Under the pieces are notes generated by a model. It was not told the DNA's origin. It did not search any database and was given only the letters and a program-made list of their open reading frames with translations. The translations under genes were made by a program, and so were the position numbers. DNA of 64,000 nt from Acidobacteriota bacterium (lineage in GTDB: Bacteria; Acidobacteriota; Terriglobia; Terriglobales; Acidobacteriaceae). The stretch lies in the NCBI GenBank assembly GCA_013289685.1, contig JABCZL010000022.1, forward strand, positions 1 through 64,000. Reading direction: 5' to 3'. Numbering within the stretch: position 1 is the stretch's first letter; the number at the start of each line of letters is the position of its first letter. Below, piece by piece: positions 1 to 64,000 of the stretch.

Positions 1-2
1 TC

Positions 3-809
3 GTTGCAGCATTGGAGTCCGGTCACAGTGAAGTCCTCACCGCATACCTCGGAGCAATGGCGAAGTTTCACACCTACAGCTTCGGCAACATCATGCTCAT
101 CGCACGCCAGAAGCCCGATGCTACCAACGTTGCCGGACTTCGGACATGGAACTCGCTTGGCCGCTTCGTTAAACGGGGACAAAAAGGCATTTTCATTCTG
201 GCCCCGATGGTCGGAAAACGTAGCACGAAGGATGTAGCAACTGACGAGCCGAGTGAAGACGCAACCACGGACGGTCAGCGGACGCTGTACGGATTCCGGG
301 CCGTCTACGTTTTCGATGTCAGCCAGACCGAAGGCAAAGAACTGCCAACACTGACCGAAGTCAACGGAGACGTGAGCGGATACCGCGAGCGTCTGTTCAA
401 GTTCGTGGAAGCGCAAAGCGTCGAGATCAGTTTCTCCGAGAGAATTGCTCCCGCGAAGGGTCTTTCGCATGGCGGGAAGATCACGCTGCTTGCTGGGATG
501 CAGCCAGCCGAGGAGTTTTCCACCCTCGTGCATGAGATCGCTCACGAAATGTTGCACCGTGGCGACCGCCGCACCCTGACCACCAAACAAGTCCGCGAGA
601 CCGAGGCCGAAGCCGTGGCCTTCGTGGTTTGCCAATCGGTCGGACTTCAGAACGGAACGGCATCCCAGGACTACATCCAGCTTTGGCACGGAGACGCCAG
701 TCTCCTGCGCGAGAGCTTGGAAGCCGTCCAGCAAACCGCTGCAGTGATCCTCGGGGGCATTGCCCCGGGCATTGCCCCCGAGCCGGCGGTACTCGCGGCC
801 AGATCGTGA
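3..809 (+). CDS. ArdC-like antirestriction / ssDNA-binding zincin, 5' end outside window
   Basis: The open frame runs off the left edge (codons from position 3, no stop upstream), so this is the C-terminal ~268 residues. The N-terminal part resembles the ArdC N domain (a YSFGNIMLIARQ-like stretch, then a GQKGIFILAP strand). A zinc-metallopeptidase motif HEIAH lies about residue 174 counted from position 12, with a downstream Glu-rich helix (ETEAEAVAF) as the third-ligand region. ArdC proteins are carried by conjugative elements and protect incoming single-stranded DNA or block restriction. The mobilisation genes further right fit that role. Family is well supported; the true start is not visible. 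Confidence 0.85.
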   Translation, partial: VAALESGHSEVLTAYLGAMAKFHTYSFGNIMLIARQKPDATNVAGLRTWNSLGRFVKRGQKGIFILAPMVGKRSTKDVATDEPSEDATTDGQRTLYGFRAVYVFDVSQTEGKELPTLTEVNGDVSGYRERLFKFVEAQSVEISFSERIAPAKGLSHGGKITLLAGMQPAEEFSTLVHEIAHEMLHRGDRRTLTTKQVRETEAEAVAFVVCQSVGLQNGTASQDYIQLWHGDASLLRESLEAVQQTAAVILGGIAPGIAPEPAVLAARS

Positions 810-822
810 AGGTTTGCGCTGA

Positions 823-1352
823 CCCGCGCCGCCGAGTTCACCACGGAGAGACCGAGCCTCACTCCAACAATTGCAGCGTGGCCGAGCGCAGGAGCGGAAG
901 CGAATCGAGAAAGAGAAGATCGCAATCACCGCACGGCACCGCATACTAGCGGCCATGTTGGAGCGGGTTTCGGTCCCGATGAAGAAAGCCGACTTGCTCA
1001 TGGTTGCACAGCATGTCCTCGGTTATGTGCCGTCCAACCGCATCCCACTACTCGCAAAGCGCCACAAACTGGAAAGCGAGAAATCCGATGCATCGATGCA
1101 TCTCTTTTGGAGCTTCTGCAAAAGCACATCTCCCACTACGACGAGCGCGCATTGTCCCGGCTGATGTTGGAAGTCGGCTTGCTCGAATCGGCTTACGGGA
1201 ATGGCGCTTACGGCGACACTGCCTCGCTGCTGAAGACGGCACGGCATTACCGCATCGATCCCGAGAAGGCGCAGAGGGCGGTAGCGCAGGGGTTTGCGGC
1301 CAAACAGAAGAATAAAGAGCGGAATGCTGCGCCGGACAAGAGTGCAACCTAG
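823..1352 (+). pseudogene. ParB-like partition protein, C-terminal remnant with frameshift
   Basis: Two frames together make one protein tail. Frame A (open from 823; TTG at 871) encodes a basic Arg/Lys/Glu helix followed by a helical domain. It breaks at 1087-1102, where the 8-bp unit GATGCATC is duplicated in tandem. Removing one copy joins frame A to the frame ending at 1352 (…KSDA-SLLELLQKH…ERALSRLMLEVGLLESA), a pattern I associate with the C-terminal half of plasmid/ICE ParB-like proteins. The N-terminal ParB nuclease/HTH half is absent, and the frame-A reading closes at 820-822. Seen: duplication and frame break. Inferred: family and loss of function. Confidence 0.6.
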
Positions 1353-1476
1353 ATCAGCTCAACGCCATTACTTCTTTCCACGGGCGGAGAGCAAACGCTT
1401 TCCCTTCCCACCCCTAGAGATAGGTGCGCTGGCGGATGTCGCCCCCCATGATGCTAAGTGCGACGGTGTGGCGATC

Positions 1477-1926
1477 CTAAACTGAATGACTTCCCCAGAG
1501 TCTTTTCCAAATGGACTGTGACGTCAGCGTTTCCACCTTGCAGTTGGTATCGCACGCGGGAGTAATCTGATGAAGAAGCCGTCCATACGCCTGAGGAACA
1601 AAATGGTTTCGGAGAAGTGCGAGGAGGGATGCGTCTTCGGAAATGATGGCTTCTATTTTCTTGTCGCGAATTATGTTGTTCAGAAGTCGCCGTGCCAATA
1701 TCTGATCGAGGGGGCCACAAAACTTGAAATTATACTCCGCTTCAGGATCCCATTTTACATTTGCGTGGGCGTAAAGACACGGAGCGACCTGCGTACAGTA
1801 TAGGACCGCACCGAGATGTTTATGCGTGGTAAGAGCTGCCTCGGCGCGCTGCTTTTCCGGTACCATGTTTTGGATAGAGCCCAATTGACAAAGCATGCTT
1901 CGAGGGCAACCTACACAGTTAGGCAT
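1477..1926 (-). CDS. cysteine-rich small protein coupled to SIR2-NACHT gene
   Basis: A 149-residue protein I do not recognise. It has eight cysteines: a tight N-terminal cluster C4-x2-C7-x5-C13 (NCVGCP…C), then C44, C50, C70 and a C-terminal C125-x3-C129. With H35 and H37 this suggests metal or Fe-S binding. There is no signal peptide or membrane segment. The ATG overlaps the last 8 nt of the SIR2-NACHT gene, the usual geometry of translational coupling, so it is probably made with and works with that protein. Nothing follows it on the same strand. Coding status rests on the overlap, the ATG start and the non-random Cys pattern; it is not a reading of any plus-strand gene. Confidence 0.6.
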   Translation of the reverse strand: MPNCVGCPRSMLCQLGSIQNMVPEKQRAEAALTTHKHLGAVLYCTQVAPCLYAHANVKWDPEAEYNFKFCGPLDQILARRLLNNIIRDKKIEAIISEDASLLALLRNHFVPQAYGRLLHQITPACDTNCKVETLTSQSIWKRLWGSHSV

Positions 1927-4594
1927 TTGCTTCTCGTTTCCCGCGTCGATGACTGCGATCGGAAACGGCCGAACGCAGGATTTTCTTCACCCTGTCGTCA
2001 AGCCCTGGGAGCTGCAACAGGTTCCGCAAGGGTTCCACTATTCCTGCTTCAACGCAGGCTCGAATCGCATTTTCCTTCTGCCAGATTCCGGTGTCGGCCG
2101 TAACTATTTCGAGGAGCGACAGCTCTGCCAAAGAATCCGGCAGCATGCGACGGAGAAGGTCAGTGGGCGACCTGCCTGTTTTCGACCACTCCGCATAGAC
2201 GCTACGGCAGTGCTCGTTTTTGCCCCCATTGACAGCTACTGACTTAACTGCTTTGATAACACGCTCCTTCAGTTCAGCCGATGCGGCGGCACCTTCAGCA
2301 ATGAGGCGTGCAACGAACATGTATGCACGAAGATCGTCGCGCTCCTCGGCAAGGATCTGGTCCAGTAACTCCGATATCGGGAAGCCTCGCTCGGCGGCCT
2401 TCGAATCGTTTATGGTGAACAGAAAAACAATCGTATCAGCCCAGTTGTCTTGTCCCCACTTCCCGACCGCTTTCTTAATGACCTCAAGAGGAGCTTTTCT
2501 GAGAGCGCACGCCGCTAAGTAGTCTCTTATCGTTTGGTGACTCCACTCAATTTCGTCACCTACATCACGGAACAGACCCGTCCTCCTAGTCAATGTACCC
2601 ATCAAATGTTCTGCAATCAACTTTGCATGAGCCGCTGTTTCTCCTAGTAAATCAGTGATCTCGGCTGCCACAGCGTCGATTGCTGAGTTCTTTTGCGGGC
2701 GAGCAGTACCACTAACAAGACGCAATGCAAGGTTTTCAAGGATTGGCAGCACACGGTCGCCGTATTTCCAGAGGCGGGCGTCCACTTCATTGAACAGAGC
2801 CGCCCTTTGATCGACGTTGATGCATGAGGAGATGTACTGTCTGTAGAGTTGTGCGCGGCTTCCCGGAAGGCGTCGCGTCTCCAGATAGAGTTGCGCAGCA
2901 AGCGTTGTGAGGAGGGGAGTATTGCCAGCATTCCCAAAGCGAAGGGAATTAAACTGTCGAGAAAACTCAGATGTTTCACTTCCAACTAGTTTCTGACAGA
3001 GTTCGCCTTGCGCAGAAGCACTTAGCGGCAACATTTCGAAGCGAATGCATCTGTCGAAAAGGTCGCCAAAACTGGGATCGCAACCAGGTCGTGACGATAT
3101 GACACATCGAGGGGCATCCGATGATTCTTCAAGCACCAATTCGAAGATGAAGTTGATGACTTTCGAGCGCGGGTCGTCAATGGGTGTCTCCGGGACTTCG
3201 TCCAACGCATCGAACAGAATCAACCAAGGCGACTGGGCTTCTCTCGACCAATCGACCAGAAAGCCATCCGGCAATTTGGCCCCAACAGTCTCACTAGCGG
3301 CCTGCAATCGCGCCTCAGGGAAGCGCATGTCACCGGGCAGACCTTTGGCTCGAATGAGCAAAGGCAGGTGACGCTTTGGAAGACCAATGGCGTCGGGATT
3401 GTCCCACGCCAGAGCCGCCAAGTGCCGCAAAAGGGTTGATTTGCCTATACCAGCTTCGCCTTCGATTGCTACATGGCGATGTCCTCCGGCACTAGCCCAT
3501 TCGAACGCTTCGGCTACGCCAATCGGAGGCCCTGCCGCCTTACAGAGTTTGTCGTCCTGCGCGTTGACTGAACGCGGTGTGCGCAACTTTGCAGGAATGT
3601 AGAGTTCATCTAGAGTTTTCCCAAACTTGTTTCGTTGCGTATCCTCGTTGGGTAGACGGCGGCAGAAGCTCCGTACATGGTGAAGGTATCTCTCGATCGC
3701 CGTCTCTTGTTGAACCACGCGGGTTGAAATAGGTGACGGTCTGACAGCTGAGAGTTCTTCAAGTAGGTTAGGAAGATCAGAATGTTCTTGGTACGCGATC
3801 GGAAGAATGCGACCTTGCAGAGGCAGCTGCTTGCGGGCATTTTCTACCTCGATTTCGCGCACGAAAACATAATGAAGGGCTGCATGCGAGTAGTTCGACG
3901 CGATCCATTTGCGAAAAACATCAAAGTTTGGATCGCTGAGTCCCCCGCCTACTGCCGTGCCAATAAACATCAATGTGCGTGTGCCGAAAAAGCCTTTGAG
4001 CGTTTGCTGCGCTGTCGTGTCACGCAGTATTTCATCATAGGACCGAATACCAAGGATCACCGAGTCGGGCTGCTTCCAATGACCATGTATATGAACGATG
4101 CGACGTCCGCTTTTGCCACGCAATTCGTCATCTAGTTCGAACCGATCCTGCCAAGTGATAGCTGGGAGACCAGTCACTTTTTCTAAGATGCCGTCATAGT
4201 TGGTGGTCAAGAACGTAGCATTCAGGCCGGCGACGGCATTTGCTAACTCATGCTTAACGATCCCGTTCTCTAGTTCCCCGACTGTCTCTCGGAGCCAATC
4301 GCGGTAGTCTCGACCCGTTCGTCCACCAAGCTTTTCTGTTATGTGCTCAGAAGCAGTCAGCATCTCCGAAATATCCCCGCTGCCCAGTTGCATCAAGCGG
4401 ATTCTTTTCCATTCCTCTGTCACGAGCTGATGCTCTGTGCAGAACGCCACGCCACTGCGGATTAGTCCAGCCCAGGATGCCACCTCCTGGTTGTCAGTTG
4501 CGGCGATTGACAAGCCAGTGCCAATGATTGCCACAAACTGGTTCGTCGGATCTCGATATTCGTCCTTAAGGCGATCAAAAAGGTCGCGCTGCAT
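1919..4594 (-). CDS. SIR2-NACHT NTPase, NLR-like antiphage defence protein (Avs5/bNACHT-type)
   Basis: 891 residues in three parts. Residues ~1-280 are a SIR2-family NADase domain: GTGLS at 25-29, TTNYD at 130-134, the catalytic-type HG pair at H170, and GGGLSDPNF near 216-224. Residues ~360-690 are a NACHT STAND ATPase: Walker A GEAGIGKS at 379-386, Walker B ILFDALDE at 459-466, a SSRPG sensor at 500-504, and the NACHT-associated helix motif WSHQTIRDYLAA at 684-695. Residues ~700-891 are helical with no repeats I recognise, probably the sensor. In known systems of this architecture phage recognition triggers oligomerisation and NAD+ depletion. It has its own promoter candidate and is coupled to the small Cys-rich gene. 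Domain calls are strong; specificity is unknown. Confidence 0.9.
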   Translation of the reverse strand: MQRDLFDRLKDEYRDPTNQFVAIIGTGLSIAATDNQEVASWAGLIRSGVAFCTEHQLVTEEWKRIRLMQLGSGDISEMLTASEHITEKLGGRTGRDYRDWLRETVGELENGIVKHELANAVAGLNATFLTTNYDGILEKVTGLPAITWQDRFELDDELRGKSGRRIVHIHGHWKQPDSVILGIRSYDEILRDTTAQQTLKGFFGTRTLMFIGTAVGGGLSDPNFDVFRKWIASNYSHAALHYVFVREIEVENARKQLPLQGRILPIAYQEHSDLPNLLEELSAVRPSPISTRVVQQETAIERYLHHVRSFCRRLPNEDTQRNKFGKTLDELYIPAKLRTPRSVNAQDDKLCKAAGPPIGVAEAFEWASAGGHRHVAIEGEAGIGKSTLLRHLAALAWDNPDAIGLPKRHLPLLIRAKGLPGDMRFPEARLQAASETVGAKLPDGFLVDWSREAQSPWLILFDALDEVPETPIDDPRSKVINFIFELVLEESSDAPRCVISSRPGCDPSFGDLFDRCIRFEMLPLSASAQGELCQKLVGSETSEFSRQFNSLRFGNAGNTPLLTTLAAQLYLETRRLPGSRAQLYRQYISSCINVDQRAALFNEVDARLWKYGDRVLPILENLALRLVSGTARPQKNSAIDAVAAEITDLLGETAAHAKLIAEHLMGTLTRRTGLFRDVGDEIEWSHQTIRDYLAACALRKAPLEVIKKAVGKWGQDNWADTIVFLFTINDSKAAERGFPISELLDQILAEERDDLRAYMFVARLIAEGAAASAELKERVIKAVKSVAVNGGKNEHCRSVYAEWSKTGRSPTDLLRRMLPDSLAELSLLEIVTADTGIWQKENAIRACVEAGIVEPLRNLLQLPGLDDRVKKILRSAVSDRSHRRGKREANA

Positions 4595-4620
4595 TATTCA
4601 CCCGTACAAACTGGCTGCCT

Positions 4621-4648
4621 ATTATAGGCACAGATCCCCTCCTGTGCC
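4621..4648 (-). promoter_or_regulatory. promoter with embedded inverted repeat upstream of SIR2-NACHT
   Basis: On the minus strand a perfect TATAAT (plus-strand 4621-4626) lies 27 bp from the ATG. Immediately upstream is a perfect 7-8-7 inverted repeat, GGCACAG / CTGTGCC (4627-4633 and 4642-4648), filling the -12 to -34 interval where no good -35 box is seen. The arrangement fits a promoter controlled by a protein bound between the -10 and -35 sites. No regulator gene is identified. Confidence 0.5.
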
Positions 4649-4690
4649 GCTGTTGATCGATCATGATTCCACTATCGCGACCTTGGCACG

Positions 4691-6373
4691 TTAAGTAATC
4701 TGCAGGTCTTTTGTTGGCGATTCACCACTGTCGCCAACAACTGACACCTTGGTCGTGCCCGTAGTGGCAATATCTTGCGCCGTTAGGGAAATCGTAATCT
4801 CCTTCTGAGTTACTGCTCCGTGTTCATGTACACTGTTTCCAAACTTCACCTGAGTCACGGTGCCAAGGCGGTCGCCGATGATCCTGAGGGTGACAGGAGG
4901 GGTTGCCGCGTGAGAAACCGTCGCAGGTTCGAGTCTATCGATGATTGGCGCGGCAAGCTTTCCTGTGCGATTGTCGGCGCCTTTGAAGAGCGTGTCAAAA
5001 ATATCGGCGAGCTTGTCCGATGCCTTGTCCGCGAACATTCCTACTAGTGCACCAACGGCGATGACCCCAAATTGATTGACGGCTTTAGCGTCCGCTGGAG
5101 TGCCCGCCATGAAACCGCCGCGTAGGACTGCGTAAAAGACCACGGCCAGAGCGGCTCCAAGGAAAGGGCGCGTGACATACCACCAGAACCAACTTGCAGT
5201 GAGCGTACGGTTGCCAACGAAGTCGCCAAAGGACTTAAGCGAGTGTATGAAGCTCCCCAATCCGCCCGCCAAAATCGCCAGCAAAAGTAGTTGAAGCTCA
5301 CGGGTTAGTTCGAAAGGCCAACCAAACAAGTTCTGTTTCACGTGCGCCTTTGTAACCGTCATTGCGATTGCGCTCGTCACTTGTTTGTTCGTGATGATAT
5401 CCACCAACATCGGGTCCACACTGTTTATCACAGCTTGGTCCAGCTGAGCCTGTATCCGGCTCGAATCGATAAACACGGTCGGCTGCTCTTGCTGATTGAA
5501 TCGAATCTTTGAGTCAGCAGTGAAGTGATCTCCGTAGGCGGTGACGTACAGAACAGGTGCGGCGGTCAAGGTTGCCTGGGTAAATAACTTGTGCAGTACG
5601 GGAGGATTTGGTGTTGTTGTGGCCGTGGTACCCGACTGCAAAGGATTAGGCTCTGTTGCGGCTGCAGCACCCGATTGTGTCGACGGAGCCGCTCCAGTCT
5701 GCGCAGATTGCCCGAGTGCCTCAGTCTTGATGTCCAGCCCGACCTCGGAGAAATCGATGGAGCCGACGCGCCACAGAAGAGCAACTAGCACAATTCCGAT
5801 GAAGAGGAGATAGAACGCAAGCACACGGCGCGTAATGATCGGCATCGGATCGCTGTCATTTGCGAGAGAATCAGGCTTGTCTTTGATAAAGAAATAGACC
5901 AACCACGCCACTGCAACGGAGACGACGAGAATCAGAAATGTAGCGCCGATGATCTTTTGTGGTTCCCGCAATTGCTGGTCTGGTAGTAGAACCAGAAGGT
6001 AAATGAAGCAGGTGGAAGCAGCGAGAAACAAAACAAGCATCCCCCAGCGCGCGGGCTTCGACAGCTTCGCCACGCCGGCGTCGGCGGCTGCGGCCACGAT
6101 CTGTTTCAGTTCAGCCAAGCCAGCGGCACTTAAAGCGATGCCGATAACGATCGGGGCTAATTCGGCGTTCCAGGTGAATCCGTGCTTAACGAAGTGCAAG
6201 ACTGCAAGAAAGATCAGATCCAGGCCACAGAGGATCCAGAGCGCCGCCAGTCTACGTTTACTTGCCCCGGTTATGTTGGACGGACCAGGCCCCTCTTTGA
6301 TCTCAAAGACCAGCACGAAACCTATGACGGAAACCAACAACCCAACTGCGAGAACTATGGTGTGTGCCAGCAT
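4691..6373 (-). CDS. polytopic membrane protein with Ig/TIG-like extracytoplasmic domains, unknown function
   Basis: From the chosen ATG the protein is 560 residues; the frame stays open to a TTG at 6499, which would add 42 unlikely residues. It has six hydrophobic segments in the first ~210 residues and a Thr/Ala/Pro-rich linker with TEPNPLQSGT-like sequence. A beta-rich domain of about 90 residues (YVTAYGDHF…KIRFN) resembles IPT/TIG folds. Three more membrane segments follow, with LLAILAGGLGSFIHSL and SWFWWYVTRPFLGAA motifs, and then a second TIG-like domain (LRIIGDRLGTVTQVKFGN). No enzyme motif is seen. It lies 96 bp upstream of SIR2-NACHT on the same strand, and the pairing may be functional or incidental. 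Confidence 0.75.
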   Translation of the reverse strand: MLAHTIVLAVGLLVSVIGFVLVFEIKEGPGPSNITGASKRRLAALWILCGLDLIFLAVLHFVKHGFTWNAELAPIVIGIALSAAGLAELKQIVAAAADAGVAKLSKPARWGMLVLFLAASTCFIYLLVLLPDQQLREPQKIIGATFLILVVSVAVAWLVYFFIKDKPDSLANDSDPMPIITRRVLAFYLLFIGIVLVALLWRVGSIDFSEVGLDIKTEALGQSAQTGAAPSTQSGAAAATEPNPLQSGTTATTTPNPPVLHKLFTQATLTAAPVLYVTAYGDHFTADSKIRFNQQEQPTVFIDSSRIQAQLDQAVINSVDPMLVDIITNKQVTSAIAMTVTKAHVKQNLFGWPFELTRELQLLLLAILAGGLGSFIHSLKSFGDFVGNRTLTASWFWWYVTRPFLGAALAVVFYAVLRGGFMAGTPADAKAVNQFGVIAVGALVGMFADKASDKLADIFDTLFKGADNRTGKLAAPIIDRLEPATVSHAATPPVTLRIIGDRLGTVTQVKFGNSVHEHGAVTQKEITISLTAQDIATTGTTKVSVVGDSGESPTKDLQIT

Positions 6374-6552
6374 CGAACCCCCCCGACTAAGAATTTCGCG
6401 AAAACCCCGTACCATGGCGCACCAAAGCACCGCAATGCCGACTCGACTGGCAAATTTAAGCACCTGGTGCGACCCGATCACACTGCGAGATCCAACCAAG
6501 CCGGTTCTAATCTACGGCGACCGGCACACTGCAACATATACAGCCCAAGAAG

Positions 6553-7485
6553 CTATGCCCGATATGAAGTGTTTGAAACTATAACCGGCACCGCCGTATA
6601 TCCGGCTCCGTCGATAAGAGCCTTGACGCTCTCCGCATTGAGCTGCTTGTGCACGCTGGGGCCAATGCAAACCTGGCGCAGAGGCAGCAGAGGAAGTGAG
6701 CCTGGGCTAATCAAGTCGCGCAAACTATAGTAGGGGACCAGCATGTTGCCGCTCACGCGAAATCGTGGTCGCACTGGTATACCGGGCGCGGGCGTGAAGA
6801 TGAGACGCCACTCGTCTTCCTCTTGGAAATCTGCATTCTTGAAAGTTGGTATGAAGAACCGGATTGCATCTGCGGCTTTCCGAGCCAAGTCAGCGGGGGT
6901 CTGCCCTGCGGTAAGCGGGTTGTTAGCATTATTGGGCGCGTAATGTTCGACGGCCCGCTCGATAATATCGGTTTGGGTGAGCGGATTGTAAAAGACTTTC
7001 CAAAAACGCAGAAGCCCGTGTACATTGTCCGGGCCTGTTACATCGGCGAACTCTTTAGGTGCGAATTGAAGGCTGACTCCAGAACCATTGGCGCCGTATC
7101 CACGCCACTGACTAAGCAGGTTGTCTTTCTCACAGAAACACGATATGTACACTCCTTCTTGCTGGCTGGTGCGTTGGCTGAGCTCGTAAAGATATTGTGT
7201 GTCGTACTTCTGAGCTGTGACCGCGGTATTAATCACTTTCCTAGCCACATTGGCGCCATGCACTATCTCCTCGGCATCATTCGAATATCGTGAATGCGTA
7301 AGCCAGAGGTCGTGCTTATTCAGGATTCCGACCAGGCCCATCAAATCTGTGTAGTGATACAGCAGCAACCCGCCCTGCTTCAGCTTGCTCTGAGGCGTGA
7401 AGATCAGGTCAACATTGTGCGACCCAATCGACTCAAGGAACATCGATAGAGCCGCGACATCGACGAATGGCTCTGAGGCATTCAT
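6553..7485 (-). CDS. DUF2971 family protein
   Basis: About 310 residues with the DUF2971 hallmarks: LYHYTDLMGLVGIL at ~44-57, the THSRYSNDAEE turn at ~65-75, and CFCEKDNLLSQWRGYG near 118-133. The family is widespread in bacteria and often sits in defence or mobile contexts; its biochemical role is unproven. The H-Y-T plus ‘ILxxxxLWxT’ pattern resembles DarT/ADP-ribosyltransferase-type folds, which is inference only. Start: ATG at 7485; a GTG two codons earlier is also possible. It is the first of four minus-strand genes of the putative defence cassette. Confidence 0.85.
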   Translation of the reverse strand: MNASEPFVDVAALSMFLESIGSHNVDLIFTPQSKLKQGGLLLYHYTDLMGLVGILNKHDLWLTHSRYSNDAEEIVHGANVARKVINTAVTAQKYDTQYLYELSQRTSQQEGVYISCFCEKDNLLSQWRGYGANGSGVSLQFAPKEFADVTGPDNVHGLLRFWKVFYNPLTQTDIIERAVEHYAPNNANNPLTAGQTPADLARKAADAIRFFIPTFKNADFQEEDEWRLIFTPAPGIPVRPRFRVSGNMLVPYYSLRDLISPGSLPLLPLRQVCIGPSVHKQLNAESVKALIDGAGYTAVPVIVSNTSYRA

Positions 7486-7873
7486 TTGCACAAAGTAGGC
7501 TGTGACGAAGCAGCCGACGCTCCCGAAGCATCACGATATACCTTCGCAGAAACAGAATCCATGTTCCACTAGAGCGTATTCGGAGAGCACAATGTTAATC
7601 GACCACTTGTCGGCACGCCATGCGAGCGTAAATACCCGCGCCAAGCAAAATACCATAAGTCTTCAGCTGGCGCCTCTGCCTTGTGTCGACCACCGCTCTT
7701 ATTTCAGTTCTGATTTCGTAACAAGGGAGTTAAACTGAGCTTTTGATCGCTTGCTGCCGCTGACCCTGCTAGTCCGGGTTCCCGCCGCTCCCTCGCCCTT
7801 CGCTGCTATACTCTCCATTTCGCAACTTCCCCGCGCGGGCCCGAAACGTTCACTAGAGGAGTCACCCTCGCCC
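7486..7873. other. divergent intergenic region, 388 bp
   Basis: It separates the minus-strand DUF2971 gene from the plus-strand DUF4062-NB-ARC gene, so it should hold promoters for both. A 78-codon GTG-started frame (7502-7738, plus) has no recognisable features and is not called. A TATACT at 7807-7812 could be a -10 for the plus-strand gene, with no convincing -35; AGAGGAG at about 7855-7861 is its ribosome binding site. No repeats or RNA gene seen. Confidence 0.5.
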
Positions 7874-10468
7874 ATGGACCACCTCCGCGTACTGCGGGTC
7901 GTCATCGCCTCCCCCGGAGACGTCAAACCCGAACGCGAAAGCATCCCCCGCGTTGTCGAAGAAGTAAATCGCAACATCGCCCACCCTCGCGGACTGCACC
8001 TCGAAGTCCACCGCTGGGAAACCGACTCCTATCCCGGCTTCCATCTCGAAGGGCCGCAGGGACTCATCGACCCTATCCTGAAGATCGAAGATTGCGACAT
8101 CCTAATGGGCATTTTCTGGAGGCGCTTCGGTACGCCAGTTACTGATGCCAAGTCCGGCACCGAGCATGAGTTCCGCCTCGCCTACGAAGCTTGGAAGAAA
8201 AACCGCAAGCCACAAATCATGGTTTACTTTTCCCAGAAGCCATACACACCACAGTCGAGAGACGACACCGACCAATGGGGACTCGTGCTGCAATTCAAGA
8301 AAGAGTTCCCACGCGAGGGTCTCTGGTGGGATTACAAGAAGAGAGGGGAGTTCGAGGAGCGCACCAGAAACCACCTAACTAACTTTCTGTCCACACAGTT
8401 CCCCCTCGACAAGCTAACTCTCGAGCCAGCGGTACTCGCTCCCCGCTTCCAAGTTCCGCCCCCGCCCGCCGACTTCACCGGACGCAAAGACGAACTCCGC
8501 AGGCTCCGTGCCGCCATCGAAAAAGGCTGCGTCCACATCTCGGGACTCCAGGGCCAAGGCGGGGTCGGCAAGACTGCCCTCGCTCTCAAACTGGCCGCCG
8601 AGCTCGCGCCCAACTTTCCCGATGCGCAAATCTATCTCGACCTCAAAGGCACCAGCGACAAACCTCTCAGCGCCGCCGAGGCCATGTCGCACGTCCTCCG
8701 CACCTTCCATCCCAAAGCCAAGCTGCCCGAAGACGAAGAAGAACTCTGTACTCTATTCCGTTTTGTCCTCCAGGACAAGCGCGCCCTGCTCCTAATGGAC
8801 AACGCCAAAGACGCCGCCCAGGTTCAATCTCTCATCCCCCCTGACGGCTGCACCTTGTTGGTCACGTCCCGCTTCCGCTTCCACTTGCGCGGTGTTACAC
8901 CAAAGAATCTCGACACACTTTCCCCCGCAGATGCAAAGAAGCTTCTGCTTCGCATCGCCCCTCGAATCGATGGTGAAGCCGAAGCCATAGCCGCGTTGTG
9001 CGGTCGCTTGCCTCTTGCCCTCTGTCTGGCGGCAACCTACATCGTCGAGAGCTTTAACATCGTCACTCCGGCAGACTATCGGCAGATGCTCGCGGGCGAG
9101 AAGAATCGCCTGAAGCTCTTGGGCGGCGACAAAGGTGTGGGAGCCTCTATCACTCTGAGCTACAACCTGCTCGAAGACGAAGAGCAAAAGCGCTGGCGCA
9201 TGTTGGCAGTCTTTCCCGACACATTCGATACCGCCGCCGCCGCTGCCGTCTGGGAGATAGAAATCGACGGGGCCAAAGAAACGCTCAGCCGCCTCATGCA
9301 ATACTCCATGCTCGAATGGAAGGAACCCGCCAGGCGCTACCGTCTGCACGACCTCATGCGCGATTTTGCCCGCCAACGCCTGACACGCGCCGAATCCGAT
9401 ATCGCCTCCCGAATGCATGCCCGGCACTACGGAGCGGTACTGTCGAGAGTTGACGATTTCTATCGGAAGGGTCGCGACTCAATAGTAAATGGTCTTGCCC
9501 TCTTTGACCTCGAGTGGGGAAACATCCAAACCGGGCAGGCGTGGGCCGAGACCCATTCGCCAGAGGGCGGCAACGCTGCGAAACTGTGCAGCGGCTATCC
9601 CGATTCGGGCGCTTACATCCTTCACATGCGTCAGCATCCCAGCGAACAGGTTCGCTGGAATACGGCAGGGCTCACTGCCGCCCGCCAACTAAGGGACCGC
9701 GCAGCAGAGGGCCGTCACCTCTGCAACCTCGGCAACGCAAGCTACTCGTTGGGCCTTTACCGTCCTGCCATCAAGTGTCATAAGCAACACTTGGTCATCG
9801 CCCGCGAGGTCGGCGACCGCTCGGGCGAAGGCGTGTCCTTGAACGGCCTAGGTATCGCATACTATTCATTGGGCGACTTCCCCCGCGCCATCGAGTATTA
9901 CAAGCAGGCTCTCGTGATTGCGCGAAAGATTCCAGACCGTCGCGGCGTAGGTAACGCGCTTGGCAACTTAGGTACCACATACGCCGACTTGGGCAAATAC
10001 GACCAGGCGATCAAGTGCCACGAGCAGCGCCTGGCTATCGCCCGCACGATGGGCGACCGACAAGCCGAAGGGCAGGCCCTAGGAAACCTCGGCATCGCGC
10101 ATCGTTCGTTGGGCAAACACAAGCGCGCCATCGGGTACCACGAGAAGGCCCTGGCGATCAATCGCGAAATCGGCGACCGCTGGGGCGAGGGCAGGGATCT
10201 CGGCAATCTGGGCTATGCGTATGCAGAATTAGGCAATTCCCCACTCGCCATCGAGTACTACAAACAGGCGCTAGCCATCGCCCGCGAAATCGGCGACCGG
10301 CGGAGCGAAGGGAACACGCTGGGGAACATGAGCCTGACGCTGGACAAACTCGGCGAACGCAAGAAGGCCATCGAACACGCCAAAGCCTCGCTAAAGATCC
10401 GAGAGCAGATCGAAGACCCCAACGCCGCGAAGGTCAGAAAGCAACTCGAAGAGTGGCGTAGCGCCTGA
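7874..10468 (+). CDS. DUF4062-NB-ARC-TPR protein, NLR-like STAND ATPase
   Basis: 864 residues from the ATG at 7874, which has AGAGGAG upstream; the frame is open further 5' but with low-quality sequence. Residues 5-180 form a DUF4062 domain (VVIASPGDVKPERES, ILMGIFWRRFG, SGTEHEF), a Rossmann-like module often fused to STAND ATPases. NB-ARC follows: FTGR at 201, P-loop GQGGVGKT at 227-234, kinase-2 LLLMDN at 305-310, LVTSR at 329-333, CGRLPLAL at 376-383, and an MHD-like LHD at 491-493. Residues 612-851 are exactly six 40-residue TPRs. The layout is effector-NTPase-sensor, as in plant and animal NLRs and bacterial Avs-like immunity. A defence role is inferred from architecture and location. 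Confidence 0.88.
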   Translation: MDHLRVLRVVIASPGDVKPERESIPRVVEEVNRNIAHPRGLHLEVHRWETDSYPGFHLEGPQGLIDPILKIEDCDILMGIFWRRFGTPVTDAKSGTEHEFRLAYEAWKKNRKPQIMVYFSQKPYTPQSRDDTDQWGLVLQFKKEFPREGLWWDYKKRGEFEERTRNHLTNFLSTQFPLDKLTLEPAVLAPRFQVPPPPADFTGRKDELRRLRAAIEKGCVHISGLQGQGGVGKTALALKLAAELAPNFPDAQIYLDLKGTSDKPLSAAEAMSHVLRTFHPKAKLPEDEEELCTLFRFVLQDKRALLLMDNAKDAAQVQSLIPPDGCTLLVTSRFRFHLRGVTPKNLDTLSPADAKKLLLRIAPRIDGEAEAIAALCGRLPLALCLAATYIVESFNIVTPADYRQMLAGEKNRLKLLGGDKGVGASITLSYNLLEDEEQKRWRMLAVFPDTFDTAAAAAVWEIEIDGAKETLSRLMQYSMLEWKEPARRYRLHDLMRDFARQRLTRAESDIASRMHARHYGAVLSRVDDFYRKGRDSIVNGLALFDLEWGNIQTGQAWAETHSPEGGNAAKLCSGYPDSGAYILHMRQHPSEQVRWNTAGLTAARQLRDRAAEGRHLCNLGNASYSLGLYRPAIKCHKQHLVIAREVGDRSGEGVSLNGLGIAYYSLGDFPRAIEYYKQALVIARKIPDRRGVGNALGNLGTTYADLGKYDQAIKCHEQRLAIARTMGDRQAEGQALGNLGIAHRSLGKHKRAIGYHEKALAINREIGDRWGEGRDLGNLGYAYAELGNSPLAIEYYKQALAIAREIGDRRSEGNTLGNMSLTLDKLGERKKAIEHAKASLKIREQIEDPNAAKVRKQLEEWRSA
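9707..10426 (+). repeat. six in-frame 120-bp TPR repeats
   Basis: Six consecutive 40-codon units encode a consensus like EGxxLGNLGxAYxxLGxxxxAI, each ending in a IAREIGDR-type tail. Units start at residues 612, 652, 692, 732, 772 and 812, with no indels in the array. The strict phase suggests recent unit duplication or recombination. The last unit is the most diverged (IEDPNA in place of GDR). Confidence 0.85.
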
Positions 10469-10965
10469 CGAACCGAGCCTCGAACCATCCAACCCGCCCT
10501 TAACTCTTTTCCGATCGAACCCTATCCTCCGCCTCGGGCGCGACCTTGGGCGCGGTGCGGAGAAACCTCATCAGTCCCGCGCCGGTGGCCTTTCCCACTC
10601 GCTTCTTGAAAAAGTCGGATCAAACGCGGCTGACCCTCATGGCGGGTTCCAGTGACTGATGATCATTCAGTTCCTTACTTCAAAACCGATGTTCTGAGGT
10701 CCAGTTGGGAACGCTGCTTCGCAGCGGCTGAAGAATGACACGCCACCCCTGCGAGGGTGCTGTGCGGCAACTCGGGTTGCTGCACGGTTACCACTCAAAA
10801 CAAAGCAGATGGCGATTCCAGGTTGCTGTGGGGCAACCTGAGACTCTCAAAGAAAACTCCCGCGCCAACGCTTCCCCAGCTCGAAACCCCTTGACACGCA
10901 TCCATAAAAGTACGACTATTCGATGTATGTCATACAATTAATCTGATGTATGGCATGGAGGAGCG
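10469..10965. other. 497-bp non-coding region upstream of mobilisation genes; possible oriT
   Basis: No credible gene. Two features stand out. First, paired hairpins: a 10-4-10 near-perfect inverted repeat at 10762-10785 and a perfect 8-6-8 repeat at 10819-10840. They share the 13-bp unit GCTGTGsGGCAAC at 10759-10771 and 10825-10837. Second, a promoter/operator region sits just before 10966 (separate entry). Hairpins and direct repeats next to an RHH protein, a MobC-like protein and a relaxase are the usual makeup of an origin of transfer. No nic site could be recognised. Confidence 0.35.
10891..10960 (+). promoter_or_regulatory. promoter, operator repeats and RBS of the 366-residue RHH gene
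   Basis: TTGACA at 10891-10896 is a consensus -35. A -10 is less certain: GACTAT at 10914 has the right 17-bp spacing, and TACAAT at 10933 is a better box at the wrong distance. TGTATG-T-CATACA (10924-10936) is a perfect 6-1-6 palindrome, and a partial second copy, TGTATGGCATGG, starts at 10947. The sites are 23 bp apart, about two helical turns, which suits binding of an RHH dimer pair and autoregulation. GGAGG at 10956-10960 is the RBS. Confidence 0.5.
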
Positions 10966-12066
10966 ATGCCAGATCAGCCCCAAACTCAGACTCTCTCCCT
11001 TCGAATCAGCGAGGGCCTGCGCAAGCGCCTAGATCATATCCGAAAAGTCACCTCATTGCGGAAAGGCGAGGACGTATCGACATCCGAGATTGCCAAGCAA
11101 CTGCTGGAATCGTCGCCTGCTGACCGGCTCGAAGTAACCGAGCTGATACGGGAGCCAACCGAATGCCTCTTGCGAATTCGTAAGAAATGCGAAGCCGAGC
11201 AGCCGCTCTCATTGGCTGAGTGGACGGTCCTCGCGTACTACGTCCAGCAAGGCGCAGATGCCATCTGCAATACCCCGGTTTCCCGTGAGTCCTGCATTGC
11301 CTTTCTAGAAGCATTTCAGGCGGTTTATAAGTTGAGGAAAAAACCCAACCCAGGCAAGGACGAGTATTACCTCACTAAGCTTCCAAGCGAATTCCGACCA
11401 GGGGAGAGAACGCAGCCCGCCAGCCCCGAGGCGGTGCGGCAGACCGTTGCCGAAACAGTACGACAGCTTGCTGACCCGGCCATGAAGTGGAGACCCATCC
11501 TTGCTGGGCGCAATCTGTATGTGTTTCTCGACGGCGATGAAGTTAACGACGCCGATGCCGTGAACCGCGCCCTTCGTCCCTACTGGGAGGGGCTTTGGCG
11601 GATGGCCGCGCGCGGTCATTACTTTCTCTACAAAAAGCCGATCCGTGGCAAGGTCAACTCCAGTGATTCTGTCGTCCAGCCTGCAATCCCGAACGTTTTC
11701 GAATCTAACTTTGTGCTGTCCTTCGTGCGCGGCGACGGCAACGATGTACTCCTGTCGTTTAGCTTTCCCGGCCCACACGGTCCCGTGTACCCCATGAGTT
11801 CCTATCCGATGATTCAGGAGTTTCGCGCGATGTTGAACGGATTGACGGCGAAGTCCCGACACTGGAACGGAGAATACTTCTTTGGATACACGTGGGACCG
11901 GGAGGGAGAGACCCAGTTCTCGTTTCGCGCTCATGCAAACGGCATCACCTTTGGCTTTTCCCAAGAGGAGTGGAACGCAGTACGAAAACTCTTCCGCCGG
12001 GCTTGGGAGATGCCAGAACTCCAGGCCACATGGGACGAACTAACGATGGAATACGGTGACCTGTGA
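10966..12066 (+). CDS. RHH-type mobilisation-region protein, unknown function
   Basis: 366 residues. The first ~60 look like a ribbon-helix-helix DNA-binding segment (TLSLRISEGLRKRLDHIR…VSTSEIAKQLLES). The rest is a mixed domain with no known motif, containing LYVFLDGDEVNDADAVNRAL and a C-terminal WNAVRKLFRRAWEMPELQATW stretch split by a turn. It ends in a 4-nt overlap (GTGA) with the MobC-like gene, so it belongs to the mobilisation operon. It may be a relaxosome or autoregulatory protein; the palindromic sites upstream support a DNA-binding role. Function otherwise unknown. Confidence 0.7.
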   Translation: MPDQPQTQTLSLRISEGLRKRLDHIRKVTSLRKGEDVSTSEIAKQLLESSPADRLEVTELIREPTECLLRIRKKCEAEQPLSLAEWTVLAYYVQQGADAICNTPVSRESCIAFLEAFQAVYKLRKKPNPGKDEYYLTKLPSEFRPGERTQPASPEAVRQTVAETVRQLADPAMKWRPILAGRNLYVFLDGDEVNDADAVNRALRPYWEGLWRMAARGHYFLYKKPIRGKVNSSDSVVQPAIPNVFESNFVLSFVRGDGNDVLLSFSFPGPHGPVYPMSSYPMIQEFRAMLNGLTAKSRHWNGEYFFGYTWDREGETQFSFRAHANGITFGFSQEEWNAVRKLFRRAWEMPELQATWDELTMEYGDL

Positions 12067-12428
12067 CAACCGGACAGTCATTCCGCACGAAATCGCTCAC
12101 TGCCAAAGTGACTGAGGAGGAGTATGTCCGCCTGCTGGAACTGGCGACAGCCGCAGGTCAGAGCATGGGCGAATGGGCGCGCACGGTTTTGCTGGCGCAA
12201 GTGAATTCCAGCCAAGAGATCATCCTGGCCGAAATACTAGCTTTGCGCATGCTGTACCTGAACAGCGTGCAGATTCTTGGACAGCGACGGGAACTGACCA
12301 CCGAAGAACTGAGGAAGCTCATTGAGCGAGTGGACCGCGAGAAGCAGGGTAAAGCGCAGGAGCGGCTGAGTGGACAAAATAGCAACCGGCCCAGCCCGGA
12401 AAACTCAGCCAACAGCGCCGCCATTTGA
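12063..12428 (+). CDS. MobC-like relaxosome accessory protein
   Basis: 121 residues with GTG start inside the previous stop. The N-terminal half resembles MobC/RHH relaxosome proteins: SLTAKVTEEEYVRLLELA, then SMGEWARTVLLAQ, followed by an amphipathic helix ending in a basic, polar tail. Such proteins bind oriT and help the relaxase open DNA. Neighbours upstream (RHH protein) and downstream (coupling protein, relaxase) fit. Confidence in the family is moderate because the protein is small. Confidence 0.65.
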   Translation: MTTGQSFRTKSLTAKVTEEEYVRLLELATAAGQSMGEWARTVLLAQVNSSQEIILAEILALRMLYLNSVQILGQRRELTTEELRKLIERVDREKQGKAQERLSGQNSNRPSPENSANSAAI

Positions 12429-12500
12429 ACCGGATTCAAGGCCGGTGGGATGCGCTGGAATTCGAGATCGACTGACTTGGGGCGGGAAGGAAGTAAAGCC

Positions 12501-14522
12501 GTGAACAGGAAATGGGGACGCGACGAGACGTATTACTGGCCGAGCCACAAGCCAGTGTGGACGATCAGCGCCTTTGCTGTCGGAGTGCTAGCACTCTTTG
12601 GAATGGCGATCTATCAGGCCAGGGTGCAATGGACGCCGCTACAGCGCTATTGGCTCCCGAACTATCTCAAGACGCAGCTGGCGACAAGCCTCGGTTTTCC
12701 CCCGATTAATTACCGTCTCCTCGAAGTGGAAGACCGACAGGGGCGTCACCGATTAGCGGTTGAGACGGATGTCGCACCGTGGGAAGGTCCCCTGCCGCGC
12801 GGGGCGACTATTCCGCTGATCCTATCGAAGGAAGCGGCACGGCAGGACCTGCATCTGGCGCTGGAACCAGCGCAAAAATACAAGAATAAGGAACTCAGCG
12901 ACTACGCTCAACACTGGATTTACCAAGACCAAACTTGGGGCGACTTCCTGCATTGGCCGCTCGTTACCGGTCTAGCAGTTTTCGGCTGGCTGTCGATCTT
13001 TGCTGTACCCAAAGACTGGCAGCGGCGGCGCGTGCTCAAGTATGGGCGCCGGACCAAAGGCCCAGAGTTCGCCACGGCGGCGCAGTTCAACCGTAGCCAG
13101 CAATCCGATGGCATAGGTTTCATCACAAAAGAGCCGCGCACAGTGGGTGAATTCCTGCTGCAGCGTGACGGGAAACTGGTGCGGATTCCGCGCGAGCGGG
13201 AGAGTTCGCATTTCATGATGATCGGCGATACCGGCGCAGGCAAATCGTCGCTTATCCGCCAGATCCTCATGCAGGTGGAAGGGCGGGGAGAAACCGCGAT
13301 TGTGTACGATCCGGCGCTCGAATACACACCGCAGTTTTACGAGCCCAGCCGTGGCGATGTGATCTTGAACGCGGTAGATGCACGTATGCCCTATTGGTCA
13401 CCGTGCGATGAAGTGCAGCATGAAGCAGAAGCCGAAGGGTTGGCAGCGGCGCTCTTCAAAGACGATCCCCGCACCAATCCGTTTTTCGTGATGGTGCCGC
13501 GCCAGATCTTCGCCCACCTGCTGATCGAGCAACCGAAGCGGACACCGCAGGAGCTACTCGCCATTCTGCGAGATGAGCGCGAGCTGGCAAAGAGACTCAA
13601 GGGCACCGAGCACGCGGCAGCAATCTATCCCGATGCGGGACCGCAGCGTGGCGGTATGATCGCAACTCTCAACAGCGTGAGCAATGCACTGAAGCTGTTG
13701 CCCCGAAGAGAAGAAGCTAAGGCGAACTGGACGGCGGTGGAATGGGCGCGGCAGCGGGACGGGTGGTTGTTCATCACCAGCCCGCCGGAGTTCCGCGAGA
13801 GACAGCGGCCCCTCATCAGCATGTGGCTCGACATGCTGGTGCTGCGCACCATGAACCAGGGCAAGCCCGGTGCGCGCCCCGTCTGGTTCATTCTGGACGA
13901 GCTCCAGAGCTTACATGCGTTGCCGCAGTTACACACAGCGATTACCGAGAGCAGGAAGGCCAGAAACCCGGTCGTGCTCGGCTTCCAAGGCCGCAGCCAG
14001 CTTGAAGATCTTTACGGTCGCAAGGCGGAAGCGATGCTCTCCCAACCTGCGACGAAAGTCTTTTTGCGCACGGATGAGGCCAACTCCTCAAAGTGGATCA
14101 GCCAGACCATCGGCGAAGTGGAAATCGAGCGATTGCGTGAAAGCCGCATGGAAGGGCACTTCCCCAGGAACAGGCGGGATTCCCGCAACTACCAGCTTGA
14201 GCGGACGACCGAGCCGTTGGTGATGGCATCAGAAATCCAGGGCCTTCCCGATCTGCGCGCCTATTTGAAAAGTGGCAACCTAGTAGTTCCGCTGAGCTTC
14301 CCTTACATCGAGCTACCAAAGCGCCACGAGGCGCTGGTTGAGCGAAAACTCCCGGCACAGCTGCCAAAGGAAGCGAGCGCGCAGACCGCAACCGCGTCTC
14401 GGAATGGCGATGTCTGCGTTCTGACGCGCAGCTTGCCACCGCCGATCCCGCCACAGCGTCAGCAGCAAGCGAAACCACGACCGACGCGGGCGGCGAACGA
14501 TGACCTGCCCTTCTTGGAGTAA
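12501..14522 (+). CDS. type IV coupling protein, VirD4/TraD-like ATPase
   Basis: 673 residues from a GTG with GGAAGGAAG upstream; an in-frame ATG at 12450 is less likely. Two membrane segments occur (~residues 20-40 and ~155-180, WPLVTGLAVFGWLSIF). Then come Walker A GDTGAGKSS near residue 242 and Walker B WFILDEL near 462-468, with a TraG/TraD C-terminal pattern (LGFQGRSQLEDLYG, FLRTDEANSSKWIS). It carries the relaxase-DNA complex to a secretion channel. Its stop lies 4 bp before the relaxase ATG. No VirB genes are in the window, so mating-pair formation must come from outside or from left of the window. Confidence 0.9.
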   Translation: MNRKWGRDETYYWPSHKPVWTISAFAVGVLALFGMAIYQARVQWTPLQRYWLPNYLKTQLATSLGFPPINYRLLEVEDRQGRHRLAVETDVAPWEGPLPRGATIPLILSKEAARQDLHLALEPAQKYKNKELSDYAQHWIYQDQTWGDFLHWPLVTGLAVFGWLSIFAVPKDWQRRRVLKYGRRTKGPEFATAAQFNRSQQSDGIGFITKEPRTVGEFLLQRDGKLVRIPRERESSHFMMIGDTGAGKSSLIRQILMQVEGRGETAIVYDPALEYTPQFYEPSRGDVILNAVDARMPYWSPCDEVQHEAEAEGLAAALFKDDPRTNPFFVMVPRQIFAHLLIEQPKRTPQELLAILRDERELAKRLKGTEHAAAIYPDAGPQRGGMIATLNSVSNALKLLPRREEAKANWTAVEWARQRDGWLFITSPPEFRERQRPLISMWLDMLVLRTMNQGKPGARPVWFILDELQSLHALPQLHTAITESRKARNPVVLGFQGRSQLEDLYGRKAEAMLSQPATKVFLRTDEANSSKWISQTIGEVEIERLRESRMEGHFPRNRRDSRNYQLERTTEPLVMASEIQGLPDLRAYLKSGNLVVPLSFPYIELPKRHEALVERKLPAQLPKEASAQTATASRNGDVCVLTRSLPPPIPPQRQQQAKPRPTRAANDDLPFLE

Positions 14523-14526
14523 AACG

Positions 14527-17262
14527 ATGCTGACCATTTCCAAGCCGCTGTCATCTGGCCAGGCGCAGGCGTACCACAAGGAAGAGTTTGCCAATGCGCG
14601 GGACAACTATTACTCAGAAGGCGACCGTGTGCGCGGCGAGTGGCACGGCAAATTGGCCGAACAGTGGGACCTTAAAGGTGAGGTCAACGAAGAGCACTTT
14701 GCGCGACTCGCAGATGGCCAGCATCCACTCACGGGTGCGCAGCTGGTGCAGCACCGGGCGGCGATGGAGTACGTCACCGACCGCGGTGAAGAAGTAAAGA
14801 CAATGGAGCACCGCGCTGGGTGGGATGCGACATTCTCCGCGCCCAAGAGCGTCAGTTTAACCGCACTGGTGGGTGGCGATGAGCGAGTGCGGGCAGCGCA
14901 CCGGGAGAGCGTCAATGTTGCTCTTGATGAACTCGAAAAATATGTGCAGGCCCGCATTGGCGGCAATCATCCAGCAGAGACAACCGGCAAATGGATTGCC
15001 GCGAAATTTGAGCACGATTCGAGCCGCCCGGTCGAGGGCTACGCCGCGCCGCAACTCCACACGCATGTTGTGTTCTTCAACATGACCGAGCGGGAAACCG
15101 GCGAAATGCGTGCCCTGCAACCGAGAGAACTGTACCGCTCACAGCAGTACGCCACCGCAATATACCGTTCGGAGTTGGCACTTCGCCTTGTGACCCTTGG
15201 TTACGAAATTGAGCAGAGCGTCCATGGCGCGCCTGAAATTCGGGGCTACTCGCAAGAATATCTTGAGGCCAGCAGCCCGCGTCGCCAACAAATCAAAGAC
15301 CACTTGACGGAAGGAGGACTGAGCGGAGCTGAATCGGCACAGATTGCCGCCCACCGCACCCGCGAAGCCAAATTGAACATCACGCACGAAGAAATGCAGC
15401 GCCGCCATGACGAGATGGCGAAAGAGTACGGTAACCAGCCAGAGCGAATCGTGCGTGAGGCTCAGTCCCGCGCTTATGAGATCGCAGCCAGGAGCGAGGA
15501 GCAAACGAACGCAACAGCCCGCGAAGCCGTCCGGTACTCGGTTGAAAGGAACTTCGAGCGCGAAGCCGTCTCGGACGAACGTGAGCTGATGCGGGATGCA
15601 CTGAAACGTGCGATGGGCGAGGCTCCGTTTTCGAGAATTCAGCAGCAATTCGATCAAGCGGTGGAGAACGGCGACCTAATTCAGAAGGAAGCTCACGGCA
15701 TTAGACGGAGCTTTACCACGGACGAGATGATCGCGCTGGAGCACGGCAATATACGCCTCATGCGTAGCACCCAGGAACAATATCCGGTTCTCGCCGATGA
15801 CGGCACCCGAAGGGAGATTGAGCACGACTACACGCATCTCAGCAGCAGCCAGCATCGGGCGGTACAGGAGGTTCTCAGCAGTCGCGATCAGATCACGGCG
15901 CTTGAGGGCGTAGCCGGGGCAGGCAAAACCACTTCTTTGACAGCCATTCGTGACGCCGCCGAACGCGAGGGCTACAGCGTCGAGGGTTTTGCACCTACCT
16001 CGCGAGCCGCGCACAAACTTGGAGAAGCCGGAATCCTCTCGAACACATTACAGCACCACCTTGCCCGTGGAACGCAGGTTGATACCGGAGAAAAACATCT
16101 GTACGTGCTGGATGAATCGAGTCTCGCCAGTACTCGGCAGATCAATGACTTCCTACAGCGGCTGGGAGAACTAGACCGAGTGTTGCTTGTGGGTGACGTG
16201 CGACAGCACGAAGCTGTCGAAGCCGGACGCCCTTATTACCAGTTACAGGAAGCCGGAATGCGAACCGCGCATCTGGACGAGATCATCCGCCAGAAGGACC
16301 CGGCGCTCAAGGAAGCAGTTGAGCAGCTTGCCCGAGGCGAAATTCACGTCGCCGTCGAAAACCTGGACCGCCAAGGGCGGGTACAACAAATCGAAAACCG
16401 GGAAGAACGATTCCAGGCAATCGCCCAGGAGTATGCCTGTTTTCCCCAAGGCACGCTGGTGGTTTCCCCAGACAACCAATCCCGCCGTGAACTGAACGGC
16501 ATAATTCATGACGAACTACAAGAGCGCGGCCAGGTCCAGCCTCACGAGCAGTCCGTCCGTGTGCTGGAGACCCGTCAGGAACTGACCGGCGCAGACCGTG
16601 CATGGGCGGAACAATACTTGCCCGGCGATGTGTTGCGTTATTCGCGAGGCAGCAGAGTGGTGGGAGTAACTGCCGGCCAGTATGCCACGGTCACAGACAC
16701 GGACGCCAAACAGAACCTGCTCACTGTTGAACGCCAGGACGGCCAGCATGTGAGCTACGACCCGCGCCGCCTGCAGGGAGTTTCGGTCTACCGGGAAGCA
16801 GAGCGTAATTTCGCCGAAGGCGACCGTATCCAGTTCACCGCTCCCTCAAAAGAGTTGCACGTTGCCAGCCGCGAGTTGGGAACGATTGTACGAATCGATG
16901 AACGCGGCGAGATTGCCGTGCGCACCGATTCAGGAAGAGTGGTGGAATTCCAACTGAAAAACCACCCTCATCTCGACTATGGCTACGCCGTTACGAGCCA
17001 CAGCAGCCAGGGCCAGACCGCCGACCGTGTACTGATCCACGCCGACACCGAAGAAAGCTCGCACCTGGTAAATAGCCGCATGGCGTATGTCGCTGTCTCA
17101 CGTGGACGCTACGATGCCCAGATTTACACCAACGACAAATCGGAACTCGCGCAGCACTTGAGTCGCGATGTTTCACACAGCACGGCCATCCACACCGGCC
17201 AAGACCATGCAGGCACGACACATTCGCAGGCCCATGTTCAGGGTGAGGCGCTCGGAATGTGA
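14527..17262 (+). CDS. MobF-family conjugative relaxase-helicase (TrwC/TraI-like)
   Basis: 911 residues from ATG 14527 (GGAG upstream); an upstream in-frame ATG at 14500 is in the previous gene. The N-terminal relaxase domain has candidate catalytic tyrosines at Y28/Y29 and the metal-binding histidines H163, H178 and H180 (QLHTHVVFFN). It also has WDATFSAPKSVSL, a MobF signature. A RecD-like helicase follows: Walker A EGVAGAGKT near 460-468, FAPTSRAAHKLGEAGI, VLDESSLAS (motif II), and a C-terminal GYAVTSHSSQGQTADRVL. It nicks oriT, stays bound to the 5' end and unwinds DNA for transfer. Full length for this family. Confidence 0.93.
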   Translation: MLTISKPLSSGQAQAYHKEEFANARDNYYSEGDRVRGEWHGKLAEQWDLKGEVNEEHFARLADGQHPLTGAQLVQHRAAMEYVTDRGEEVKTMEHRAGWDATFSAPKSVSLTALVGGDERVRAAHRESVNVALDELEKYVQARIGGNHPAETTGKWIAAKFEHDSSRPVEGYAAPQLHTHVVFFNMTERETGEMRALQPRELYRSQQYATAIYRSELALRLVTLGYEIEQSVHGAPEIRGYSQEYLEASSPRRQQIKDHLTEGGLSGAESAQIAAHRTREAKLNITHEEMQRRHDEMAKEYGNQPERIVREAQSRAYEIAARSEEQTNATAREAVRYSVERNFEREAVSDERELMRDALKRAMGEAPFSRIQQQFDQAVENGDLIQKEAHGIRRSFTTDEMIALEHGNIRLMRSTQEQYPVLADDGTRREIEHDYTHLSSSQHRAVQEVLSSRDQITALEGVAGAGKTTSLTAIRDAAEREGYSVEGFAPTSRAAHKLGEAGILSNTLQHHLARGTQVDTGEKHLYVLDESSLASTRQINDFLQRLGELDRVLLVGDVRQHEAVEAGRPYYQLQEAGMRTAHLDEIIRQKDPALKEAVEQLARGEIHVAVENLDRQGRVQQIENREERFQAIAQEYACFPQGTLVVSPDNQSRRELNGIIHDELQERGQVQPHEQSVRVLETRQELTGADRAWAEQYLPGDVLRYSRGSRVVGVTAGQYATVTDTDAKQNLLTVERQDGQHVSYDPRRLQGVSVYREAERNFAEGDRIQFTAPSKELHVASRELGTIVRIDERGEIAVRTDSGRVVEFQLKNHPHLDYGYAVTSHSSQGQTADRVLIHADTEESSHLVNSRMAYVAVSRGRYDAQIYTNDKSELAQHLSRDVSHSTAIHTGQDHAGTTHSQAHVQGEALGM

Positions 17263-17287
17263 GAACGGGTTGAAATGGAGTAGCACC

Positions 17288-17527
17288 GTGAACGCAGCAG
17301 AAGACAACGAACCATTCGTAACGCCTGAAGAAGCAGCAGTCTTTCTCAGGATCAGCCCCGTGACGGTAAAGAAGATGGCACGGGAAGGAGAGCTCCCCGC
17401 ACACCCGATAGGAAACGGACTTCGCAAGCGCTGGCGCTTTCGAATTTCTGAGCTGGTTTCCCACATGCGTTGTCGTGTACAGTCAGAATCGTCATCCGTG
17501 CGCGCTTTAAGGAGGAAAGCTTCTTGA
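17288..17527 (+). CDS. excisionase-like helix-turn-helix protein
   Basis: 79 residues from GTG 17288 with GGAG upstream. It contains the MerR/Xis-type winged HTH pattern FVTPEEAAVFLRISPVTVKK and a basic GNGLRKRWRFRISEL wing. It overlaps the integrase start by 4 nt (TTGA). Small HTH_17 proteins directly before a tyrosine integrase usually act as excisionase/recombination directionality factors. The assignment is by family and position. Confidence 0.75.
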   Translation: MNAAEDNEPFVTPEEAAVFLRISPVTVKKMAREGELPAHPIGNGLRKRWRFRISELVSHMRCRVQSESSSVRALRRKAS

Positions 17528-18723
17528 AACGCACACAGCAAGACGTGGGCACGATTGTCCGCAAGAAGAAAGCGCGAGGCCCGGATGTGTGGGTTTGGCG
17601 CTTTTACGAAACGGACGAGATGGGCATTACGCGAAAGCGCAGCGTAATGTTAGCGGGAGATGCGGAAGGATGGCCAACGGAAGATCATGCCTGGCAAGGG
17701 TCGAGAGAGTTTCGATACCAACGGATGGACCAGTCTTCCAGTCAATCGTTCGGAGCATTGGTAAGGCGATACATGCATGAAGCAATGCCAGAACGGTATT
17801 CAACCAAGAAGTCCTACGTATCCATTTTGAAGGTGCACATTTTGCCGCAATGGGGCGAGGCTCCTGTGGCCGAAGTGAAAAAGCCCCTCAAGGTGGAACA
17901 GTGGTTGAAGGAGCTGAAGCATTCCCCCAAAACGAAGTCCAACATAAAGGGTCTCCTGCATCGCATTTTTGAGTACGCGATGAAATGGGAAATTTTGGAG
18001 ACTCAGAGAAACCCGATGCAGTTAGTCGAAATCAAGGGCGTGACGAAACGGGTTCGCAAGAAAGTTGTGCTTACAGTCGAGCAATATCAGGCTCTTCTCG
18101 CAGAGCTTCCGTACCACATTCAAGTGATGGTCATGATTGCTATGTGCCTGGGCTTGCGCATCAGTGAGATCAGGGCATTGCAGTGGCCGGACTTTGATTT
18201 GAAGGGGCGGATACTGACGTTGACCCGATCCATTGTGGGCCGCTACGTCTGGAACGGCGGAAAAACCGGAGCTTCAGAGGACGAAGTGTTTCTGGATTCC
18301 AAGCTGGTGTCCGTTCTGGAGGATTGGCAGAAGCGATGTGTCGAAACGCCGGAGGCTTGGCTATTCGCTAATGCGGATACGAAACGCCCAGTCCACGGCG
18401 ATGCCATTCAGAAAGACTACTTGCGACCGGCTGGCGAAAAGATCGGATTGCAAGGAGTAGGCTGGCACAGCTTTCGGCACACCTATCGAACGCTGATTGA
18501 TGATATAGGCACGCCACTCGGGGTGCAGCAGCGCCTCATGCGGCACGCCGACATCAAGACGACCATGAATACCTACGGCTCAGCATTTGAGAAGACCAAG
18601 CGCCGAGCCAATAGCCGGGTAGCAGACCTTGTTTTGCCACCCGCGATCAAAAAGCAACTGAAGGATAGGGCGAAGGAAGTTTCCCTGAAGAATTTGAGGC
18701 CCGAAACAGCCACGATTCAGTGA
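17524..18723 (+). CDS. tyrosine recombinase / phage-type integrase
   Basis: 399 residues from a TTG with AAGGAGG upstream. An SAM-like N-terminal core-binding domain (YMHEAMPERYSTKKSYVSIL…) precedes the catalytic domain. Catalytic residues are visible: Arg in CLGLRISEIRAL, His-x-x-Arg in WHSFRHTYRT, His in LMRHADIKTT and Tyr in MNTYGSAF. It catalyses integration/excision at the tRNA-fMet gene just downstream. The gene ends about 45 bp from the 3' end of that tRNA, typical for element-encoded integrases. Confidence 0.92.
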   Translation: MKRTQQDVGTIVRKKKARGPDVWVWRFYETDEMGITRKRSVMLAGDAEGWPTEDHAWQGSREFRYQRMDQSSSQSFGALVRRYMHEAMPERYSTKKSYVSILKVHILPQWGEAPVAEVKKPLKVEQWLKELKHSPKTKSNIKGLLHRIFEYAMKWEILETQRNPMQLVEIKGVTKRVRKKVVLTVEQYQALLAELPYHIQVMVMIAMCLGLRISEIRALQWPDFDLKGRILTLTRSIVGRYVWNGGKTGASEDEVFLDSKLVSVLEDWQKRCVETPEAWLFANADTKRPVHGDAIQKDYLRPAGEKIGLQGVGWHSFRHTYRTLIDDIGTPLGVQQRLMRHADIKTTMNTYGSAFEKTKRRANSRVADLVLPPAIKKQLKDRAKEVSLKNLRPETATIQ

Positions 18724-18767
18724 TTTTGGAATTGGGGACTACGCCGGTAGTCCCCCAAATCCGTAAG

Positions 18768-18844
<77 letters not shown>

Positions 18845-19031
18845 CTTGGATCATAGCAACCATGCGGAGTGCCGTCAAACATTGCCCACGACCACTGCCG
18901 CTCAAATGGGGCTAACTGGCACGCTGGCCGCCAATTCCGCCCTGTCGTTTGGCGAAATCGAGGCCCGCGCCGTAGAGTAACCGTGAAACTCCGCAAGCCC
19001 CAACAACCCAGACGCAAGACGAAGGAGGCAC

Positions 19032-21704
19032 ATGTTGAATCCCGACCGTTTTCCCGGCAGCCTGTTTCGTTTATGGAGGTTTCCTCCATGGCGATCTTCT
19101 TCACGTTCATGGGGATCCGCGGGGAGGGCTTTGGGCGCCTCGGCTGGAATTCTGGCGCTGGTGTTGGTGGTCTGCATCTCGGTTCATCACGCGCCTTACG
19201 CAGCCGCCTCCGATGCAGGGCCCTTGGCGGCGAACATTGTTCGGTCTGCGACGGATCTCAACTGGCGACAAAGTCCTGTATCGGTTCTCGGTTCGCCGGG
19301 CAAGAATTCGGTCACGCTCGACCCGTGTCCGCCCGGCGTGTTCGCAACTGAACCCTGGTATTACATATATATTGCTGGCAGGGGAACTCCTGAAGCTGTC
19401 CGGGTCACCGGCGGAACGTGCAAAGGGGATGGCCGGCCGGGGACGCTGGAGTTTACGACTGCAAATGCTCATCCTTCCGGCTACGTGGTGAGCAGCGCTT
19501 CAGGCGGTATTGAGGAAGCTTCCATTGCGGCGCGCTTTACTCCCACCAACCCAACCGGGATTTCGCAGTCGGGCAGAGTCGTGATTCCTCCCGGCGAATA
19601 CGATGTCTTCGCTCCCATTTCTATTCGAGCCGTCAGCCAGACGATCGATTTCGCAGGTTCCATCTTGAATTGCTACACACCGAACGACCCGTGTCTCCTG
19701 GTCGGCGACCACGCCAACCCCGGCTTGGCCGTCAACGTCACTCTAAACAGTCCTCGTGGCCGGCCCATGATGGTCGGCGGAACGAAGCCATTTATCGAAG
19801 TGAACGGGCAGCAGACGCGCATCTTCAACGTCAGTGCTCGCCGCCCGCCAAGCGGTGCGAGTTTCGGTTCCTACGTGCAGGTCGACGACGATCAGGCGTT
19901 CTTGCTCGACGGATTGGATTCCACTTTGGGCGGGGGCGTAACCTGTAATCCATCGTATTGCGGCGCGTTCGTTACGGCTCCCGGCCCCTTCCAGCTCTGG
20001 GCGGCCGTCGGGTGGCTGAAGCACCTCAATCTTTCCCTGCAATGTCAGGGCAAGGGGGTGGACTGGCTTTCGGGGAACGGCCTGAAGATTTCCGACAGCG
20101 TGATTCAGGGCTGGTCGGTTTTTGGGGTTCGCGTCAGCAACCAGCGTGGCGGATACGGAGGGTTTATCTCGGACAACGTGTACTACGAGGCTGCCGATTG
20201 CAAAAACTCTAGCCCACTGGGAAACGTGGGGAACGCGGCGATTCTGGCCGAGGGTGTTCACGTCAAGGTGAGTGGATTGGCCAACAACGGCGCTTCCGCT
20301 GTGTTCCCGAACTGGGGTGCACGTGCGGGTTCTCGCGACTGGCTCTACTGGGTGGTCCCGGTTCACGCCCAGTTCGGCGATGGCGTCCCGCTACCCGCCG
20401 GATACGCTTTCACGAATGGTTCGGGCAGTATAACGGGAACCTTCCCCAGGATCGTGGGAGCGGCGGGCTACAAGATTCTTAAGATCGACTGGGATATGAA
20501 AAACACTCCACCCTTCCCCGAAGGCACGGGGGACTATCTTGTGGCTACAGTTCAGCAGAGTTCGTGTGCGACGCTAGTCTGTCAGTTCACCGACAATGGA
20601 GGAAAGCTCGCGTCTTACAGCATTGCGGGGGAAAATCTCTCGGCGAATATCTATATGCCGAGGTTAGACTTCTGGCCCGGAGCGGTTGTGATTTCATCTG
20701 GGGCGGACATGTCGGCCGCCTCGTACCACAGTTTCGCGCCACCGCTGCAAGCCGATGTTCTGGGCATCGGTGCGATCGTTAGCACGATTGCCTCGGGAGC
20801 CGTGACCGGAGAAGCCCATAGTCTGATCATGTCGGGAGCGGTTCCTCCGGCTGCGGCCAACCTGGAGGCAGTGCACACCAACGGCGCAGGAGAAATACCC
20901 GGAGCGACGATTTTGAAAGCCGCCAACGGCGTGGGGACCCGGGAGAATGGCCTGAAGGGAAGATTGAACTTCGGACACCACGGTCTCGATATTGGTTTCA
21001 CCCCGCTGATTACCCTGGGCGACAGTAACTGGGGCAAGACCTGGACGAGCGGGAATCATCGTCCGGCCGCGGATGCAAACGATCTCGATCTGGGCTACGA
21101 GGGCAACATCGATACTCTCTACAGCCGGGCCCAGAAAGAGGTTCGCGAATACGTAGGAAAATTTCCCGACGGCAGCCCGCAAGAGAAGCTGACTGCCGCG
21201 GCCAAGACCTTCAATGTGCCGGTGACCATCAATGGAAATCTCACGGTCACCGGAAAATGCGTGGGCTGCGCCGGGGACGCTGGCGGCGCCGGATCGGCTG
21301 CGGGCGGTGGCGGAGCGCGGTGGGCGGTTTCTTTGACTGGCCAGAAGGCAGCCATTGCGGCTACGAATTTGTGCGTATCTTCCGCGTGCGGACCGGGCCA
21401 GTACCGGGTCAATTATTACCTGGACTCGACCGCCGCGTGTTCGTCCCCGGGGAATGCGGCGGCTTCGCTGACATTGGGGTGGAAGGATGAAACCAGTGCC
21501 AGAACTTTCCGCGTGCCGCTTTCGGGAGCAGGCATTTCCGGCGGTAACAGTTTGTCGTTGGGTGGCACCTCGAATTTTGGTGGCGGCACGATCTCTGTTT
21601 GGTCGGCAGGGAATGCGGCGATTACTTATTCGACCGCGTACACAGGTTGTGCGGCGGGTGCAGGCAGTTATGCACTACGGATCGCGGTAGAGAAGGTGCA
21701 ATGA
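19032..21704 (+). CDS. secreted right-handed beta-helix protein (pectate-lyase-like fold)
   Basis: 890 residues; AAGGAGG lies 5 bp before the ATG. A basic N terminus and a hydrophobic segment at ~35-55 (ILALVLVVCISV) form a signal/anchor. The middle contains beta-helix-like repeats (VFAPISIRAVSQTIDFAGSI, ISDSVIQGWSVFGVRVSN). The C-terminal ~150 residues form a Gly/Ala/Ser-rich module (VPVTINGNLTVTGKC, then a GGAGSAAGGGG linker, then a beta-sandwich ending in YALRIAVEKVQ) that I associate with Acidobacteria surface proteins. Paired Cys residues suggest disulphides. A polysaccharide-related or adhesive role is likely; no catalytic residues are identified. Confidence 0.7.
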   Translation: MLNPDRFPGSLFRLWRFPPWRSSSRSWGSAGRALGASAGILALVLVVCISVHHAPYAAASDAGPLAANIVRSATDLNWRQSPVSVLGSPGKNSVTLDPCPPGVFATEPWYYIYIAGRGTPEAVRVTGGTCKGDGRPGTLEFTTANAHPSGYVVSSASGGIEEASIAARFTPTNPTGISQSGRVVIPPGEYDVFAPISIRAVSQTIDFAGSILNCYTPNDPCLLVGDHANPGLAVNVTLNSPRGRPMMVGGTKPFIEVNGQQTRIFNVSARRPPSGASFGSYVQVDDDQAFLLDGLDSTLGGGVTCNPSYCGAFVTAPGPFQLWAAVGWLKHLNLSLQCQGKGVDWLSGNGLKISDSVIQGWSVFGVRVSNQRGGYGGFISDNVYYEAADCKNSSPLGNVGNAAILAEGVHVKVSGLANNGASAVFPNWGARAGSRDWLYWVVPVHAQFGDGVPLPAGYAFTNGSGSITGTFPRIVGAAGYKILKIDWDMKNTPPFPEGTGDYLVATVQQSSCATLVCQFTDNGGKLASYSIAGENLSANIYMPRLDFWPGAVVISSGADMSAASYHSFAPPLQADVLGIGAIVSTIASGAVTGEAHSLIMSGAVPPAAANLEAVHTNGAGEIPGATILKAANGVGTRENGLKGRLNFGHHGLDIGFTPLITLGDSNWGKTWTSGNHRPAADANDLDLGYEGNIDTLYSRAQKEVREYVGKFPDGSPQEKLTAAAKTFNVPVTINGNLTVTGKCVGCAGDAGGAGSAAGGGGARWAVSLTGQKAAIAATNLCVSSACGPGQYRVNYYLDSTAACSSPGNAAASLTLGWKDETSARTFRVPLSGAGISGGNSLSLGGTSNFGGGTISVWSAGNAAITYSTAYTGCAAGAGSYALRIAVEKVQ

Positions 21705-21729
21705 TGCAGGCGCTGGGCACATAACGCTG

Positions 21730-22542
21730 TCATCCGTCGAGACGGAGCAACGAACCCTTGGGCAATAGGTCGGGTGACTGCCTGACGGATCGCCAAATCT
21801 CATCCACTACACTGTGCAATGAGCAAAAATTGTGCCCCCCCCCGAGAATTTCACCCATCAACTCGTCCAACATGTTCGCAGTCCCACGCCCGTCCCAGCG
21901 AACGCCGTCGGGTGGTTCCGCCGTATCAAACACCTTGGCGCGGACAGAATTGTAGTGGGCGAGGGATGGAGTATTGCATCCCACAAAGGTGGGATGGAAA
22001 TTCAGAATTTTCAGTCCCGGAGTAAACAACGACCTTCGGAACACATCGACGGCGAATGACCTGTCGGTGGCGTCAAAAGCCGTATCGTCTTCGAAATAGA
22101 CCGGCAGGCGCAAAATCCCTGAAGGGTGGATCATCGGTAACAGGTAACCCTGGCAAGCGGTCGGATTCTGGGAGTCCGCCACAATGCCTGCCTTTGCGAG
22201 CGCGCGCATACGAAAAGAATCCTCTGCGAAGCAGTGGTTGCGTACTGTACGTGCCCCGGGGAAAACGCGCTGGCAATATTGGACGACCTCTTCCACGCTA
22301 GCGCCGTGCGACGAGCCGCCCATGAAGTTGGGATGCCAGCCTTGTTCGATGATGCCTTTCTTGACGGCGTCATCGAGTGTTGCGGATGGACTGGTCCGAA
22401 ATATGTGTGCAGGCTGACCCCATTTGCCAAGGCGTTCGAGGAAAATCGTATTGGCCCACTCCGGCGACCAGTCCTGGTCGGCGGTCAGGACGAACACAGG
22501 TTCCGTCGCAACCCGGCCCCACAAGCGTCTGGCGTCAAGCAT
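21730..22542 (-). CDS. polysaccharide deacetylase-like protein, WbmS family
   Basis: 270 residues. NodB/WbmS-type features: LTADQDWSPEWAN near the N terminus (catalytic-Asp region), HPNFMGGSSHG (metal-ligand histidines), NHCFAEDSFRMRALAKAGIVAD, and LNFHPTFVGCN near the C-terminal third. These TIM-barrel-like enzymes deacetylate glycans; WbmS relatives occur in O-antigen loci. Its start overlaps the last 8 nt of the acyltransferase gene, so the two are translated together. Exact substrate unknown. Confidence 0.7.
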   Translation of the reverse strand: MLDARRLWGRVATEPVFVLTADQDWSPEWANTIFLERLGKWGQPAHIFRTSPSATLDDAVKKGIIEQGWHPNFMGGSSHGASVEEVVQYCQRVFPGARTVRNHCFAEDSFRMRALAKAGIVADSQNPTACQGYLLPMIHPSGILRLPVYFEDDTAFDATDRSFAVDVFRRSLFTPGLKILNFHPTFVGCNTPSLAHYNSVRAKVFDTAEPPDGVRWDGRGTANMLDELMGEILGGGHNFCSLHSVVDEIWRSVRQSPDLLPKGSLLRLDG

Positions 22543-23569
22543 GATGCACCTGGCCTGCAGGGTCTAACCGGTAGCGCTCTCCACATTTGCCGCAGGTGGC
22601 GAGATCAGATTCGAACTGAAGTTTCGACCGGCAAACGCAAACCTGCGCGGCGACTTTCGCAGGCGAGCCATAGGCGAGGGAGTGGGGCGGCAGGTTCCGC
22701 GTTACCACTGCCCCGGTGCCGACATAGCAGTGGTCTCCGATCGTGAGACTTTGGTTGACAGAAACGTTTGGCCCGAGCCACACGCCGTCGCCTAGGGCTG
22801 CTCCCCCTGAAATCTCCGAACAAGCGACGATAGAGCAGTTCTGTCCGGTGTGTGCAGAGTGGGCGAAATGGACGAGATTGTCGATGGTCGTATGCACTCC
22901 GACAAACGAGAAATCACCGAAGAGTCCCCGGTCGATGCAGGTGGAAGACCCAACTTGCACGCCTGCGCTTAGCCACACTCCCCCCGCATGCGGGACAATC
23001 GTACGCCGGCCGCGGATGACGGCATTCTCGAAGCCATCACCCCCTACTGTGGCGTTAGGCTTGATACATACCTCTGCTCCGACAAAGGTGTTGGGCAGAA
23101 TCACGGCACAGGCGCCAATTACAGCGCCAGCTTCAATGTGGACATTGTCCGCGATCACCGCCTTCTCGTGGACGCGGGCAGTAGGACTGACGAAGGGCTG
23201 CAGGCGTTCGAAGTTGCCGTTCTCGGCCGCCGCCGCGAACGCCGTGTAGAAAAGGTCATGCGGATCGCCCTCGACGATGAGTGCGGTATTGCCTTCCGGC
23301 AGGCAACTGCGCAAATCGGCCCGGGTCACCACGGCAAGATCGCTGCCACTTCGTAACAAGCCTGCAAAACGAGCCGATGTTAGGTAAGTGATGGCGATGC
23401 CGCCATCGATGTTGGATAAGCCGTCCAAAGTCGTGAAGCGGGAGACCTCGCCGTCTCTGCCATCCAGGGCCATTCCATTTTGCCGGGCGAGTTCTGAGAG
23501 CAGCAGCCCGCGACACTGAAGCCTGCGAGGGCGCCCACCGCCGGAGACAAGTTCATGAGCAGGGATCAT
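22535..23569 (-). CDS. LpxD-like left-handed beta-helix acyltransferase with C-terminal zinc-ribbon-like tail
   Basis: 344 residues. Hexapeptide repeats fill residues ~125-300 (PTARVHEKAVIADNVHIEAG, IGDHCYVGTGAVVTRNLPP), preceded by an LpxD-type N domain and containing the HFAHSAHTGQNC catalytic-His region. The last ~35 residues hold CVC…CGKCGERY, a metal-binding-like tail not present in standard LpxD. The coupled deacetylase and the downstream glycan operon argue for sugar O/N-acylation of a surface polysaccharide rather than lipid A synthesis. Divergent from asnB across 122 bp. Confidence 0.75.
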   Translation of the reverse strand: MIPAHELVSGGGRPRRLQCRGLLLSELARQNGMALDGRDGEVSRFTTLDGLSNIDGGIAITYLTSARFAGLLRSGSDLAVVTRADLRSCLPEGNTALIVEGDPHDLFYTAFAAAAENGNFERLQPFVSPTARVHEKAVIADNVHIEAGAVIGACAVILPNTFVGAEVCIKPNATVGGDGFENAVIRGRRTIVPHAGGVWLSAGVQVGSSTCIDRGLFGDFSFVGVHTTIDNLVHFAHSAHTGQNCSIVACSEISGGAALGDGVWLGPNVSVNQSLTIGDHCYVGTGAVVTRNLPPHSLAYGSPAKVAAQVCVCRSKLQFESDLATCGKCGERYRLDPAGQVHHA

Positions 23570-23691
23570 CGAAATTATGCGGTTATGATGTTAACAGATG
23601 GCTTGCTGAGAAGTTCTTGCGATTGGGCTGCGTACACACTAGAGCGTTCCCATTCACGTAATATTATCCCTGCCAATGCGGCAGTGACCCT

Positions 23692-25608
23692 ATGTGCGGA
23701 ATTTTTGGCATTGTCGCGCGCAACGCGCGGATCCCCGACGGTGTGCTCGAGAGCGGCACGCAGTCGCTCGCGCACCGCGGGCCTGATGATTCAGGCACGA
23801 TTCTTCTGCGCGATTCCGTTCCTGACCCGGTTGAAATCGGCTTGGGAAACCGGCGTCTGGCGATTCTCGACCTCTCTCCGCTGGCCCACCAACCCATGCA
23901 CGACGCCGAAACCGGCAACTGGATCGTCTACAACGGCGAGATCTACAACTTCCGCGACGTCCGGGCCGAACTCGAAAAAGGCGGCACAATTTTCGTCAGC
24001 CACTCCGACACCGAAGTTGTCCTGAAGGCTTACGCGCGTTGGGGCGAGGAGTGCCTGGCGAAATTCCGCGGCATGTTTGCTTTCGCGATCTGGGACGCTC
24101 GCCGCCACCGCCTGTTCATTGCCCGCGATCCCATGGGGATCAAGCCGCTCTACTATGCAGAGGCCAGTTCGTATTTTCTTTTTGCTTCCGAAGTCCGAAC
24201 ATTGCTTGGCACTGGTCTCGTGCCGCGCCACATCGACCCGGCAGGTCTGTTGAACTACCTCACTTTCGGGTCGGCCTATGACCCGCTCACGTTGGTGGAG
24301 GGAGTTCGTGCGCTTCCCGCGGGCCACACTCTGACCTGGGAAGGCGGAACCCTGCGCGAGTCCGCGTATTGGGATTTGGTGGACGAACCGGGAACAGCGG
24401 TACGAACTCCAGCTTCGTTGCTTGCCGAGAATGAGGACCAAACCCCAGACCGCTTGCAGCCGATGCTCGAAGAAGCCGTTCGCTTGCAGCTAGTCAGCGA
24501 CGTGCCGGTGGGAGTGTTTCTTTCCGGGGGCATTGACTCGAGCGCGCTGGTCAGCATTCTCAGCCGTGGGGGCGTCACCCCGAGCACGTTTTCCATCGTC
24601 TTCCGCGAGGCAGATTTCTCCGAAGCGCAGCACTCGCGGGCGATCGCCGCCAGGTTTCGCACCGATCATCACGAGATCAATGTTTCTCAGACGGATGTCC
24701 TGACCGCGATTCCTGACGCCTTGCGCGCGATGGACCTGCCGACCATGGACGGAATCAACACCTACTTCGTTTCGCGGGAAGCGCGGCGCGCAGGCCTGAA
24801 AGTCGCCCTATCGGGGCTGGGCGGGGACGAAGTTTTTGCCGGGTATTCCTCGTTCCGCACCGTCCCGCGCATGGAGCGCTTCGCTCAGTTCTGGAGACAG
24901 GTGCCGAGCGTGGTTCGCAGTCCAGTCGCCTCGGCATTTGCCGCACTTTCGCCAGCCAATGACCAGAATCGCAAGCTGGCGTCCCTGGCGCGCGACAATG
25001 GCCGGGTCCTGCATCCTTACTTCCTCAGCCGGATGCTGTTTACGCCCACCCAGTGCGATCTTCTGTTCAGCCAGGCCGATGGGTCTGCGGCTGATCGCGC
25101 TGCACAATCGCAACGGGATCGACTGCAGCGCGCCCTTCCGCTCGATGCGGTCAATCGCGTTTCCTATCTCGAGTCGCGCTGTTATATGCTAAATACACTG
25201 TTGCGCGACGCAGATTTTATGAGCATGTCGCAGGGTCTGGAGGTCCGAGTTCCCCTGATCGATCACCAGTTGGCCAAAGCCGTCCTGGCTCTTCCGGGCG
25301 GGTGGAAGCTGAATGGTACCCCGAAGAAACTTCTGGTTGGAGCACTGGCGGGATCGCTACCCGACGAAATCGTGCATCGTCCGAAGCGCGGCTTTACTCT
25401 GCCCTTTGAGCGCTGGATGCGGCAGGAGCTTCGAGCGGAGATCGAGCCGGTGCTGGGGAAAAAACGGATCAGCGAAGGCCCACTGGGAGGACTGCTGGAC
25501 TCCGCTCATGTGGACCGAGTCTGGAAGGGTTTTCTGGGCGGCGAGACTTCATGGTCGCGTCCGTGGTCCTTGTACGTCCTGCAACGCTGGTGCGAACTGC
25601 ACCTGTAA
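23692..25608 (+). CDS. asnB: asparagine synthase (glutamine-hydrolysing)
   Basis: 638 residues. Cys2 after the initiator Met (MCGIFGIV) is the class-II glutamine amidotransferase nucleophile; HRGPDDSG and YNGEIYN are further N-terminal signatures. The synthase domain carries the PP-loop SGGIDSS at 278-283 and LSGLGGDEVFAGY. In polysaccharide loci such enzymes often amidate uronic acids or act in glycan assembly rather than making free asparagine. It heads a tight plus-strand operon; the next gene starts 12 bp after its stop. Confidence 0.9.
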   Translation: MCGIFGIVARNARIPDGVLESGTQSLAHRGPDDSGTILLRDSVPDPVEIGLGNRRLAILDLSPLAHQPMHDAETGNWIVYNGEIYNFRDVRAELEKGGTIFVSHSDTEVVLKAYARWGEECLAKFRGMFAFAIWDARRHRLFIARDPMGIKPLYYAEASSYFLFASEVRTLLGTGLVPRHIDPAGLLNYLTFGSAYDPLTLVEGVRALPAGHTLTWEGGTLRESAYWDLVDEPGTAVRTPASLLAENEDQTPDRLQPMLEEAVRLQLVSDVPVGVFLSGGIDSSALVSILSRGGVTPSTFSIVFREADFSEAQHSRAIAARFRTDHHEINVSQTDVLTAIPDALRAMDLPTMDGINTYFVSREARRAGLKVALSGLGGDEVFAGYSSFRTVPRMERFAQFWRQVPSVVRSPVASAFAALSPANDQNRKLASLARDNGRVLHPYFLSRMLFTPTQCDLLFSQADGSAADRAAQSQRDRLQRALPLDAVNRVSYLESRCYMLNTLLRDADFMSMSQGLEVRVPLIDHQLAKAVLALPGGWKLNGTPKKLLVGALAGSLPDEIVHRPKRGFTLPFERWMRQELRAEIEPVLGKKRISEGPLGGLLDSAHVDRVWKGFLGGETSWSRPWSLYVLQRWCELHL

Positions 25609-25619
25609 ATCGCTTCCCC

Positions 25620-26522
25620 ATGCAGAAAGTCGAAGAAATCGCCAAATCGCAGCCTGTCACGCCAACCGGAAAGCTGCCGGTCAGCGTGATCGTGGCTGCG
25701 CGCAACGAGGAGAAGAATCTCCCGCGCTGCCTGGAGGCGCTGCGCAATGTTGGCGAGGTCTATGTCATCGATTCCCAGAGCACCGACGCCACTCCCGAAA
25801 TCGCGCGCACCTTCGGCGCCAAACTTGTGCAGTTCCACTACCAGGGTGGATGGCCCAAGAAACGTCAATGGGCCATCGAGAATCTGCCGCTCGAGTTTGA
25901 TTGGATCTTCCTGGTCGATGCCGACGAAGCACTTACGCCCGAACTGGAAGAGGAAGTTCGCGGGGCCGTCAAAGATCCAAGCATCAATGGCTACTATGTT
26001 TCTCTGCGGATGTACTTTCTCGGCCGGCTGCTTCGCCACGGGGGAGCGGGGTTCTGGAAGTTGTCACTGTTTCGCCGGGGCAAAGGCGGTTACGAATGCC
26101 GCCTGAAAGATCAGGACTCCTCCATGGCTGACATGGAGATTCATGAACACGTTGTAGTTGAAGGTGAAACAGCCAGGCTGCGGAATCCGCTGGCTCACCG
26201 CAATGTTGAGTCGCTATCCCGCTACATTCGGAAACACGATGAGTACTCCAACTGGGAGGCGAAGGTGTGGCTGGAGAGCGAAGCGAACGGCCAACTCGCG
26301 CCGTCAATTTTCGGTACCCAGGCGCAGCGCCGCCGCTGGCTCAAGACCAGGTTCCTCGGCATTCCGGGCGCGCCGCTATGGTTCTTTTTGTTCAAGTATC
26401 TGTTTAGCCTGGGATTTCTGGACGGTGTGCCCGGCCTGATTTATTGCGGATTTCAAGCGGTACAAGTGTTTCACGTGAAGTCGAAGATCTACGAGTTGCG
26501 AAGGGCGCGCGAGAACGACTGA
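25620..26522 (+). CDS. family 2 glycosyltransferase
   Basis: 300 residues from ATG 25620. GT-A fold signatures: VSVIVAARNEEKNLPRCL, IDSQSTDATPEIA, the DXD-type LVDADEAL, and a C-terminal membrane-associated hydrophobic region (PLWFFLFKYLFSLGFLDG). This resembles LPS/EPS heptosyl- or glucosyltransferases of the WaaE/beta-1,4-glucosyltransferase type. It sits directly between asnB and the DUF362 gene with no gap to the latter, so it is part of the glycan operon. Confidence 0.88.
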   Translation: MQKVEEIAKSQPVTPTGKLPVSVIVAARNEEKNLPRCLEALRNVGEVYVIDSQSTDATPEIARTFGAKLVQFHYQGGWPKKRQWAIENLPLEFDWIFLVDADEALTPELEEEVRGAVKDPSINGYYVSLRMYFLGRLLRHGGAGFWKLSLFRRGKGGYECRLKDQDSSMADMEIHEHVVVEGETARLRNPLAHRNVESLSRYIRKHDEYSNWEAKVWLESEANGQLAPSIFGTQAQRRRWLKTRFLGIPGAPLWFFLFKYLFSLGFLDGVPGLIYCGFQAVQVFHVKSKIYELRRAREND

Positions 26523-28052
26523 ATGAGCGGATTGCTAGAAAATACGGTCGTGGCATGGCGTGGCGTAGGCGGAGAGTATTCCCGCCTGCCGCCGTTCTCG
26601 CCTTCTCAGTGTTACCCGGAATATACCTTTGGCGATACCTCATCAGAGCCGAACCCTGCCTACGAAAGTGTGCGCGGCTGCTTCCACACTGCGGGCCTGG
26701 ATCCTGCTCACTTCGGCACGCCCGAATGGAATCCACTTCAGGAATTGATCCATCCGGGTGAGACCGTTTTGCTGAAGCCGAACATGGTCCATCAACGCCA
26801 TCCCCGCGATCCCGAGGGCTGGCGTTACGTCATCACACACGGCAGCGTGATCCGAGCCGTCGCAGACTACGTTTGGAAGGCGGTTGGCCCCACAGGCAAA
26901 ATCATTCTGGCCGACGCGCCGCAGACGGATGCGTCCTTCTCGGAAATGTCGTGTCTTCTCGGCCTGGACGCGATCCGCGATTTCTACCGAGCTCTCGGCT
27001 TCTGCTTTGAAGTCATTGATCTGCGTCAGGAAGAGTGGACCACGCGCGGCGATGTCGTGGTGGAGCGGCGCAAGCTTGCTCCCAATCCTTACGGATCGGT
27101 CGCCTTCGATTTGGGCCAGGCCAGCGAATTCGCAGACCATCGTGGCGCCGGACACTACTACGGCGCGGACTATGATGCCGGCGTCGTCAACCGTCATCAC
27201 AGCGAAGGACGGCACGAATATCTGGTTGCCGGTTGTGCTATCCAGTGCGACGTTGTGTTCAGCCTGCCGAAATGGAAGACACACAAGAAAGCGGGCATCA
27301 CAGCGAGTCTCAAGAATCTGGTGGGAGTGAATGCTGACAAGAACTGGCTGCCGCATCACACCGAAGGTGCGCCGAGGCTCGGGGGGGATGAGCATCCCAA
27401 TCCGGACTTGAAGCACCGCACCGAGCGCAAGATGGCGGCCGCCATTCGCGGTCTGTCGCACCGGATCCCGGTGGTTGGGCCGTGGGTCCATCAGGTTGCG
27501 CGTAGCGTTGGGAAGCCGGTCTTCGGCGACACCGAAAGCACCGTGCGCAGCGGGAACTGGTTTGGCAACGACACCATTTGGCGGATGTGCCTCGACCTGA
27601 ACAAAATTGTGTCTTATGGCAATGCCGATGGTTCTTTGCGCGATACACAACAGCAGAATCGCAAGCGGCACTATGTTCTCGTCGATGGAATCCTGGCCGG
27701 CGAGGGACGAGGACCGCTGAATCCCGATCCAGTTTCAGCGGGAGTGCTGTTGTTTGGCGTGCACCCGCCCAGCGTGGATGCGGCGTGCGCTTACCTCGCG
27801 GGTTTCGATCCAGAGAGGATTCCAATCGTGTCGCGAGCTTTTCAGTGCCGGAATCTTCCTCTCTCGGACCACGGCTGGCGCGACATCGTGCTGCGCAGTA
27901 ACCATGCTGCATGGAACCGGCCTCTGGTCGAAGTGGCAAGCCGGGACACGTTTCATTTTGCGCCGCACTTCGGATGGAAGGGGCACATCGAACAGTCTGC
28001 CGAGTTCGAAACTTCTGTGCTCAAAGCCGGCGAGGCGGTCCCGCAGCCATGA
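26523..28052 (+). CDS. DUF362 domain protein in glycan operon
   Basis: 509 residues. DUF362 pattern: LLKPNMVHQRHP near residue 80, VISHGS-type THGSVIRAVADYVW, VFSLPKWKTHKKAGITASLKN split by a turn, and LVDGILAGEGRGPLNPDP. No 4Fe-4S cysteine clusters are obvious, unlike DUF362 ferredoxin fusions. Members recur next to CapK and asparagine-synthase genes in exopolysaccharide loci; biochemical function unknown. Starts right after the GT2 stop and overlaps the next gene by 4 nt (ATGA). Confidence 0.8.
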   Translation: MSGLLENTVVAWRGVGGEYSRLPPFSPSQCYPEYTFGDTSSEPNPAYESVRGCFHTAGLDPAHFGTPEWNPLQELIHPGETVLLKPNMVHQRHPRDPEGWRYVITHGSVIRAVADYVWKAVGPTGKIILADAPQTDASFSEMSCLLGLDAIRDFYRALGFCFEVIDLRQEEWTTRGDVVVERRKLAPNPYGSVAFDLGQASEFADHRGAGHYYGADYDAGVVNRHHSEGRHEYLVAGCAIQCDVVFSLPKWKTHKKAGITASLKNLVGVNADKNWLPHHTEGAPRLGGDEHPNPDLKHRTERKMAAAIRGLSHRIPVVGPWVHQVARSVGKPVFGDTESTVRSGNWFGNDTIWRMCLDLNKIVSYGNADGSLRDTQQQNRKRHYVLVDGILAGEGRGPLNPDPVSAGVLLFGVHPPSVDAACAYLAGFDPERIPIVSRAFQCRNLPLSDHGWRDIVLRSNHAAWNRPLVEVASRDTFHFAPHFGWKGHIEQSAEFETSVLKAGEAVPQP

Positions 28053-29488
28053 GTGAATCCGTTCTCGTCGAGCAGATTTATCCCCGCCTGCCGGTCTTCC
28101 TGCAGAACGCTGCTTGCTGGTACTACGGGAAAAAAGAAGCGCGCACGCGATTTGGAAATGTCTTCGAGCAGCGCCTGCGCGAATTAATGGATTCGGAGCG
28201 ATGGAGTGCCGCCGAGATTGAAGCCTATCAAAATCAAAAGATCCGTCATCTCGTTCGTCACGCCTATGAAAATGTTCCGTACTATCGCGAACGCTGGAAG
28301 AGTTTGAGATTGTCACCGGAAGACATTCGTAGTCGCGGAGATTTGCCGAAGCTTCCAGTGCTGACCAAGGAGGACGTGCGGCAGAATTGCGACCGGCTGG
28401 TTGCTCAAAATGTCCCCAGGCGCGATCTGGTATTTCGCCACACCAGTGGAACGACCGGAAAGGCTCTGCATTTTTACGTTACGAAAGCAGCGATCGCGTT
28501 CCAATGGGCGGTGTGGTGGCGTCACCGCATGCGTTTCGGCATTGAGCCCGGAGCATGGCACGCAAATTTCACAGGTAAGAAAGTTGTTCCACTGGACCAG
28601 CGCACGCCGCCTTACTGGCGCTGGAACCGGCCGCTACATCAGGCATTGCTGACCATGCATCACCTCACGGCAGAAAAGATTGGCAGCGTGATCGAGTTTC
28701 TGAACTCACAACGCTTCGAGTTCTATTCTGGATATCCGTCCATCATCCATATGCTGGCGCTGCATGCCAGCGAGGCTGGGTTGGTTCTTAATTCACCTCC
28801 CCGTGCCGTTTTCACGGGAGCCGAGAACATGCTCGACTTTCAGCGCAGAGACATTCAGAAATTTACCGGCGCGATTCTGAGCGATCAGTATGGTTGCTCC
28901 GAAAGCTGTGGGAATGCGTCGCACTGTCCGGAGTTCGTCTACCATGAAGACTTCGAGTTTGGGATCATGGAAGGAGTTGAGCTCCAGCCTGGCAACCCCG
29001 CGCGCTCGATTCTGTGTACTGGTTTTGCCAACGACGCTTTTCCGCTGATACGTTACGAGGTGGGCGATACTGGAGTCTGGCAGGAAGCGGGGAGCTCCTG
29101 CCCGTGTGGGCGCAGTTCGAGGGCCTTGCTGCGGATTGAGGGGCGTGAGGACGATTATGTGATCACGCCTGAGGGCACGCGCATCATGCGATTTGATTAT
29201 GTGTTCAAGGATGCCATGAACGTAAAAGAAGTGCAGATCGTTCAGGAGCAGCTGGGGGAGATCACGGTTCGGTTGGTACGCCGTCCCGGCTATAACGCCG
29301 GGGATGAAGCTGAGATCAGCCGCGAAATTCAGCGATGGATCAGTCCACGGCTCGCGGTTCGATTTGAGTACGTAGAAGAAATTGAAAGGCAACCAAACGG
29401 AAAGTTCCGGGCGGTTCTTTCGCAGCTAAAATCTCCGCAGTTAAAATCAAAGACGGATGCTCCGGTTGCTGAGCAGGTGAATCGCTGA
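28049..29488 (+). CDS. CapK/phenylacetate-CoA ligase-like adenylate-forming enzyme
   Basis: 479 residues from ATG 28049, inside the previous stop. ANL features: RHTSGTTGKALHF (P-loop, ~129-141), DQYGCSESCGN (A5-type), and RYEVGDTG. CPCGRSSRALLRIEGREDDY closes the N domain. Proteins of this set (CapK) are found in capsule/EPS loci where they activate carboxylates. The stop overlaps the next gene's apparent CTG start (CTGA). Confidence 0.85.
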   Translation: MSESVLVEQIYPRLPVFLQNAACWYYGKKEARTRFGNVFEQRLRELMDSERWSAAEIEAYQNQKIRHLVRHAYENVPYYRERWKSLRLSPEDIRSRGDLPKLPVLTKEDVRQNCDRLVAQNVPRRDLVFRHTSGTTGKALHFYVTKAAIAFQWAVWWRHRMRFGIEPGAWHANFTGKKVVPLDQRTPPYWRWNRPLHQALLTMHHLTAEKIGSVIEFLNSQRFEFYSGYPSIIHMLALHASEAGLVLNSPPRAVFTGAENMLDFQRRDIQKFTGAILSDQYGCSESCGNASHCPEFVYHEDFEFGIMEGVELQPGNPARSILCTGFANDAFPLIRYEVGDTGVWQEAGSSCPCGRSSRALLRIEGREDDYVITPEGTRIMRFDYVFKDAMNVKEVQIVQEQLGEITVRLVRRPGYNAGDEAEISREIQRWISPRLAVRFEYVEEIERQPNGKFRAVLSQLKSPQLKSKTDAPVAEQVNR

Positions 29489-31755
29489 AACAAGTCCTCC
29501 AACACGCGCGCACCGGCGAGATCCTGGTGGAAGAAGTCCCGGCGCCACAGCTTCTGCCCGGCTGCGTGCTGGTTCGCATCGCGGCCTCGGTGGTGTCGGC
29601 CGGAACCGAGCGTGCCTCGGCTGAGTTTGCCCGGAAGAGTCTGCTGCAAAAGGCACAGTCCCGGCCCGATCTGGTGCGGGAAGTCATCAGCAAAGTGCAG
29701 CGTGACGGAATCTTCTCGGCGATTCAGGCGGTACGGAGCCGCCTCGACCAGCCACAAAGCCCCGGCTACAGTAGCGCCGGAACCGTTATCGCGGTGGGTG
29801 GAGGTGTCGTCGACCTTCGGCCCGGCGATCGCGTCGCTTGTGCGGGCGCTGGATTTGCTGTGCATGCTGAGGTCGCGTGTGTGCCGCGGTTGCTGGTGGC
29901 GCGCATTCCCTTGCGCCCGAACGTCGGCGATGAGCTTCCATTCGATCAGGCTGCTTTCGCAACCCTCGGCGCGGTTGCTCTTCATGGCATTCGGAATAGC
30001 GAGGCGAAACTGGGCGACACGGTCGCGGTGATCGGTCTGGGTCTGCTGGGCCAGCTCACGGTGCAACTGCTGAAGGCGGCGGGATGCCATGTTTTGGGAA
30101 TGGACATTGATCCGTCGCGCGCCGATCTTGCCCGGCAGATGGGTGCGGATGGCGTGGCCAATTCAGCCGCGGCTTTTCGCGACCTTTGCGTGGAAACGTC
30201 GCGTGGCGCGGGCGTCGACTGTGTCCTGATCACCGCCGAGACCTCGAGCAGCGATCCCGTCAATCTGGCCGGCGCCGTCGCGCGCGATCGCGCGGTGGTA
30301 GTGGCTGTGGGCACCGTCGGCATGGACATTGAGCGCAAGGCCTACTATGAGAAGGAACTCGACTTTCGCATTTCGCGTTCCTACGGACCTGGCCGTTACG
30401 ATGTAGCCTACGAGCAAAAAGGGCGCGACTATCCCATCGGATACGTGCGCTGGACCGAAACCCGCAACATGGAAGCGTTTGTGCAGTTCCTTGCCGAGAA
30501 GAAAGTCGACGCCGGCGCGCTGATCACGCATCGCTTCTCGATCGAGCACGCTCAGAGCGCCTACGATTTGATCACCGGCAAGTCACGGGAGCCATTCCTG
30601 GGAGTGGTGATTGAATACTCGGGTGGCGAAGCCGAGTTGCCTGCGCTCGCGGTCGTCCCTGAGCCAGCAACGGTCTCACCGCGGCCAGCAGAGGCGGCGG
30701 GTGTTTCGGTCGGACTGCTCGGCGCCGGAGTGTTTGCGGCTGGCACGCTTGTTCCTGCGGTGAAGGCGTCATCCAATACGGTGCTGGTTGCGGTGTGCGC
30801 AGCTACTGGATCGCACGCGCAACACGTCCAGCGCAAGTTTGGCTTCGGCCATTGCACCACCGATGAAGGCCAGCTTATTCACGACCCCGGCGTCAACGCC
30901 GTAGTCATCGCCACGCGCCATCACCTGCACGCCAAGCAGGTGATGGCGGCGCTCGCTGCAGGGAAGCATGTTTTCTGCGAGAAGCCGCTTTGCCTGTCCG
31001 AAGACGAATTGCGCTCGATTGTTGGCGGCTATCTCGGGATTCCTTCTGCCCAACGGCCGGCGCTAATGGTGGGCTTTAATCGCCGATTCGCGCCCATGAC
31101 CGCGAGGATGAAATCATTTCTCGCGCCCATCACCGAGCCATTGGCGCTGCATTATCGAATCAACGCCGGGTACCTTCCCGCCGACCATTGGGTCAACGAT
31201 CCCGAGCAGGGAGGCGGCCGCATTCTCGGCGAGGTCTGTCACTTCGTCGATCTGCTGATGTTCCTCGCGTCATCGCCCATCGTTGAAGTCGAGGCGCGCC
31301 CCCTCGGCAACTCCGGCCGTTACAGTGGTGACAATGTGTTGGTCTCGTTGCGTTTTCACAACGGCTCCGAGGGAACGATCAGCTATCTCGCCATTGGCGA
31401 CCGGGCATTTTCGAAGGAGCGCATCGAAGTATTCGGCGGAGGCAGCACCGCGTTCCTGGAGGATTTTCGCCGTCTGGAACTGGTGCGCGGGGGCCGCAAA
31501 GAGACGATTCATTCGCGCTGGCGTCAGGACAAAGGACATCGCGGCGAGTGGAACGCTTTTTCGCAGTCCGTCCTGCGGCAGAACGAGGCGCCGATCCGGT
31601 TCGAAGAACTGGTGTGCTCGACCCTGGCTACGCTCCGCATTGATGAGTCGGCGGCCACCGGAAAGCGGCTCGCAGTGGACTCCGCTGCATTCCTCGAATT
31701 GACTCAGAGAATATTCAGCGCCAATTCAAGCCGGACCGCCAGCTTGACCGAATGA
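29485..31755 (+). CDS. two-domain oxidoreductase: zinc-type alcohol dehydrogenase fused to Gfo/Idh/MocA dehydrogenase
   Basis: The N-terminal half is MDR-like (GYSSAGTVIAVGGGV, GDTVAVIGLGLLGQLTVQLL NAD site); the second half is Gfo/Idh-like (VGLLGAGVFAAGTLVPAV Rossmann, then CEKPLCLSEDEL with the EKP motif). Together ~756 residues, the usual size of these ‘bi-domain’ proteins of EPS and heparinase loci. The conserved N terminus (KQVLQHARTGEI…) begins at 29485 with CTG. No ATG/GTG/TTG fits, and a GTG at 29527 would remove 14 conserved residues. CTG overlaps the preceding TGA. Confidence 0.85.
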   Translation: MKQVLQHARTGEILVEEVPAPQLLPGCVLVRIAASVVSAGTERASAEFARKSLLQKAQSRPDLVREVISKVQRDGIFSAIQAVRSRLDQPQSPGYSSAGTVIAVGGGVVDLRPGDRVACAGAGFAVHAEVACVPRLLVARIPLRPNVGDELPFDQAAFATLGAVALHGIRNSEAKLGDTVAVIGLGLLGQLTVQLLKAAGCHVLGMDIDPSRADLARQMGADGVANSAAAFRDLCVETSRGAGVDCVLITAETSSSDPVNLAGAVARDRAVVVAVGTVGMDIERKAYYEKELDFRISRSYGPGRYDVAYEQKGRDYPIGYVRWTETRNMEAFVQFLAEKKVDAGALITHRFSIEHAQSAYDLITGKSREPFLGVVIEYSGGEAELPALAVVPEPATVSPRPAEAAGVSVGLLGAGVFAAGTLVPAVKASSNTVLVAVCAATGSHAQHVQRKFGFGHCTTDEGQLIHDPGVNAVVIATRHHLHAKQVMAALAAGKHVFCEKPLCLSEDELRSIVGGYLGIPSAQRPALMVGFNRRFAPMTARMKSFLAPITEPLALHYRINAGYLPADHWVNDPEQGGGRILGEVCHFVDLLMFLASSPIVEVEARPLGNSGRYSGDNVLVSLRFHNGSEGTISYLAIGDRAFSKERIEVFGGGSTAFLEDFRRLELVRGGRKETIHSRWRQDKGHRGEWNAFSQSVLRQNEAPIRFEELVCSTLATLRIDESAATGKRLAVDSAAFLELTQRIFSANSSRTASLTE

Positions 31756-31797
31756 TCCAATCAGGCGTGCAACGTCATTAGGAGACAAACGTAGTTC

Positions 31798-33579
31798 ATG
31801 CTCATTTTGGGCCTCAACATGTTTCATGCCGACGCCTCAGCGGCGATCGTGCTCGACGGCGAAGTGAAGTTTGCGATTGCTGAGGAGCGTCTGAACCGTC
31901 ATAAGCACTTTGGCGGATTCCCCTCGCTGGCCGTCAAAGCGTGCTTGGATGCCGTCGGCGCGAAGATCTCTGCCGTCGACCACGTAGCCGTCGGCCAGGA
32001 CAGCGACGCGAACCTCGCGAAGAAAGTTCAATACGCGCTGGCGAACCCGGCCAAGATTCTGAACTTCATTCGTCTTCGCCGGCGCAAAGAAGCTATGCGC
32101 GACGTGCGCTCGCTGCTGGCGAAAGCACTGGACGTCGATCCGGCGAAGTTTCATTTTCAAGAGCACCACCTCGAACATCACATCGCGCACATTGCGAGCG
32201 CTTACTACTGCTCGCCGTGGGAGAAGGCTGCGGGCTTCAGCTATGACGGTTCCGGCGATTTCGTTTCCACCATGATGGCCCGTTGCGAAGGCAGCGAGAT
32301 CGAAGTTCTCGACCGCGTCTTTCTGCCGCACTCGCTCGGAAGTGTCTATACCATGATTTGCGAATTCATTGGCTATAGTACGTACGGCGATGAAGGCAAA
32401 GTCATGGGCCTTGCTCCCTATGGGAAGGAAACGTACTGCGACGAGATCAGGAAGATTGTGGCGCCGAAGAACGGTGGGCTTCAGCTCGACCTCAGCTTCT
32501 TCAAGCCGCTTGGCAGCAATCAGGGAATGCAGGTCTTACCCGACGGAACGGTTAAGCTGGCACGCCATTTCTCCGATCGCATGGAGAAGTTGTTTGGCGA
32601 GCCGCGTCGCCCGCACACCGAGATTACCCAACGGGACATGGACCTGGCGTTCGCCCTGCAGCATCGTTTTGAAGAAATCGTCTTCCATCTGTTGAATCAG
32701 CTCCACAGCCGCGTCCCTCTCGAGGATTTGGCCATGGCAGGTGGATGCGCGCTCAACAGTGTGGCCAACGGCAAGGTCTTCGATCACACGCCGTTTCGCC
32801 GGACTTACATTCAGCCCGCCGCAGGCGACGAAGGCCTGGCGATTGGGGCCGCCCTGCACACATATCATTCGGTGCTCAAACAGCCGCGCCGCTATGAAAT
32901 GAAGAACTCTTACCTGGGTCCGGAATTTTCCGAGTCGCGCATTCAATCGGCACTGCAGAGCGCCGGGCTGCAATATCGCAAATTGGAAAACGCTGCTTTG
33001 CTCGACGCAGTGGCAGACGAGATCGCCGCCGGCAACGTGATCGGCTGGTTTCAGGGACGCATGGAGTGGGGGCCGCGCGCGCTCGGCAATCGGTCGATCG
33101 TCGCGCACCCCGGCCTGCCCAATATGAAGGATGTTCTCAACGCGCGCATCAAGCACCGCGAGTGGTTCCGGCCTTTTGCGCCTTCGATCATGGCCGACCA
33201 CCAGCATGAGTACTTCGAGCATGATCATCCTTCGCCATTCATGTTGCACGTGTACAAAATTCGGCCGGAAAAGCGCAGGGAATTATGTGCGGTCAACCAC
33301 GTCGACGATACTGGACGCCTGCAGAGCGTGACCCGCGAAGAGAATCCGATGTACTACGACCTGATCTTAGCCTTCCATCGCAAGACCGGGATTCCCGTCA
33401 TCCTGAACACCAGCTTTAATGAAAACGAGCCCATCGTCTGCACTCCCGAAGAGGCGATCGACTGCTTCCAGCGCACCCGCATGGATGTGCTGGCAATTGG
33501 CCCTTTCATGGCTGTGAAGTCAAGGGGCAATGAAGAAACCTTGGCCGCCTCCTCCATTTCAGAGCGCAGGAAAGTTTAG
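31798..33579 (+). CDS. carbamoyltransferase, NodU/CmcH family
   Basis: 593 residues. Begins with a MLILGLN…HADASAAIVLDG ASKHA-type ATPase fold. HHLEHHIAH at 123-131 is the metal/His cluster of O-carbamoyltransferases. The C-terminal domain has WFQGRMEWGPRALGNRSI and NTSFNENEPIV, both family signatures. It transfers a carbamoyl group to a sugar hydroxyl, here probably on the surface glycan built by the upstream genes. Last gene of the operon, 42 bp after the oxidoreductase. Confidence 0.9.
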   Translation: MLILGLNMFHADASAAIVLDGEVKFAIAEERLNRHKHFGGFPSLAVKACLDAVGAKISAVDHVAVGQDSDANLAKKVQYALANPAKILNFIRLRRRKEAMRDVRSLLAKALDVDPAKFHFQEHHLEHHIAHIASAYYCSPWEKAAGFSYDGSGDFVSTMMARCEGSEIEVLDRVFLPHSLGSVYTMICEFIGYSTYGDEGKVMGLAPYGKETYCDEIRKIVAPKNGGLQLDLSFFKPLGSNQGMQVLPDGTVKLARHFSDRMEKLFGEPRRPHTEITQRDMDLAFALQHRFEEIVFHLLNQLHSRVPLEDLAMAGGCALNSVANGKVFDHTPFRRTYIQPAAGDEGLAIGAALHTYHSVLKQPRRYEMKNSYLGPEFSESRIQSALQSAGLQYRKLENAALLDAVADEIAAGNVIGWFQGRMEWGPRALGNRSIVAHPGLPNMKDVLNARIKHREWFRPFAPSIMADHQHEYFEHDHPSPFMLHVYKIRPEKRRELCAVNHVDDTGRLQSVTREENPMYYDLILAFHRKTGIPVILNTSFNENEPIVCTPEEAIDCFQRTRMDVLAIGPFMAVKSRGNEETLAASSISERRKV

Positions 33580-33617
33580 CCGATCGTAAATACGAAGCGA
33601 GATGCCGGACGCGGGGC

Positions 33618-34160
33618 TCAGTGCACCAGGAATCCGGTAGCGGCCATCACGATTCCAACAACTCCGAGCAAAATGCCAAGGGCCCAGAAAATTCTTCGTC
33701 CGGAGAGCAGCGTGATTGACGTGATCACCAATCCCACTTCCAGGAACACTTCGGCCAGATCAAATCGATCGGCCCGCCCCCTCTCGGTGGCAACCTCCGC
33801 TTCCATCTCGCGGGCTTTGTCCTCAATTGCCTTTTGTTCATCTTTATAGCGCGACGCTTCCCCTGAATATTTCTCACGCGTCTTGGCCAGAGCGGCAGCG
33901 TCCGACGCTGGCTGAACGGAAGTCAGATCGACGAAAATCTCATCCTCATGCCGTCGGATATTCTTTGCCTGGTAGTACGCCCACTGATCGGAGGACTTGG
34001 CCTGAAGTACAACCTCCTCCGTGTGCGCGCGGTGCCCCAGCAGGGTCACCACGGCCACCAGCACGGCCAGCACCGCCATGGTCACCGAGATCGGCGCCAG
34101 CGTGGGATCGTGTTTCGCATGTTCAGCGTGTTCCTGCAATTCGTTCAGTTCTTCCGACAT
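33618..34160 (-). CDS. DUF4337 membrane protein
   Basis: 180 residues. An N-terminal membrane segment (ISVTMAVLAVLVAVVTLL, ~24-41) is followed by a charged coiled-coil region (DEQKAIEDKAREMEAEVATE), then two hydrophobic segments near the C terminus. KSSDQWAYYQAKNIRRH is the DUF4337 signature. Function unknown. It starts 4 bp after the yjbQ stop on the same strand, so it is the tail of that operon. Confidence 0.8.
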   Translation of the reverse strand: MSEELNELQEHAEHAKHDPTLAPISVTMAVLAVLVAVVTLLGHRAHTEEVVLQAKSSDQWAYYQAKNIRRHEDEIFVDLTSVQPASDAAALAKTREKYSGEASRYKDEQKAIEDKAREMEAEVATERGRADRFDLAEVFLEVGLVITSITLLSGRRIFWALGILLGVVGIVMAATGFLVH

Positions 34161-34164
34161 ATCG

Positions 34165-34578
34165 TCACTCTCCCATGACTTTCACAATTACACGTTTGTC
34201 TCGCTGCCCGTCGAACTCGGCATAGAAAATGCGCTGCCACGTGCCCAAGTCCAGCTTGCCAGCGGTAATTGGCACGATCACTTCATGATGAATCAGCAAC
34301 GCTTTCAGGTGAGAGTCGCCGTTGTCCTCACCCGTCTCATGATGCTTGTAGCCCTTGCGGAACGGCGCCAGATGTTCCAGCCACTGGTCGATGTCCTCGA
34401 TCAGGCCGCTTTCATTATCGTTAATGTACACGCCCGCGGTAATGTGCATAGCCGAAACCAGCACCATGCCTTCCTGCACGGCACTCTTGCTCACGATCTG
34501 CTCCACCTGTGGCGTGATGTGTACGTAGGCCCGATGCGTTTTGGTATGAAACTTCAAATACTCCGTAAGGGTTTTCAT
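34165..34578 (-). CDS. YjbQ/UPF0047 family protein
   Basis: 137 residues from ATG 34578. Family signatures: [20 protein letters not shown] (catalytic-type His), [19 protein letters not shown] and [16 protein letters not shown]. YjbQ proteins have weak thiamine-phosphate synthase activity; the true role is unsettled. Compact, complete gene. Located 34 bp downstream of hutH on the same strand. Confidence 0.9.
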
Positions 34579-34611
34579 TTCGAATTCCGGCTGCAAGTCT
34601 GATCGCAAATT

Positions 34612-36147
34612 CTACCGCAGAACTGCTGCCACTTTTCCGCCCGCAATCAGCGCCGCTATGCGCGCGAAGTCGGCGTACATCACGCGGTCCTTTTCCATGG
34701 TGGGACAGACCGACCGGATCGCGGCATGAGCCGCCTGGCCGCGCTTCGACGTCTTGAGTGGAGCCAGGAAGTCCAGCGCCTGAGCGACTGTCATGGCCTC
34801 GATGGCCAGTACGTTTCGTGTGTTGTCGACGACGCGCTTCAGTTTGGTCGCGGCCGTCATGCCCATGGAGACGTAGTCCTCCTTATTGCCTGACGTCGTG
34901 ATCGAGTCGACCGACGCCGGATGCGCCAACACCTTGTTCTCGCTGACCAGTGCGGCCGCCGTGACCTGCGGCATCATGAAACCGGAGTTCAGACCCGCGC
35001 CCGGAGCCAGAAATGGCGGCAAACCCTCGCTCAGCGCGGGATTCACCAGCCTTTCAATCCGTCGCTCGCTGATGCCCGCCAAAGCGCTGAGCGCGATAGC
35101 CAAAAAATCCAAGGCGAACGCCAGCGGTTCGCCATGAAAGTTTCCGCCGGAGATAACGTCGCCCTCAGCATTCTTCCGATCGGTGAGGAAGACCAAGGGG
35201 TTATCGACGGCGGAATTCGCCTCCGTCTCGAAAACCCCGCGGCAGTGGGCCAGCGTATCGCGTACGGCGCCGTGAACTTGCGGAATGCAGCGCAGCGAGT
35301 AGGCGTCCTGCACGCGGCCGCAATCTCGATGCGACTCGCGGATCTGGCTGCCTTCCAGCATGCGCCGCAAGTTGGCCGCGGTCTTCATTTGTCCGGTGTG
35401 GGGACGCGCCTTGTGGATGCGCTCATCAAATGCCGCGTCAGTTCCTTTGAGCGCGTCGCAGCACAGCCCACCGAGCACGTCGGCCGTGTCGACCAGCGTT
35501 TCGGCCGCCAGCAGCGCCAAAGTTCCTACAGCCAGCATGGCCTGCGTGCCGTTGATGAGCGAAATAGATTCCTTGGATTCAAGCACCAACGGCTTTACCT
35601 GCGCCCGCTTTAATGCCTCCGCGCTGGGAACGCGCAAGGTTCGTTCATCGACGCACTCGCCCTCGCCGATCAAAGCCAGCGCCAGATGTGCCAACGGCGC
35701 CAGATCGCCGCTCGCACCCACACTGCCTTGCGACGGAACAACCGGCGTGACGCCGCGGTTGAGCATCTCGCACAGCGTGTCGATGACGACGGCCCGCACG
35801 CCGGAGTGTCCCTTGGCCAGCGAATTCGCCCGCAGCAGCATCATGGCACGCGTTTCCGCGACGGCCAGAGGTTCGCCCACTCCGACCGCGTGGGAGCGGA
35901 CCAGGTTGACCTGCAACTCACGAATCTGGTCGCCGGCAATGCGCACGTCGCTCAGTTTGCCCACGCCGGTCGTGATGGCGTAAGCGACCTTGTTGCTGGC
36001 CACAATCTCATCGACGACGGCGCGCGCCTGGTTGACCGCGTGTCGCGCGTCAGGGGAGAGCAGGGCAGCGCGGCGGGTTTCAATACTCGCGACTTCGCCG
36101 ACCGCTTCCAGCGTCAGATCGTTTCCGTTGATGTGGAGTGCGTTCAA
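34612..36147 (-). CDS. hutH: histidine ammonia-lyase
   Basis: 511 residues, full length. The autocatalytic MIO cofactor forms from Ala-Ser-Gly at 145-147 (GSVGASGDLAPLAHL); Tyr56 in YAITTGVG is the catalytic base. It deaminates L-histidine to urocanate in the cytoplasm. No hutU/I genes follow, so either the pathway is split or the enzyme acts on another aromatic amino acid. The ASGDL context and N-terminal motif favour HAL over PAL/TAL, though the fold is shared. Confidence 0.9.
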   Translation of the reverse strand: MNALHINGNDLTLEAVGEVASIETRRAALLSPDARHAVNQARAVVDEIVASNKVAYAITTGVGKLSDVRIAGDQIRELQVNLVRSHAVGVGEPLAVAETRAMMLLRANSLAKGHSGVRAVVIDTLCEMLNRGVTPVVPSQGSVGASGDLAPLAHLALALIGEGECVDERTLRVPSAEALKRAQVKPLVLESKESISLINGTQAMLAVGTLALLAAETLVDTADVLGGLCCDALKGTDAAFDERIHKARPHTGQMKTAANLRRMLEGSQIRESHRDCGRVQDAYSLRCIPQVHGAVRDTLAHCRGVFETEANSAVDNPLVFLTDRKNAEGDVISGGNFHGEPLAFALDFLAIALSALAGISERRIERLVNPALSEGLPPFLAPGAGLNSGFMMPQVTAAALVSENKVLAHPASVDSITTSGNKEDYVSMGMTAATKLKRVVDNTRNVLAIEAMTVAQALDFLAPLKTSKRGQAAHAAIRSVCPTMEKDRVMYADFARIAALIAGGKVAAVLR

Positions 36148-36201
36148 AATGGGTCCCCGTTAAATGCGCCAGCGCTGGTGCCAGCTAAGAATATGCGGGC
36201 T

Positions 36202-36633
36202 TTACTTTGCCAGCGCTGCGCGAAACGCCGTCAAATATGTTTCCGGCAATGCTGCAACCTTCATGGTTGAATCGGTGACGATGTGCGTCGTCTCGCCCTC
36301 GGCCAGCAGCGTCCGGTCGTTTGCCCGCACGAGTTCGTAAGTGAATATGACCACCGACTCGCGGACCTTCTTCAGCCGGGTTCGCACCACGACTTCCTCG
36401 TCATAGTAAACCGGAGCACGGTAGCGGCATTGCACTTCGGCCACGGCGATGAAGCGTCCTTCCTTGCGTTCCATGTCGCGGTAGGAAAATCCCATTTCCC
36501 GCAGCAATTCCACCCGGCCTACCTCGAACCAGATTAAATGATTGGAATGGTAGACGACGCCCATCTGGTCGGTCTCGGCGTAGCGCACGCGCAGCCGCGT
36601 TTCATGGAATGCAGGATGGCGCCGTGAACTCAT
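36202..36633 (-). CDS. acyl-CoA thioesterase, YbgC/4HBT hotdog family
   Basis: 143 residues from ATG 36633, which overlaps the enoyl-CoA hydratase stop as ATGA; an ATG four codons upstream would overlap further. YAETDQMGVVYHSNHLIWFEVGR contains the YbgC Asp and His-Asn catalytic region. It hydrolyses acyl-CoA esters and matches the neighbouring acyl-CoA catabolic genes. Translational coupling suggests co-expression with them. Confidence 0.9.
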   Translation of the reverse strand: MSSRRHPAFHETRLRVRYAETDQMGVVYHSNHLIWFEVGRVELLREMGFSYRDMERKEGRFIAVAEVQCRYRAPVYYDEEVVVRTRLKKVRESVVIFTYELVRANDRTLLAEGETTHIVTDSTMKVAALPETYLTAFRAALAK

Positions 36634-37412
36634 CTCCCTGTCCACACCGGTTTGCGCTTCTCGAGAAACGACGAAATGCCTTCGCGAAAATCAGCGGTGG
36701 TACGAATCGCAGCATTCTCGCGCACGGCGGCGTCGATCTGGGCTTCAAGTTCGGCGCGAGCATGATCGGTGAGCAGTTGTTTGGTTGCGCGTAGCGACGC
36801 CGAACTGTTCTCCATCAGCAGGGCAGCCAACTCGCGAGCTCGCGTCATCAGACTCTCGGCGGGCACGATCTCGCTGACCAGCCCCATGCGTGCCGCTTCC
36901 TCCGCGCCGAAAATCCTTCCCGTCAGCAAGAGATCGCGAGCCTGCTTTTCGCCGACTTGCCGCAACAGAAACGTCGAAACAATCGCGGGCACAAAACCGA
37001 TGCGCACTTCGGTATAGCCAAACTTCGCGTCTGGAGCGGCCAGCGTAAAGTCACACAGCAGCGCCAACCCGGTTCCACCCGCGATCGCGGCGCCGTTCAC
37101 TGCGGCGATCGTCACCTTCGGGAACTCATACAGGGACCGGAACAACTGGACCATGGTCTGCGAATCCTGGAGGTTTTGTTCTGGCGAACGGCCCAACAGC
37201 GCCTTCAGATTGTCCAGATCCATTCCAGAACAAAAAGCTTTGCCCGCCCCAGTCACGATCAATACGATCGCATCCGATTTCGCCACCTCATCCAGTGCAA
37301 GCAGTAGGTCATCAATCAGTTCGAAGCTGATGGCGTTCCGTTTCTCTGGACGGTTCAGCGTGATCGTGGCCACGCCGCTGTCGTATGCGAGTTGCACGGT
37401 CTTGTAGTTCAT
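36630..37412 (-). CDS. enoyl-CoA hydratase/isomerase (crotonase family)
   Basis: 260 residues from ATG 37412. Crotonase signatures: ITLNRPEKRNAISFEL near the N terminus, SGMDLDNLKALLG (oxyanion loop 1) and NGAAIAGGTGLALLCDFTLA (oxyanion loop 2). The usual second acidic residue is replaced around GYTEVRIGFVPAIVS, which keeps Glu. Probably the methylglutaconyl- or enoyl-CoA hydratase of the leucine/isovalerate route, next to HMG-CoA lyase and a biotin-carboxylase-partner subunit. Confidence 0.88.
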   Translation of the reverse strand: MNYKTVQLAYDSGVATITLNRPEKRNAISFELIDDLLLALDEVAKSDAIVLIVTGAGKAFCSGMDLDNLKALLGRSPEQNLQDSQTMVQLFRSLYEFPKVTIAAVNGAAIAGGTGLALLCDFTLAAPDAKFGYTEVRIGFVPAIVSTFLLRQVGEKQARDLLLTGRIFGAEEAARMGLVSEIVPAESLMTRARELAALLMENSSASLRATKQLLTDHARAELEAQIDAAVRENAAIRTTADFREGISSFLEKRKPVWTGR

Positions 37413-37425
37413 ATTCTGAAGCCCG

Positions 37426-37502
37426 CCACGGATTTCACAGATTCCCACGGATCAACATCTAGATTCCTAGTCCTATCCGTGATAATCCATGCAAGGCCGT
37501 GG
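37426..37502. repeat. intergenic palindromic repeat, family A copy 1
   Basis: An imperfect long inverted repeat built on the unit CCACGGAT. The left arm has CCACGGATTTCACAG and CCCACGGATCAAC; the right arm has ATCCGTGATAATCC and closes at CCGTGG. A second copy lies at 38394-38469. It sits between the hydratase and HMG-CoA lyase genes and would form a stem in the mRNA. Confidence 0.65.
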
Positions 37503-37505
37503 TAA

Positions 37506-38384
37506 CTAATCCGCTGCCTGAGAACTGGAAAACCTAGCCCCGATTCCCGCCGTTGCTTTGAGTAGCGAATCCAACGGCTTCAGATTCGGCAGCTCAGCTC
37601 CCCGCTGCTTGAGTACTTCGAGCACTTTCTCTGTCGGGATGTTAGCAACCAAAGCGTCCTGGGCAAAGGGACAGCCGCCCAGGCCTCCCAGGGCCGAGTC
37701 AAACCGGCGGCAGCCCGCATCGTACGCCGACAGAATCTTTTCCGCGGCCTGCTCGGGTCGGCTGTGCAAGTGGACGCCAATCTCGAGATAGTCGTATTTC
37801 GCCATGACCGCGCCCACCACTTCGCTGATTTGCTGCGGGCTCGCCATTCCCACCGTGTCTGCCAGCGAGATCATTTTCAAGTTGTCCACTTCCATCAGCG
37901 CTATCGCTTCGACCACTTCTTCAGGATTCCAGAAGTCACCGTAGGGGTTTCCGAACGCCATCGAAATATAAACCACGACGTCGAGCCCCGCGGCGTCGGC
38001 CTTGTTCTGAATTTTCTCCAGCTCTTCGAGCGCATTTTCGGGCGACTGGTTCTGGTTCTTCCGCAGGAACGTCTCCGAAATCGAATAGGGGAAGCCTAGT
38101 GTCGATACCGCCTGGGTCTTGATCGCTCGCTCGGCGCCCTTTTCGTTGACCACGATGCCGATGATCTCGACATCATCCGGCGGATCGAGTTCTTTCAGCA
38201 CCTCTTCTGAGTCCGCCATCTGCGGCACGGCCTTGGGGGACACGAACGAAACCGCATCAATATGCTTGAACCCAACGCTGATCAGAGCCTTCAGGTAGTC
38301 CACCTTCAACTCGACAGGAATCAACTCCTTCAGCCCCTGCCAGGCATCGCGTGGACATTCGATCAGTTTGACGGCATCAGCCAT
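37506..38384 (-). CDS. mvaB: hydroxymethylglutaryl-CoA lyase
   Basis: 292 residues from ATG 38384; a GTG five codons upstream lies inside the repeat and is less likely. ECPRDAWQG carries the catalytic Arg-Asp (RD), and GVHLHSR holds the metal-binding histidines. GGLGGCPFAQDA is the lyase signature with the active Cys. It cleaves HMG-CoA to acetoacetate and acetyl-CoA, the last step of leucine breakdown. It forms a minus-strand set with the carboxyltransferase upstream. Confidence 0.88.
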   Translation of the reverse strand: MADAVKLIECPRDAWQGLKELIPVELKVDYLKALISVGFKHIDAVSFVSPKAVPQMADSEEVLKELDPPDDVEIIGIVVNEKGAERAIKTQAVSTLGFPYSISETFLRKNQNQSPENALEELEKIQNKADAAGLDVVVYISMAFGNPYGDFWNPEEVVEAIALMEVDNLKMISLADTVGMASPQQISEVVGAVMAKYDYLEIGVHLHSRPEQAAEKILSAYDAGCRRFDSALGGLGGCPFAQDALVANIPTEKVLEVLKQRGAELPNLKPLDSLLKATAGIGARFSSSQAAD

Positions 38385-38393
38385 AGGAATTTC

Positions 38394-38469
38394 TGCCACG
38401 GATCAACACGGATTCTCACGGATCAGAAATTCTTCCCGGTTAGTTCTTGATCCGTGTTCATCCGTGGCA
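38394..38469. repeat. intergenic palindromic repeat, family A copy 2
   Basis: Nearly perfect palindrome. The left arm TGCCACGGATCAACACGGAT (38394-38413) pairs with ATCCGTGTTCATCCGTGGCA (38450-38469); CACGGATCA and TGATCCGTG recur inside. Same family as 37426-37502. Lies between the HMG-CoA lyase and carboxyltransferase genes. Confidence 0.75.
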
Positions 38470-38482
38470 ATTAGAAGTTGAC

Positions 38483-40192
38483 TCACGTCTGTAGCACTCC
38501 CACCTTGAACTCCGCCACATCCGGGTTCAGCGCCGCTGCTTCCAGCGCCTGCGTGATCGCGTCGCGGGTTTCAATGGGATCGATAATCTTATCGATCCAC
38601 AGCCGCGCTGCGCCGTAGCGCGGATCTGTCTGCTCGTCGTAAGTGCGCTTTACCGACTCATATAATTCTTTTCTCTCTTCCTCGCTCAGCTTCTTGCCGC
38701 CACGTTCCAGTTGCTTGACTTTAATCTCGACCAGCGTGCCCGCGGCTGAATCGCCGCTCATCACTGCGTAACGCGCTGTCGGCCAGGCAAACACGAAGCG
38801 TGGATCGTACGCTTTCCCGCACATCGCATAATGCCCGGCGCCGAACGATCCGCCCACGATTACCGTAATCTTCGGCACCACGGAATTCGAAACCGCGTTC
38901 ACCATCTTCGCGCCTGCCTTGATGATGCCGCTCCACTCCGCGTCGCGTCCTACCATGAACCCGTTCACGTCATGGAAGAAGATCAACGGAATCAGGTTCT
39001 GATTGCAGTCCATGATGAAGCGCGCAGCTTTCTCTGCCGACTCCGTGTAGATCACGCCGCCGAACTCGATTCGCTTGTGGCCCTCATGATCGGTCTGCTG
39101 CGCGTGCAGTTTCTGATTGGCCACAATTCCCACCGCGAAGCCCCCAATGCGGCCGTAACCACAGATGAGAGTCTTGCCATACTCCGGCTTATATTCGTCG
39201 AACCGGCTGCCATCAAGCACCCGCGCCAGCACTTCCTTCATGTCATAAGGGCGCGCGGGTGAGGAATCGTAAATTCCATAAATCTCTTCCGCGGTCAGCG
39301 CTGGCTCGACCGGCCTTTTCCGGTCCCACGGAGAAAGCCGCCGGTAGCCCCACTTCGACACGATCGAGCGGATGCGCGCGATGCAAGCCTGGTCGTTGGG
39401 CTCGCGGAAGTCGACCGTACCGCTGATGGCCGAGTGCATCGCCGCCCCCCCCAGTTCGTCGGCAGAAACTCTTTGTCCAATCGCGGCTTGCACCAGCGCC
39501 GGCCCCGCGAGAAACAATCCGCTGCCATCGGTCATCAGCACGTGATCGCACATCACCGGCAGATAGCCGCCGCCCGCCACGCACATGCCCATGATAGCGG
39601 CGATCTGCGGAATGCCCGTCGCCGACATGACGGCATTGTTGCGAAACACGCGGCCGAAATCGTCGGTGTCGGGAAACACATCTTCCTGCAGCGGCAGAAA
39701 GACTCCGGCCGAATCGACCAGGTAGATCGTTGGAATGCGGTTCTCGAGGGCGATGTTCTGCGCGCGAATAACCTTTTTCGCCGTCATCGGGAAAAATGCG
39801 CCGGCCTTCACGGTGGCGTCGTTGGCGATAATCATCACCATCCGAGTCTCAACCCGCGCCATTCCTGTGATCACGCCCGCGGCCGGTGCGCCGCCCCATT
39901 CCTCGTACATACCGTGCGCGGTGTAGAGACCAAGTTCGAAAAACGTCTCAGGATCGGCCAGCAGTTCGATGCGCTCGCGCGCCGTCAGTCGTCCCTTGGC
40001 GTGCTGGCTCTCGATGGCCTTTGCGCCCCCGCCTTCGGAAATCTTTTCTTCCTCATTGCGGACTTGCGACATCAGGTCCGCCAGAAAACGCATGTTGGCT
40101 TCAAAGCGCGCGGAAGTAGGATCGATCTTCGTCGTCAGCACGTTATCCGGTGCGGTCGCGTTCGTGGTGGGATATTCGTTACGCTCAGCCAT
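38483..40192 (-). CDS. acyl-CoA carboxylase carboxyltransferase subunit (MccB/PccB-like)
   Basis: 569 residues. Carboxyltransferase fold: AKGRLTARERIELLAD, MEEWGGAPAAGVITGMARVE split by context, SAGVFLPLQEDVFPD, and a second half with FFHDVNGFMVGRDAEWSGIIK and VIVGGSFGAGHYAMCGKAYD. Length and pattern match the beta subunit of methylcrotonyl-CoA (or geranyl/propionyl-CoA) carboxylase. The biotin-carboxylase alpha subunit is not adjacent, so it must be elsewhere. HMG-CoA lyase next door favours methylcrotonyl-CoA. Confidence 0.85.
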   Translation of the reverse strand: MAERNEYPTTNATAPDNVLTTKIDPTSARFEANMRFLADLMSQVRNEEEKISEGGGAKAIESQHAKGRLTARERIELLADPETFFELGLYTAHGMYEEWGGAPAAGVITGMARVETRMVMIIANDATVKAGAFFPMTAKKVIRAQNIALENRIPTIYLVDSAGVFLPLQEDVFPDTDDFGRVFRNNAVMSATGIPQIAAIMGMCVAGGGYLPVMCDHVLMTDGSGLFLAGPALVQAAIGQRVSADELGGAAMHSAISGTVDFREPNDQACIARIRSIVSKWGYRRLSPWDRKRPVEPALTAEEIYGIYDSSPARPYDMKEVLARVLDGSRFDEYKPEYGKTLICGYGRIGGFAVGIVANQKLHAQQTDHEGHKRIEFGGVIYTESAEKAARFIMDCNQNLIPLIFFHDVNGFMVGRDAEWSGIIKAGAKMVNAVSNSVVPKITVIVGGSFGAGHYAMCGKAYDPRFVFAWPTARYAVMSGDSAAGTLVEIKVKQLERGGKKLSEEERKELYESVKRTYDEQTDPRYGAARLWIDKIIDPIETRDAITQALEAAALNPDVAEFKVGVLQT

Positions 40193-40284
40193 GGGTTGAG
40201 AAATGAAGATGCGGACTGATTACGGTATACCACGCGGGCAGAGCCGCGCAATGCGGCATCATTGAATTCATTTGGTAAGACACT

Positions 40285-40887
40285 CTACGAAACGAGACCT
40301 TGTGATGCCTCTCCGATCCGGGTCACCGCCTCGGCCACTGGATCGCCGGCGATCGCGTCCACCAGCCCAATCCGCAGCGCCTGTTGGGCCATGATTTTCT
40401 CGGCCGCCACAAACATCTCCAAGGCGCGTCCCTTGCCAATCAGGCGGGGCAACCGCTGGGTGCCTCCCCAGCCCGTGATCATCCCCAAGGCCGCCCCGCG
40501 ATGTCCGAACACAGCATTTGGGGACGCGATCCGATGGCGGCAGGCCAGCGCCAGGTCAAGCCCGCCGCCCATGCAGTATCCCGAAACAGCGGCATAGACC
40601 GGGGCAGGGAAGCAGTCGATTGCATCCATCAAGGACTGTCCGATCTTGGAGAATTCAAAGGCTGCCGGGCCGTCGAGAGCAGAAACCTCTTCCAACTCCG
40701 CGCCCGCGGAAAAGAATCGGTCGTTCCCGGCGAACACGATCGGCCGCTTTTCGAGGGCTAGCTCGGCGACCGCATCCGTGAGCGAACGCACGCACTCGCG
40801 CGTAAGGCGGTTGGTCCCATCCGTGGACTCAAGTCGCAGGAGAAAGACTCGCTCTTTGTCCTGCAGCGAAAAGAATCGAGAAACCAT
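40285..40887 (-). CDS. short enoyl-CoA hydratase/isomerase family protein
   Basis: 200 residues, shorter than typical crotonases (~260). The core is retained: FAGNDRFFSAGAELEEVSAL and SGYCMGGGLDLALACRHRIA (oxyanion hole), then GMITGWGGTQRLPRLIGKGRA. The C-terminal helical cap ends early, soon after IGLVDAIAG, so trimerisation contacts may be reduced. First gene of the minus-strand acyl-CoA block; divergent from the porin gene. Confidence 0.82.
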   Translation of the reverse strand: MVSRFFSLQDKERVFLLRLESTDGTNRLTRECVRSLTDAVAELALEKRPIVFAGNDRFFSAGAELEEVSALDGPAAFEFSKIGQSLMDAIDCFPAPVYAAVSGYCMGGGLDLALACRHRIASPNAVFGHRGAALGMITGWGGTQRLPRLIGKGRALEMFVAAEKIMAQQALRIGLVDAIAGDPVAEAVTRIGEASQGLVS

Positions 40888-41056
40888 GAAGGACCGCTTC
40901 CTGAAACTGAGGCGCCGAACACGAAGGCCCCCTCGGTCGCCCGGAACCTAAGTAACCCGATGCTCGCAGCCGGTTTTGCCGAAAGTCAACTTAGGCGGAG
41001 AGTCAAGGTCCGTTCGGCGTAGCAGCGAGAATCTTGCCCCAAAGGAAAAAGGCTAT

Positions 41057-42361
41057 ATGTTACGGGTTTCTAACACGGCGGTCGCGTTTCTAGCTCTGGC
41101 TGCCTCACTCTGGGCCCAGGACTCCGCTCCCGTCGATCAGAGAACGGTTGCACTTCTGGTGGAGCAAGTGAAAGCGCTACAGCAAGAAACCAGCGATCTG
41201 CGGGAGAAGGTGAAGAAACTCGAGGCGGATCGCCCGACTGCCCCGTCCGCTGTCGCCGCATCCGCAACCGTTGCTCCCCAGCCGCCCCAACCCACAGCTG
41301 AGGCCACACCGGCTGAATCCTCCCCAGAACTTGCTGCCGCGATGCACGATCTGCATGGCATTCAGTGGCGTGGTTTCGGAGAACTCGACTACCAGGCCCT
41401 CGATCAGCGGCAGCCGGAACTGGGTACCTATGGCTTTGTGCCCGGTTCGGCGGCAAACTTTTACACCGGAGACTTCGATCTGTTCCTCCACTCCCGGTTG
41501 ACCGAACGGACCAGCGTACTCGCCGACATCAGCTTTGAAGAAGGCGACGCGCAGAGCTACAAGCTTGACCTGCGCCAGGCCCTGCTGAAATACGAAATGA
41601 ATGAGCACCTGAAAATCTCTTTTGGCCGCTACCAGACCGACATCGGATATTACAATTCCGCCTTCCGCAGCGCGGCCTGGTTGCAAACCACCGCCGATCG
41701 CCCCCTCATTATGGAATATGCCAGCAACGGCGGGTTGCTCCCCACCCAGGCGGTGGGCGTTTCCCTCACCGGTGCCATCCCCTCAGGAAGACTCGGCTTG
41801 AACTACATCGCTGAGTATGGCACCAGCGACACCATCCGGCCCGACCTCAACGGCGCCGGCACTTTCAACGATGAGAACGACGGCAATCACGTGCTCGTCG
41901 GTTGGTTTGCCCGCCCTGACTGGGCTCCAGGCCTGCAACTCGGGGGCTCGTTCTTTCACGACAAGATCAGCGATTCTGAGGTTTCCCTGGCTGACCGCTT
42001 CGGTCAAACCATTCTTAACTCCTATGTCGTCTACATCGCCCACGGGATTGAATCTCTGAACGAGGTCTTCCTCATCCGCGAAACCCAGTTGGCGACCGGT
42101 ACTGTCTCCAACATGCCGGCTTTCTACTCGCAGATCTCCCGGCGATGGGGGCGTGTGCGTCCCTTTGTCCGCTACCAGTACATCAACGCATCCCGACGGA
42201 ACACGATTTTCAACGACGTAGGCTTGCGGGCCGGCCCCTCTTTCGGCGCTCGTTACGACTTCAACGACTACGTCGCGTTCAAGGCACAGTTAGATCACAC
42301 GCAGCGTCAGGCGTTGCCCGACCTGAACGGCTTGCACCTGCAGGTTGCTTTTACCTTTTGA
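41057..42361 (+). CDS. outer-membrane porin-like protein with coiled-coil N terminus
   Basis: 434 residues from ATG 41057 (AAAGGA upstream). A signal peptide (SNTAVAFLALAASLWAQ) is followed by a short coiled coil (VEQVKALQQETSDLREKVKKLE cut by a Pro/Ala linker). The rest is an alternating beta-barrel pattern with a terminal Phe (HLQVAFTF), typical for outer-membrane assembly. This type resembles OprO/OprP-like and phosphate-associated porins. The next gene, a PstS-like protein 6 bp on, supports a phosphate or anion link. Confidence 0.8.
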   Translation: MLRVSNTAVAFLALAASLWAQDSAPVDQRTVALLVEQVKALQQETSDLREKVKKLEADRPTAPSAVAASATVAPQPPQPTAEATPAESSPELAAAMHDLHGIQWRGFGELDYQALDQRQPELGTYGFVPGSAANFYTGDFDLFLHSRLTERTSVLADISFEEGDAQSYKLDLRQALLKYEMNEHLKISFGRYQTDIGYYNSAFRSAAWLQTTADRPLIMEYASNGGLLPTQAVGVSLTGAIPSGRLGLNYIAEYGTSDTIRPDLNGAGTFNDENDGNHVLVGWFARPDWAPGLQLGGSFFHDKISDSEVSLADRFGQTILNSYVVYIAHGIESLNEVFLIRETQLATGTVSNMPAFYSQISRRWGRVRPFVRYQYINASRRNTIFNDVGLRAGPSFGARYDFNDYVAFKAQLDHTQRQALPDLNGLHLQVAFTF

Positions 42362-42367
42362 CACGGC

Positions 42368-42841
42368 ATGAATGGACGATCCATCTCGTTTCTGTTGGTC
42401 ACCTTCCTGGCTAGCCTGGCGTTCATACCGACAGCCGCGGCACAGAAAGACTTGGCGGTCGTCGTCAATCCTGGGAATCCAATCGCTAACGTCAGCCTGG
42501 GCGAGCTGCGCAAACTGTTTAACGGAGAGAAACGTTCCTGGCCGGGCGGCATGGGCGTCAAACTCATCGTACGCTCCCCGGGCAACCGCGAACGAACCGC
42601 TCTGCTGCAGTTCCTCAACCTGTCGGAAACCGACTACAAGCAACACTGGACAGCCCTGGTGGTTCGCGGCGAGGCCGACACCGAACCCTTCGCTGCTCCC
42701 TCAATCGGCATGGTGCTGGAGGCCGTCAGGGCCCTGCCCGGGGCCATCAGCCTGGTGTATGTCGGCGACCTGAAGCCGGGAGTGAAAGTGATCAAGATCG
42801 ATGGATTGTTGCCCGGCGCCCCGGGCTATCTGCTCCGCTGA
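42368..42841 (+). CDS. PstS-like phosphate/anion-binding periplasmic domain protein
   Basis: 157 residues with signal peptide (SFLLVTFLASLAFIPTAAA). PBP-like elements: VVNPGNPIANVSLGELRKLF, the FNGEKRSWPGG turn, RSPGNRERTALLQFL and ALPGAISLVYVGD. It is about half the size of PstS, so it is a single-lobe member of the family often found alone. Starts 6 bp after the porin stop; likely same transcript. Confidence 0.8.
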   Translation: MNGRSISFLLVTFLASLAFIPTAAAQKDLAVVVNPGNPIANVSLGELRKLFNGEKRSWPGGMGVKLIVRSPGNRERTALLQFLNLSETDYKQHWTALVVRGEADTEPFAAPSIGMVLEAVRALPGAISLVYVGDLKPGVKVIKIDGLLPGAPGYLLR

Positions 42842-42851
42842 GATTTTCCCG

Positions 42852-43583
42852 CTAGCCAGTCTTTTCCACCCATTCCGCCAGCCGGCAGCCGTCTTCCTCC
42901 AGCAGAAACGTTCCCACCCCATAGCATTCCCCGACGATGCGGTGCGATTCCAGATCGCGAGCGGTGCGCGTGATCCATTGCTGCCCCACGCGGTATTGCG
43001 CGGCAGTGAACCACTTCTGCGGTAGAACTTCCACCAGTCCAGCCTGGGGGTAGAAAACAAAAAGCGCAAATGCCGGATCATCGTTCGACATCGCCTTGTA
43101 GCTGGTGGGGACGATCAACTCGTCCAAGGTGGCCAGTTCTCGCGGAACCTCGATCTTGTGCATGCCCGGGCCCAACGTGAGCGGCACTTCGAAATCCGCA
43201 ATGGGCGCCGTCGCCGAGTAAATGCGGTCGGCAGAGGGTTTGAACCAGCCCGCGACCTCCGCCAGATCGAAAGCCTTCAGCTGGTCGGGATCGAAGCAGG
43301 CGAGGCGAATGTTGCGTCCCTCTGGGCACCAGATGCCGATAAAATGCGGCGGCACCAGAAACGGACGGCAGTAAGTGTTGAGTGCGAGGCGTCCCTTGTC
43401 CAGTTCCTGCTCAAGGCCGAGGGTCACGAGGTGGGCAATGGGGCCTTGATCCCCGTGATGAGCCCAGACGAAACGCTGCCCCGCCAGCGAGCGGAAAGCA
43501 GGGAAGGTTTTCCAATACCACGGCACCGGGCCGACCGTTTTGGAGAGGATGTCCCGGACGCGGGACGCGCTAATCCCGGCCAT
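42852..43583 (-). CDS. conserved hypothetical protein next to B12-binding gene
   Basis: 243 residues, soluble, not recognised. Features: WYWKTFPAFRSLAGQRFVWAH early, GIWCPEGRNIRLACFDPDQL in the middle, and a C-terminal strand-rich part ending RLAEWVEKTG. No catalytic motif found. The ATG shares its A with the TGA of the B12-binding gene (TGATG), so the two are translationally coupled and may form a pair. Confidence 0.7.
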   Translation of the reverse strand: MAGISASRVRDILSKTVGPVPWYWKTFPAFRSLAGQRFVWAHHGDQGPIAHLVTLGLEQELDKGRLALNTYCRPFLVPPHFIGIWCPEGRNIRLACFDPDQLKAFDLAEVAGWFKPSADRIYSATAPIADFEVPLTLGPGMHKIEVPRELATLDELIVPTSYKAMSNDDPAFALFVFYPQAGLVEVLPQKWFTAAQYRVGQQWITRTARDLESHRIVGECYGVGTFLLEEDGCRLAEWVEKTG

Positions 43584-44002
43584 CAGCCGGCCGCCGGCAC
43601 GCCGGGTCCCTTCACGTGCGCGCGAATGAACTGGACGATGTCGTCCATCGCCGTGCCCGGCTGGAAAATCGCGGCCACGCCTATTTTCTTCAGCCCCTCG
43701 ATATCCTGGTTGGGGATTATGCCGCCCACCACCACGACCACATCGTCCATCTTGTTCTGTTTGAGCAGGTCCATCACGCGCGGCACGATGGCGTTGTGCG
43801 CGCCGGAAAGAATCGACAGCCCGATCACCTGTACATCTTCCTGCAGCGCCGCGGTGACGATCATCTCCGGCGTCTGCCGCAGGCCGGTGTAGATCACTTC
43901 CATGCCCGCATCGCGCAGTGCGCGGGCAATCACCTTCGCGCCGCGATCGTGCCCGTCGAGCCCGGGCTTCGCCACCAGAACTCGGATCTTCAGGTCAGCC
44001 AT
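43583..44002 (-). CDS. cobalamin-binding domain protein (methylmalonyl-CoA mutase small-domain type)
   Basis: 139 residues from ATG 44002. [17 protein letters not shown] is the DxHxxG B12-binding loop (Asp-His-Gly), with [22 protein letters not shown] and [12 protein letters not shown] completing the Rossmann-like domain. Stand-alone B12 domains pair with separate acyl-CoA mutase large subunits; none is adjacent. Coupled to the downstream unknown gene. Confidence 0.9.
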
Positions 44003-44011
44003 CGAACACCA

Positions 44012-44117
44012 TTTAACCACAGAGGCCACAGAGGTTCACAGAGGCAAGGAAGGATGTTGCAAGATATTAGGGCGTTTCCCGTGAACCTCAGCGCCCTCTA
44101 GCGCCCTCTGTGGTTAA
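44012..44117. repeat. dispersed palindromic repeat, family B copy 1
   Basis: Long inverted repeat. The left arm is TTTAACCACAGAGG (44012-44025) with CACAGAGG repeated; the right arm closes at CCTCTGTGGTTAAA. It separates the B12-binding gene from the glycosylase gene and overlaps the latter's TAA. A diverged copy lies inside the GT87 gene (48117-48210). Confidence 0.7.
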
Positions 44118-44713
44118 ACTGTCTTGATATCCAAACTCCGCCACATGTACCAGCAAGCCACGCTGCGGTACGGTTCCCACGCCCGCGCAATCTTCTCCAT
44201 ATCTTTCGGCTTGGGCAGCTTGCGCTTCTTGTAATGTTTCTTGATGGCCATCTGCACGCCGTAATCGCCGGTGGGCAACACATTCGGACGCCGCAACGAG
44301 AACATCAGAAACATGTGCGCGGTCCACACCCCCACGCCCTTCACCTGTGTCAGGTGCTGAATGACTTCCTCGTCCGACAGTTCTGGCAGCCGCGCAAAGT
44401 CGAGCAGTCCGGCCGCCGTTTTTGCCGACAGATCTTTCAGATAGGCCGACTTCTGCTTCGACAACCCGACGCTGCGCAATTGCTCATCGCTCAGTTTGAG
44501 AATGCCTTCCGGAGTGAGCGGATCGCCCGCGAGCGCAGCAAAGCGGTTGAAAATCGTTACCGCTGCCTTGCCGTTCAACTGCTGGTAGACAATTGCCTCG
44601 GCAACACTGGAAAACTCCGGTACTCCATATTCCATGCGGCACGGCCCCACGCGCTCAATAATGGCGCGCAAGACAGGATCGGATTTCTTCAGATGATTCA
44701 CAGCCTTTCGCAT
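44114..44713 (-). CDS. AlkA-like DNA-3-methyladenine glycosylase (HhH-GPD)
   Basis: 199 residues. Helix-hairpin-helix LTQVKGVGVWTAHMFLMF (catalytic-Asp motif further on: PTGDYGVQMAI). AIVYQQLNGKAAVTIFNRF is the AlkA N-terminal helix pattern. The C-terminal WEPYRSVACWYMWRSLD is typical. It removes alkylated purines in base-excision repair. Its stop codon falls in the family-B palindromic repeat. Confidence 0.88.
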   Translation of the reverse strand: MRKAVNHLKKSDPVLRAIIERVGPCRMEYGVPEFSSVAEAIVYQQLNGKAAVTIFNRFAALAGDPLTPEGILKLSDEQLRSVGLSKQKSAYLKDLSAKTAAGLLDFARLPELSDEEVIQHLTQVKGVGVWTAHMFLMFSLRRPNVLPTGDYGVQMAIKKHYKKRKLPKPKDMEKIARAWEPYRSVACWYMWRSLDIKTV

Positions 44714-44783
44714 GGCCTATAGATTTACCACAAAGAGCGCCACAGGCGAAGAAAAAACGAATCACAGGTTTGCAAATCTTGGT

Positions 44784-45236
44784 TTATTGCGATCTCTTCA
44801 CTGCGATCCCTAAGACTTCATATCTCCCACCCCGCAGCAGTTTGTCCGTTCCGATGAACGACCGCGCCGGATAGTCTCCGTGGAAATAGGTTTTGTAAAC
44901 TCCATTGAACGTCTCGTAGAGCTTCAGGTCGGTGCAAAAGATCTGTACCGAGACCAGATCGTCCATCGTCATCCCGGCGGCCTCGACGGTTTGTTTGATC
45001 TCGTCCATCGCCAGTCGGGCCTCATCTTCCGCGCTCGCTGGCGGTGTTCCCGTCTTCGTGTCCAACCCAATGTGTCCGGCAACATACAGAGTGTTTCCCA
45101 CGAGCACTCCGTCGCTAAACGGCAACCCTTTGGTGTCCGCCGGTCGCGCCGTCACGATGTACTTCCGGTCGGCGCCCTCAGCTGCGATACAAAAGATAAG
45201 CAGCATTACTCCCACCACGACTCTGCGTATCATCAT
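44784..45236 (-). CDS. RidA-family protein with signal peptide
   Basis: 150 residues. An N-terminal hydrophobic segment (VVVGVMLLIFCIAAEGA) predicts export, unusual for cytosolic RidA enamine/imine deaminases. The RidA domain follows: LPFSDGVLVGNTLYVAGHIG, then VQIFCTDL and YPARSFIGTDKLLRGG; in canonical RidA the last block carries the catalytic Arg (R in ARS). Function outside the cytoplasm is not known. Confidence 0.85.
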   Translation of the reverse strand: MMIRRVVVGVMLLIFCIAAEGADRKYIVTARPADTKGLPFSDGVLVGNTLYVAGHIGLDTKTGTPPASAEDEARLAMDEIKQTVEAAGMTMDDLVSVQIFCTDLKLYETFNGVYKTYFHGDYPARSFIGTDKLLRGGRYEVLGIAVKRSQ

Positions 45237-45287
45237 TGTTTTTTACCTCTGCAATAGATTTAGAAGTTGTGTTGGAGACTATCACCC

Positions 45288-46589
45288 TCAGCGGAAAGCA
45301 GCCAACAATAGCCCCGCGACACCCCCACTCAGCACCACCCACGCCGGACTCACCTTCCATCGCAGCAACACCGCGAGCGATACGAGCGCGATCCCCCAAG
45401 CTTGCCATCCCCTCAACGCATCCGCCGCGAGTCTGAACGTAACGCCACCCATCAGCGCCACCGCGCATACGTTCACCGAATCCAGAAACGCCGCCATCCA
45501 CGCGGACTGCCTCAGTCGGAACAACACCGGCGCCAGCAGCGCGACGTAAAAAAATGACGGCAGAAAAATTGCCACGGTCGCCACCGCCGCTCCCGGCGCG
45601 CCTCCCAGAAGGTAGCCGATAAACGTCGCAGTCGAGAGCACCGGCCCCGGCGTGAATTGTCCGATCGCGACCGCGTCAAGCAATTGCTGATGAGTCAGCC
45701 ACGCATGTTGCTGCACCAGTCCTTGCTCTAGGAAAGCTAGCAGCACGTATCCGCCGCCATAAAGTACCGCGCCAACTTTGAGGAAGAACAAGCCGATCCG
45801 GTAAACGGAAGGCCGGGATGCGATGGCGCCTGCGGCGGCCGACGTGACAGCGACCGCGCCGAACGACCGCAACCATGTGGCCCAGGTTGTCCCGGCCGTG
45901 CCTATACCAAGTCCTCGCTGCGGGAGTACAGGAAGAACCGCCAAAGCTCCAGCGCCACGAATGCTCATAGCCCTCATCGCCAGCATGCCCACCAAACCGC
46001 CGCCAAACAGAATCGCAATCGGATTCACACCCAGAAGAAATCCCGCGAGTGCCACCCCACCCAACGCGGCTAGTCCCACACCCTTGACTGCGGTCTTCGC
46101 CAGGCGCCAGATCGCGATCGCGATGACCGCAATTACCGCGGCCTTGATTCCTCCGAGCAGTGACGCAGCCTGCGTCAAAGCTCCGAACCGCACGTAGGCC
46201 CACGCAAATGCTCCTGTGATCAGGGCCGCGGGCAGAATGAAGCTCGCTCCGGCCAAGCACAGACCCATCCAGCCCGCGCGCACGAAGCCCACGCTGATTG
46301 CCATCTCGGTGGAAGTCGGGCCAGGGATCAGATTAGCCGCGCCCAGCAGATCGAGAAACTGCTGCCGCGTCAGCCACTGCCGCTTGCGAACGACCTCCGT
46401 CTCCATCAGCGCAATGTGCGCCGCGGGGCCGCCAAAGCTGATGGCGCCGAGTTTCAGGAAGAGAACTGCGAGTTCGCGCAGCCTGGTAGGAACAGAGGCG
46501 GGTGGCGAGCCCCTCAGGTAAATTTCTCGCGGCTCAGTCACGATCGGTTTCTCGTTCCTTCGCGGATGCAGAAGCCAAGTTTCAAACAA
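45288..46589 (-). CDS. chrA: chromate transporter ChrA
   Basis: 433 residues with two homologous CHR halves: FLKLGAISFGGPAAHIALME…NLIPGPTSTEMAIS and FLKVGAVLYGGGYVLLAFLE…GQFTPGPVLSTATFIG. About 10-12 membrane segments. It exports chromate (and perhaps related oxyanions). The start is uncertain: TTG at 46589 or GTG at 46541. Confidence 0.92.
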   Translation of the reverse strand: MFETWLLHPRRNEKPIVTEPREIYLRGSPPASVPTRLRELAVLFLKLGAISFGGPAAHIALMETEVVRKRQWLTRQQFLDLLGAANLIPGPTSTEMAISVGFVRAGWMGLCLAGASFILPAALITGAFAWAYVRFGALTQAASLLGGIKAAVIAVIAIAIWRLAKTAVKGVGLAALGGVALAGFLLGVNPIAILFGGGLVGMLAMRAMSIRGAGALAVLPVLPQRGLGIGTAGTTWATWLRSFGAVAVTSAAAGAIASRPSVYRIGLFFLKVGAVLYGGGYVLLAFLEQGLVQQHAWLTHQQLLDAVAIGQFTPGPVLSTATFIGYLLGGAPGAAVATVAIFLPSFFYVALLAPVLFRLRQSAWMAAFLDSVNVCAVALMGGVTFRLAADALRGWQAWGIALVSLAVLLRWKVSPAWVVLSGGVAGLLLAAFR

Positions 46590-46629
46590 CGGACCGATTC
46601 CTCGATACCAACAGGAAAAGCGGGCAGGC

Positions 46630-47583
46630 TTACGAAAGGAACTTCACCGTCTGTTCCACCAACTCCGCGGTCGGTTTATAAGGATCGCCCGGCGCGTCGT
46701 ACTCGATCGAACAATAGCCCTTGTACCCATGCTTTTTCAGAATCGCAAACGTCTTCGCCAGATCTACGTGCGAAGCCTTGCCCTGATCATCCACCTCGCC
46801 GTCTTTAACATGGCAGATCCCGTAGGCGTGCGCGAACATCGCCTCCATCGCTCGGTTCTGGAATTCTTCGTCGTGGGCGGCCAGCGAGTTACCAAAATCC
46901 GGCAGCGCCCGCAGCCACGGGCTATTGACCTTCTCAATGACCTGCACGATGAAAAACGGATCTTCGCTGACGGGATTGTCGTTCTCCAGATGGACCACAA
47001 CATTCATCTTGGCCGCATACTCGGCCACGCGTGCGAGCGTGTCGGCCGCCCTTCCAACATCCGGTTTGGAATCTTTGGCGTCGTCAATGTGGGTGCGAAT
47101 GCTGGGCGAACCGAGTGCCGCGCCGACATCAATCCAGTGTTTGCTTCCGATCAAAGACTTCTCTCGCTCGGCCGCGTCCGCCGCATACTGGCTGTGACCG
47201 GCGTCCACTGCGATGTCCACGATAGCGGAGTGAGCCTTCTCGACCGCGGCCCGGAATTGCTCGAGATATTTCGGATCGGTCGAAGGAAAGATCGGGCTCC
47301 ACGGTTCGATCTTGTGTACGTTGAATTTCGCGGCGACGTGCGCCGCAAAATCCTTCAACTCCATCTTTTGTGCCTGAGGAATCTTGTTGGCTGTGTCGCC
47401 CTTCCATCCCACAATGAACTCGCGAAAGGGATACGCCGCCACCGCGACTCGCTCCCGTGGATCAGAAGGGAACTGAACCGACGGTCCAGAACTGGACGCC
47501 TGCGCGAACCCGGGCAAAAGCCAGGCCCCGGCGGCTGCACCCGCGCACCGCCCAACAAATTGTCTTCGTGTGGAAGGGCTCAT
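46630..47583 (-). CDS. secreted sugar-phosphate isomerase/epimerase-like TIM barrel (Tat)
   Basis: 317 residues from ATG 47583; upstream in-frame codons are low-quality. A twin-Arg signal (MSPSTRRQFVGRCAG…GAWLLPGFAQA) precedes a xylose-isomerase-like TIM barrel: AYPFREFIVGW, IEPWSP, DVGAALGSPSIRTHI, VVHLENDNPV and CSIEYDAPGDPYKP. Glu and Asp/His metal ligands are plausible in these. Exported Tat members of this family are common in Acidobacteria and Planctomycetes; substrate unknown. Confidence 0.82.
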   Translation of the reverse strand: MSPSTRRQFVGRCAGAAAGAWLLPGFAQASSSGPSVQFPSDPRERVAVAAYPFREFIVGWKGDTANKIPQAQKMELKDFAAHVAAKFNVHKIEPWSPIFPSTDPKYLEQFRAAVEKAHSAIVDIAVDAGHSQYAADAAEREKSLIGSKHWIDVGAALGSPSIRTHIDDAKDSKPDVGRAADTLARVAEYAAKMNVVVHLENDNPVSEDPFFIVQVIEKVNSPWLRALPDFGNSLAAHDEEFQNRAMEAMFAHAYGICHVKDGEVDDQGKASHVDLAKTFAILKKHGYKGYCSIEYDAPGDPYKPTAELVEQTVKFLS

Positions 47584-47817
47584 GCGCGAAAGTGTAACAG
47601 AGAGCGACGCTGTGCGACTGCGATCTCTCCGGCTCCAATCGCCCGACAATCGGCGATCCTGGGCCGCCGTAGGCCTCCACTCGACCGAATACGTGGAATA
47701 TTCCGTCGGCCGCATGACCTCGAATCGGACTCGCGTCGACACATCCGCGCACGAAACTTTAGCTCCAGTCCAGAATCAAGAAAGGCACCTTTGCCGATGT
47801 GTCGCCTCGGTGAAACC

Positions 47818-49212
47818 TCACACGACGTCGTTGGTTACGCCCTGCACCGCCGGCCGCGCTATCCTGCGCAAAGCAAAAATCGCGGCAGCTATCGCCACGC
47901 ATCCGTATTCCAATAGCATTACCCAGCCAGGAAGAGCCCCCCACGGACGCCCCAGCGAGCGCAAGTGCCATTGGACGTAGGTGGGGATAATGCTCACAGT
48001 CCAAATGACGATCAGCAGCGTCGAGGCCGATGTCACAAATGGCAGCAGCCAGAGAAGATACCATGGGAATACGACGGGGGCGCACACAAGAGATGCTGCC
48101 ATGGGCCAGGCAAATTCAAAACCTCGAACGACAGAGGGCACAGAGTCACACAGAGGCGACACTGTGGCACCTCCTCCGTGAAACCCTGTGTTCTCTGTGG
48201 TTAAGATTCCTTTGTCCGGCGCGCCCTCTGGCGTTGTGCTTCTCAGCCAGTTTGCAGTCACTAATCCAACCAGCACCGCCAACCCAACTAGCAACTGCGG
48301 AGGCGCCACTCGATCGAATGCCGCGAATACGGGACCATTAAAGCGGAAATTCTGCACATACGTACTTAGCGAGCCGATCGGAATGCGGCCGTGATTAAGA
48401 AATGGGATATACAGGAGTGCGACCACCGCTGCGCCCAGCACGGCGTCACGAATGCGAATCCGCTTCCAGTAAAGAGGCAAAAGTACGACCGGCAGAAATT
48501 TCACTGCTATAGCGAGCCCAAGTGCAACGGCCGCAGTGGCCCGCCATCGGCGCACCAGCGCAGCGGCGGACACCAGTAACAATAGGGCGCCAACAATATC
48601 AATGTGGCCGCTTCCCGCCACCTCAATGGCCAACAACGGATTCCAGGCGAACACCAGAACCAGGTGTGCTGCCTGCCGCGTAGAACGCAAGACATCGAGC
48701 AGCACGAAAACAATTGCCAACTCGCAAACCACAAATGCCACTTTGAATGTAAAGGTGGACTCGTGAATCGCGGTGACCGCGCGAAAAAAAAGCTGCGCTC
48801 CTGCTGGATATGGGCTGGGCAGATCTGGATTGTTCAGCGTGCGGGTCTCGGATGTGTGCAACGCGGCGAACGCAGGATCGCTGGGAATGACAAGATAAGG
48901 GTTGTAGCCGAGCATCTGCAGGCGGCCATCCCAAACATAGCGATGGATATCGTCATCGGCGCCCGCCGGCAGCCGAAGGAATTCAACGTGCCACACAGCA
49001 GCCAGGACGAGCCCAATAACGACGATGCGTCGGGAAAATGTCGGCGTGGCGAAAAATTCACGGATCGCTAAGAGGTACGCGATTCCCGCAACCGTCAGCG
49101 AGGCCATGAAGTACGGTCCACCCCTATCGCCGAAGTTGCGTGAGCAGATCGTCAGCGCCCCGCACAACGCGGCGCCGAGTGAATACACTCTCCACTCGGA
49201 GATGACCTTCAC
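47818..49212 (-). CDS. GT87/polyprenol-mannosyltransferase-like membrane glycosyltransferase
   Basis: About 464 residues from GTG 49212, two nt after the upstream stop; an ATG at 49275 would overlap that gene by 61 nt. Roughly 10-11 membrane segments. The GT-C active loop is ADDDIHRYVWDGRLQMLG with GYNPYLV, a polyprenyl-sugar-dependent pattern. KFLPVVLLPLYWKR and VVFPWYLLWLLPF are family motifs. An in-frame family-B palindromic repeat at 48117-48210 adds ~30 residues (TTENTGFHGGGATVSPLCDS) to a loop between membrane helices. Confidence 0.8.
   Translation of the reverse strand: MKVISEWRVYSLGAALCGALTICSRNFGDRGGPYFMASLTVAGIAYLLAIREFFATPTFSRRIVVIGLVLAAVWHVEFLRLPAGADDDIHRYVWDGRLQMLGYNPYLVIPSDPAFAALHTSETRTLNNPDLPSPYPAGAQLFFRAVTAIHESTFTFKVAFVVCELAIVFVLLDVLRSTRQAAHLVLVFAWNPLLAIEVAGSGHIDIVGALLLLVSAAALVRRWRATAAVALGLAIAVKFLPVVLLPLYWKRIRIRDAVLGAAVVALLYIPFLNHGRIPIGSLSTYVQNFRFNGPVFAAFDRVAPPQLLVGLAVLVGLVTANWLRSTTPEGAPDKGILTTENTGFHGGGATVSPLCDSVPSVVRGFEFAWPMAASLVCAPVVFPWYLLWLLPFVTSASTLLIVIWTVSIIPTYVQWHLRSLGRPWGALPGWVMLLEYGCVAIAAAIFALRRIARPAVQGVTNDVV
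48117..48210. repeat. family B palindromic repeat copy 2, in-frame inside GT87 gene
   Basis: Sequence starts ACCTCGAACGACAGAGGGCA and ends TTCTCTGTGGTTAAG, with the CACAGAG and CTCTGTGG units also found at 44012-44117. It introduces no stop in the coding frame and falls in a hydrophilic loop. Left and right arms are less matched than in copy 1, so it has diverged. Confidence 0.6.
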
Positions 49213-49214
49213 TA

Positions 49215-49946
49215 TTACAGTTCTCCCGTGCCCGTCCGTGATTGCGCGGCCGCAAGCTCCCACTCTCTTAGCCACGCCGCCGTGCGGGGCGCCCTCGCCG
49301 GAGCCATACGCAGCTCCTCTGCCAACCGAGTCAAGTCGTCAGCTACATCAATATCGTAAAAAGGATCTGCGAAACCTACGGAGAGCTCAAGTGTTCGTGC
49401 CCGCGAGAGGAGTCGCTCCAGCGCACTGCTGGTGCCCATTCCGTCGCCTGCGAAAAGCGTAGGATAAGAAGCCTTTGCCCCGACGAGATAGTAGCCTCCG
49501 TCGTGGGTTGGTCCAACGACTACATCATGCGCGGTCAGCGTTTCGAACGCGTCTTCCAGAACAGCACGCGGCAGGTGTGGGCTGTCGCTGTTGAAGGCAA
49601 TGATGCGCCGCCAACGGTTTTCTGTGAAGTGCGCAAACACCGACGTAAGGCCAGCGGCAAGACCTTCACCTTTCTGGGCAACCACACTCGCGTCACTGCC
49701 AGCCAATTGCTCCAGCTCGTTTACGTCGGTCTCCGGGCACATGATGGCAACCTCCACATCCTGCAATGACCGCGCCAGTGCCAGCGTGTCTTTCAGAAGA
49801 CAGCAATAGAAAGCAGTGACAGCCGCAGGAGAAAGGCTGGCCGCCAGGCGGGTTTTGACCGCGCCCGGCCTGGGCGCCTTTGCCATAACAACGAGCGTTC
49901 GACCCTGGTTGGGCGAGTGGGCTTTAATCTCGCTGGAGGATTCCAT
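49215..49946 (-). CDS. TIGR04282/DUF2064 family glycosyltransferase
   Basis: 243 residues. GT-A-like nucleotidyl fold: LVVMAKAPRPGAVKTRLAAS, IMCPETDVNELEQL, AFNSDSPHLPRAVLEDAF (DSPxLP motif) and VVGPTHDGGYYLVGAK. This family has been linked to arsenosugar biosynthesis. It starts the small operon that continues with the GT87 gene, immediately downstream with no gap. Confidence 0.88.
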   Translation of the reverse strand: MESSSEIKAHSPNQGRTLVVMAKAPRPGAVKTRLAASLSPAAVTAFYCCLLKDTLALARSLQDVEVAIMCPETDVNELEQLAGSDASVVAQKGEGLAAGLTSVFAHFTENRWRRIIAFNSDSPHLPRAVLEDAFETLTAHDVVVGPTHDGGYYLVGAKASYPTLFAGDGMGTSSALERLLSRARTLELSVGFADPFYDIDVADDLTRLAEELRMAPARAPRTAAWLREWELAAAQSRTGTGEL

Positions 49947-50065
49947 AGCAGATGGCTCTTGGGAGGCGGTCGATCAATCCAAAGCGCGTTTCTAGTCACT
50001 GATCCGCGTGAGAGTTGCCAAAGGATATAAGCACCTTCACAGCTGAGTAATAATCTCACGGATTT

Positions 50066-50641
50066 TTAGAAGCTGCGCAAGAGAAAGTCACGTGCGCTCG
50101 CGAGCACTCTCGCTCGTGCCGCCTGGTCAGGCAGGATTCGGGCGATTGCAACCGCCCCAATCATCGTGGAAAAGATCGCCGAGAATGCGCGTTCTTTGTC
50201 AGCAGCCCTTCGGCCCGGCATCAGGAGAAGCATTCGCCTCTTGTATTTGATCATTTCCCTGCGGATCGGGGCCTTCATTGCATGGCCCGCCCGCGCCAAC
50301 TCGGGCGCAAGTGCCGCCAACGGGCACCCGGACTCGGCATGATTGCAGTGTTCCGGACTCAGGTAGGCCTTCACAACCGCCTTCCACGCCGTCCCAGGTT
50401 TGGACTTTTGGGCGATTTGAGCCAGGCGGTCGGCGATTTCCCGGAATGCCTCGCTTAGCGACTCCGTAAGCAGGTCATCCTTGCTGCCGAAGTGCTTGTA
50501 AAAACCTCCGTTGGTCAGCCCCGAGTCTCGCATAACAGATGAAACCGCGGCGCCCGCGATGCCTTCAGCGCGAACACGCCGAGCGGCGTCCTTCAGAATC
50601 TTCCGATGGACCTCGACTTTGTGCTGGGGCCGATAACGCAT
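50066..50641 (-). CDS. TetR-family transcriptional repressor
   Basis: 191 residues. HTH at ~31-50: AAVSSVMRDSGLTNGGFYKHFGSKDDLLTESL. The C-terminal ligand domain begins with SPEHCNHAESGCPLAAL, a TetR_C pattern in regulators of oxidoreductase and transport genes. It is divergent from the membrane-protein gene at 50763, with a strong palindrome in between, so it probably represses that gene and itself. Confidence 0.9.
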   Translation of the reverse strand: MRYRPQHKVEVHRKILKDAARRVRAEGIAGAAVSSVMRDSGLTNGGFYKHFGSKDDLLTESLSEAFREIADRLAQIAQKSKPGTAWKAVVKAYLSPEHCNHAESGCPLAALAPELARAGHAMKAPIRREMIKYKRRMLLLMPGRRAADKERAFSAIFSTMIGAVAIARILPDQAARARVLASARDFLLRSF

Positions 50642-50721
50642 GACTGATTATAGGATGCCGGCGATCATCTTGCGGTTCAATTATCCGCCGCTGAGCCTGG
50701 CGGCAAAGAAATTCTGAATCT

Positions 50722-50745
50722 ATAGGATTATGCATATAATCCTAT
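50722..50745 (+). promoter_or_regulatory. TetR operator overlapping the -10 box
   Basis: ATAGGATTAT (50722-50731) and ATAATCCTAT (50736-50745) form a perfect 10-4-10 inverted repeat. A TATAAT lies within it at 50735-50740, 22 bp before the CAGGAGGG RBS region of the 50763 gene. A weak -35 (TTCTGA, 50712-50717) sits 17 bp upstream. Repressor binding would block RNA polymerase. Confidence 0.75.
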
Positions 50746-50762
50746 GCACACAGGAGGGAAAA

Positions 50763-51296
50763 ATGTCAACGCAAACCATCTTTCAAGTGCACCTCGTTTT
50801 AGGCTATGTCGCGTGGCTGCTCTGCTTCAGTGTGTACATCCTGCCTTGGCTCAAGTCGATAAACCGTTTCGAAGCTCAACGCGCCATCGCTACTCTGCAC
50901 AGCTTCCGCTTCTTCGGGCTGGTCTTCATCCTTCCAGGCGTCGTCGGGCCTAATCTGCCGGCGAGCTTTGCCACGTTCGCCGCCTACTGGGACCTGGCCA
51001 CGGGAGTGCTGGCCATGCTGGCGCTTCTGACGGTAAGAGTACGCCCGCTATTTTGGCTGTTCGTGGTCGCCTTCAACCTTGTGGGGACGGCGGACCTGGT
51101 CCTCGACTATTACCACGCCGTCCGGGTCGGGCTTCCTGCTGTGGCAGGGCAGATAGGAGCAGCATACGCAATCCCAGTCATCTACGTTCCCATCCTGATG
51201 ATCACGCACGTCGTCGCACTTTATTGGCTGGTGCGTCCTCAGCCCAGGGAGGCTCGGGTGCTCACCGCCGCCGTGGCCGCGCCTCAGATCGGATGA
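50763..51296 (+). CDS. small four-to-five-helix membrane protein under TetR control
   Basis: 177 residues from ATG 50763 (AGGAGGGAAAA upstream). Segments: VHLVLGYVAWLLCFSVYIL, FRFFGLVFILPGVVG, YWDLATGVLAMLALL, LFWLFVVAFNLVGTADLV and VIYVPILMITHVVALYWL. No motifs of a known transporter or enzyme. Regulated by the divergent TetR gene, so possibly a stress or detoxification function. Not recognised. Confidence 0.8.
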   Translation: MSTQTIFQVHLVLGYVAWLLCFSVYILPWLKSINRFEAQRAIATLHSFRFFGLVFILPGVVGPNLPASFATFAAYWDLATGVLAMLALLTVRVRPLFWLFVVAFNLVGTADLVLDYYHAVRVGLPAVAGQIGAAYAIPVIYVPILMITHVVALYWLVRPQPREARVLTAAVAAPQIG

Positions 51297-51375
51297 GCCG
51301 CCTCAACTAAATGTCTTGCCCGGAGAAGTTTATGACCGATACCACCACGGAGAGCGCCGCTTGCTGTGCCTGGAC

Positions 51376-52170
51376 TCAATCCGGGCGTGGCGTTCCGCTT
51401 GTTCGGTGCCGGAAGTAATAGCGCACGATCAAGCTCAGGATGAACCAGGCGGCGCCAACCGTGCCCTTCAGCGTACCGCTGATCTTCGATTTTCCGATGC
51501 GCGGGTAATAGCTCACCGGGACTTCTACCACGCGGTATCCAGCCAAGGCGCCTTTGAGAATCATCTCAACTGCCCAGCCATAGGTGGTCTCTTCGAGCGC
51601 GAGCGCGCGCAGCACATCGGCGCGGGCAGCGCGAAACGGGCCGAGATCGGTGATGTCGAGTCCATAAAGAATCCGGATCAGGCCCGCGGCGAGACGATTC
51701 CCAAACACCTGATGCCACGGCAGCGCCCCAGCAGACCGCCGCTCCTGCAGGCGGGAACCGAGCGTGATGTCCGCGCGCCCTTCCGCAGGTCCGTCAATGA
51801 TTGGCGCTAAGAGAATCGGCAGTTCCGAGGGACGATCGCTGTAGTCGCCATCCAGGAACACAACCACGTCAGGGAAATTTGCCGCGGCCAGCCCCGTGAG
51901 GCACGCTCGCCCATAGCCCCGGCGCGGTTCCTGAACCACGCGGACTCCCATTCTTGCGGCGATCTCGGGCGTCCCGTCATTCGAGTTGCTATCGACAACG
52001 ATGACCTCTGTCGTGAGATCGGACGGCAGATCCGCTAAAACGCGCTCAATCGCCAACGCTTCATTGTGGGTAGGGATGATGACGGATACGCGCACCTGAT
52101 CGTGATTCAAGTGGGCCTTATTCAATTGAACCTCATTCAATTGAACCTTATCCAATTGAACCTGGCACAA
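51376..52170 (-). CDS. DPM1-like family 2 glycosyltransferase
   Basis: 264 residues. GT2 signatures: VSVIIPTHNEALAIERVL, EVIVVDSNSNDGTPEIA, VVFLDGDYSDRPSELP (DXD-type) and DITLGSRL. Resembles dolichol/undecaprenyl-phosphate mannose synthases; no C-terminal membrane helix beyond a short hydrophobic stretch (AAWFILSLIVRYYF). Its first ~25 residues (VQLDKVQLNEVQLNK) come from a 15-bp tandem repeat, so the true start may lie near residue 27. Confidence 0.85.
   Translation of the reverse strand: MCQVQLDKVQLNEVQLNKAHLNHDQVRVSVIIPTHNEALAIERVLADLPSDLTTEVIVVDSNSNDGTPEIAARMGVRVVQEPRRGYGRACLTGLAAANFPDVVVFLDGDYSDRPSELPILLAPIIDGPAEGRADITLGSRLQERRSAGALPWHQVFGNRLAAGLIRILYGLDITDLGPFRAARADVLRALALEETTYGWAVEMILKGALAGYRVVEVPVSYYPRIGKSKISGTLKGTVGAAWFILSLIVRYYFRHRTSGTPRPD
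52106..52165. repeat. 15-bp tandem repeat encoding pentapeptide VQLNK-like units
   Basis: Four units of about TTCAATTGAACCTTA: a degenerate one at 52106-52120 and near-identical units starting at 52121, 52136 and 52151. In the GT2 frame (minus) each gives five residues, V/A-Q/H-L-D/N-K/E. Copy number changes keep the frame. Confidence 0.75.
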
Positions 52171-52182
52171 TCACCACAGCGA

Positions 52183-52677
52183 TTACCAGAAGAGAGAAGA
52201 TGGCCACCGTTGCGCGAGCCACGCGTCAACGCCCCATTTCCGGCCGGCGCTTCCGATCGCGACCCCGAGCGATGCCAGCACCGGAACCAGCAGTTCCCAG
52301 ATCCACGCAGTGCCCCACTCCGAAATCCAAAGGCTGCCGAGATATAGAAACGCCACAAATGCGGCTGGCCGGGTAAGCAGACCGATGACGAGCAGGATAC
52401 CGAGAGAAATCTCGGTCATGGCCTGCATAGGAGCCGCCATCGCGGCATGGCTTGCCGCCAGGCCCATCACCGCCTTCCAGGCAGCCGGGGAGTGGCTCGC
52501 CTTGATGTAATAATTGATCAGACCCGCGTAACCCGCCGGGGTGTAGAGGCCTTTCCCCAAATTCTCGAAAAAGACCCACACCAACATCGCGCCGATCGTC
52601 ACGCGCACCAGCGCCAGCCCGTTTGCCGCGGGCAGCAGTTTGACCTCACCTGAAGGCGGGCTTGTATTCGGCCCCAT
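52183..52677 (-). CDS. DoxX-family membrane protein
   Basis: 164 residues, four membrane helices: ALVRVTIGAMLVWVFFENL, MAAPMQAMTEISLGILLVIGLL, FVAFLYLGSLWI and WELLVPVLASLGVAI. DoxX-like proteins are quinone-linked oxidoreductase or oxidative-stress subunits. 12 bp upstream of the GT2 gene on the same strand, so probably co-transcribed. Confidence 0.82.
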   Translation of the reverse strand: MGPNTSPPSGEVKLLPAANGLALVRVTIGAMLVWVFFENLGKGLYTPAGYAGLINYYIKASHSPAAWKAVMGLAASHAAMAAPMQAMTEISLGILLVIGLLTRPAAFVAFLYLGSLWISEWGTAWIWELLVPVLASLGVAIGSAGRKWGVDAWLAQRWPSSLFW

Positions 52678-52978
52678 GGGAGAACCTCGTTACGTGTAAA
52701 TGCCGTGCCCCTTTGCGAGGAGCGGCCTGGTTCGAAAGAATGATCAAACATCCTATGCCGTTTTTGGCGCCATGGCTAGTGGGGGTTACACCAGTGGAGT
52801 GTGCAAGAGAACATTCAGATTGCTCACGGATGTAAAGAAGGTAGAAGTCCCGCCTCTCGCAGCTGTCGCGAGTGGCCGGCGTACAAACCATCGCGGATAT
52901 GCCGAATGCGTTGACGGAATAAACGCGCAGCGAAAGGACGAACTCTTTCTGCGGTGCTTTGGTATCAGTTGCGTATAG
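52678..52978. other. intergenic region, 301 bp, nothing recognised
   Basis: Between the DoxX gene start and the tmRNA 3' end. No coding frame of quality, no palindromic repeat of the families above, no tRNA. A promoter for the DoxX gene should be here but no clear boxes were found. Confidence 0.4.
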
Positions 52979-53348
52979 TGGTGGAGGCGGCGGGAGTCGA
53001 ACCCGCGTCCGAAAATGTTACTGGTCAAGAGAACTACATGCTTAGTCGAGTTCATGCCCTGGGCATTACCCCAGGACGTTCGCGGTCCGCGCTCAGAACC
53101 GACAAGAAACGCGTCCCGCTAGCCTGTGATCTTAGCCTCCCGCCCCAGACGTAGACGAGAAGAGCAGCCCGCTGTGTGACGTCCTTCGGAGGCCCACGGG
53201 CGAAGCCTCCTCGGACGGCTGCCTAAACTAGTTAGGCTGCGTATGCCATCTGTTGATTGGCAATTATCATTTTGCCCACGATTACGGGTGTGTGCACCCC
53301 GGCATGCCTCTTGGCCGCAAGCATCTCCGTCGAAGCCGTGACGCCCCC
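52979..53348 (-). ncRNA. ssrA: tmRNA (SsrA)
   Basis: 370 nt. The 5' end GGGGGCGTCACGGCTTCGAC and 3' end GCGGGTTCGACTCCCGCCGC…CCTCCACCA form the tRNA-Ala-like half with encoded CCA. A tag reading frame is visible at 53232-53261 on the minus strand: GCC AAT CAA CAG ATG GCA TAC GCA GCC TAA, giving ANQQMAYAA, with the AA ending typical of protease tags. It rescues stalled ribosomes. The Gln-Gln-Met interior is unusual compared with NDENYALAA-type tags. Confidence 0.95.
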
Positions 53349-53792
53349 ACTGGTGGGATGGCCATTCAAAGAACTAACAACGCATCAGGCTCTGGGGCTA
53401 CGCCCGAAGAGCCTCTTCCAGACTAGGGGCTGCGACGGGGGAAGTCAAACCCCGAACGTACCCTGTCCTAGACATTATGGTTAGATGCCTAATGGCGCGT
53501 TTCGGCTCTTTCGCTGCGGGATTCCACTTCTCTTCATGACCGTTTCCTTGCAAGGACAGGAGGCGCAACGCTCTTCTTAAGTGAATAAAAAATAATAACA
53601 AGAGCCCTTCGTTATCTTGCCGGTTCCCCGTTCGTCAGTCATGCTCGGGCTGATGTGATCAATCGAACAAATCGCGGGGTCGGACTGGCCTGAACAGCGC
53701 CTCGCCTTCCCACTGAAAATCACAGGAACACAACGACGCCCTTAGGACGACTAAGACCATAAATCGCGCTCAGACTTAGAAACGGATCCAGC
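53349..53792. other. intergenic region, 444 bp, with GC-rich structured stretch
   Basis: Between tmRNA and the PilT-like gene. A stem AGGCTCT/AGAGCCT with a GGGGCTACGCCCGA loop at ~53391-53415, then CTAGGGGCTGCGACGGGGG and CCCCGAACGTACCC-type complementary runs to ~53470. It could be a leader or an unannotated small RNA. No coding frame is credible. It must contain promoters for tmRNA (minus) and pilT-like (plus). Confidence 0.35.
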
Positions 53793-54950
53793 GTGGAAAC
53801 TGCGGCTAAGAAAGCCCCGACTCCCGTCGTGTTTGCAGCCAAGCCGATTCCGACCCCGGCCGTATTGCTGGCCATGCTGGCTGTATCCAGCAGGGTGAGC
53901 GACCTGATCCTGTCGCCGGGCAGCTTTCCCATGGTGGAACTCTCCGGCAAATTAACTCCGGTCAAAATCTCTGGCATGCCGCCGTTAACTCCGGAGGACA
54001 CGCGCCGCATCGCCTATGAACTGATTGAGGACAACAAACAGGCCACCGACTCACTACAGAACCTGGGATCATGTGACATTTCTTATCGTCTGCCGGGCCG
54101 CTGCCGGTTTCGCGTCAACATATTTCAACAGCGCGGAAGCCACGCCATTGTGATGCGTGTAATCCCTCAGGTCATTCCTACGCTCGCGGACCTGAAACTG
54201 CCTCCGCAACTCTCGGAAATCGCCGACCTCCAGAATGGCATCGTTCTAGTAACCGGTCCTACGGGATCGGGGAAGTCCTCCACCCTGGCCGCAGTGCTGG
54301 ATCGGATTAATGAAAGCCACGCCTATCACATTTTGACCATTGAAGATCCCATTGAGTTCATGCATCGGCACAAGTGCTCGATCGTTCACCAGCGCGAACT
54401 CCACAGTGACACTCCCAGTTTTGCGCTCGCTCTGCGGGCCGCATTGAGACAAGCTCCCAAAGTTATTCTCGTAGGCGAAATGCGCGACAAAGAAACCATT
54501 GAAATCGCACTGGAGGCGGCGGAGACGGGCCATCTGGTTCTTTCCACTCTGCACACCATTGACGCTTCCAAAACTGTGGAGCGAATCATCGGGGCTTTTC
54601 CCATGGGGGAACAAGACACCATTCGCAACCGCTTGGGAAAGAGTTTCCGGGCGATTATTTCTCAGCGGCTCATACCGCGGAAAGACGGCAATGGACGTGT
54701 CGCGATCGTGGAGATTCTGAAATCAACGCTCCGCACCCGCGAGTACATCGAAAAGGGCGAGCAGGATGGCAAGACGCTTCTCGAAGCGATGACCGATGGC
54801 GACACCGATGGAATGCAGCACTTCGACGGCGAGATCGAAAAACTCGTGCGAGCCGGTGTCATCGACATCACTACCGCCCTTGCCTACGCTACAAACCCAG
54901 GGAATCTGCGGCTTGTGCTGACTGACATGGGCAGTGCCGCGACGGAATAG
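53793..54950 (+). CDS. type IV pilus retraction ATPase, PilT/PilU family
   Basis: 385 residues from GTG. Secretion-ATPase motifs: GPTGSGKSSTL (Walker A, ~residues 156-163), TIEDPIEFMH (Asp box), VGEMRDKETIEIALEAAETGH (Walker B/His box) and STLHTIDASKTVERII. An N-terminal PAS-like domain has SDLILSPGSFPM. It powers pilus retraction. The other pil genes are not adjacent. An ATG internal start (MLAVSSRV) would truncate the conserved N domain. Confidence 0.9.
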   Translation: METAAKKAPTPVVFAAKPIPTPAVLLAMLAVSSRVSDLILSPGSFPMVELSGKLTPVKISGMPPLTPEDTRRIAYELIEDNKQATDSLQNLGSCDISYRLPGRCRFRVNIFQQRGSHAIVMRVIPQVIPTLADLKLPPQLSEIADLQNGIVLVTGPTGSGKSSTLAAVLDRINESHAYHILTIEDPIEFMHRHKCSIVHQRELHSDTPSFALALRAALRQAPKVILVGEMRDKETIEIALEAAETGHLVLSTLHTIDASKTVERIIGAFPMGEQDTIRNRLGKSFRAIISQRLIPRKDGNGRVAIVEILKSTLRTREYIEKGEQDGKTLLEAMTDGDTDGMQHFDGEIEKLVRAGVIDITTALAYATNPGNLRLVLTDMGSAATE

Positions 54951-54962
54951 TGGCGGCTCCAG

Positions 54963-55589
54963 TCACTTTGACTTGGCGTCCCGCGGTAGCCGGCCTTCCA
55001 GTCTCGTCTTCACCTCTGGCCACTCGCTATCGAGGATGCTGAAGTAAACCGTATCGCGCACGCGTCCACTCCATGTCAACAGATGCCGGCGCAGCGTGCC
55101 TTCTTCTTTCGCGCTGATGCGCAGAATCGCGTTGCGCGACTTCTGGTTCAGCGTGTCCGTCTTGAGTTCCACCCGCATGCATCCCCACACTTCAAACGCG
55201 TGCCGGAACATCAGGAATTTCGCCTCCGTATTGACCGCCGTGCGTTGCCATGCTGGCGCGATCCAGGTCGACCCGATCTCCACCCGCCGGTTGATGCGAT
55301 CAATGTTCATAAAGCGCGTGCTGCCGATCACCCGCCCGCTCGCGCGTTCGACCGTGGCAAACACCACTGACTCTCCCCGTTCCTGCTCCTCGAACGCCCT
55401 GTCGATAAGCCGCTGAAAATCTTGCGGCGTTTTCATGGAGTAGGGAATCCAGCGAAAAATGTCCTCCAGATCATCCTTCGCAATTTCCCATAAGAGCTCG
55501 GCGTGCTCCCGGCGAACCGGTTCGAGACGAACCACGGACCCCTCCAGCGTCAGCGGCAATACAATATTCAGCGGATCCATCGTTGACAT
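54963..55589 (-). CDS. GNAT-family N-acetyltransferase (RimJ/RimL-like)
   Basis: About 208 residues from ATG 55589 (another ATG three codons on). GNAT pattern: VRLEPVRREHAELLWEIA, FATVERASGRVIGSTRFM, RVEIGSTWIAPAWQRTAVNTE (acetyl-CoA loop) and VELKTDTLNQKSRNAILRIS. Acts on amino groups of proteins or small molecules; substrate unknown. Confidence 0.88.
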   Translation of the reverse strand: MSTMDPLNIVLPLTLEGSVVRLEPVRREHAELLWEIAKDDLEDIFRWIPYSMKTPQDFQRLIDRAFEEQERGESVVFATVERASGRVIGSTRFMNIDRINRRVEIGSTWIAPAWQRTAVNTEAKFLMFRHAFEVWGCMRVELKTDTLNQKSRNAILRISAKEEGTLRRHLLTWSGRVRDTVYFSILDSEWPEVKTRLEGRLPRDAKSK

Positions 55590-55670
55590 ACTTCTCGCAA
55601 TCCGATCTGGGCAGGGCAATGCCTCCCTGAGATTCGCGGAAAAACTCCGGGTTGGTCTCGCTTTGAAAGG

Positions 55671-55725
55671 GCGCGGCTTAAAGCCGCGCCACTCGGCGCC
55701 TACAGAGATCGCGGCTTTAGCCGCT
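55671..55725. repeat. REP-like palindromes in 353-bp intergenic region
   Basis: GGCGCGGCTT-A-AAGCCGCGCC (55671-55691) is a perfect 10-1-10 palindrome; GCGGC-TTTA-GCCGC (55712-55725) follows. They lie between the divergent GNAT gene and bshC (55590-55942). The rest of the gap has no recognisable gene; bshC's RBS (CAGGAGAACT) is at its right end. Confidence 0.6.
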
Positions 55726-55942
55726 GAGCGCAGCTGGGTGAGACGATTCTCCCGCAGGCGTTATCATAACTTGCATCTTGCGGCGTTTTCAGGCATCTCT
55801 AGTACGGCGCGAGTTTCCGTTGCACGGAGTCTGTTCAGCGAAGACTTGGCGTTGACGAGCGGCGTTGACCTGACATGATCTCACGCGTCAAACAGCATCC
55901 ATGCAACAATCAACAGACCACTGTTGTCAGGAGAACTCTTAA

Positions 55943-57571
55943 GTGAAGGCGCAGTGTCTACCGTTCTCCCAAATCCCGCACACCACGCGCCTGTTCGCCG
56001 ACTTCCTGACCTACCAACCTAATATCCAGCCGTTCTATCCGAGGTCGCCTAATTTCAACGAGTGGCTGAAAGAAGAAGCGGCCAAGATCTCCTACGATTC
56101 CTCCCGCCGCGAGCGCGTCGCCGCCATCCTTGAACGCCAGAACAAATCCTGGGACGCCTCGCCGAAAACGCTGGCCAATCTCGATCGTCTTCGCAAAGGC
56201 GCAGCAGCGGTCGTCACCGGACAGCAAGTCGGACTTTTCGGCGGCCCGATGTTCGCTATCTACAAAGCTCTCACTGCGGTCAAACTCGCAGAAGAGGCCA
56301 CCGAGGCGGGAATCGACGCTGTCCCGGTTTTCTGGCTAGCCACTTACGATCATGATCTGGCCGAGGTGAATCACGTTTCCATCCCCAGCCCGGACGGCGC
56401 TCTGCAGGTACTCACTACGCCGAGTCATGACGTTCCCGGCGCACCCGTCAGCGCTGTGCGCCTGGGCGACGAGATCATACCTATTGTCGAGCAGGCCGCC
56501 AACCTGCTCGGCGATTCCGAGGCCGCGCAGTTTCTGCGCGACACTTACCGCCCCGGCGAGACTCTGGGCACAGCCTTCGCCCGGCTCTTTGCCCGTATCT
56601 TTGCGGACTGGGGAGTGATTCTGCTCGACGCCTCCGACCCGGAACTTGACCGCGTCGCCGAGCCGATTTATCGCGCAGCCGTCGAGCGCTCCGCTGAACT
56701 CACCGCCACGCTCCTGGCGCGAGGTGAAGCACTGGAGGCGGCCGGCTACCACCAGCAAGTAAAAGTCACTTCGTCGTCGGTGCTGCTCTTCACCTTGCAG
56801 CAAGGTGCCCGCACGCCGATTCATCGGCGCGAGCATGGCGGCACTGTAGAATTTCTGACCGGCTCCGACGCCACGGCAGAGAAGCTTTCGCAAGCCGATC
56901 TGCTCGCCCGGATCAGTGCGAGTCCAGAACTATTCAGCCCAAACGTTCTGCTGCGCCCCATCGTCGAGGACTATCTTTTGCCCACGCTGGCCTACACCGG
57001 AGGCGCAGCCGAGACCGCCTACTTCGCGCAGGCCGGAGCGGTGTTCGAAGCGCTTCTCGGCCGCGCGACGCCCATTGTCCCGCGTTTTTCGGCCACCGTC
57101 GTCGAACCGAAGACCCAGCGCCTGATCGAGCGCCATGGAATTACAGTGCCGGATGTGTTTGCGGGGCCCGAGGCGTTGCGCCGTCAACTCGCGGAGCGCG
57201 GATTACCAGAAGATCTGCAAGCCGCCTTCGACGCCGCAAGGAAATCGCTGGATTCACACTTGTTGAGCGTCAAAGAGAAGTTGGTGAAGCTCGACCGCAC
57301 TCTGGTCGATGCCGCGGAGACGGCCCGCTCGAAAATTGAATATCAACTCGAACGTCTCCAATCCCAGGCGGCTCGAGCAGAAGCGCAAAAAAGCGAACTC
57401 GTGACGCGCCATGCTGAAAGTCTGAGTCAGGCGCTCTATCCCGATAAAGGACTGCAGGAGCGCGCCATCGGCGGCGTCTACTTCCTGGCACGCTACGGCC
57501 GCGAATTCCTGCACCAGCTTCACGACGCCATCCAGCCCGACTGCCACGACCACCAGATTCTAGAGTTGTAA
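55943..57571 (+). CDS. bshC: bacillithiol biosynthesis cysteine-adding enzyme BshC
   Basis: 542 residues from GTG. BshC pattern: VVTGQQVGLFGGPMFAIYKAL, VPVFWLATYDHDLAEVNHV, a central VLLRPIVEDYLLPTLAYTGG and the long C-terminal coiled coil (…EYQLERLQSQAARAEAQK-type). It adds Cys to GlcN-malate in bacillithiol synthesis. Length matches the family. No bshA/B nearby. Confidence 0.92.
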   Translation: MKAQCLPFSQIPHTTRLFADFLTYQPNIQPFYPRSPNFNEWLKEEAAKISYDSSRRERVAAILERQNKSWDASPKTLANLDRLRKGAAAVVTGQQVGLFGGPMFAIYKALTAVKLAEEATEAGIDAVPVFWLATYDHDLAEVNHVSIPSPDGALQVLTTPSHDVPGAPVSAVRLGDEIIPIVEQAANLLGDSEAAQFLRDTYRPGETLGTAFARLFARIFADWGVILLDASDPELDRVAEPIYRAAVERSAELTATLLARGEALEAAGYHQQVKVTSSSVLLFTLQQGARTPIHRREHGGTVEFLTGSDATAEKLSQADLLARISASPELFSPNVLLRPIVEDYLLPTLAYTGGAAETAYFAQAGAVFEALLGRATPIVPRFSATVVEPKTQRLIERHGITVPDVFAGPEALRRQLAERGLPEDLQAAFDAARKSLDSHLLSVKEKLVKLDRTLVDAAETARSKIEYQLERLQSQAARAEAQKSELVTRHAESLSQALYPDKGLQERAIGGVYFLARYGREFLHQLHDAIQPDCHDHQILEL

Positions 57572-57595
57572 CCGCTACGCCGACCGCCGCGAACG

Positions 57596-58132
57596 TCACT
57601 TCTGCTTGAGCAACATTTCGATCGCTAATTTCACTTGAGCGTAATTCGCGTCATTCGGCGCGCCGTGCATTTGTTGGACGATATTGCTGGCGCGTCCAAG
57701 GATTACCAGGTACGCGTCGTCCGGCTCCTTGTAGCCAACCAACCTCTTGAGCGCCACTTCGCCTTGAAGGATGGGAACAAAGTGATCGCGGTTGTTTTCC
57801 GGCACGCCCTTTCGCATTCCAGAAATTACCATACCCCGGACAAGCCGCGGAACGTCTTCCAGCACTGGAAGTTGATAAATCTCAAATGTCGGTCGTGTTC
57901 CGAAATCCGCTCGAATCTTGTCGGCCCAGGCGCTCGTCTGGACCTTGGAAGCCTTAGAAAATCCGAAGATGAGAACGGCCACCTTGCCCGCTGCGGCGTC
58001 CGGCAACACTACCTTGTTTCCGGCAAGGCTGTCGCCTTCGGTTCTTGGCATTCCTGACACACCTTGAGCAAGCGATGAAGACACCAAAGCAAGGCAGCAG
58101 CAAAAGCGAAGGATCGCAGTGGAATGTTTCAT
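57596..58132 (-). CDS. secreted thioredoxin-fold-like protein
   Basis: 178 residues from ATG 58132. Signal peptide STAILRFCCCLALVSSSLAQ. Mature region: GNKVVLPDAAAGKVAVLIFGFSKASKVQTSAWADKI with a beta-alpha thioredoxin-like pattern but no CxxC; YQLPVLEDVPRLVRGMVISGMRKGVP and DDAYLVILG resemble ATP10/AhpC-like folds. Function unknown; redox-inactive by sequence. Confidence 0.7.
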   Translation of the reverse strand: MKHSTAILRFCCCLALVSSSLAQGVSGMPRTEGDSLAGNKVVLPDAAAGKVAVLIFGFSKASKVQTSAWADKIRADFGTRPTFEIYQLPVLEDVPRLVRGMVISGMRKGVPENNRDHFVPILQGEVALKRLVGYKEPDDAYLVILGRASNIVQQMHGAPNDANYAQVKLAIEMLLKQK

Positions 58133-58171
58133 AACCATAACCCCACAGTAATGAATCATCGCTCTTTCGCG

Positions 58172-58801
58172 CTACTTGCCCTCGCTGGTTGCCAGATAGG
58201 TCCCCAGGCCAATCATGATCGCACCCGTCACCGTTCTTTGCCGCCGGCGGAAGGTTGACGACGATCGAATGCGTTCTCCCAGCGGGCCAGCCAGCGCGAT
58301 CACAATCAAATCCGCCGTTGTGTTCATCACCACCGACATTGTTCCCAGCGCAACGAACTGCAGGAAGGAGTGTCCGCCGCCGCGGTTTACGAACTGCGGA
58401 ATGAACGAGAGAAAGAACAAGGCGGTCTTGGGATTGAAAACTTCCGTTGCCACACCTTGCCAGAAAGGATTGCGCGCAGGCCCGTTGAAATCAGCAGCGA
58501 CATCGGAGTTCTTCCGTGCGTCGAGAATCATCCGCACGCCCAGAAAGCATAGATAAGCCGCGCCAACATATTTCACCGCAGCGAACGCCATCGCCGACTT
58601 AGCCAGCACAATCGAGACGCCCAGCGCCGCCGCGAACACATGCACCATCCCGCCCAGAAACGTGCCGAACGCCGACAGCACTCCCTCGCGCTTTCCGCCG
58701 GCAAGACTGCGGGCAAGCACATATAGCATTCCAGGGCCAGGCGCGATCGCCAGCAGCACGGCCGCCGTCAGAAAAAGAAGGAAACGCGTGGAATCGAACA
58801 T
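58172..58801 (-). CDS. LysE-family amino-acid exporter
   Basis: 209 residues, about six membrane segments: FLLFLTAAVLLAIAPGPGMLYVLARSLAGG (AxxPGP motif), GFLGGMVHVFAAALGVSIVL, AVKYVGAAYLCFLGVRMIL, NPKTALFFLSFIPQFV (NPK motif) and QFVALGTMSVVMNTTAD. RhtB/LysE exporters remove amino acids or homoserine lactones. 27 bp downstream of the HAD gene on the same strand. Confidence 0.9.
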   Translation of the reverse strand: MFDSTRFLLFLTAAVLLAIAPGPGMLYVLARSLAGGKREGVLSAFGTFLGGMVHVFAAALGVSIVLAKSAMAFAAVKYVGAAYLCFLGVRMILDARKNSDVAADFNGPARNPFWQGVATEVFNPKTALFFLSFIPQFVNRGGGHSFLQFVALGTMSVVMNTTADLIVIALAGPLGERIRSSSTFRRRQRTVTGAIMIGLGTYLATSEGK

Positions 58802-58828
58802 TACTTCTCACCCCCTCGGTTTCTTAAG

Positions 58829-59503
58829 TTATTGCTTAAGCCAGTCTTCCAGTCCCGCGAGCGATTCCACCCGCGGATATTCACGCTCGCGGTACGCTCC
58901 CGCCACGTCGAACAGCACCGCTTGCATTCCCGCGTTGCGCGCACCGACGTAGTCAATGGAGTACACGTCGCCCACGTACAGGCTCTCGGCGGCGTCGGCC
59001 TTCATGTCGCGCAGCGCTGCTTCGAAGATCGCCGGATGCGGCTTCTCGTGCCCAACATTGCCGGAATCGGTGATGCTGGCAAAGCAGTCCACAATCCCGC
59101 AGCGCCGCAGCACGGCGTCGATCTTGCCGTCGGCGTTCGAGATCACCGCAATCGCGTATTCTTGCCGAAGACGTTCCAGCGCATCGCGCGTGCCCGGCAC
59201 GATCTGGTCCCAGTTGGCTGAGTTCTGCGTGTTCTCGACCAGTGCATCGCGCACGCCGTGCGAAGCAACGTCCAGAGCACCCAGTTGCTGCAGCAGGTGC
59301 GTGTAAAACGTCCACCAGAAGCTGTGATCGACTTTGCCCGCGATCATGCCCTGATCAAATTCCTGTTTCGTGCGCCGTTCCAAAGCCTGCCAGGTCGCGA
59401 GCGCCGGCTGACGATCCACCGGCAGCGGCGCCAGTATGCGGCCGCGATTGGGAAACAGCAGAGTATTGCCCACGTCGAAGAAAATGAAACGGCATTTGGC
59501 CAT
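58829..59503 (-). CDS. HAD-superfamily hydrolase
   Basis: 224 residues. FFDVGNTLLFP is motif I; the usual DxD is D-x-G here (D9, G11), unlike the standard second Asp. AVISNADGKIDAVL is motif II, GHEKPHPAIFEAA is motif III (Lys), and YVGDVYSIDYVGARNAG is motif IV. Phosphatase or haloacid-type; substrate unknown. First gene of the HAD-LysE pair. Confidence 0.85.
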   Translation of the reverse strand: MAKCRFIFFDVGNTLLFPNRGRILAPLPVDRQPALATWQALERRTKQEFDQGMIAGKVDHSFWWTFYTHLLQQLGALDVASHGVRDALVENTQNSANWDQIVPGTRDALERLRQEYAIAVISNADGKIDAVLRRCGIVDCFASITDSGNVGHEKPHPAIFEAALRDMKADAAESLYVGDVYSIDYVGARNAGMQAVLFDVAGAYREREYPRVESLAGLEDWLKQ

Positions 59504-59688
59504 GATTTATGTTAACTAACGCTCCTATTAACCAACGCTCCATATTACCCAAGGCACCGTCATCCAGTGCGCCTCTTGACCAGAAGGTTGCTCCGCTTGG
59601 CCAGAGCCGTGAACCGCACTGGGAAAAGATGTAATATCCAATACTCAGGCTCGGCCTGACCGTCGGTGTTCGGGCCCCTTTTCAAGCT

Positions 59689-60039
59689 ATGGCGATACCT
59701 GCTGCAGTGTCGTTGGTCGCTGGCTTCACCCGCACCACGCGGGCTGCACTCACGCTGTATCCGGCGGCGCGGGCGGGCGCGGCCGTGCTCTTCGGTGTGG
59801 CCGTGGCGGCGCTTTACCGCGGGTCGCGCGAGGACGTTTACAACATTCTCTGGGCGGTGGTATTCGGCTTCGCTACCTTGAATATTCTCAGTCTGGCGGC
59901 GCGGCGCCTGGAGCCGACCCGCCGCGGCCTGAGCTTTGGGGAACTGATGGCCGTGATGGTGGTGCTGCTGTCGGTCTTCCTGTTGGGCTGGGAAATGCTC
60001 ACCCTGTTCCACGTCTTCCCCATCAAGCTAAAGCACTGA
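59689..60039 (+). CDS. small membrane protein, unknown
   Basis: 116 residues, three hydrophobic segments: AGAAVLFGVAVAALY, ILWAVVFGFATLNILSLAA and GELMAVMVVLLSVFLLGWEMLTL. No motif recognised. Start ATG; no strong Shine-Dalgarno is obvious, and the upstream 185 bp shows nothing else. Confidence 0.65.
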   Translation: MAIPAAVSLVAGFTRTTRAALTLYPAARAGAAVLFGVAVAALYRGSREDVYNILWAVVFGFATLNILSLAARRLEPTRRGLSFGELMAVMVVLLSVFLLGWEMLTLFHVFPIKLKH

Positions 60040-60121
60040 AAACGCAGGGCGAAAGTTTTCCACAGTGTTCCTGCAGGAACGTTTGTACGTACATTCATCA
60101 TGCTCAAATCTGGCGAGTAGC

Positions 60122-60164
60122 GCCGGCATCTTGCCGGCTGTCGCGAGGGCATCCCTGCCCTCGC
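60122..60164. repeat. REP-like double hairpin
   Basis: GCCGGC-ATCTT-GCCGGC (60122-60138) and GCGAGGGC-ATCCCT-GCCCTCGC (60143-60164) are perfect inverted repeats, in the ~200-bp gap after the small membrane-protein gene. Confidence 0.6.
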
Positions 60165-60241
60165 AGCCTGAAGCAACCCCCACAACTGCCGGGATCGCGG
60201 CGCTACTTCGTAAGCTCCCTTTTGCGGTATGATTCGATTAC

Positions 60242-60550
60242 ATGGCGAAGCAGCCCCCTAATTTCGAAGTGACCTGCCCGTGCTGCAGCGCGTTGCTGAA
60301 GATCGACGTGGAGACTCGCGCCGTCATCGCCCACACCGCGGCGGTAAAGCCCAAGACCTTCAGCGACATGGAGGCTGCGGTCAAATCCATGCGGGAGCAC
60401 GACAGCCGCCGCGAGTCGATCTTCCAGCAGTCGGTCGAAGCCCAGAAGAACGCCTCATCGCTCCTGGAGAAAAAGTTTCAGGAGGCGATTAAGAAGGCGA
60501 AAGAGACTCCCGACACCGGCAAGCCGATTCGGGATTTTGATCTAGACTGA
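60242..60550 (+). CDS. small zinc-ribbon-like / coiled-coil protein
   Basis: 102 residues. The N terminus has VTCPCCSALLKIDVETR, a CxCC metal-knuckle-like start; the rest is a charged helical coiled coil (SLLEKKFQEAIKKAKETPD). Function unknown. 37 bp upstream of the glycerophosphodiesterase gene and probably co-transcribed. Confidence 0.75.
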   Translation: MAKQPPNFEVTCPCCSALLKIDVETRAVIAHTAAVKPKTFSDMEAAVKSMREHDSRRESIFQQSVEAQKNASSLLEKKFQEAIKKAKETPDTGKPIRDFDLD

Positions 60551-60587
60551 TTCGCACCCGCTGATTTGCAGCCTGACTTGCCCGAAT

Positions 60588-61241
60588 ATGAGCCGTCCTC
60601 TCCTTCTTGGCCACAGGGGCGCCCGCGCCCTCAAGTCGATTCCGGAAAACACGATCGCCTCGTTCGACCAGGCGTTGGCCGACGGCTGCGATGGTTTCGA
60701 ATTCGATGTGCGCCGCACGGCCGATGAAGAGGCGGTGGTCTGTCATGACCCGAAGGCCGCCGGATTTGAGATTTCCCGCGCAACCGCGAAGCAGGTTTCA
60801 CAGCTGCCTCGGCTGCGCGATGTTCTTCAGCGCTACCGCGATTCGTTTCTGGACATTGAGTTGAAGGTGAAGGGCCTGGAGAGAATCACGCTCGATCTGT
60901 TCCTCCGGCACAAGCCGCGCCGGGGATTCGTGGTTTCATCCTTCCAGCCCGGAGCGCTGAAGTCCGTGAATGCGCTGGATGCAACGATTCCACTCGGCCT
61001 GATTTGTGAGTCCAAGACCCAACTCCGCCTCTGGAACGAGCTTCCGGTCGAGTATGTGATTCCACAGCAGGAACTGGTCGAGTCCGATCTTGTCCGAAAA
61101 ATAAAAGGAGCGGGAAAGAAAATTCTGGTCTGGACGGTGAACGATCCCGCGGACATGAAGCGCTTCGCAGAGTATGGCGTCGACGGCATCATCTCCGACG
61201 ATACAAGCCTTCTTTGTCGTACGCTGGCCGCTCAGATGTGA
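60588..61241 (+). CDS. glycerophosphodiester phosphodiesterase
   Basis: 217 residues. LLGHRGARALKSIPENTIASF (GHRG-ENT active site) and FEFDVRRTADEEAVVCHD carry the catalytic His and acidic residues. FLDIELK and VWTVNDPADMKRFAEYGVDGIISD complete the TIM barrel. Cytosolic by lack of signal peptide. It hydrolyses glycerophosphodiesters to glycerol-3-phosphate. Confidence 0.9.
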   Translation: MSRPLLLGHRGARALKSIPENTIASFDQALADGCDGFEFDVRRTADEEAVVCHDPKAAGFEISRATAKQVSQLPRLRDVLQRYRDSFLDIELKVKGLERITLDLFLRHKPRRGFVVSSFQPGALKSVNALDATIPLGLICESKTQLRLWNELPVEYVIPQQELVESDLVRKIKGAGKKILVWTVNDPADMKRFAEYGVDGIISDDTSLLCRTLAAQM

Positions 61242-61321
61242 TCCCAGCAAGGGACGCTTCAGCTTGGGGATGGCGGCGTGTTACTGTGTCGCAGCGACAA
61301 CACGCCTTATCCAGTCGGAAA

Positions 61322-62110
61322 ATGTTTGCTCGGATAACCACTGCGCTGCTGTTACTTTTCTTCGCCGGAGTGGCGCCACTACATGGGCAGAATCAACCCG
61401 CCAGTGTGGATGCGGGACCAATTTCAACGGACCGGCCGGCAGTGACGGATTCCAGTGTCGTCGTCCCGGCTGGCAGCCTGCAGGCGGAAAATGGGTTTCT
61501 TGAAACTCGCTATCAAGGGCAGAGTGTGTTGGACGGTCCAGAGACACTGGTGCGATTTGGCGTTGCCAAGCGGACCGAGCTGCGTTTGACGCTTCCAGAC
61601 TACTTTCGCAACCTGAACACTGGCAGCTCCGGCTCGGGATTCGGCGACCTTGCCATCGGACTAAAACAGCAGCTCGGTCCCACGCCTGGGGGATTCGACG
61701 TGTCCGCGGTCCTGTTCCTCAGTTTCCCGACCGGCGCCGACGGCATTTCCAGCGGCGGCTACGATCCGGGATTGCAGGTGCCGTGGTCGCGCGCCCTGTC
61801 CGCCAACTGGACCGCGGCCGGAATGTTTTCCGTGTACTGGCCAACCCACGGGCGCTCGCGAAATGTGACTGGCGAGGGCACGTTCCTGTTCGATCGCCAA
61901 TTGACTGCGCCCTGGGATGCGTTTGTCGAGTACGCGGGCGACTTTCCGGAAATGGGTGGGCCGCGGCACTTGCTGCATTTTGGAACCGCCTTGAAGATCG
62001 CCAAGCGGCATCAGCTGGACTTCCATGTCGGTGTGGGACTGTCGTCGGCCGCGGTGGATCATTTCATCGGAATCGGATATTCGTTCCGCATTCAGGCGAT
62101 CCACCACTAG
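61322..62110 (+). CDS. outer-membrane transporter-like beta-barrel (MetA-pathway family)
   Basis: 262 residues from ATG 61322. Signal peptide FARITTALLLLFFAGVAPLHGQ. The mature part is Gly/aromatic-rich with alternating strands and the DRPAVTDSSVVVPAGSLQAE start seen in phenol-degradation MetA-type transporter proteins. GSGFGDLAIGLKQQLGP fits too. Probable outer-membrane barrel; substrate unknown. Confidence 0.8.
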   Translation: MFARITTALLLLFFAGVAPLHGQNQPASVDAGPISTDRPAVTDSSVVVPAGSLQAENGFLETRYQGQSVLDGPETLVRFGVAKRTELRLTLPDYFRNLNTGSSGSGFGDLAIGLKQQLGPTPGGFDVSAVLFLSFPTGADGISSGGYDPGLQVPWSRALSANWTAAGMFSVYWPTHGRSRNVTGEGTFLFDRQLTAPWDAFVEYAGDFPEMGGPRHLLHFGTALKIAKRHQLDFHVGVGLSSAAVDHFIGIGYSFRIQAIHH

Positions 62111-62182
62111 CGATCACGCTCCTCGACGGGGGTGCTCGGTCTACGGCGGCCCTCGGAATGCCGTTTTCTCCTGACAAAAGAA

Positions 62183-62208
62183 AAGCACCCACCGCGCGGC
62201 GGGTGCTT
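62183..62208. terminator. bidirectional intrinsic terminator between convergent genes
   Basis: AAGCACCC…GGGTGCTT (62183-62190 / 62201-62208) with CCGC/GCGG inside gives a strong GC stem. It is preceded by an A run (AAAAGAAAA) on the plus strand, which serves the minus-strand gene, and followed by TTCATTCC. It lies between the barrel gene and the convergent S9 peptidase. Confidence 0.75.
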
Positions 62209-62230
62209 CATTCCAAACAACGAGCCGGCC

Positions 62231-64000
62231 TTACGGTAGGAGTTCCTGGGTCAAGACCGCGCCGCCCATCGACGCCAGCACTGCGGATTCCTTGACCGCT
62301 TTGTGCGAATCCCGGGCGACCCAGACCGTTTCCTTGTCGTCGCCGCCATCAGCCGAAGTGATATCCACGACGAAGGCATCAAAAGTGCCGGCCGGTACGG
62401 TTACTTTGTCGACGCCGGAAACCTTCAGCTGCATCAGCTTCACTTTTTGTTTTTCGACATCAAAGTTCCGGAACGTTGTGGTGTAGCCCTCGGCCAGCGG
62501 CAGGCACGAGATGGACTGTTTTGCGCCGGCCGCGTCTGCGAACAGCGGTCCACCCAGATCGACTGAGATGGGCTTGTCCTGTCCATTCATGTTCATGTTG
62601 CCGACCGCCTTGTCGCCGGCGAAGTTCAGGTCGATCGCCACCGGTCCCTGTTTCAGGTTGAGCTTGCGCGAGATCAACGTCCCCTTCTCCAGAATGGATA
62701 CGACGGTCACGGCGCCCTGGGGTGTGTCCATCACGTCGGTTGCGGTCCACGCGCCAGCGTCCTCTGCGATGGTGGTCGCGACGCTGAGTGATATTTTCTG
62801 GGCTCCCATCTCGATCTTCGCTTGATATTTGTACGCGCCCGGTTGCAGGTCCATGGCGAGCTTGGGGACGCCGACCGAACCCGCGTCCACTTTCTTGGCC
62901 AGGACGACGGTTTTGGGATCGACCGTGACCTCCTTCAAGCGTGCCACCACTTCGGGCGTTCCGCCGTCCTGGAAGCGCCCACCCAGATATCCGGCGAAGA
63001 ATTTCTCGGTGGCCATCACCGAGGCCATGTTGTTTACCGGACGAGCAAAGCCGTGGCCTTCGTCGGGAATCAGCAGGTATTCCACGGGGAAGCCGCGGTC
63101 ACGCAGCGCGATCACAATCTGTTCCGACTCGGCGTGGTTCACCCTGGGATCGTTGGCGCCCTGCGCAATCATCAGCGGCGTCTTGATTTTGCCGGCGGAG
63201 GTGAGCGGAGAGCGCTCGACCAGCAGCGCTTTCCCTTCCGGCGTGGTGGGATCGCCGATGCGCTGGTAGAACATGGTGCGAATGGATTCCCAGTAGGGCG
63301 GAATCGATCCCATGAGCGTGATCAGGTTCGACGGACCAAACAGTTCCACCGCCGCGGCGTATAGATCGGGAGTGAAGGTCACGCCCGCCAGCGTTGCGTA
63401 TCCGCCGTAGGAGCCGCCGAAGATGCCCACGCGCTTTGGATCGGCAATGCCCGCGTCGACCAGGTACTTCACGCCCCAGGTGACGTCGTCCTGCATCTTG
63501 CGGCCCCATTCCTTGTTGCCGGCATCGAGGAACTTCTTGCCGTATCCGGTAGAGCCGCGGAAGTTCATGCTGAGCACGGCGTAACCGCGGTTGGCAAAGA
63601 ACTGGGCGTACCCGTTGTAGCCCCAGTTGTCGCGGCCCCAGGGCCCACCGTGCGGAAACATGATGGTGGGCAGGTTCTTGCCGGGGATGCCTTTGGGCAG
63701 AGTCAGATAGGCTGGGATGTCGAGCCCGTCCGACGATTTGTAATGCACCGGCGTCATTTCCGCGAGCGATTCGCGGGGCAGTTTCTCCCGGACTTTATAC
63801 TGCAGCGCGAGTTTGTGGGCCTTGCGGTCGAACAGGTAGGTCTCACCCGGCTCGGTATCACTCGAGGCGCTGACCAGCCAGACCCGCTCGTCCAGTGTGG
63901 AGGAACCGCGGCTGATTTCCTTGCCGGGCAGCTTGATGCCGAGCCACTTGAAATCCGCCTCAAAGCTCTTGTCCCTGAAATAGCGGCGCTGACGATCGTC
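62231..64000 (-). CDS. S9-family prolyl oligopeptidase-like peptidase with extra C-terminal domain (5' end outside window)
   Basis: The frame is open to the right edge, so only the C-terminal ~589 residues are seen. The peptidase domain: [28 protein letters not shown] (nucleophile Ser), [13 protein letters not shown]-type turn as [13 protein letters not shown] (Asp) and [10 protein letters not shown] (His). Upstream, the beta-propeller end ([19 protein letters not shown]) begins inside the window. After the hydrolase, ~210 extra residues form beta-rich domains ([32 protein letters not shown]) resembling a DUF3108-type module. Secreted members are common in Acidobacteria; the fusion is not the usual S9 layout. 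Confidence 0.85.

Follow-up and report, generated by a model that had tools for sequence, protein, structure and literature searches.

In NLR-type proteins the NTPase is commonly restrained by the C-terminus, and phage recognition by the bacterial members of the group is hard to study because sensor and effector share one chain. The published rule for the bNACHT proteins is a tripartite layout, i.e. the C-terminus senses, the NACHT domain oligomerises and the N-terminus acts (PMC12169576). SIR2 has been described as one of the NACHT effectors (PMC10952713), and the SIR2-STAND protein Avs5 is known to deplete NAD+ (PMC12931631).

The locus described here lies in a window of 64,000 nucleotides, the whole stretch of DNA analysed (positions 1 to 64,000 of contig JABCZL010000022.1, Acidobacteriota bacterium, assembly GCA_013289685.1). 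We read it from the sequence as a candidate defence system of the bacterial NLR type (SIR2-NACHT), in which a separate, overlapping small gene may carry the C-terminal module, and we give this reading a probability of roughly one half. The features that bear on it are as follows.

1919..4594, minus strand: SIR2-NACHT gene, 891 aa; intact frame with Pfam SIR2_2 and NACHT matches and the motifs of both
3827..4216, minus strand: SIR2_2 domain core, residues 127-256 (Pfam 1.1e-17; similarity to SIR2 proteins)
2990..3478, minus strand: NACHT domain, residues 373-535 (Pfam 1.4e-10)
1477..1926, minus strand: downstream gene for a small protein of 149 aa, which may be a detached C-terminal module; open frame with an ATG at 1926 and an in-frame match to a NACHT C-terminus
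1919..1926, minus strand: stop/start overlap ATGCCTAA, 8 nt, a possible translational coupling site judged from the sequence
1684..1776, minus strand: matched core LYAHANVKWDPEAEYNFKFCGPLDQILARRL, residues 51-81 of the small protein; 14/31 residues are the same as in WP_210633134.1 (1314-1344)

The SIR2-NACHT identity of the 891-residue protein, as given in the original prediction, is borne out, since both domains score above the Pfam cut-offs. A SIR2-like NADase domain at the N-terminus is followed by the NACHT NTPase and then by a C-terminal region, of ~190 aa beyond the part common to other NACHT proteins. The sirtuin-fold motifs (IIGTGLS, TTNYD, HIHGH) and the NTPase motifs (GEAGIGKST, LILFDALDEV, SSRPG) are all present, so that both enzymes look intact. 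The closest PDB entry to the SIR2 part by sequence is human FAM118B (8e-14), and the SIR2 region also resembles SIR2 proteins at five of the loci that were fetched with the large protein (L003, L004, L005, L010 and L011), the one at L003 being 37% identical over residues 11-281. The full-length protein was found in this genome alone among 396 genomes of the phylum and 398 of the family. It probably kills infected cells through the destruction of NAD+.

The overlapping 149-residue frame with eight cysteines is likewise present as claimed, and it shares 8 nt with the stop of the SIR2-NACHT gene. From stop to stop it comprises 169 codons (P ~7e-4 for any one frame at the local composition), i.e. 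it stays open for 20 codons upstream of its own ATG, inside the SIR2-NACHT gene. Codon usage, scored as log-odds trained on three neighbouring genes, is ambiguous as a mark of coding. The value of the small frame (-0.004) is above the median of wrong frames (-0.14; 95th percentile 0.035) but below the 1st percentile of true genes (0.08), a figure that is optimistic because it was measured on the training genes. The G+C content by codon position (57/41/51%) follows the pattern of the large gene (61/44/54%). A single-sequence AF2 model of the small protein was uninformative (pLDDT 36). Apart from the open frame itself, the sole positive evidence that the frame is coding is an apparent in-frame homology to the C-terminus of a NACHT protein from Rhizobium.

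This homology came to light when loci were first fetched with the SIR2-NACHT protein and those loci alone were then searched with the small protein. One relative was found among them, WP_210633134.1, a NACHT protein of 1392 aa on plasmid p4 of Rhizobium sp. NLR16a (locus L008), which was in the search set because its NACHT region resembles that of the SIR2-NACHT protein (27% identity over 448 aa). The match falls at the extreme C-terminus, residues 1314-1344 (L008 6638-6730), and is in the right frame, with 45% identity over 31 aa (LYAHaNvkwDpeAeyNFKFC in the small protein against LYAHgNflkDegAqwNFKFC in Rhizobium). Its E value is 2.7e-4 over all loci then fetched and 1e-5 pairwise. Its score of 71 was not reached by any of 2000 shuffles (best shuffle 56; fitted Gumbel P 1.5e-5). 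The remaining five reading frames of this DNA give scores of 28-34. The flanks of the matched core align no better than shuffles. A match of this strength could not have been detected in a database-wide search. What gives it weight is where it lies, together with the small search space, for which there was a reason in advance. On this basis the core of the small protein is very probably a true homologue of the Rhizobium C-terminus.

The same data bear on whether the small frame is a gene at all. It might be spurious, i.e. non-coding DNA downstream of a one-gene SIR2-NACHT system, and this would fit the ambiguous codon usage, a cysteine frequency like that of a random frame and the failure of direct searches to find relatives. 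We regard this as very unlikely, given the in-frame match to the NACHT C-terminus (P ~1.5e-5) and the 169 open codons (P 7e-4).

In the Rhizobium protein the module is fused to the NACHT chain, and a piece that is fused to one NACHT protein and adjoins another points, by the classical fusion argument, to a joint function. A functional link between the small protein and its NACHT neighbour, which the original prediction had put forward, is supported in this way. The fused counterpart also raises the possibility that the locus holds one SIR2-NACHT-CTD gene (~1030 aa) that is frameshifted or was recently split, be it that an indel or an assembly error broke it or that +1 frameshifting joins its two frames. 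A single indel in the shared 20-codon zone would fuse the frames (169 vs 149 codons), the only relative is a fused protein and the two-gene layout is known from a single genome. Nevertheless, ~700 aa of helical/TPR-like sequence separate the NACHT domain from the module in Rhizobium, so the pair is not just a broken version of that protein. The ATG at the overlap also speaks for a separate gene, though one would be expected there by chance in about a quarter of cases. A broken or split gene is an unlikely explanation in our view. The Rhizobium protein is without a SIR2 domain, hence the module is not tied to SIR2; its first 98 residues instead show a 66% match to a dsDNA-nuclease-domain protein of Methylocystis. 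A Methylocystis parvus plasmid (L027 6509-10256) carries a set of three genes, for the dsDNA-nuclease-domain protein, of which a part makes up this match, a 188-aa hypothetical protein and an ATP-binding protein. An IS66 element lies just upstream of the Rhizobium NACHT gene.

The small protein had been proposed to be of a metal-binding or Fe-S type, and the comparison does not support this. Its eight cysteines are at positions 4, 7, 13, 44, 50, 70, 125 and 129. Eight or more would occur in a random frame of that length with P ~0.11, as compared to 1.4e-4 for a typical protein, so the cysteine content is no evidence of a gene. C70 is the only one of the eight within the reliable matched core, where it is common to the Rhizobium relative; C13 and C129 can be paired with the relative solely outside the core, in flanks whose alignment is at chance level. 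A conserved set of cysteine ligands is thus not seen. An independent Fe-S or zinc protein acting as a redox sensor would account for the CxxCx5C motif at the N-terminus, but no counterpart of this motif was found in the one relative, and a later start at M21 is possible, in which case the motif would fall outside the protein. We give this explanation hardly any credence. The small protein is more likely to be a separately encoded piece of a receptor than a free-standing metal protein, since it resembles the tail of a related receptor.

SIR2-NACHT proteins and other NACHT relatives are also found without the module. On an Azotobacter chroococcum plasmid (L010) SIR2 and NACHT follow each other in one ORF of ~1065 aa (SIR2 32% identity), with no module match within it and no partner downstream. 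On the Agrobacterium plasmid pAt2788a (L007 3965-8598) an IS3 element interrupts the SIR2 domain of the SIR2-NACHT gene, and again no such module was found inside or downstream. The same is true of the NACHT loci of Streptomyces, Embleya, Acaryochloris and Nostoc. The idea that SIR2-NACHT proteins generally need such a partner is therefore not supported, as the Azotobacter, Agrobacterium and Streptomyces relatives have no counterpart in the C-terminus or the neighbourhood. In terms of sequence the partner appears to be an optional part and no general requirement of these proteins.

The main rival of a sensing module is an inhibitor. The small protein, having evolved from or as a receptor C-terminal domain, could act like an antitoxin that keeps the NADase off until infection removes it. 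C-termini commonly restrain the NTPase in NLRs, and the overlap of the gene with that of the effector would suit stoichiometric co-production. A precedent exists in Rpn, where small C-terminal domains that are translated separately block the full-length toxic protein (PMC10327210). On the other hand, SIR2-NACHT relatives exist without the small protein, so that these proteins do not as a rule depend on being restrained in trans, and we consider such an inhibitor improbable.

The original prediction had called for a search for homologues of the small protein, and here the outcome is divided: the direct searches were empty, and the narrowed set gave the one relative, fused to a NACHT protein. 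Direct searches of Pfam, NCBIfam, PADLOC and PHROGs gave no match, and hits in NCBIfam (0.098) and the PDB (0.72) were judged to be noise. No relative was found directly in 200 related genomes, in plasmid and phage records, in viral contigs or, with a single-sequence query and exact octamers that have little power, in genome contigs. Viral scans with the motif and with the NACHT profile were also empty. A two-sequence profile run over 396 genomes of the phylum, 399 of the class and 91 of two orders (the samples overlap) matched nothing besides this window. Two candidate matches were rejected, namely one in a 95-aa frame without context (L015; 0.04) and one that has internal stops and lies partly on the flank of a frame unrelated to it (L026; 0.0026). 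The plasmid matches of the Rhizobium C-terminus to an aminotransferase-like protein of Arthrobacter (L012) and to a Streptomyces protein were dismissed as chance (E 3-4). The claim that the module is rare covers the phylum sample and the plasmid and phage records only.

The surroundings of the gene pair contain the following features.

4691..6499, minus strand: protein of 602 aa that has hydrophobic segments as well as a CoaZ/PGGG-type repeat and a TIG-like match; separated by 96 nt from the SIR2-NACHT gene downstream of it
6553..7491, minus strand: DUF2971 protein (Pfam 7.3e-10); 53 nt upstream of the 602-aa gene
7751-10468, plus strand: DUF4062-NB-ARC-TPR protein, divergent from the SIR2-NACHT gene; DUF4062 just below the Pfam cut-off
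12450-14522: TrwB coupling protein of the integrative element
14500-17262: TrwC relaxase of the integrative element
17470-18723: integrase of the integrative element
1-18812 and contig C23 77516-79140: integrative element; the assembly is broken inside it
L033 1734-3023 (end of contig C23): AbiEii-type nucleotidyltransferase and AbiEi_2-type partner; within the element, close to its opposite end

The SIR2-NACHT pair is carried by an integrative element that sits in a tRNA-Met gene. The genes of the integrase, the TrwC relaxase and the TrwB coupling protein end at the tRNA-Met gene, and the 3' half of the latter recurs as an exact 45-bp direct repeat on contig C23, 1.6 kb from the contig end. 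The 602-aa and DUF2971 genes are possibly members of one operon with the pair, four genes in all; hardly any relative of the 602-aa protein was found in plasmids or in 61 related genomes, and the DUF2971 protein shows a weak PADLOC PDC-S31 match (0.0013). According to a report of 2026, DUF4062 domains act as antiphage NADases and are TIR-like (Swarozyc; PMC13174449), therefore two NADase-type NLR-like proteins may sit side by side in this element. The nearby defence cargo, i.e. the DUF4062-NB-ARC-TPR protein and the AbiEi/AbiEii pair, supports a defence role for the locus by association only. We also note that an antirestriction-like protein with an ArdC N-terminal domain (12-809, plus strand) lies at the start of the contig and adjoins the defence cargo.

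Returning to the module on a second gene, we tentatively suggest a two-subunit NLR in which a small protein of its own, exchangeable and coupled in translation to the SIR2-NACHT NADase, serves as the sensing or restraining module. The small protein would be made beside the SIR2-NACHT protein by virtue of the gene overlap, would bind to it and would supply in trans a part of the sensing or restraining function of the NLR C-terminus. Recognition of a phage component might then lead to ATP-driven oligomerisation of the NACHT domain and activation of the SIR2 domain, whereupon NAD+ would be depleted and the infected cell would stop growing or die.

Should nature have detached the part that senses or restrains, this part can be purified, exchanged and assayed by itself, and small frames downstream of other NACHT genes merit re-examination. 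Sensors and effectors could be swapped between systems if the two-subunit arrangement is true. A frameshifted gene or a spurious frame would leave a plain SIR2-NACHT gene, i.e. a routine finding.

In comparison with known systems, the Rpn toxin offers a parallel in that a defence effector is accompanied by a small C-terminal domain produced separately (PMC10327210); however, Rpn is a nuclease and not a NADase, and translation of its small protein begins at an internal start and not in a following gene. The Azotobacter chroococcum protein has the same order of SIR2 and NACHT in one ORF but is without a downstream partner or a module match. The Rhizobium protein WP_210633134.1 shares both the NACHT region and, in its C-terminus, the match to the small protein, whereas it has the module fused behind TPR-like repeats, is without SIR2 and has IS66 just upstream. 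Assignment to DSR1/DSR2 does not fit, as a NACHT domain is present and the Dsr1 model covers residues 38-213 only. Avs5 (AVAST type 5) is alike in that a SIR2 NADase and a STAND NTPase form one fused protein, and NAD+ depletion would be expected here as well (PMC12931631). The SIR2 effector domain of Avs5 is indeed found in the 891-aa protein, but the NTPase of Avs5 is of the nSTAND3 type and the C-terminus carries repeats. The 891-aa protein has NACHT (1.4e-10), with nSTAND3 below the cut-off (E 0.0035) and no Avs5 model among its PADLOC matches, and the assignment to Avs5 was rejected on the NTPase domain. The bNACHT antiphage proteins are the nearest in layout, with an N-terminal effector, a central NACHT domain and a helical C-terminus, and SIR2 effectors are known among them (PMC10952713, PMC12169576). 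The protein studied here has the central NACHT domain with Walker A and B (GEAGIGKST, LILFDALDEV; Pfam 1.4e-10) and the effector domain at the N-terminus (SIR2_2, 1.1e-17; TTNYD, HIHGH). In the published layout of the bNACHT proteins the sensor is on the same chain, whereas here a short C-terminal region follows NACHT and the candidate further module is on a second gene.
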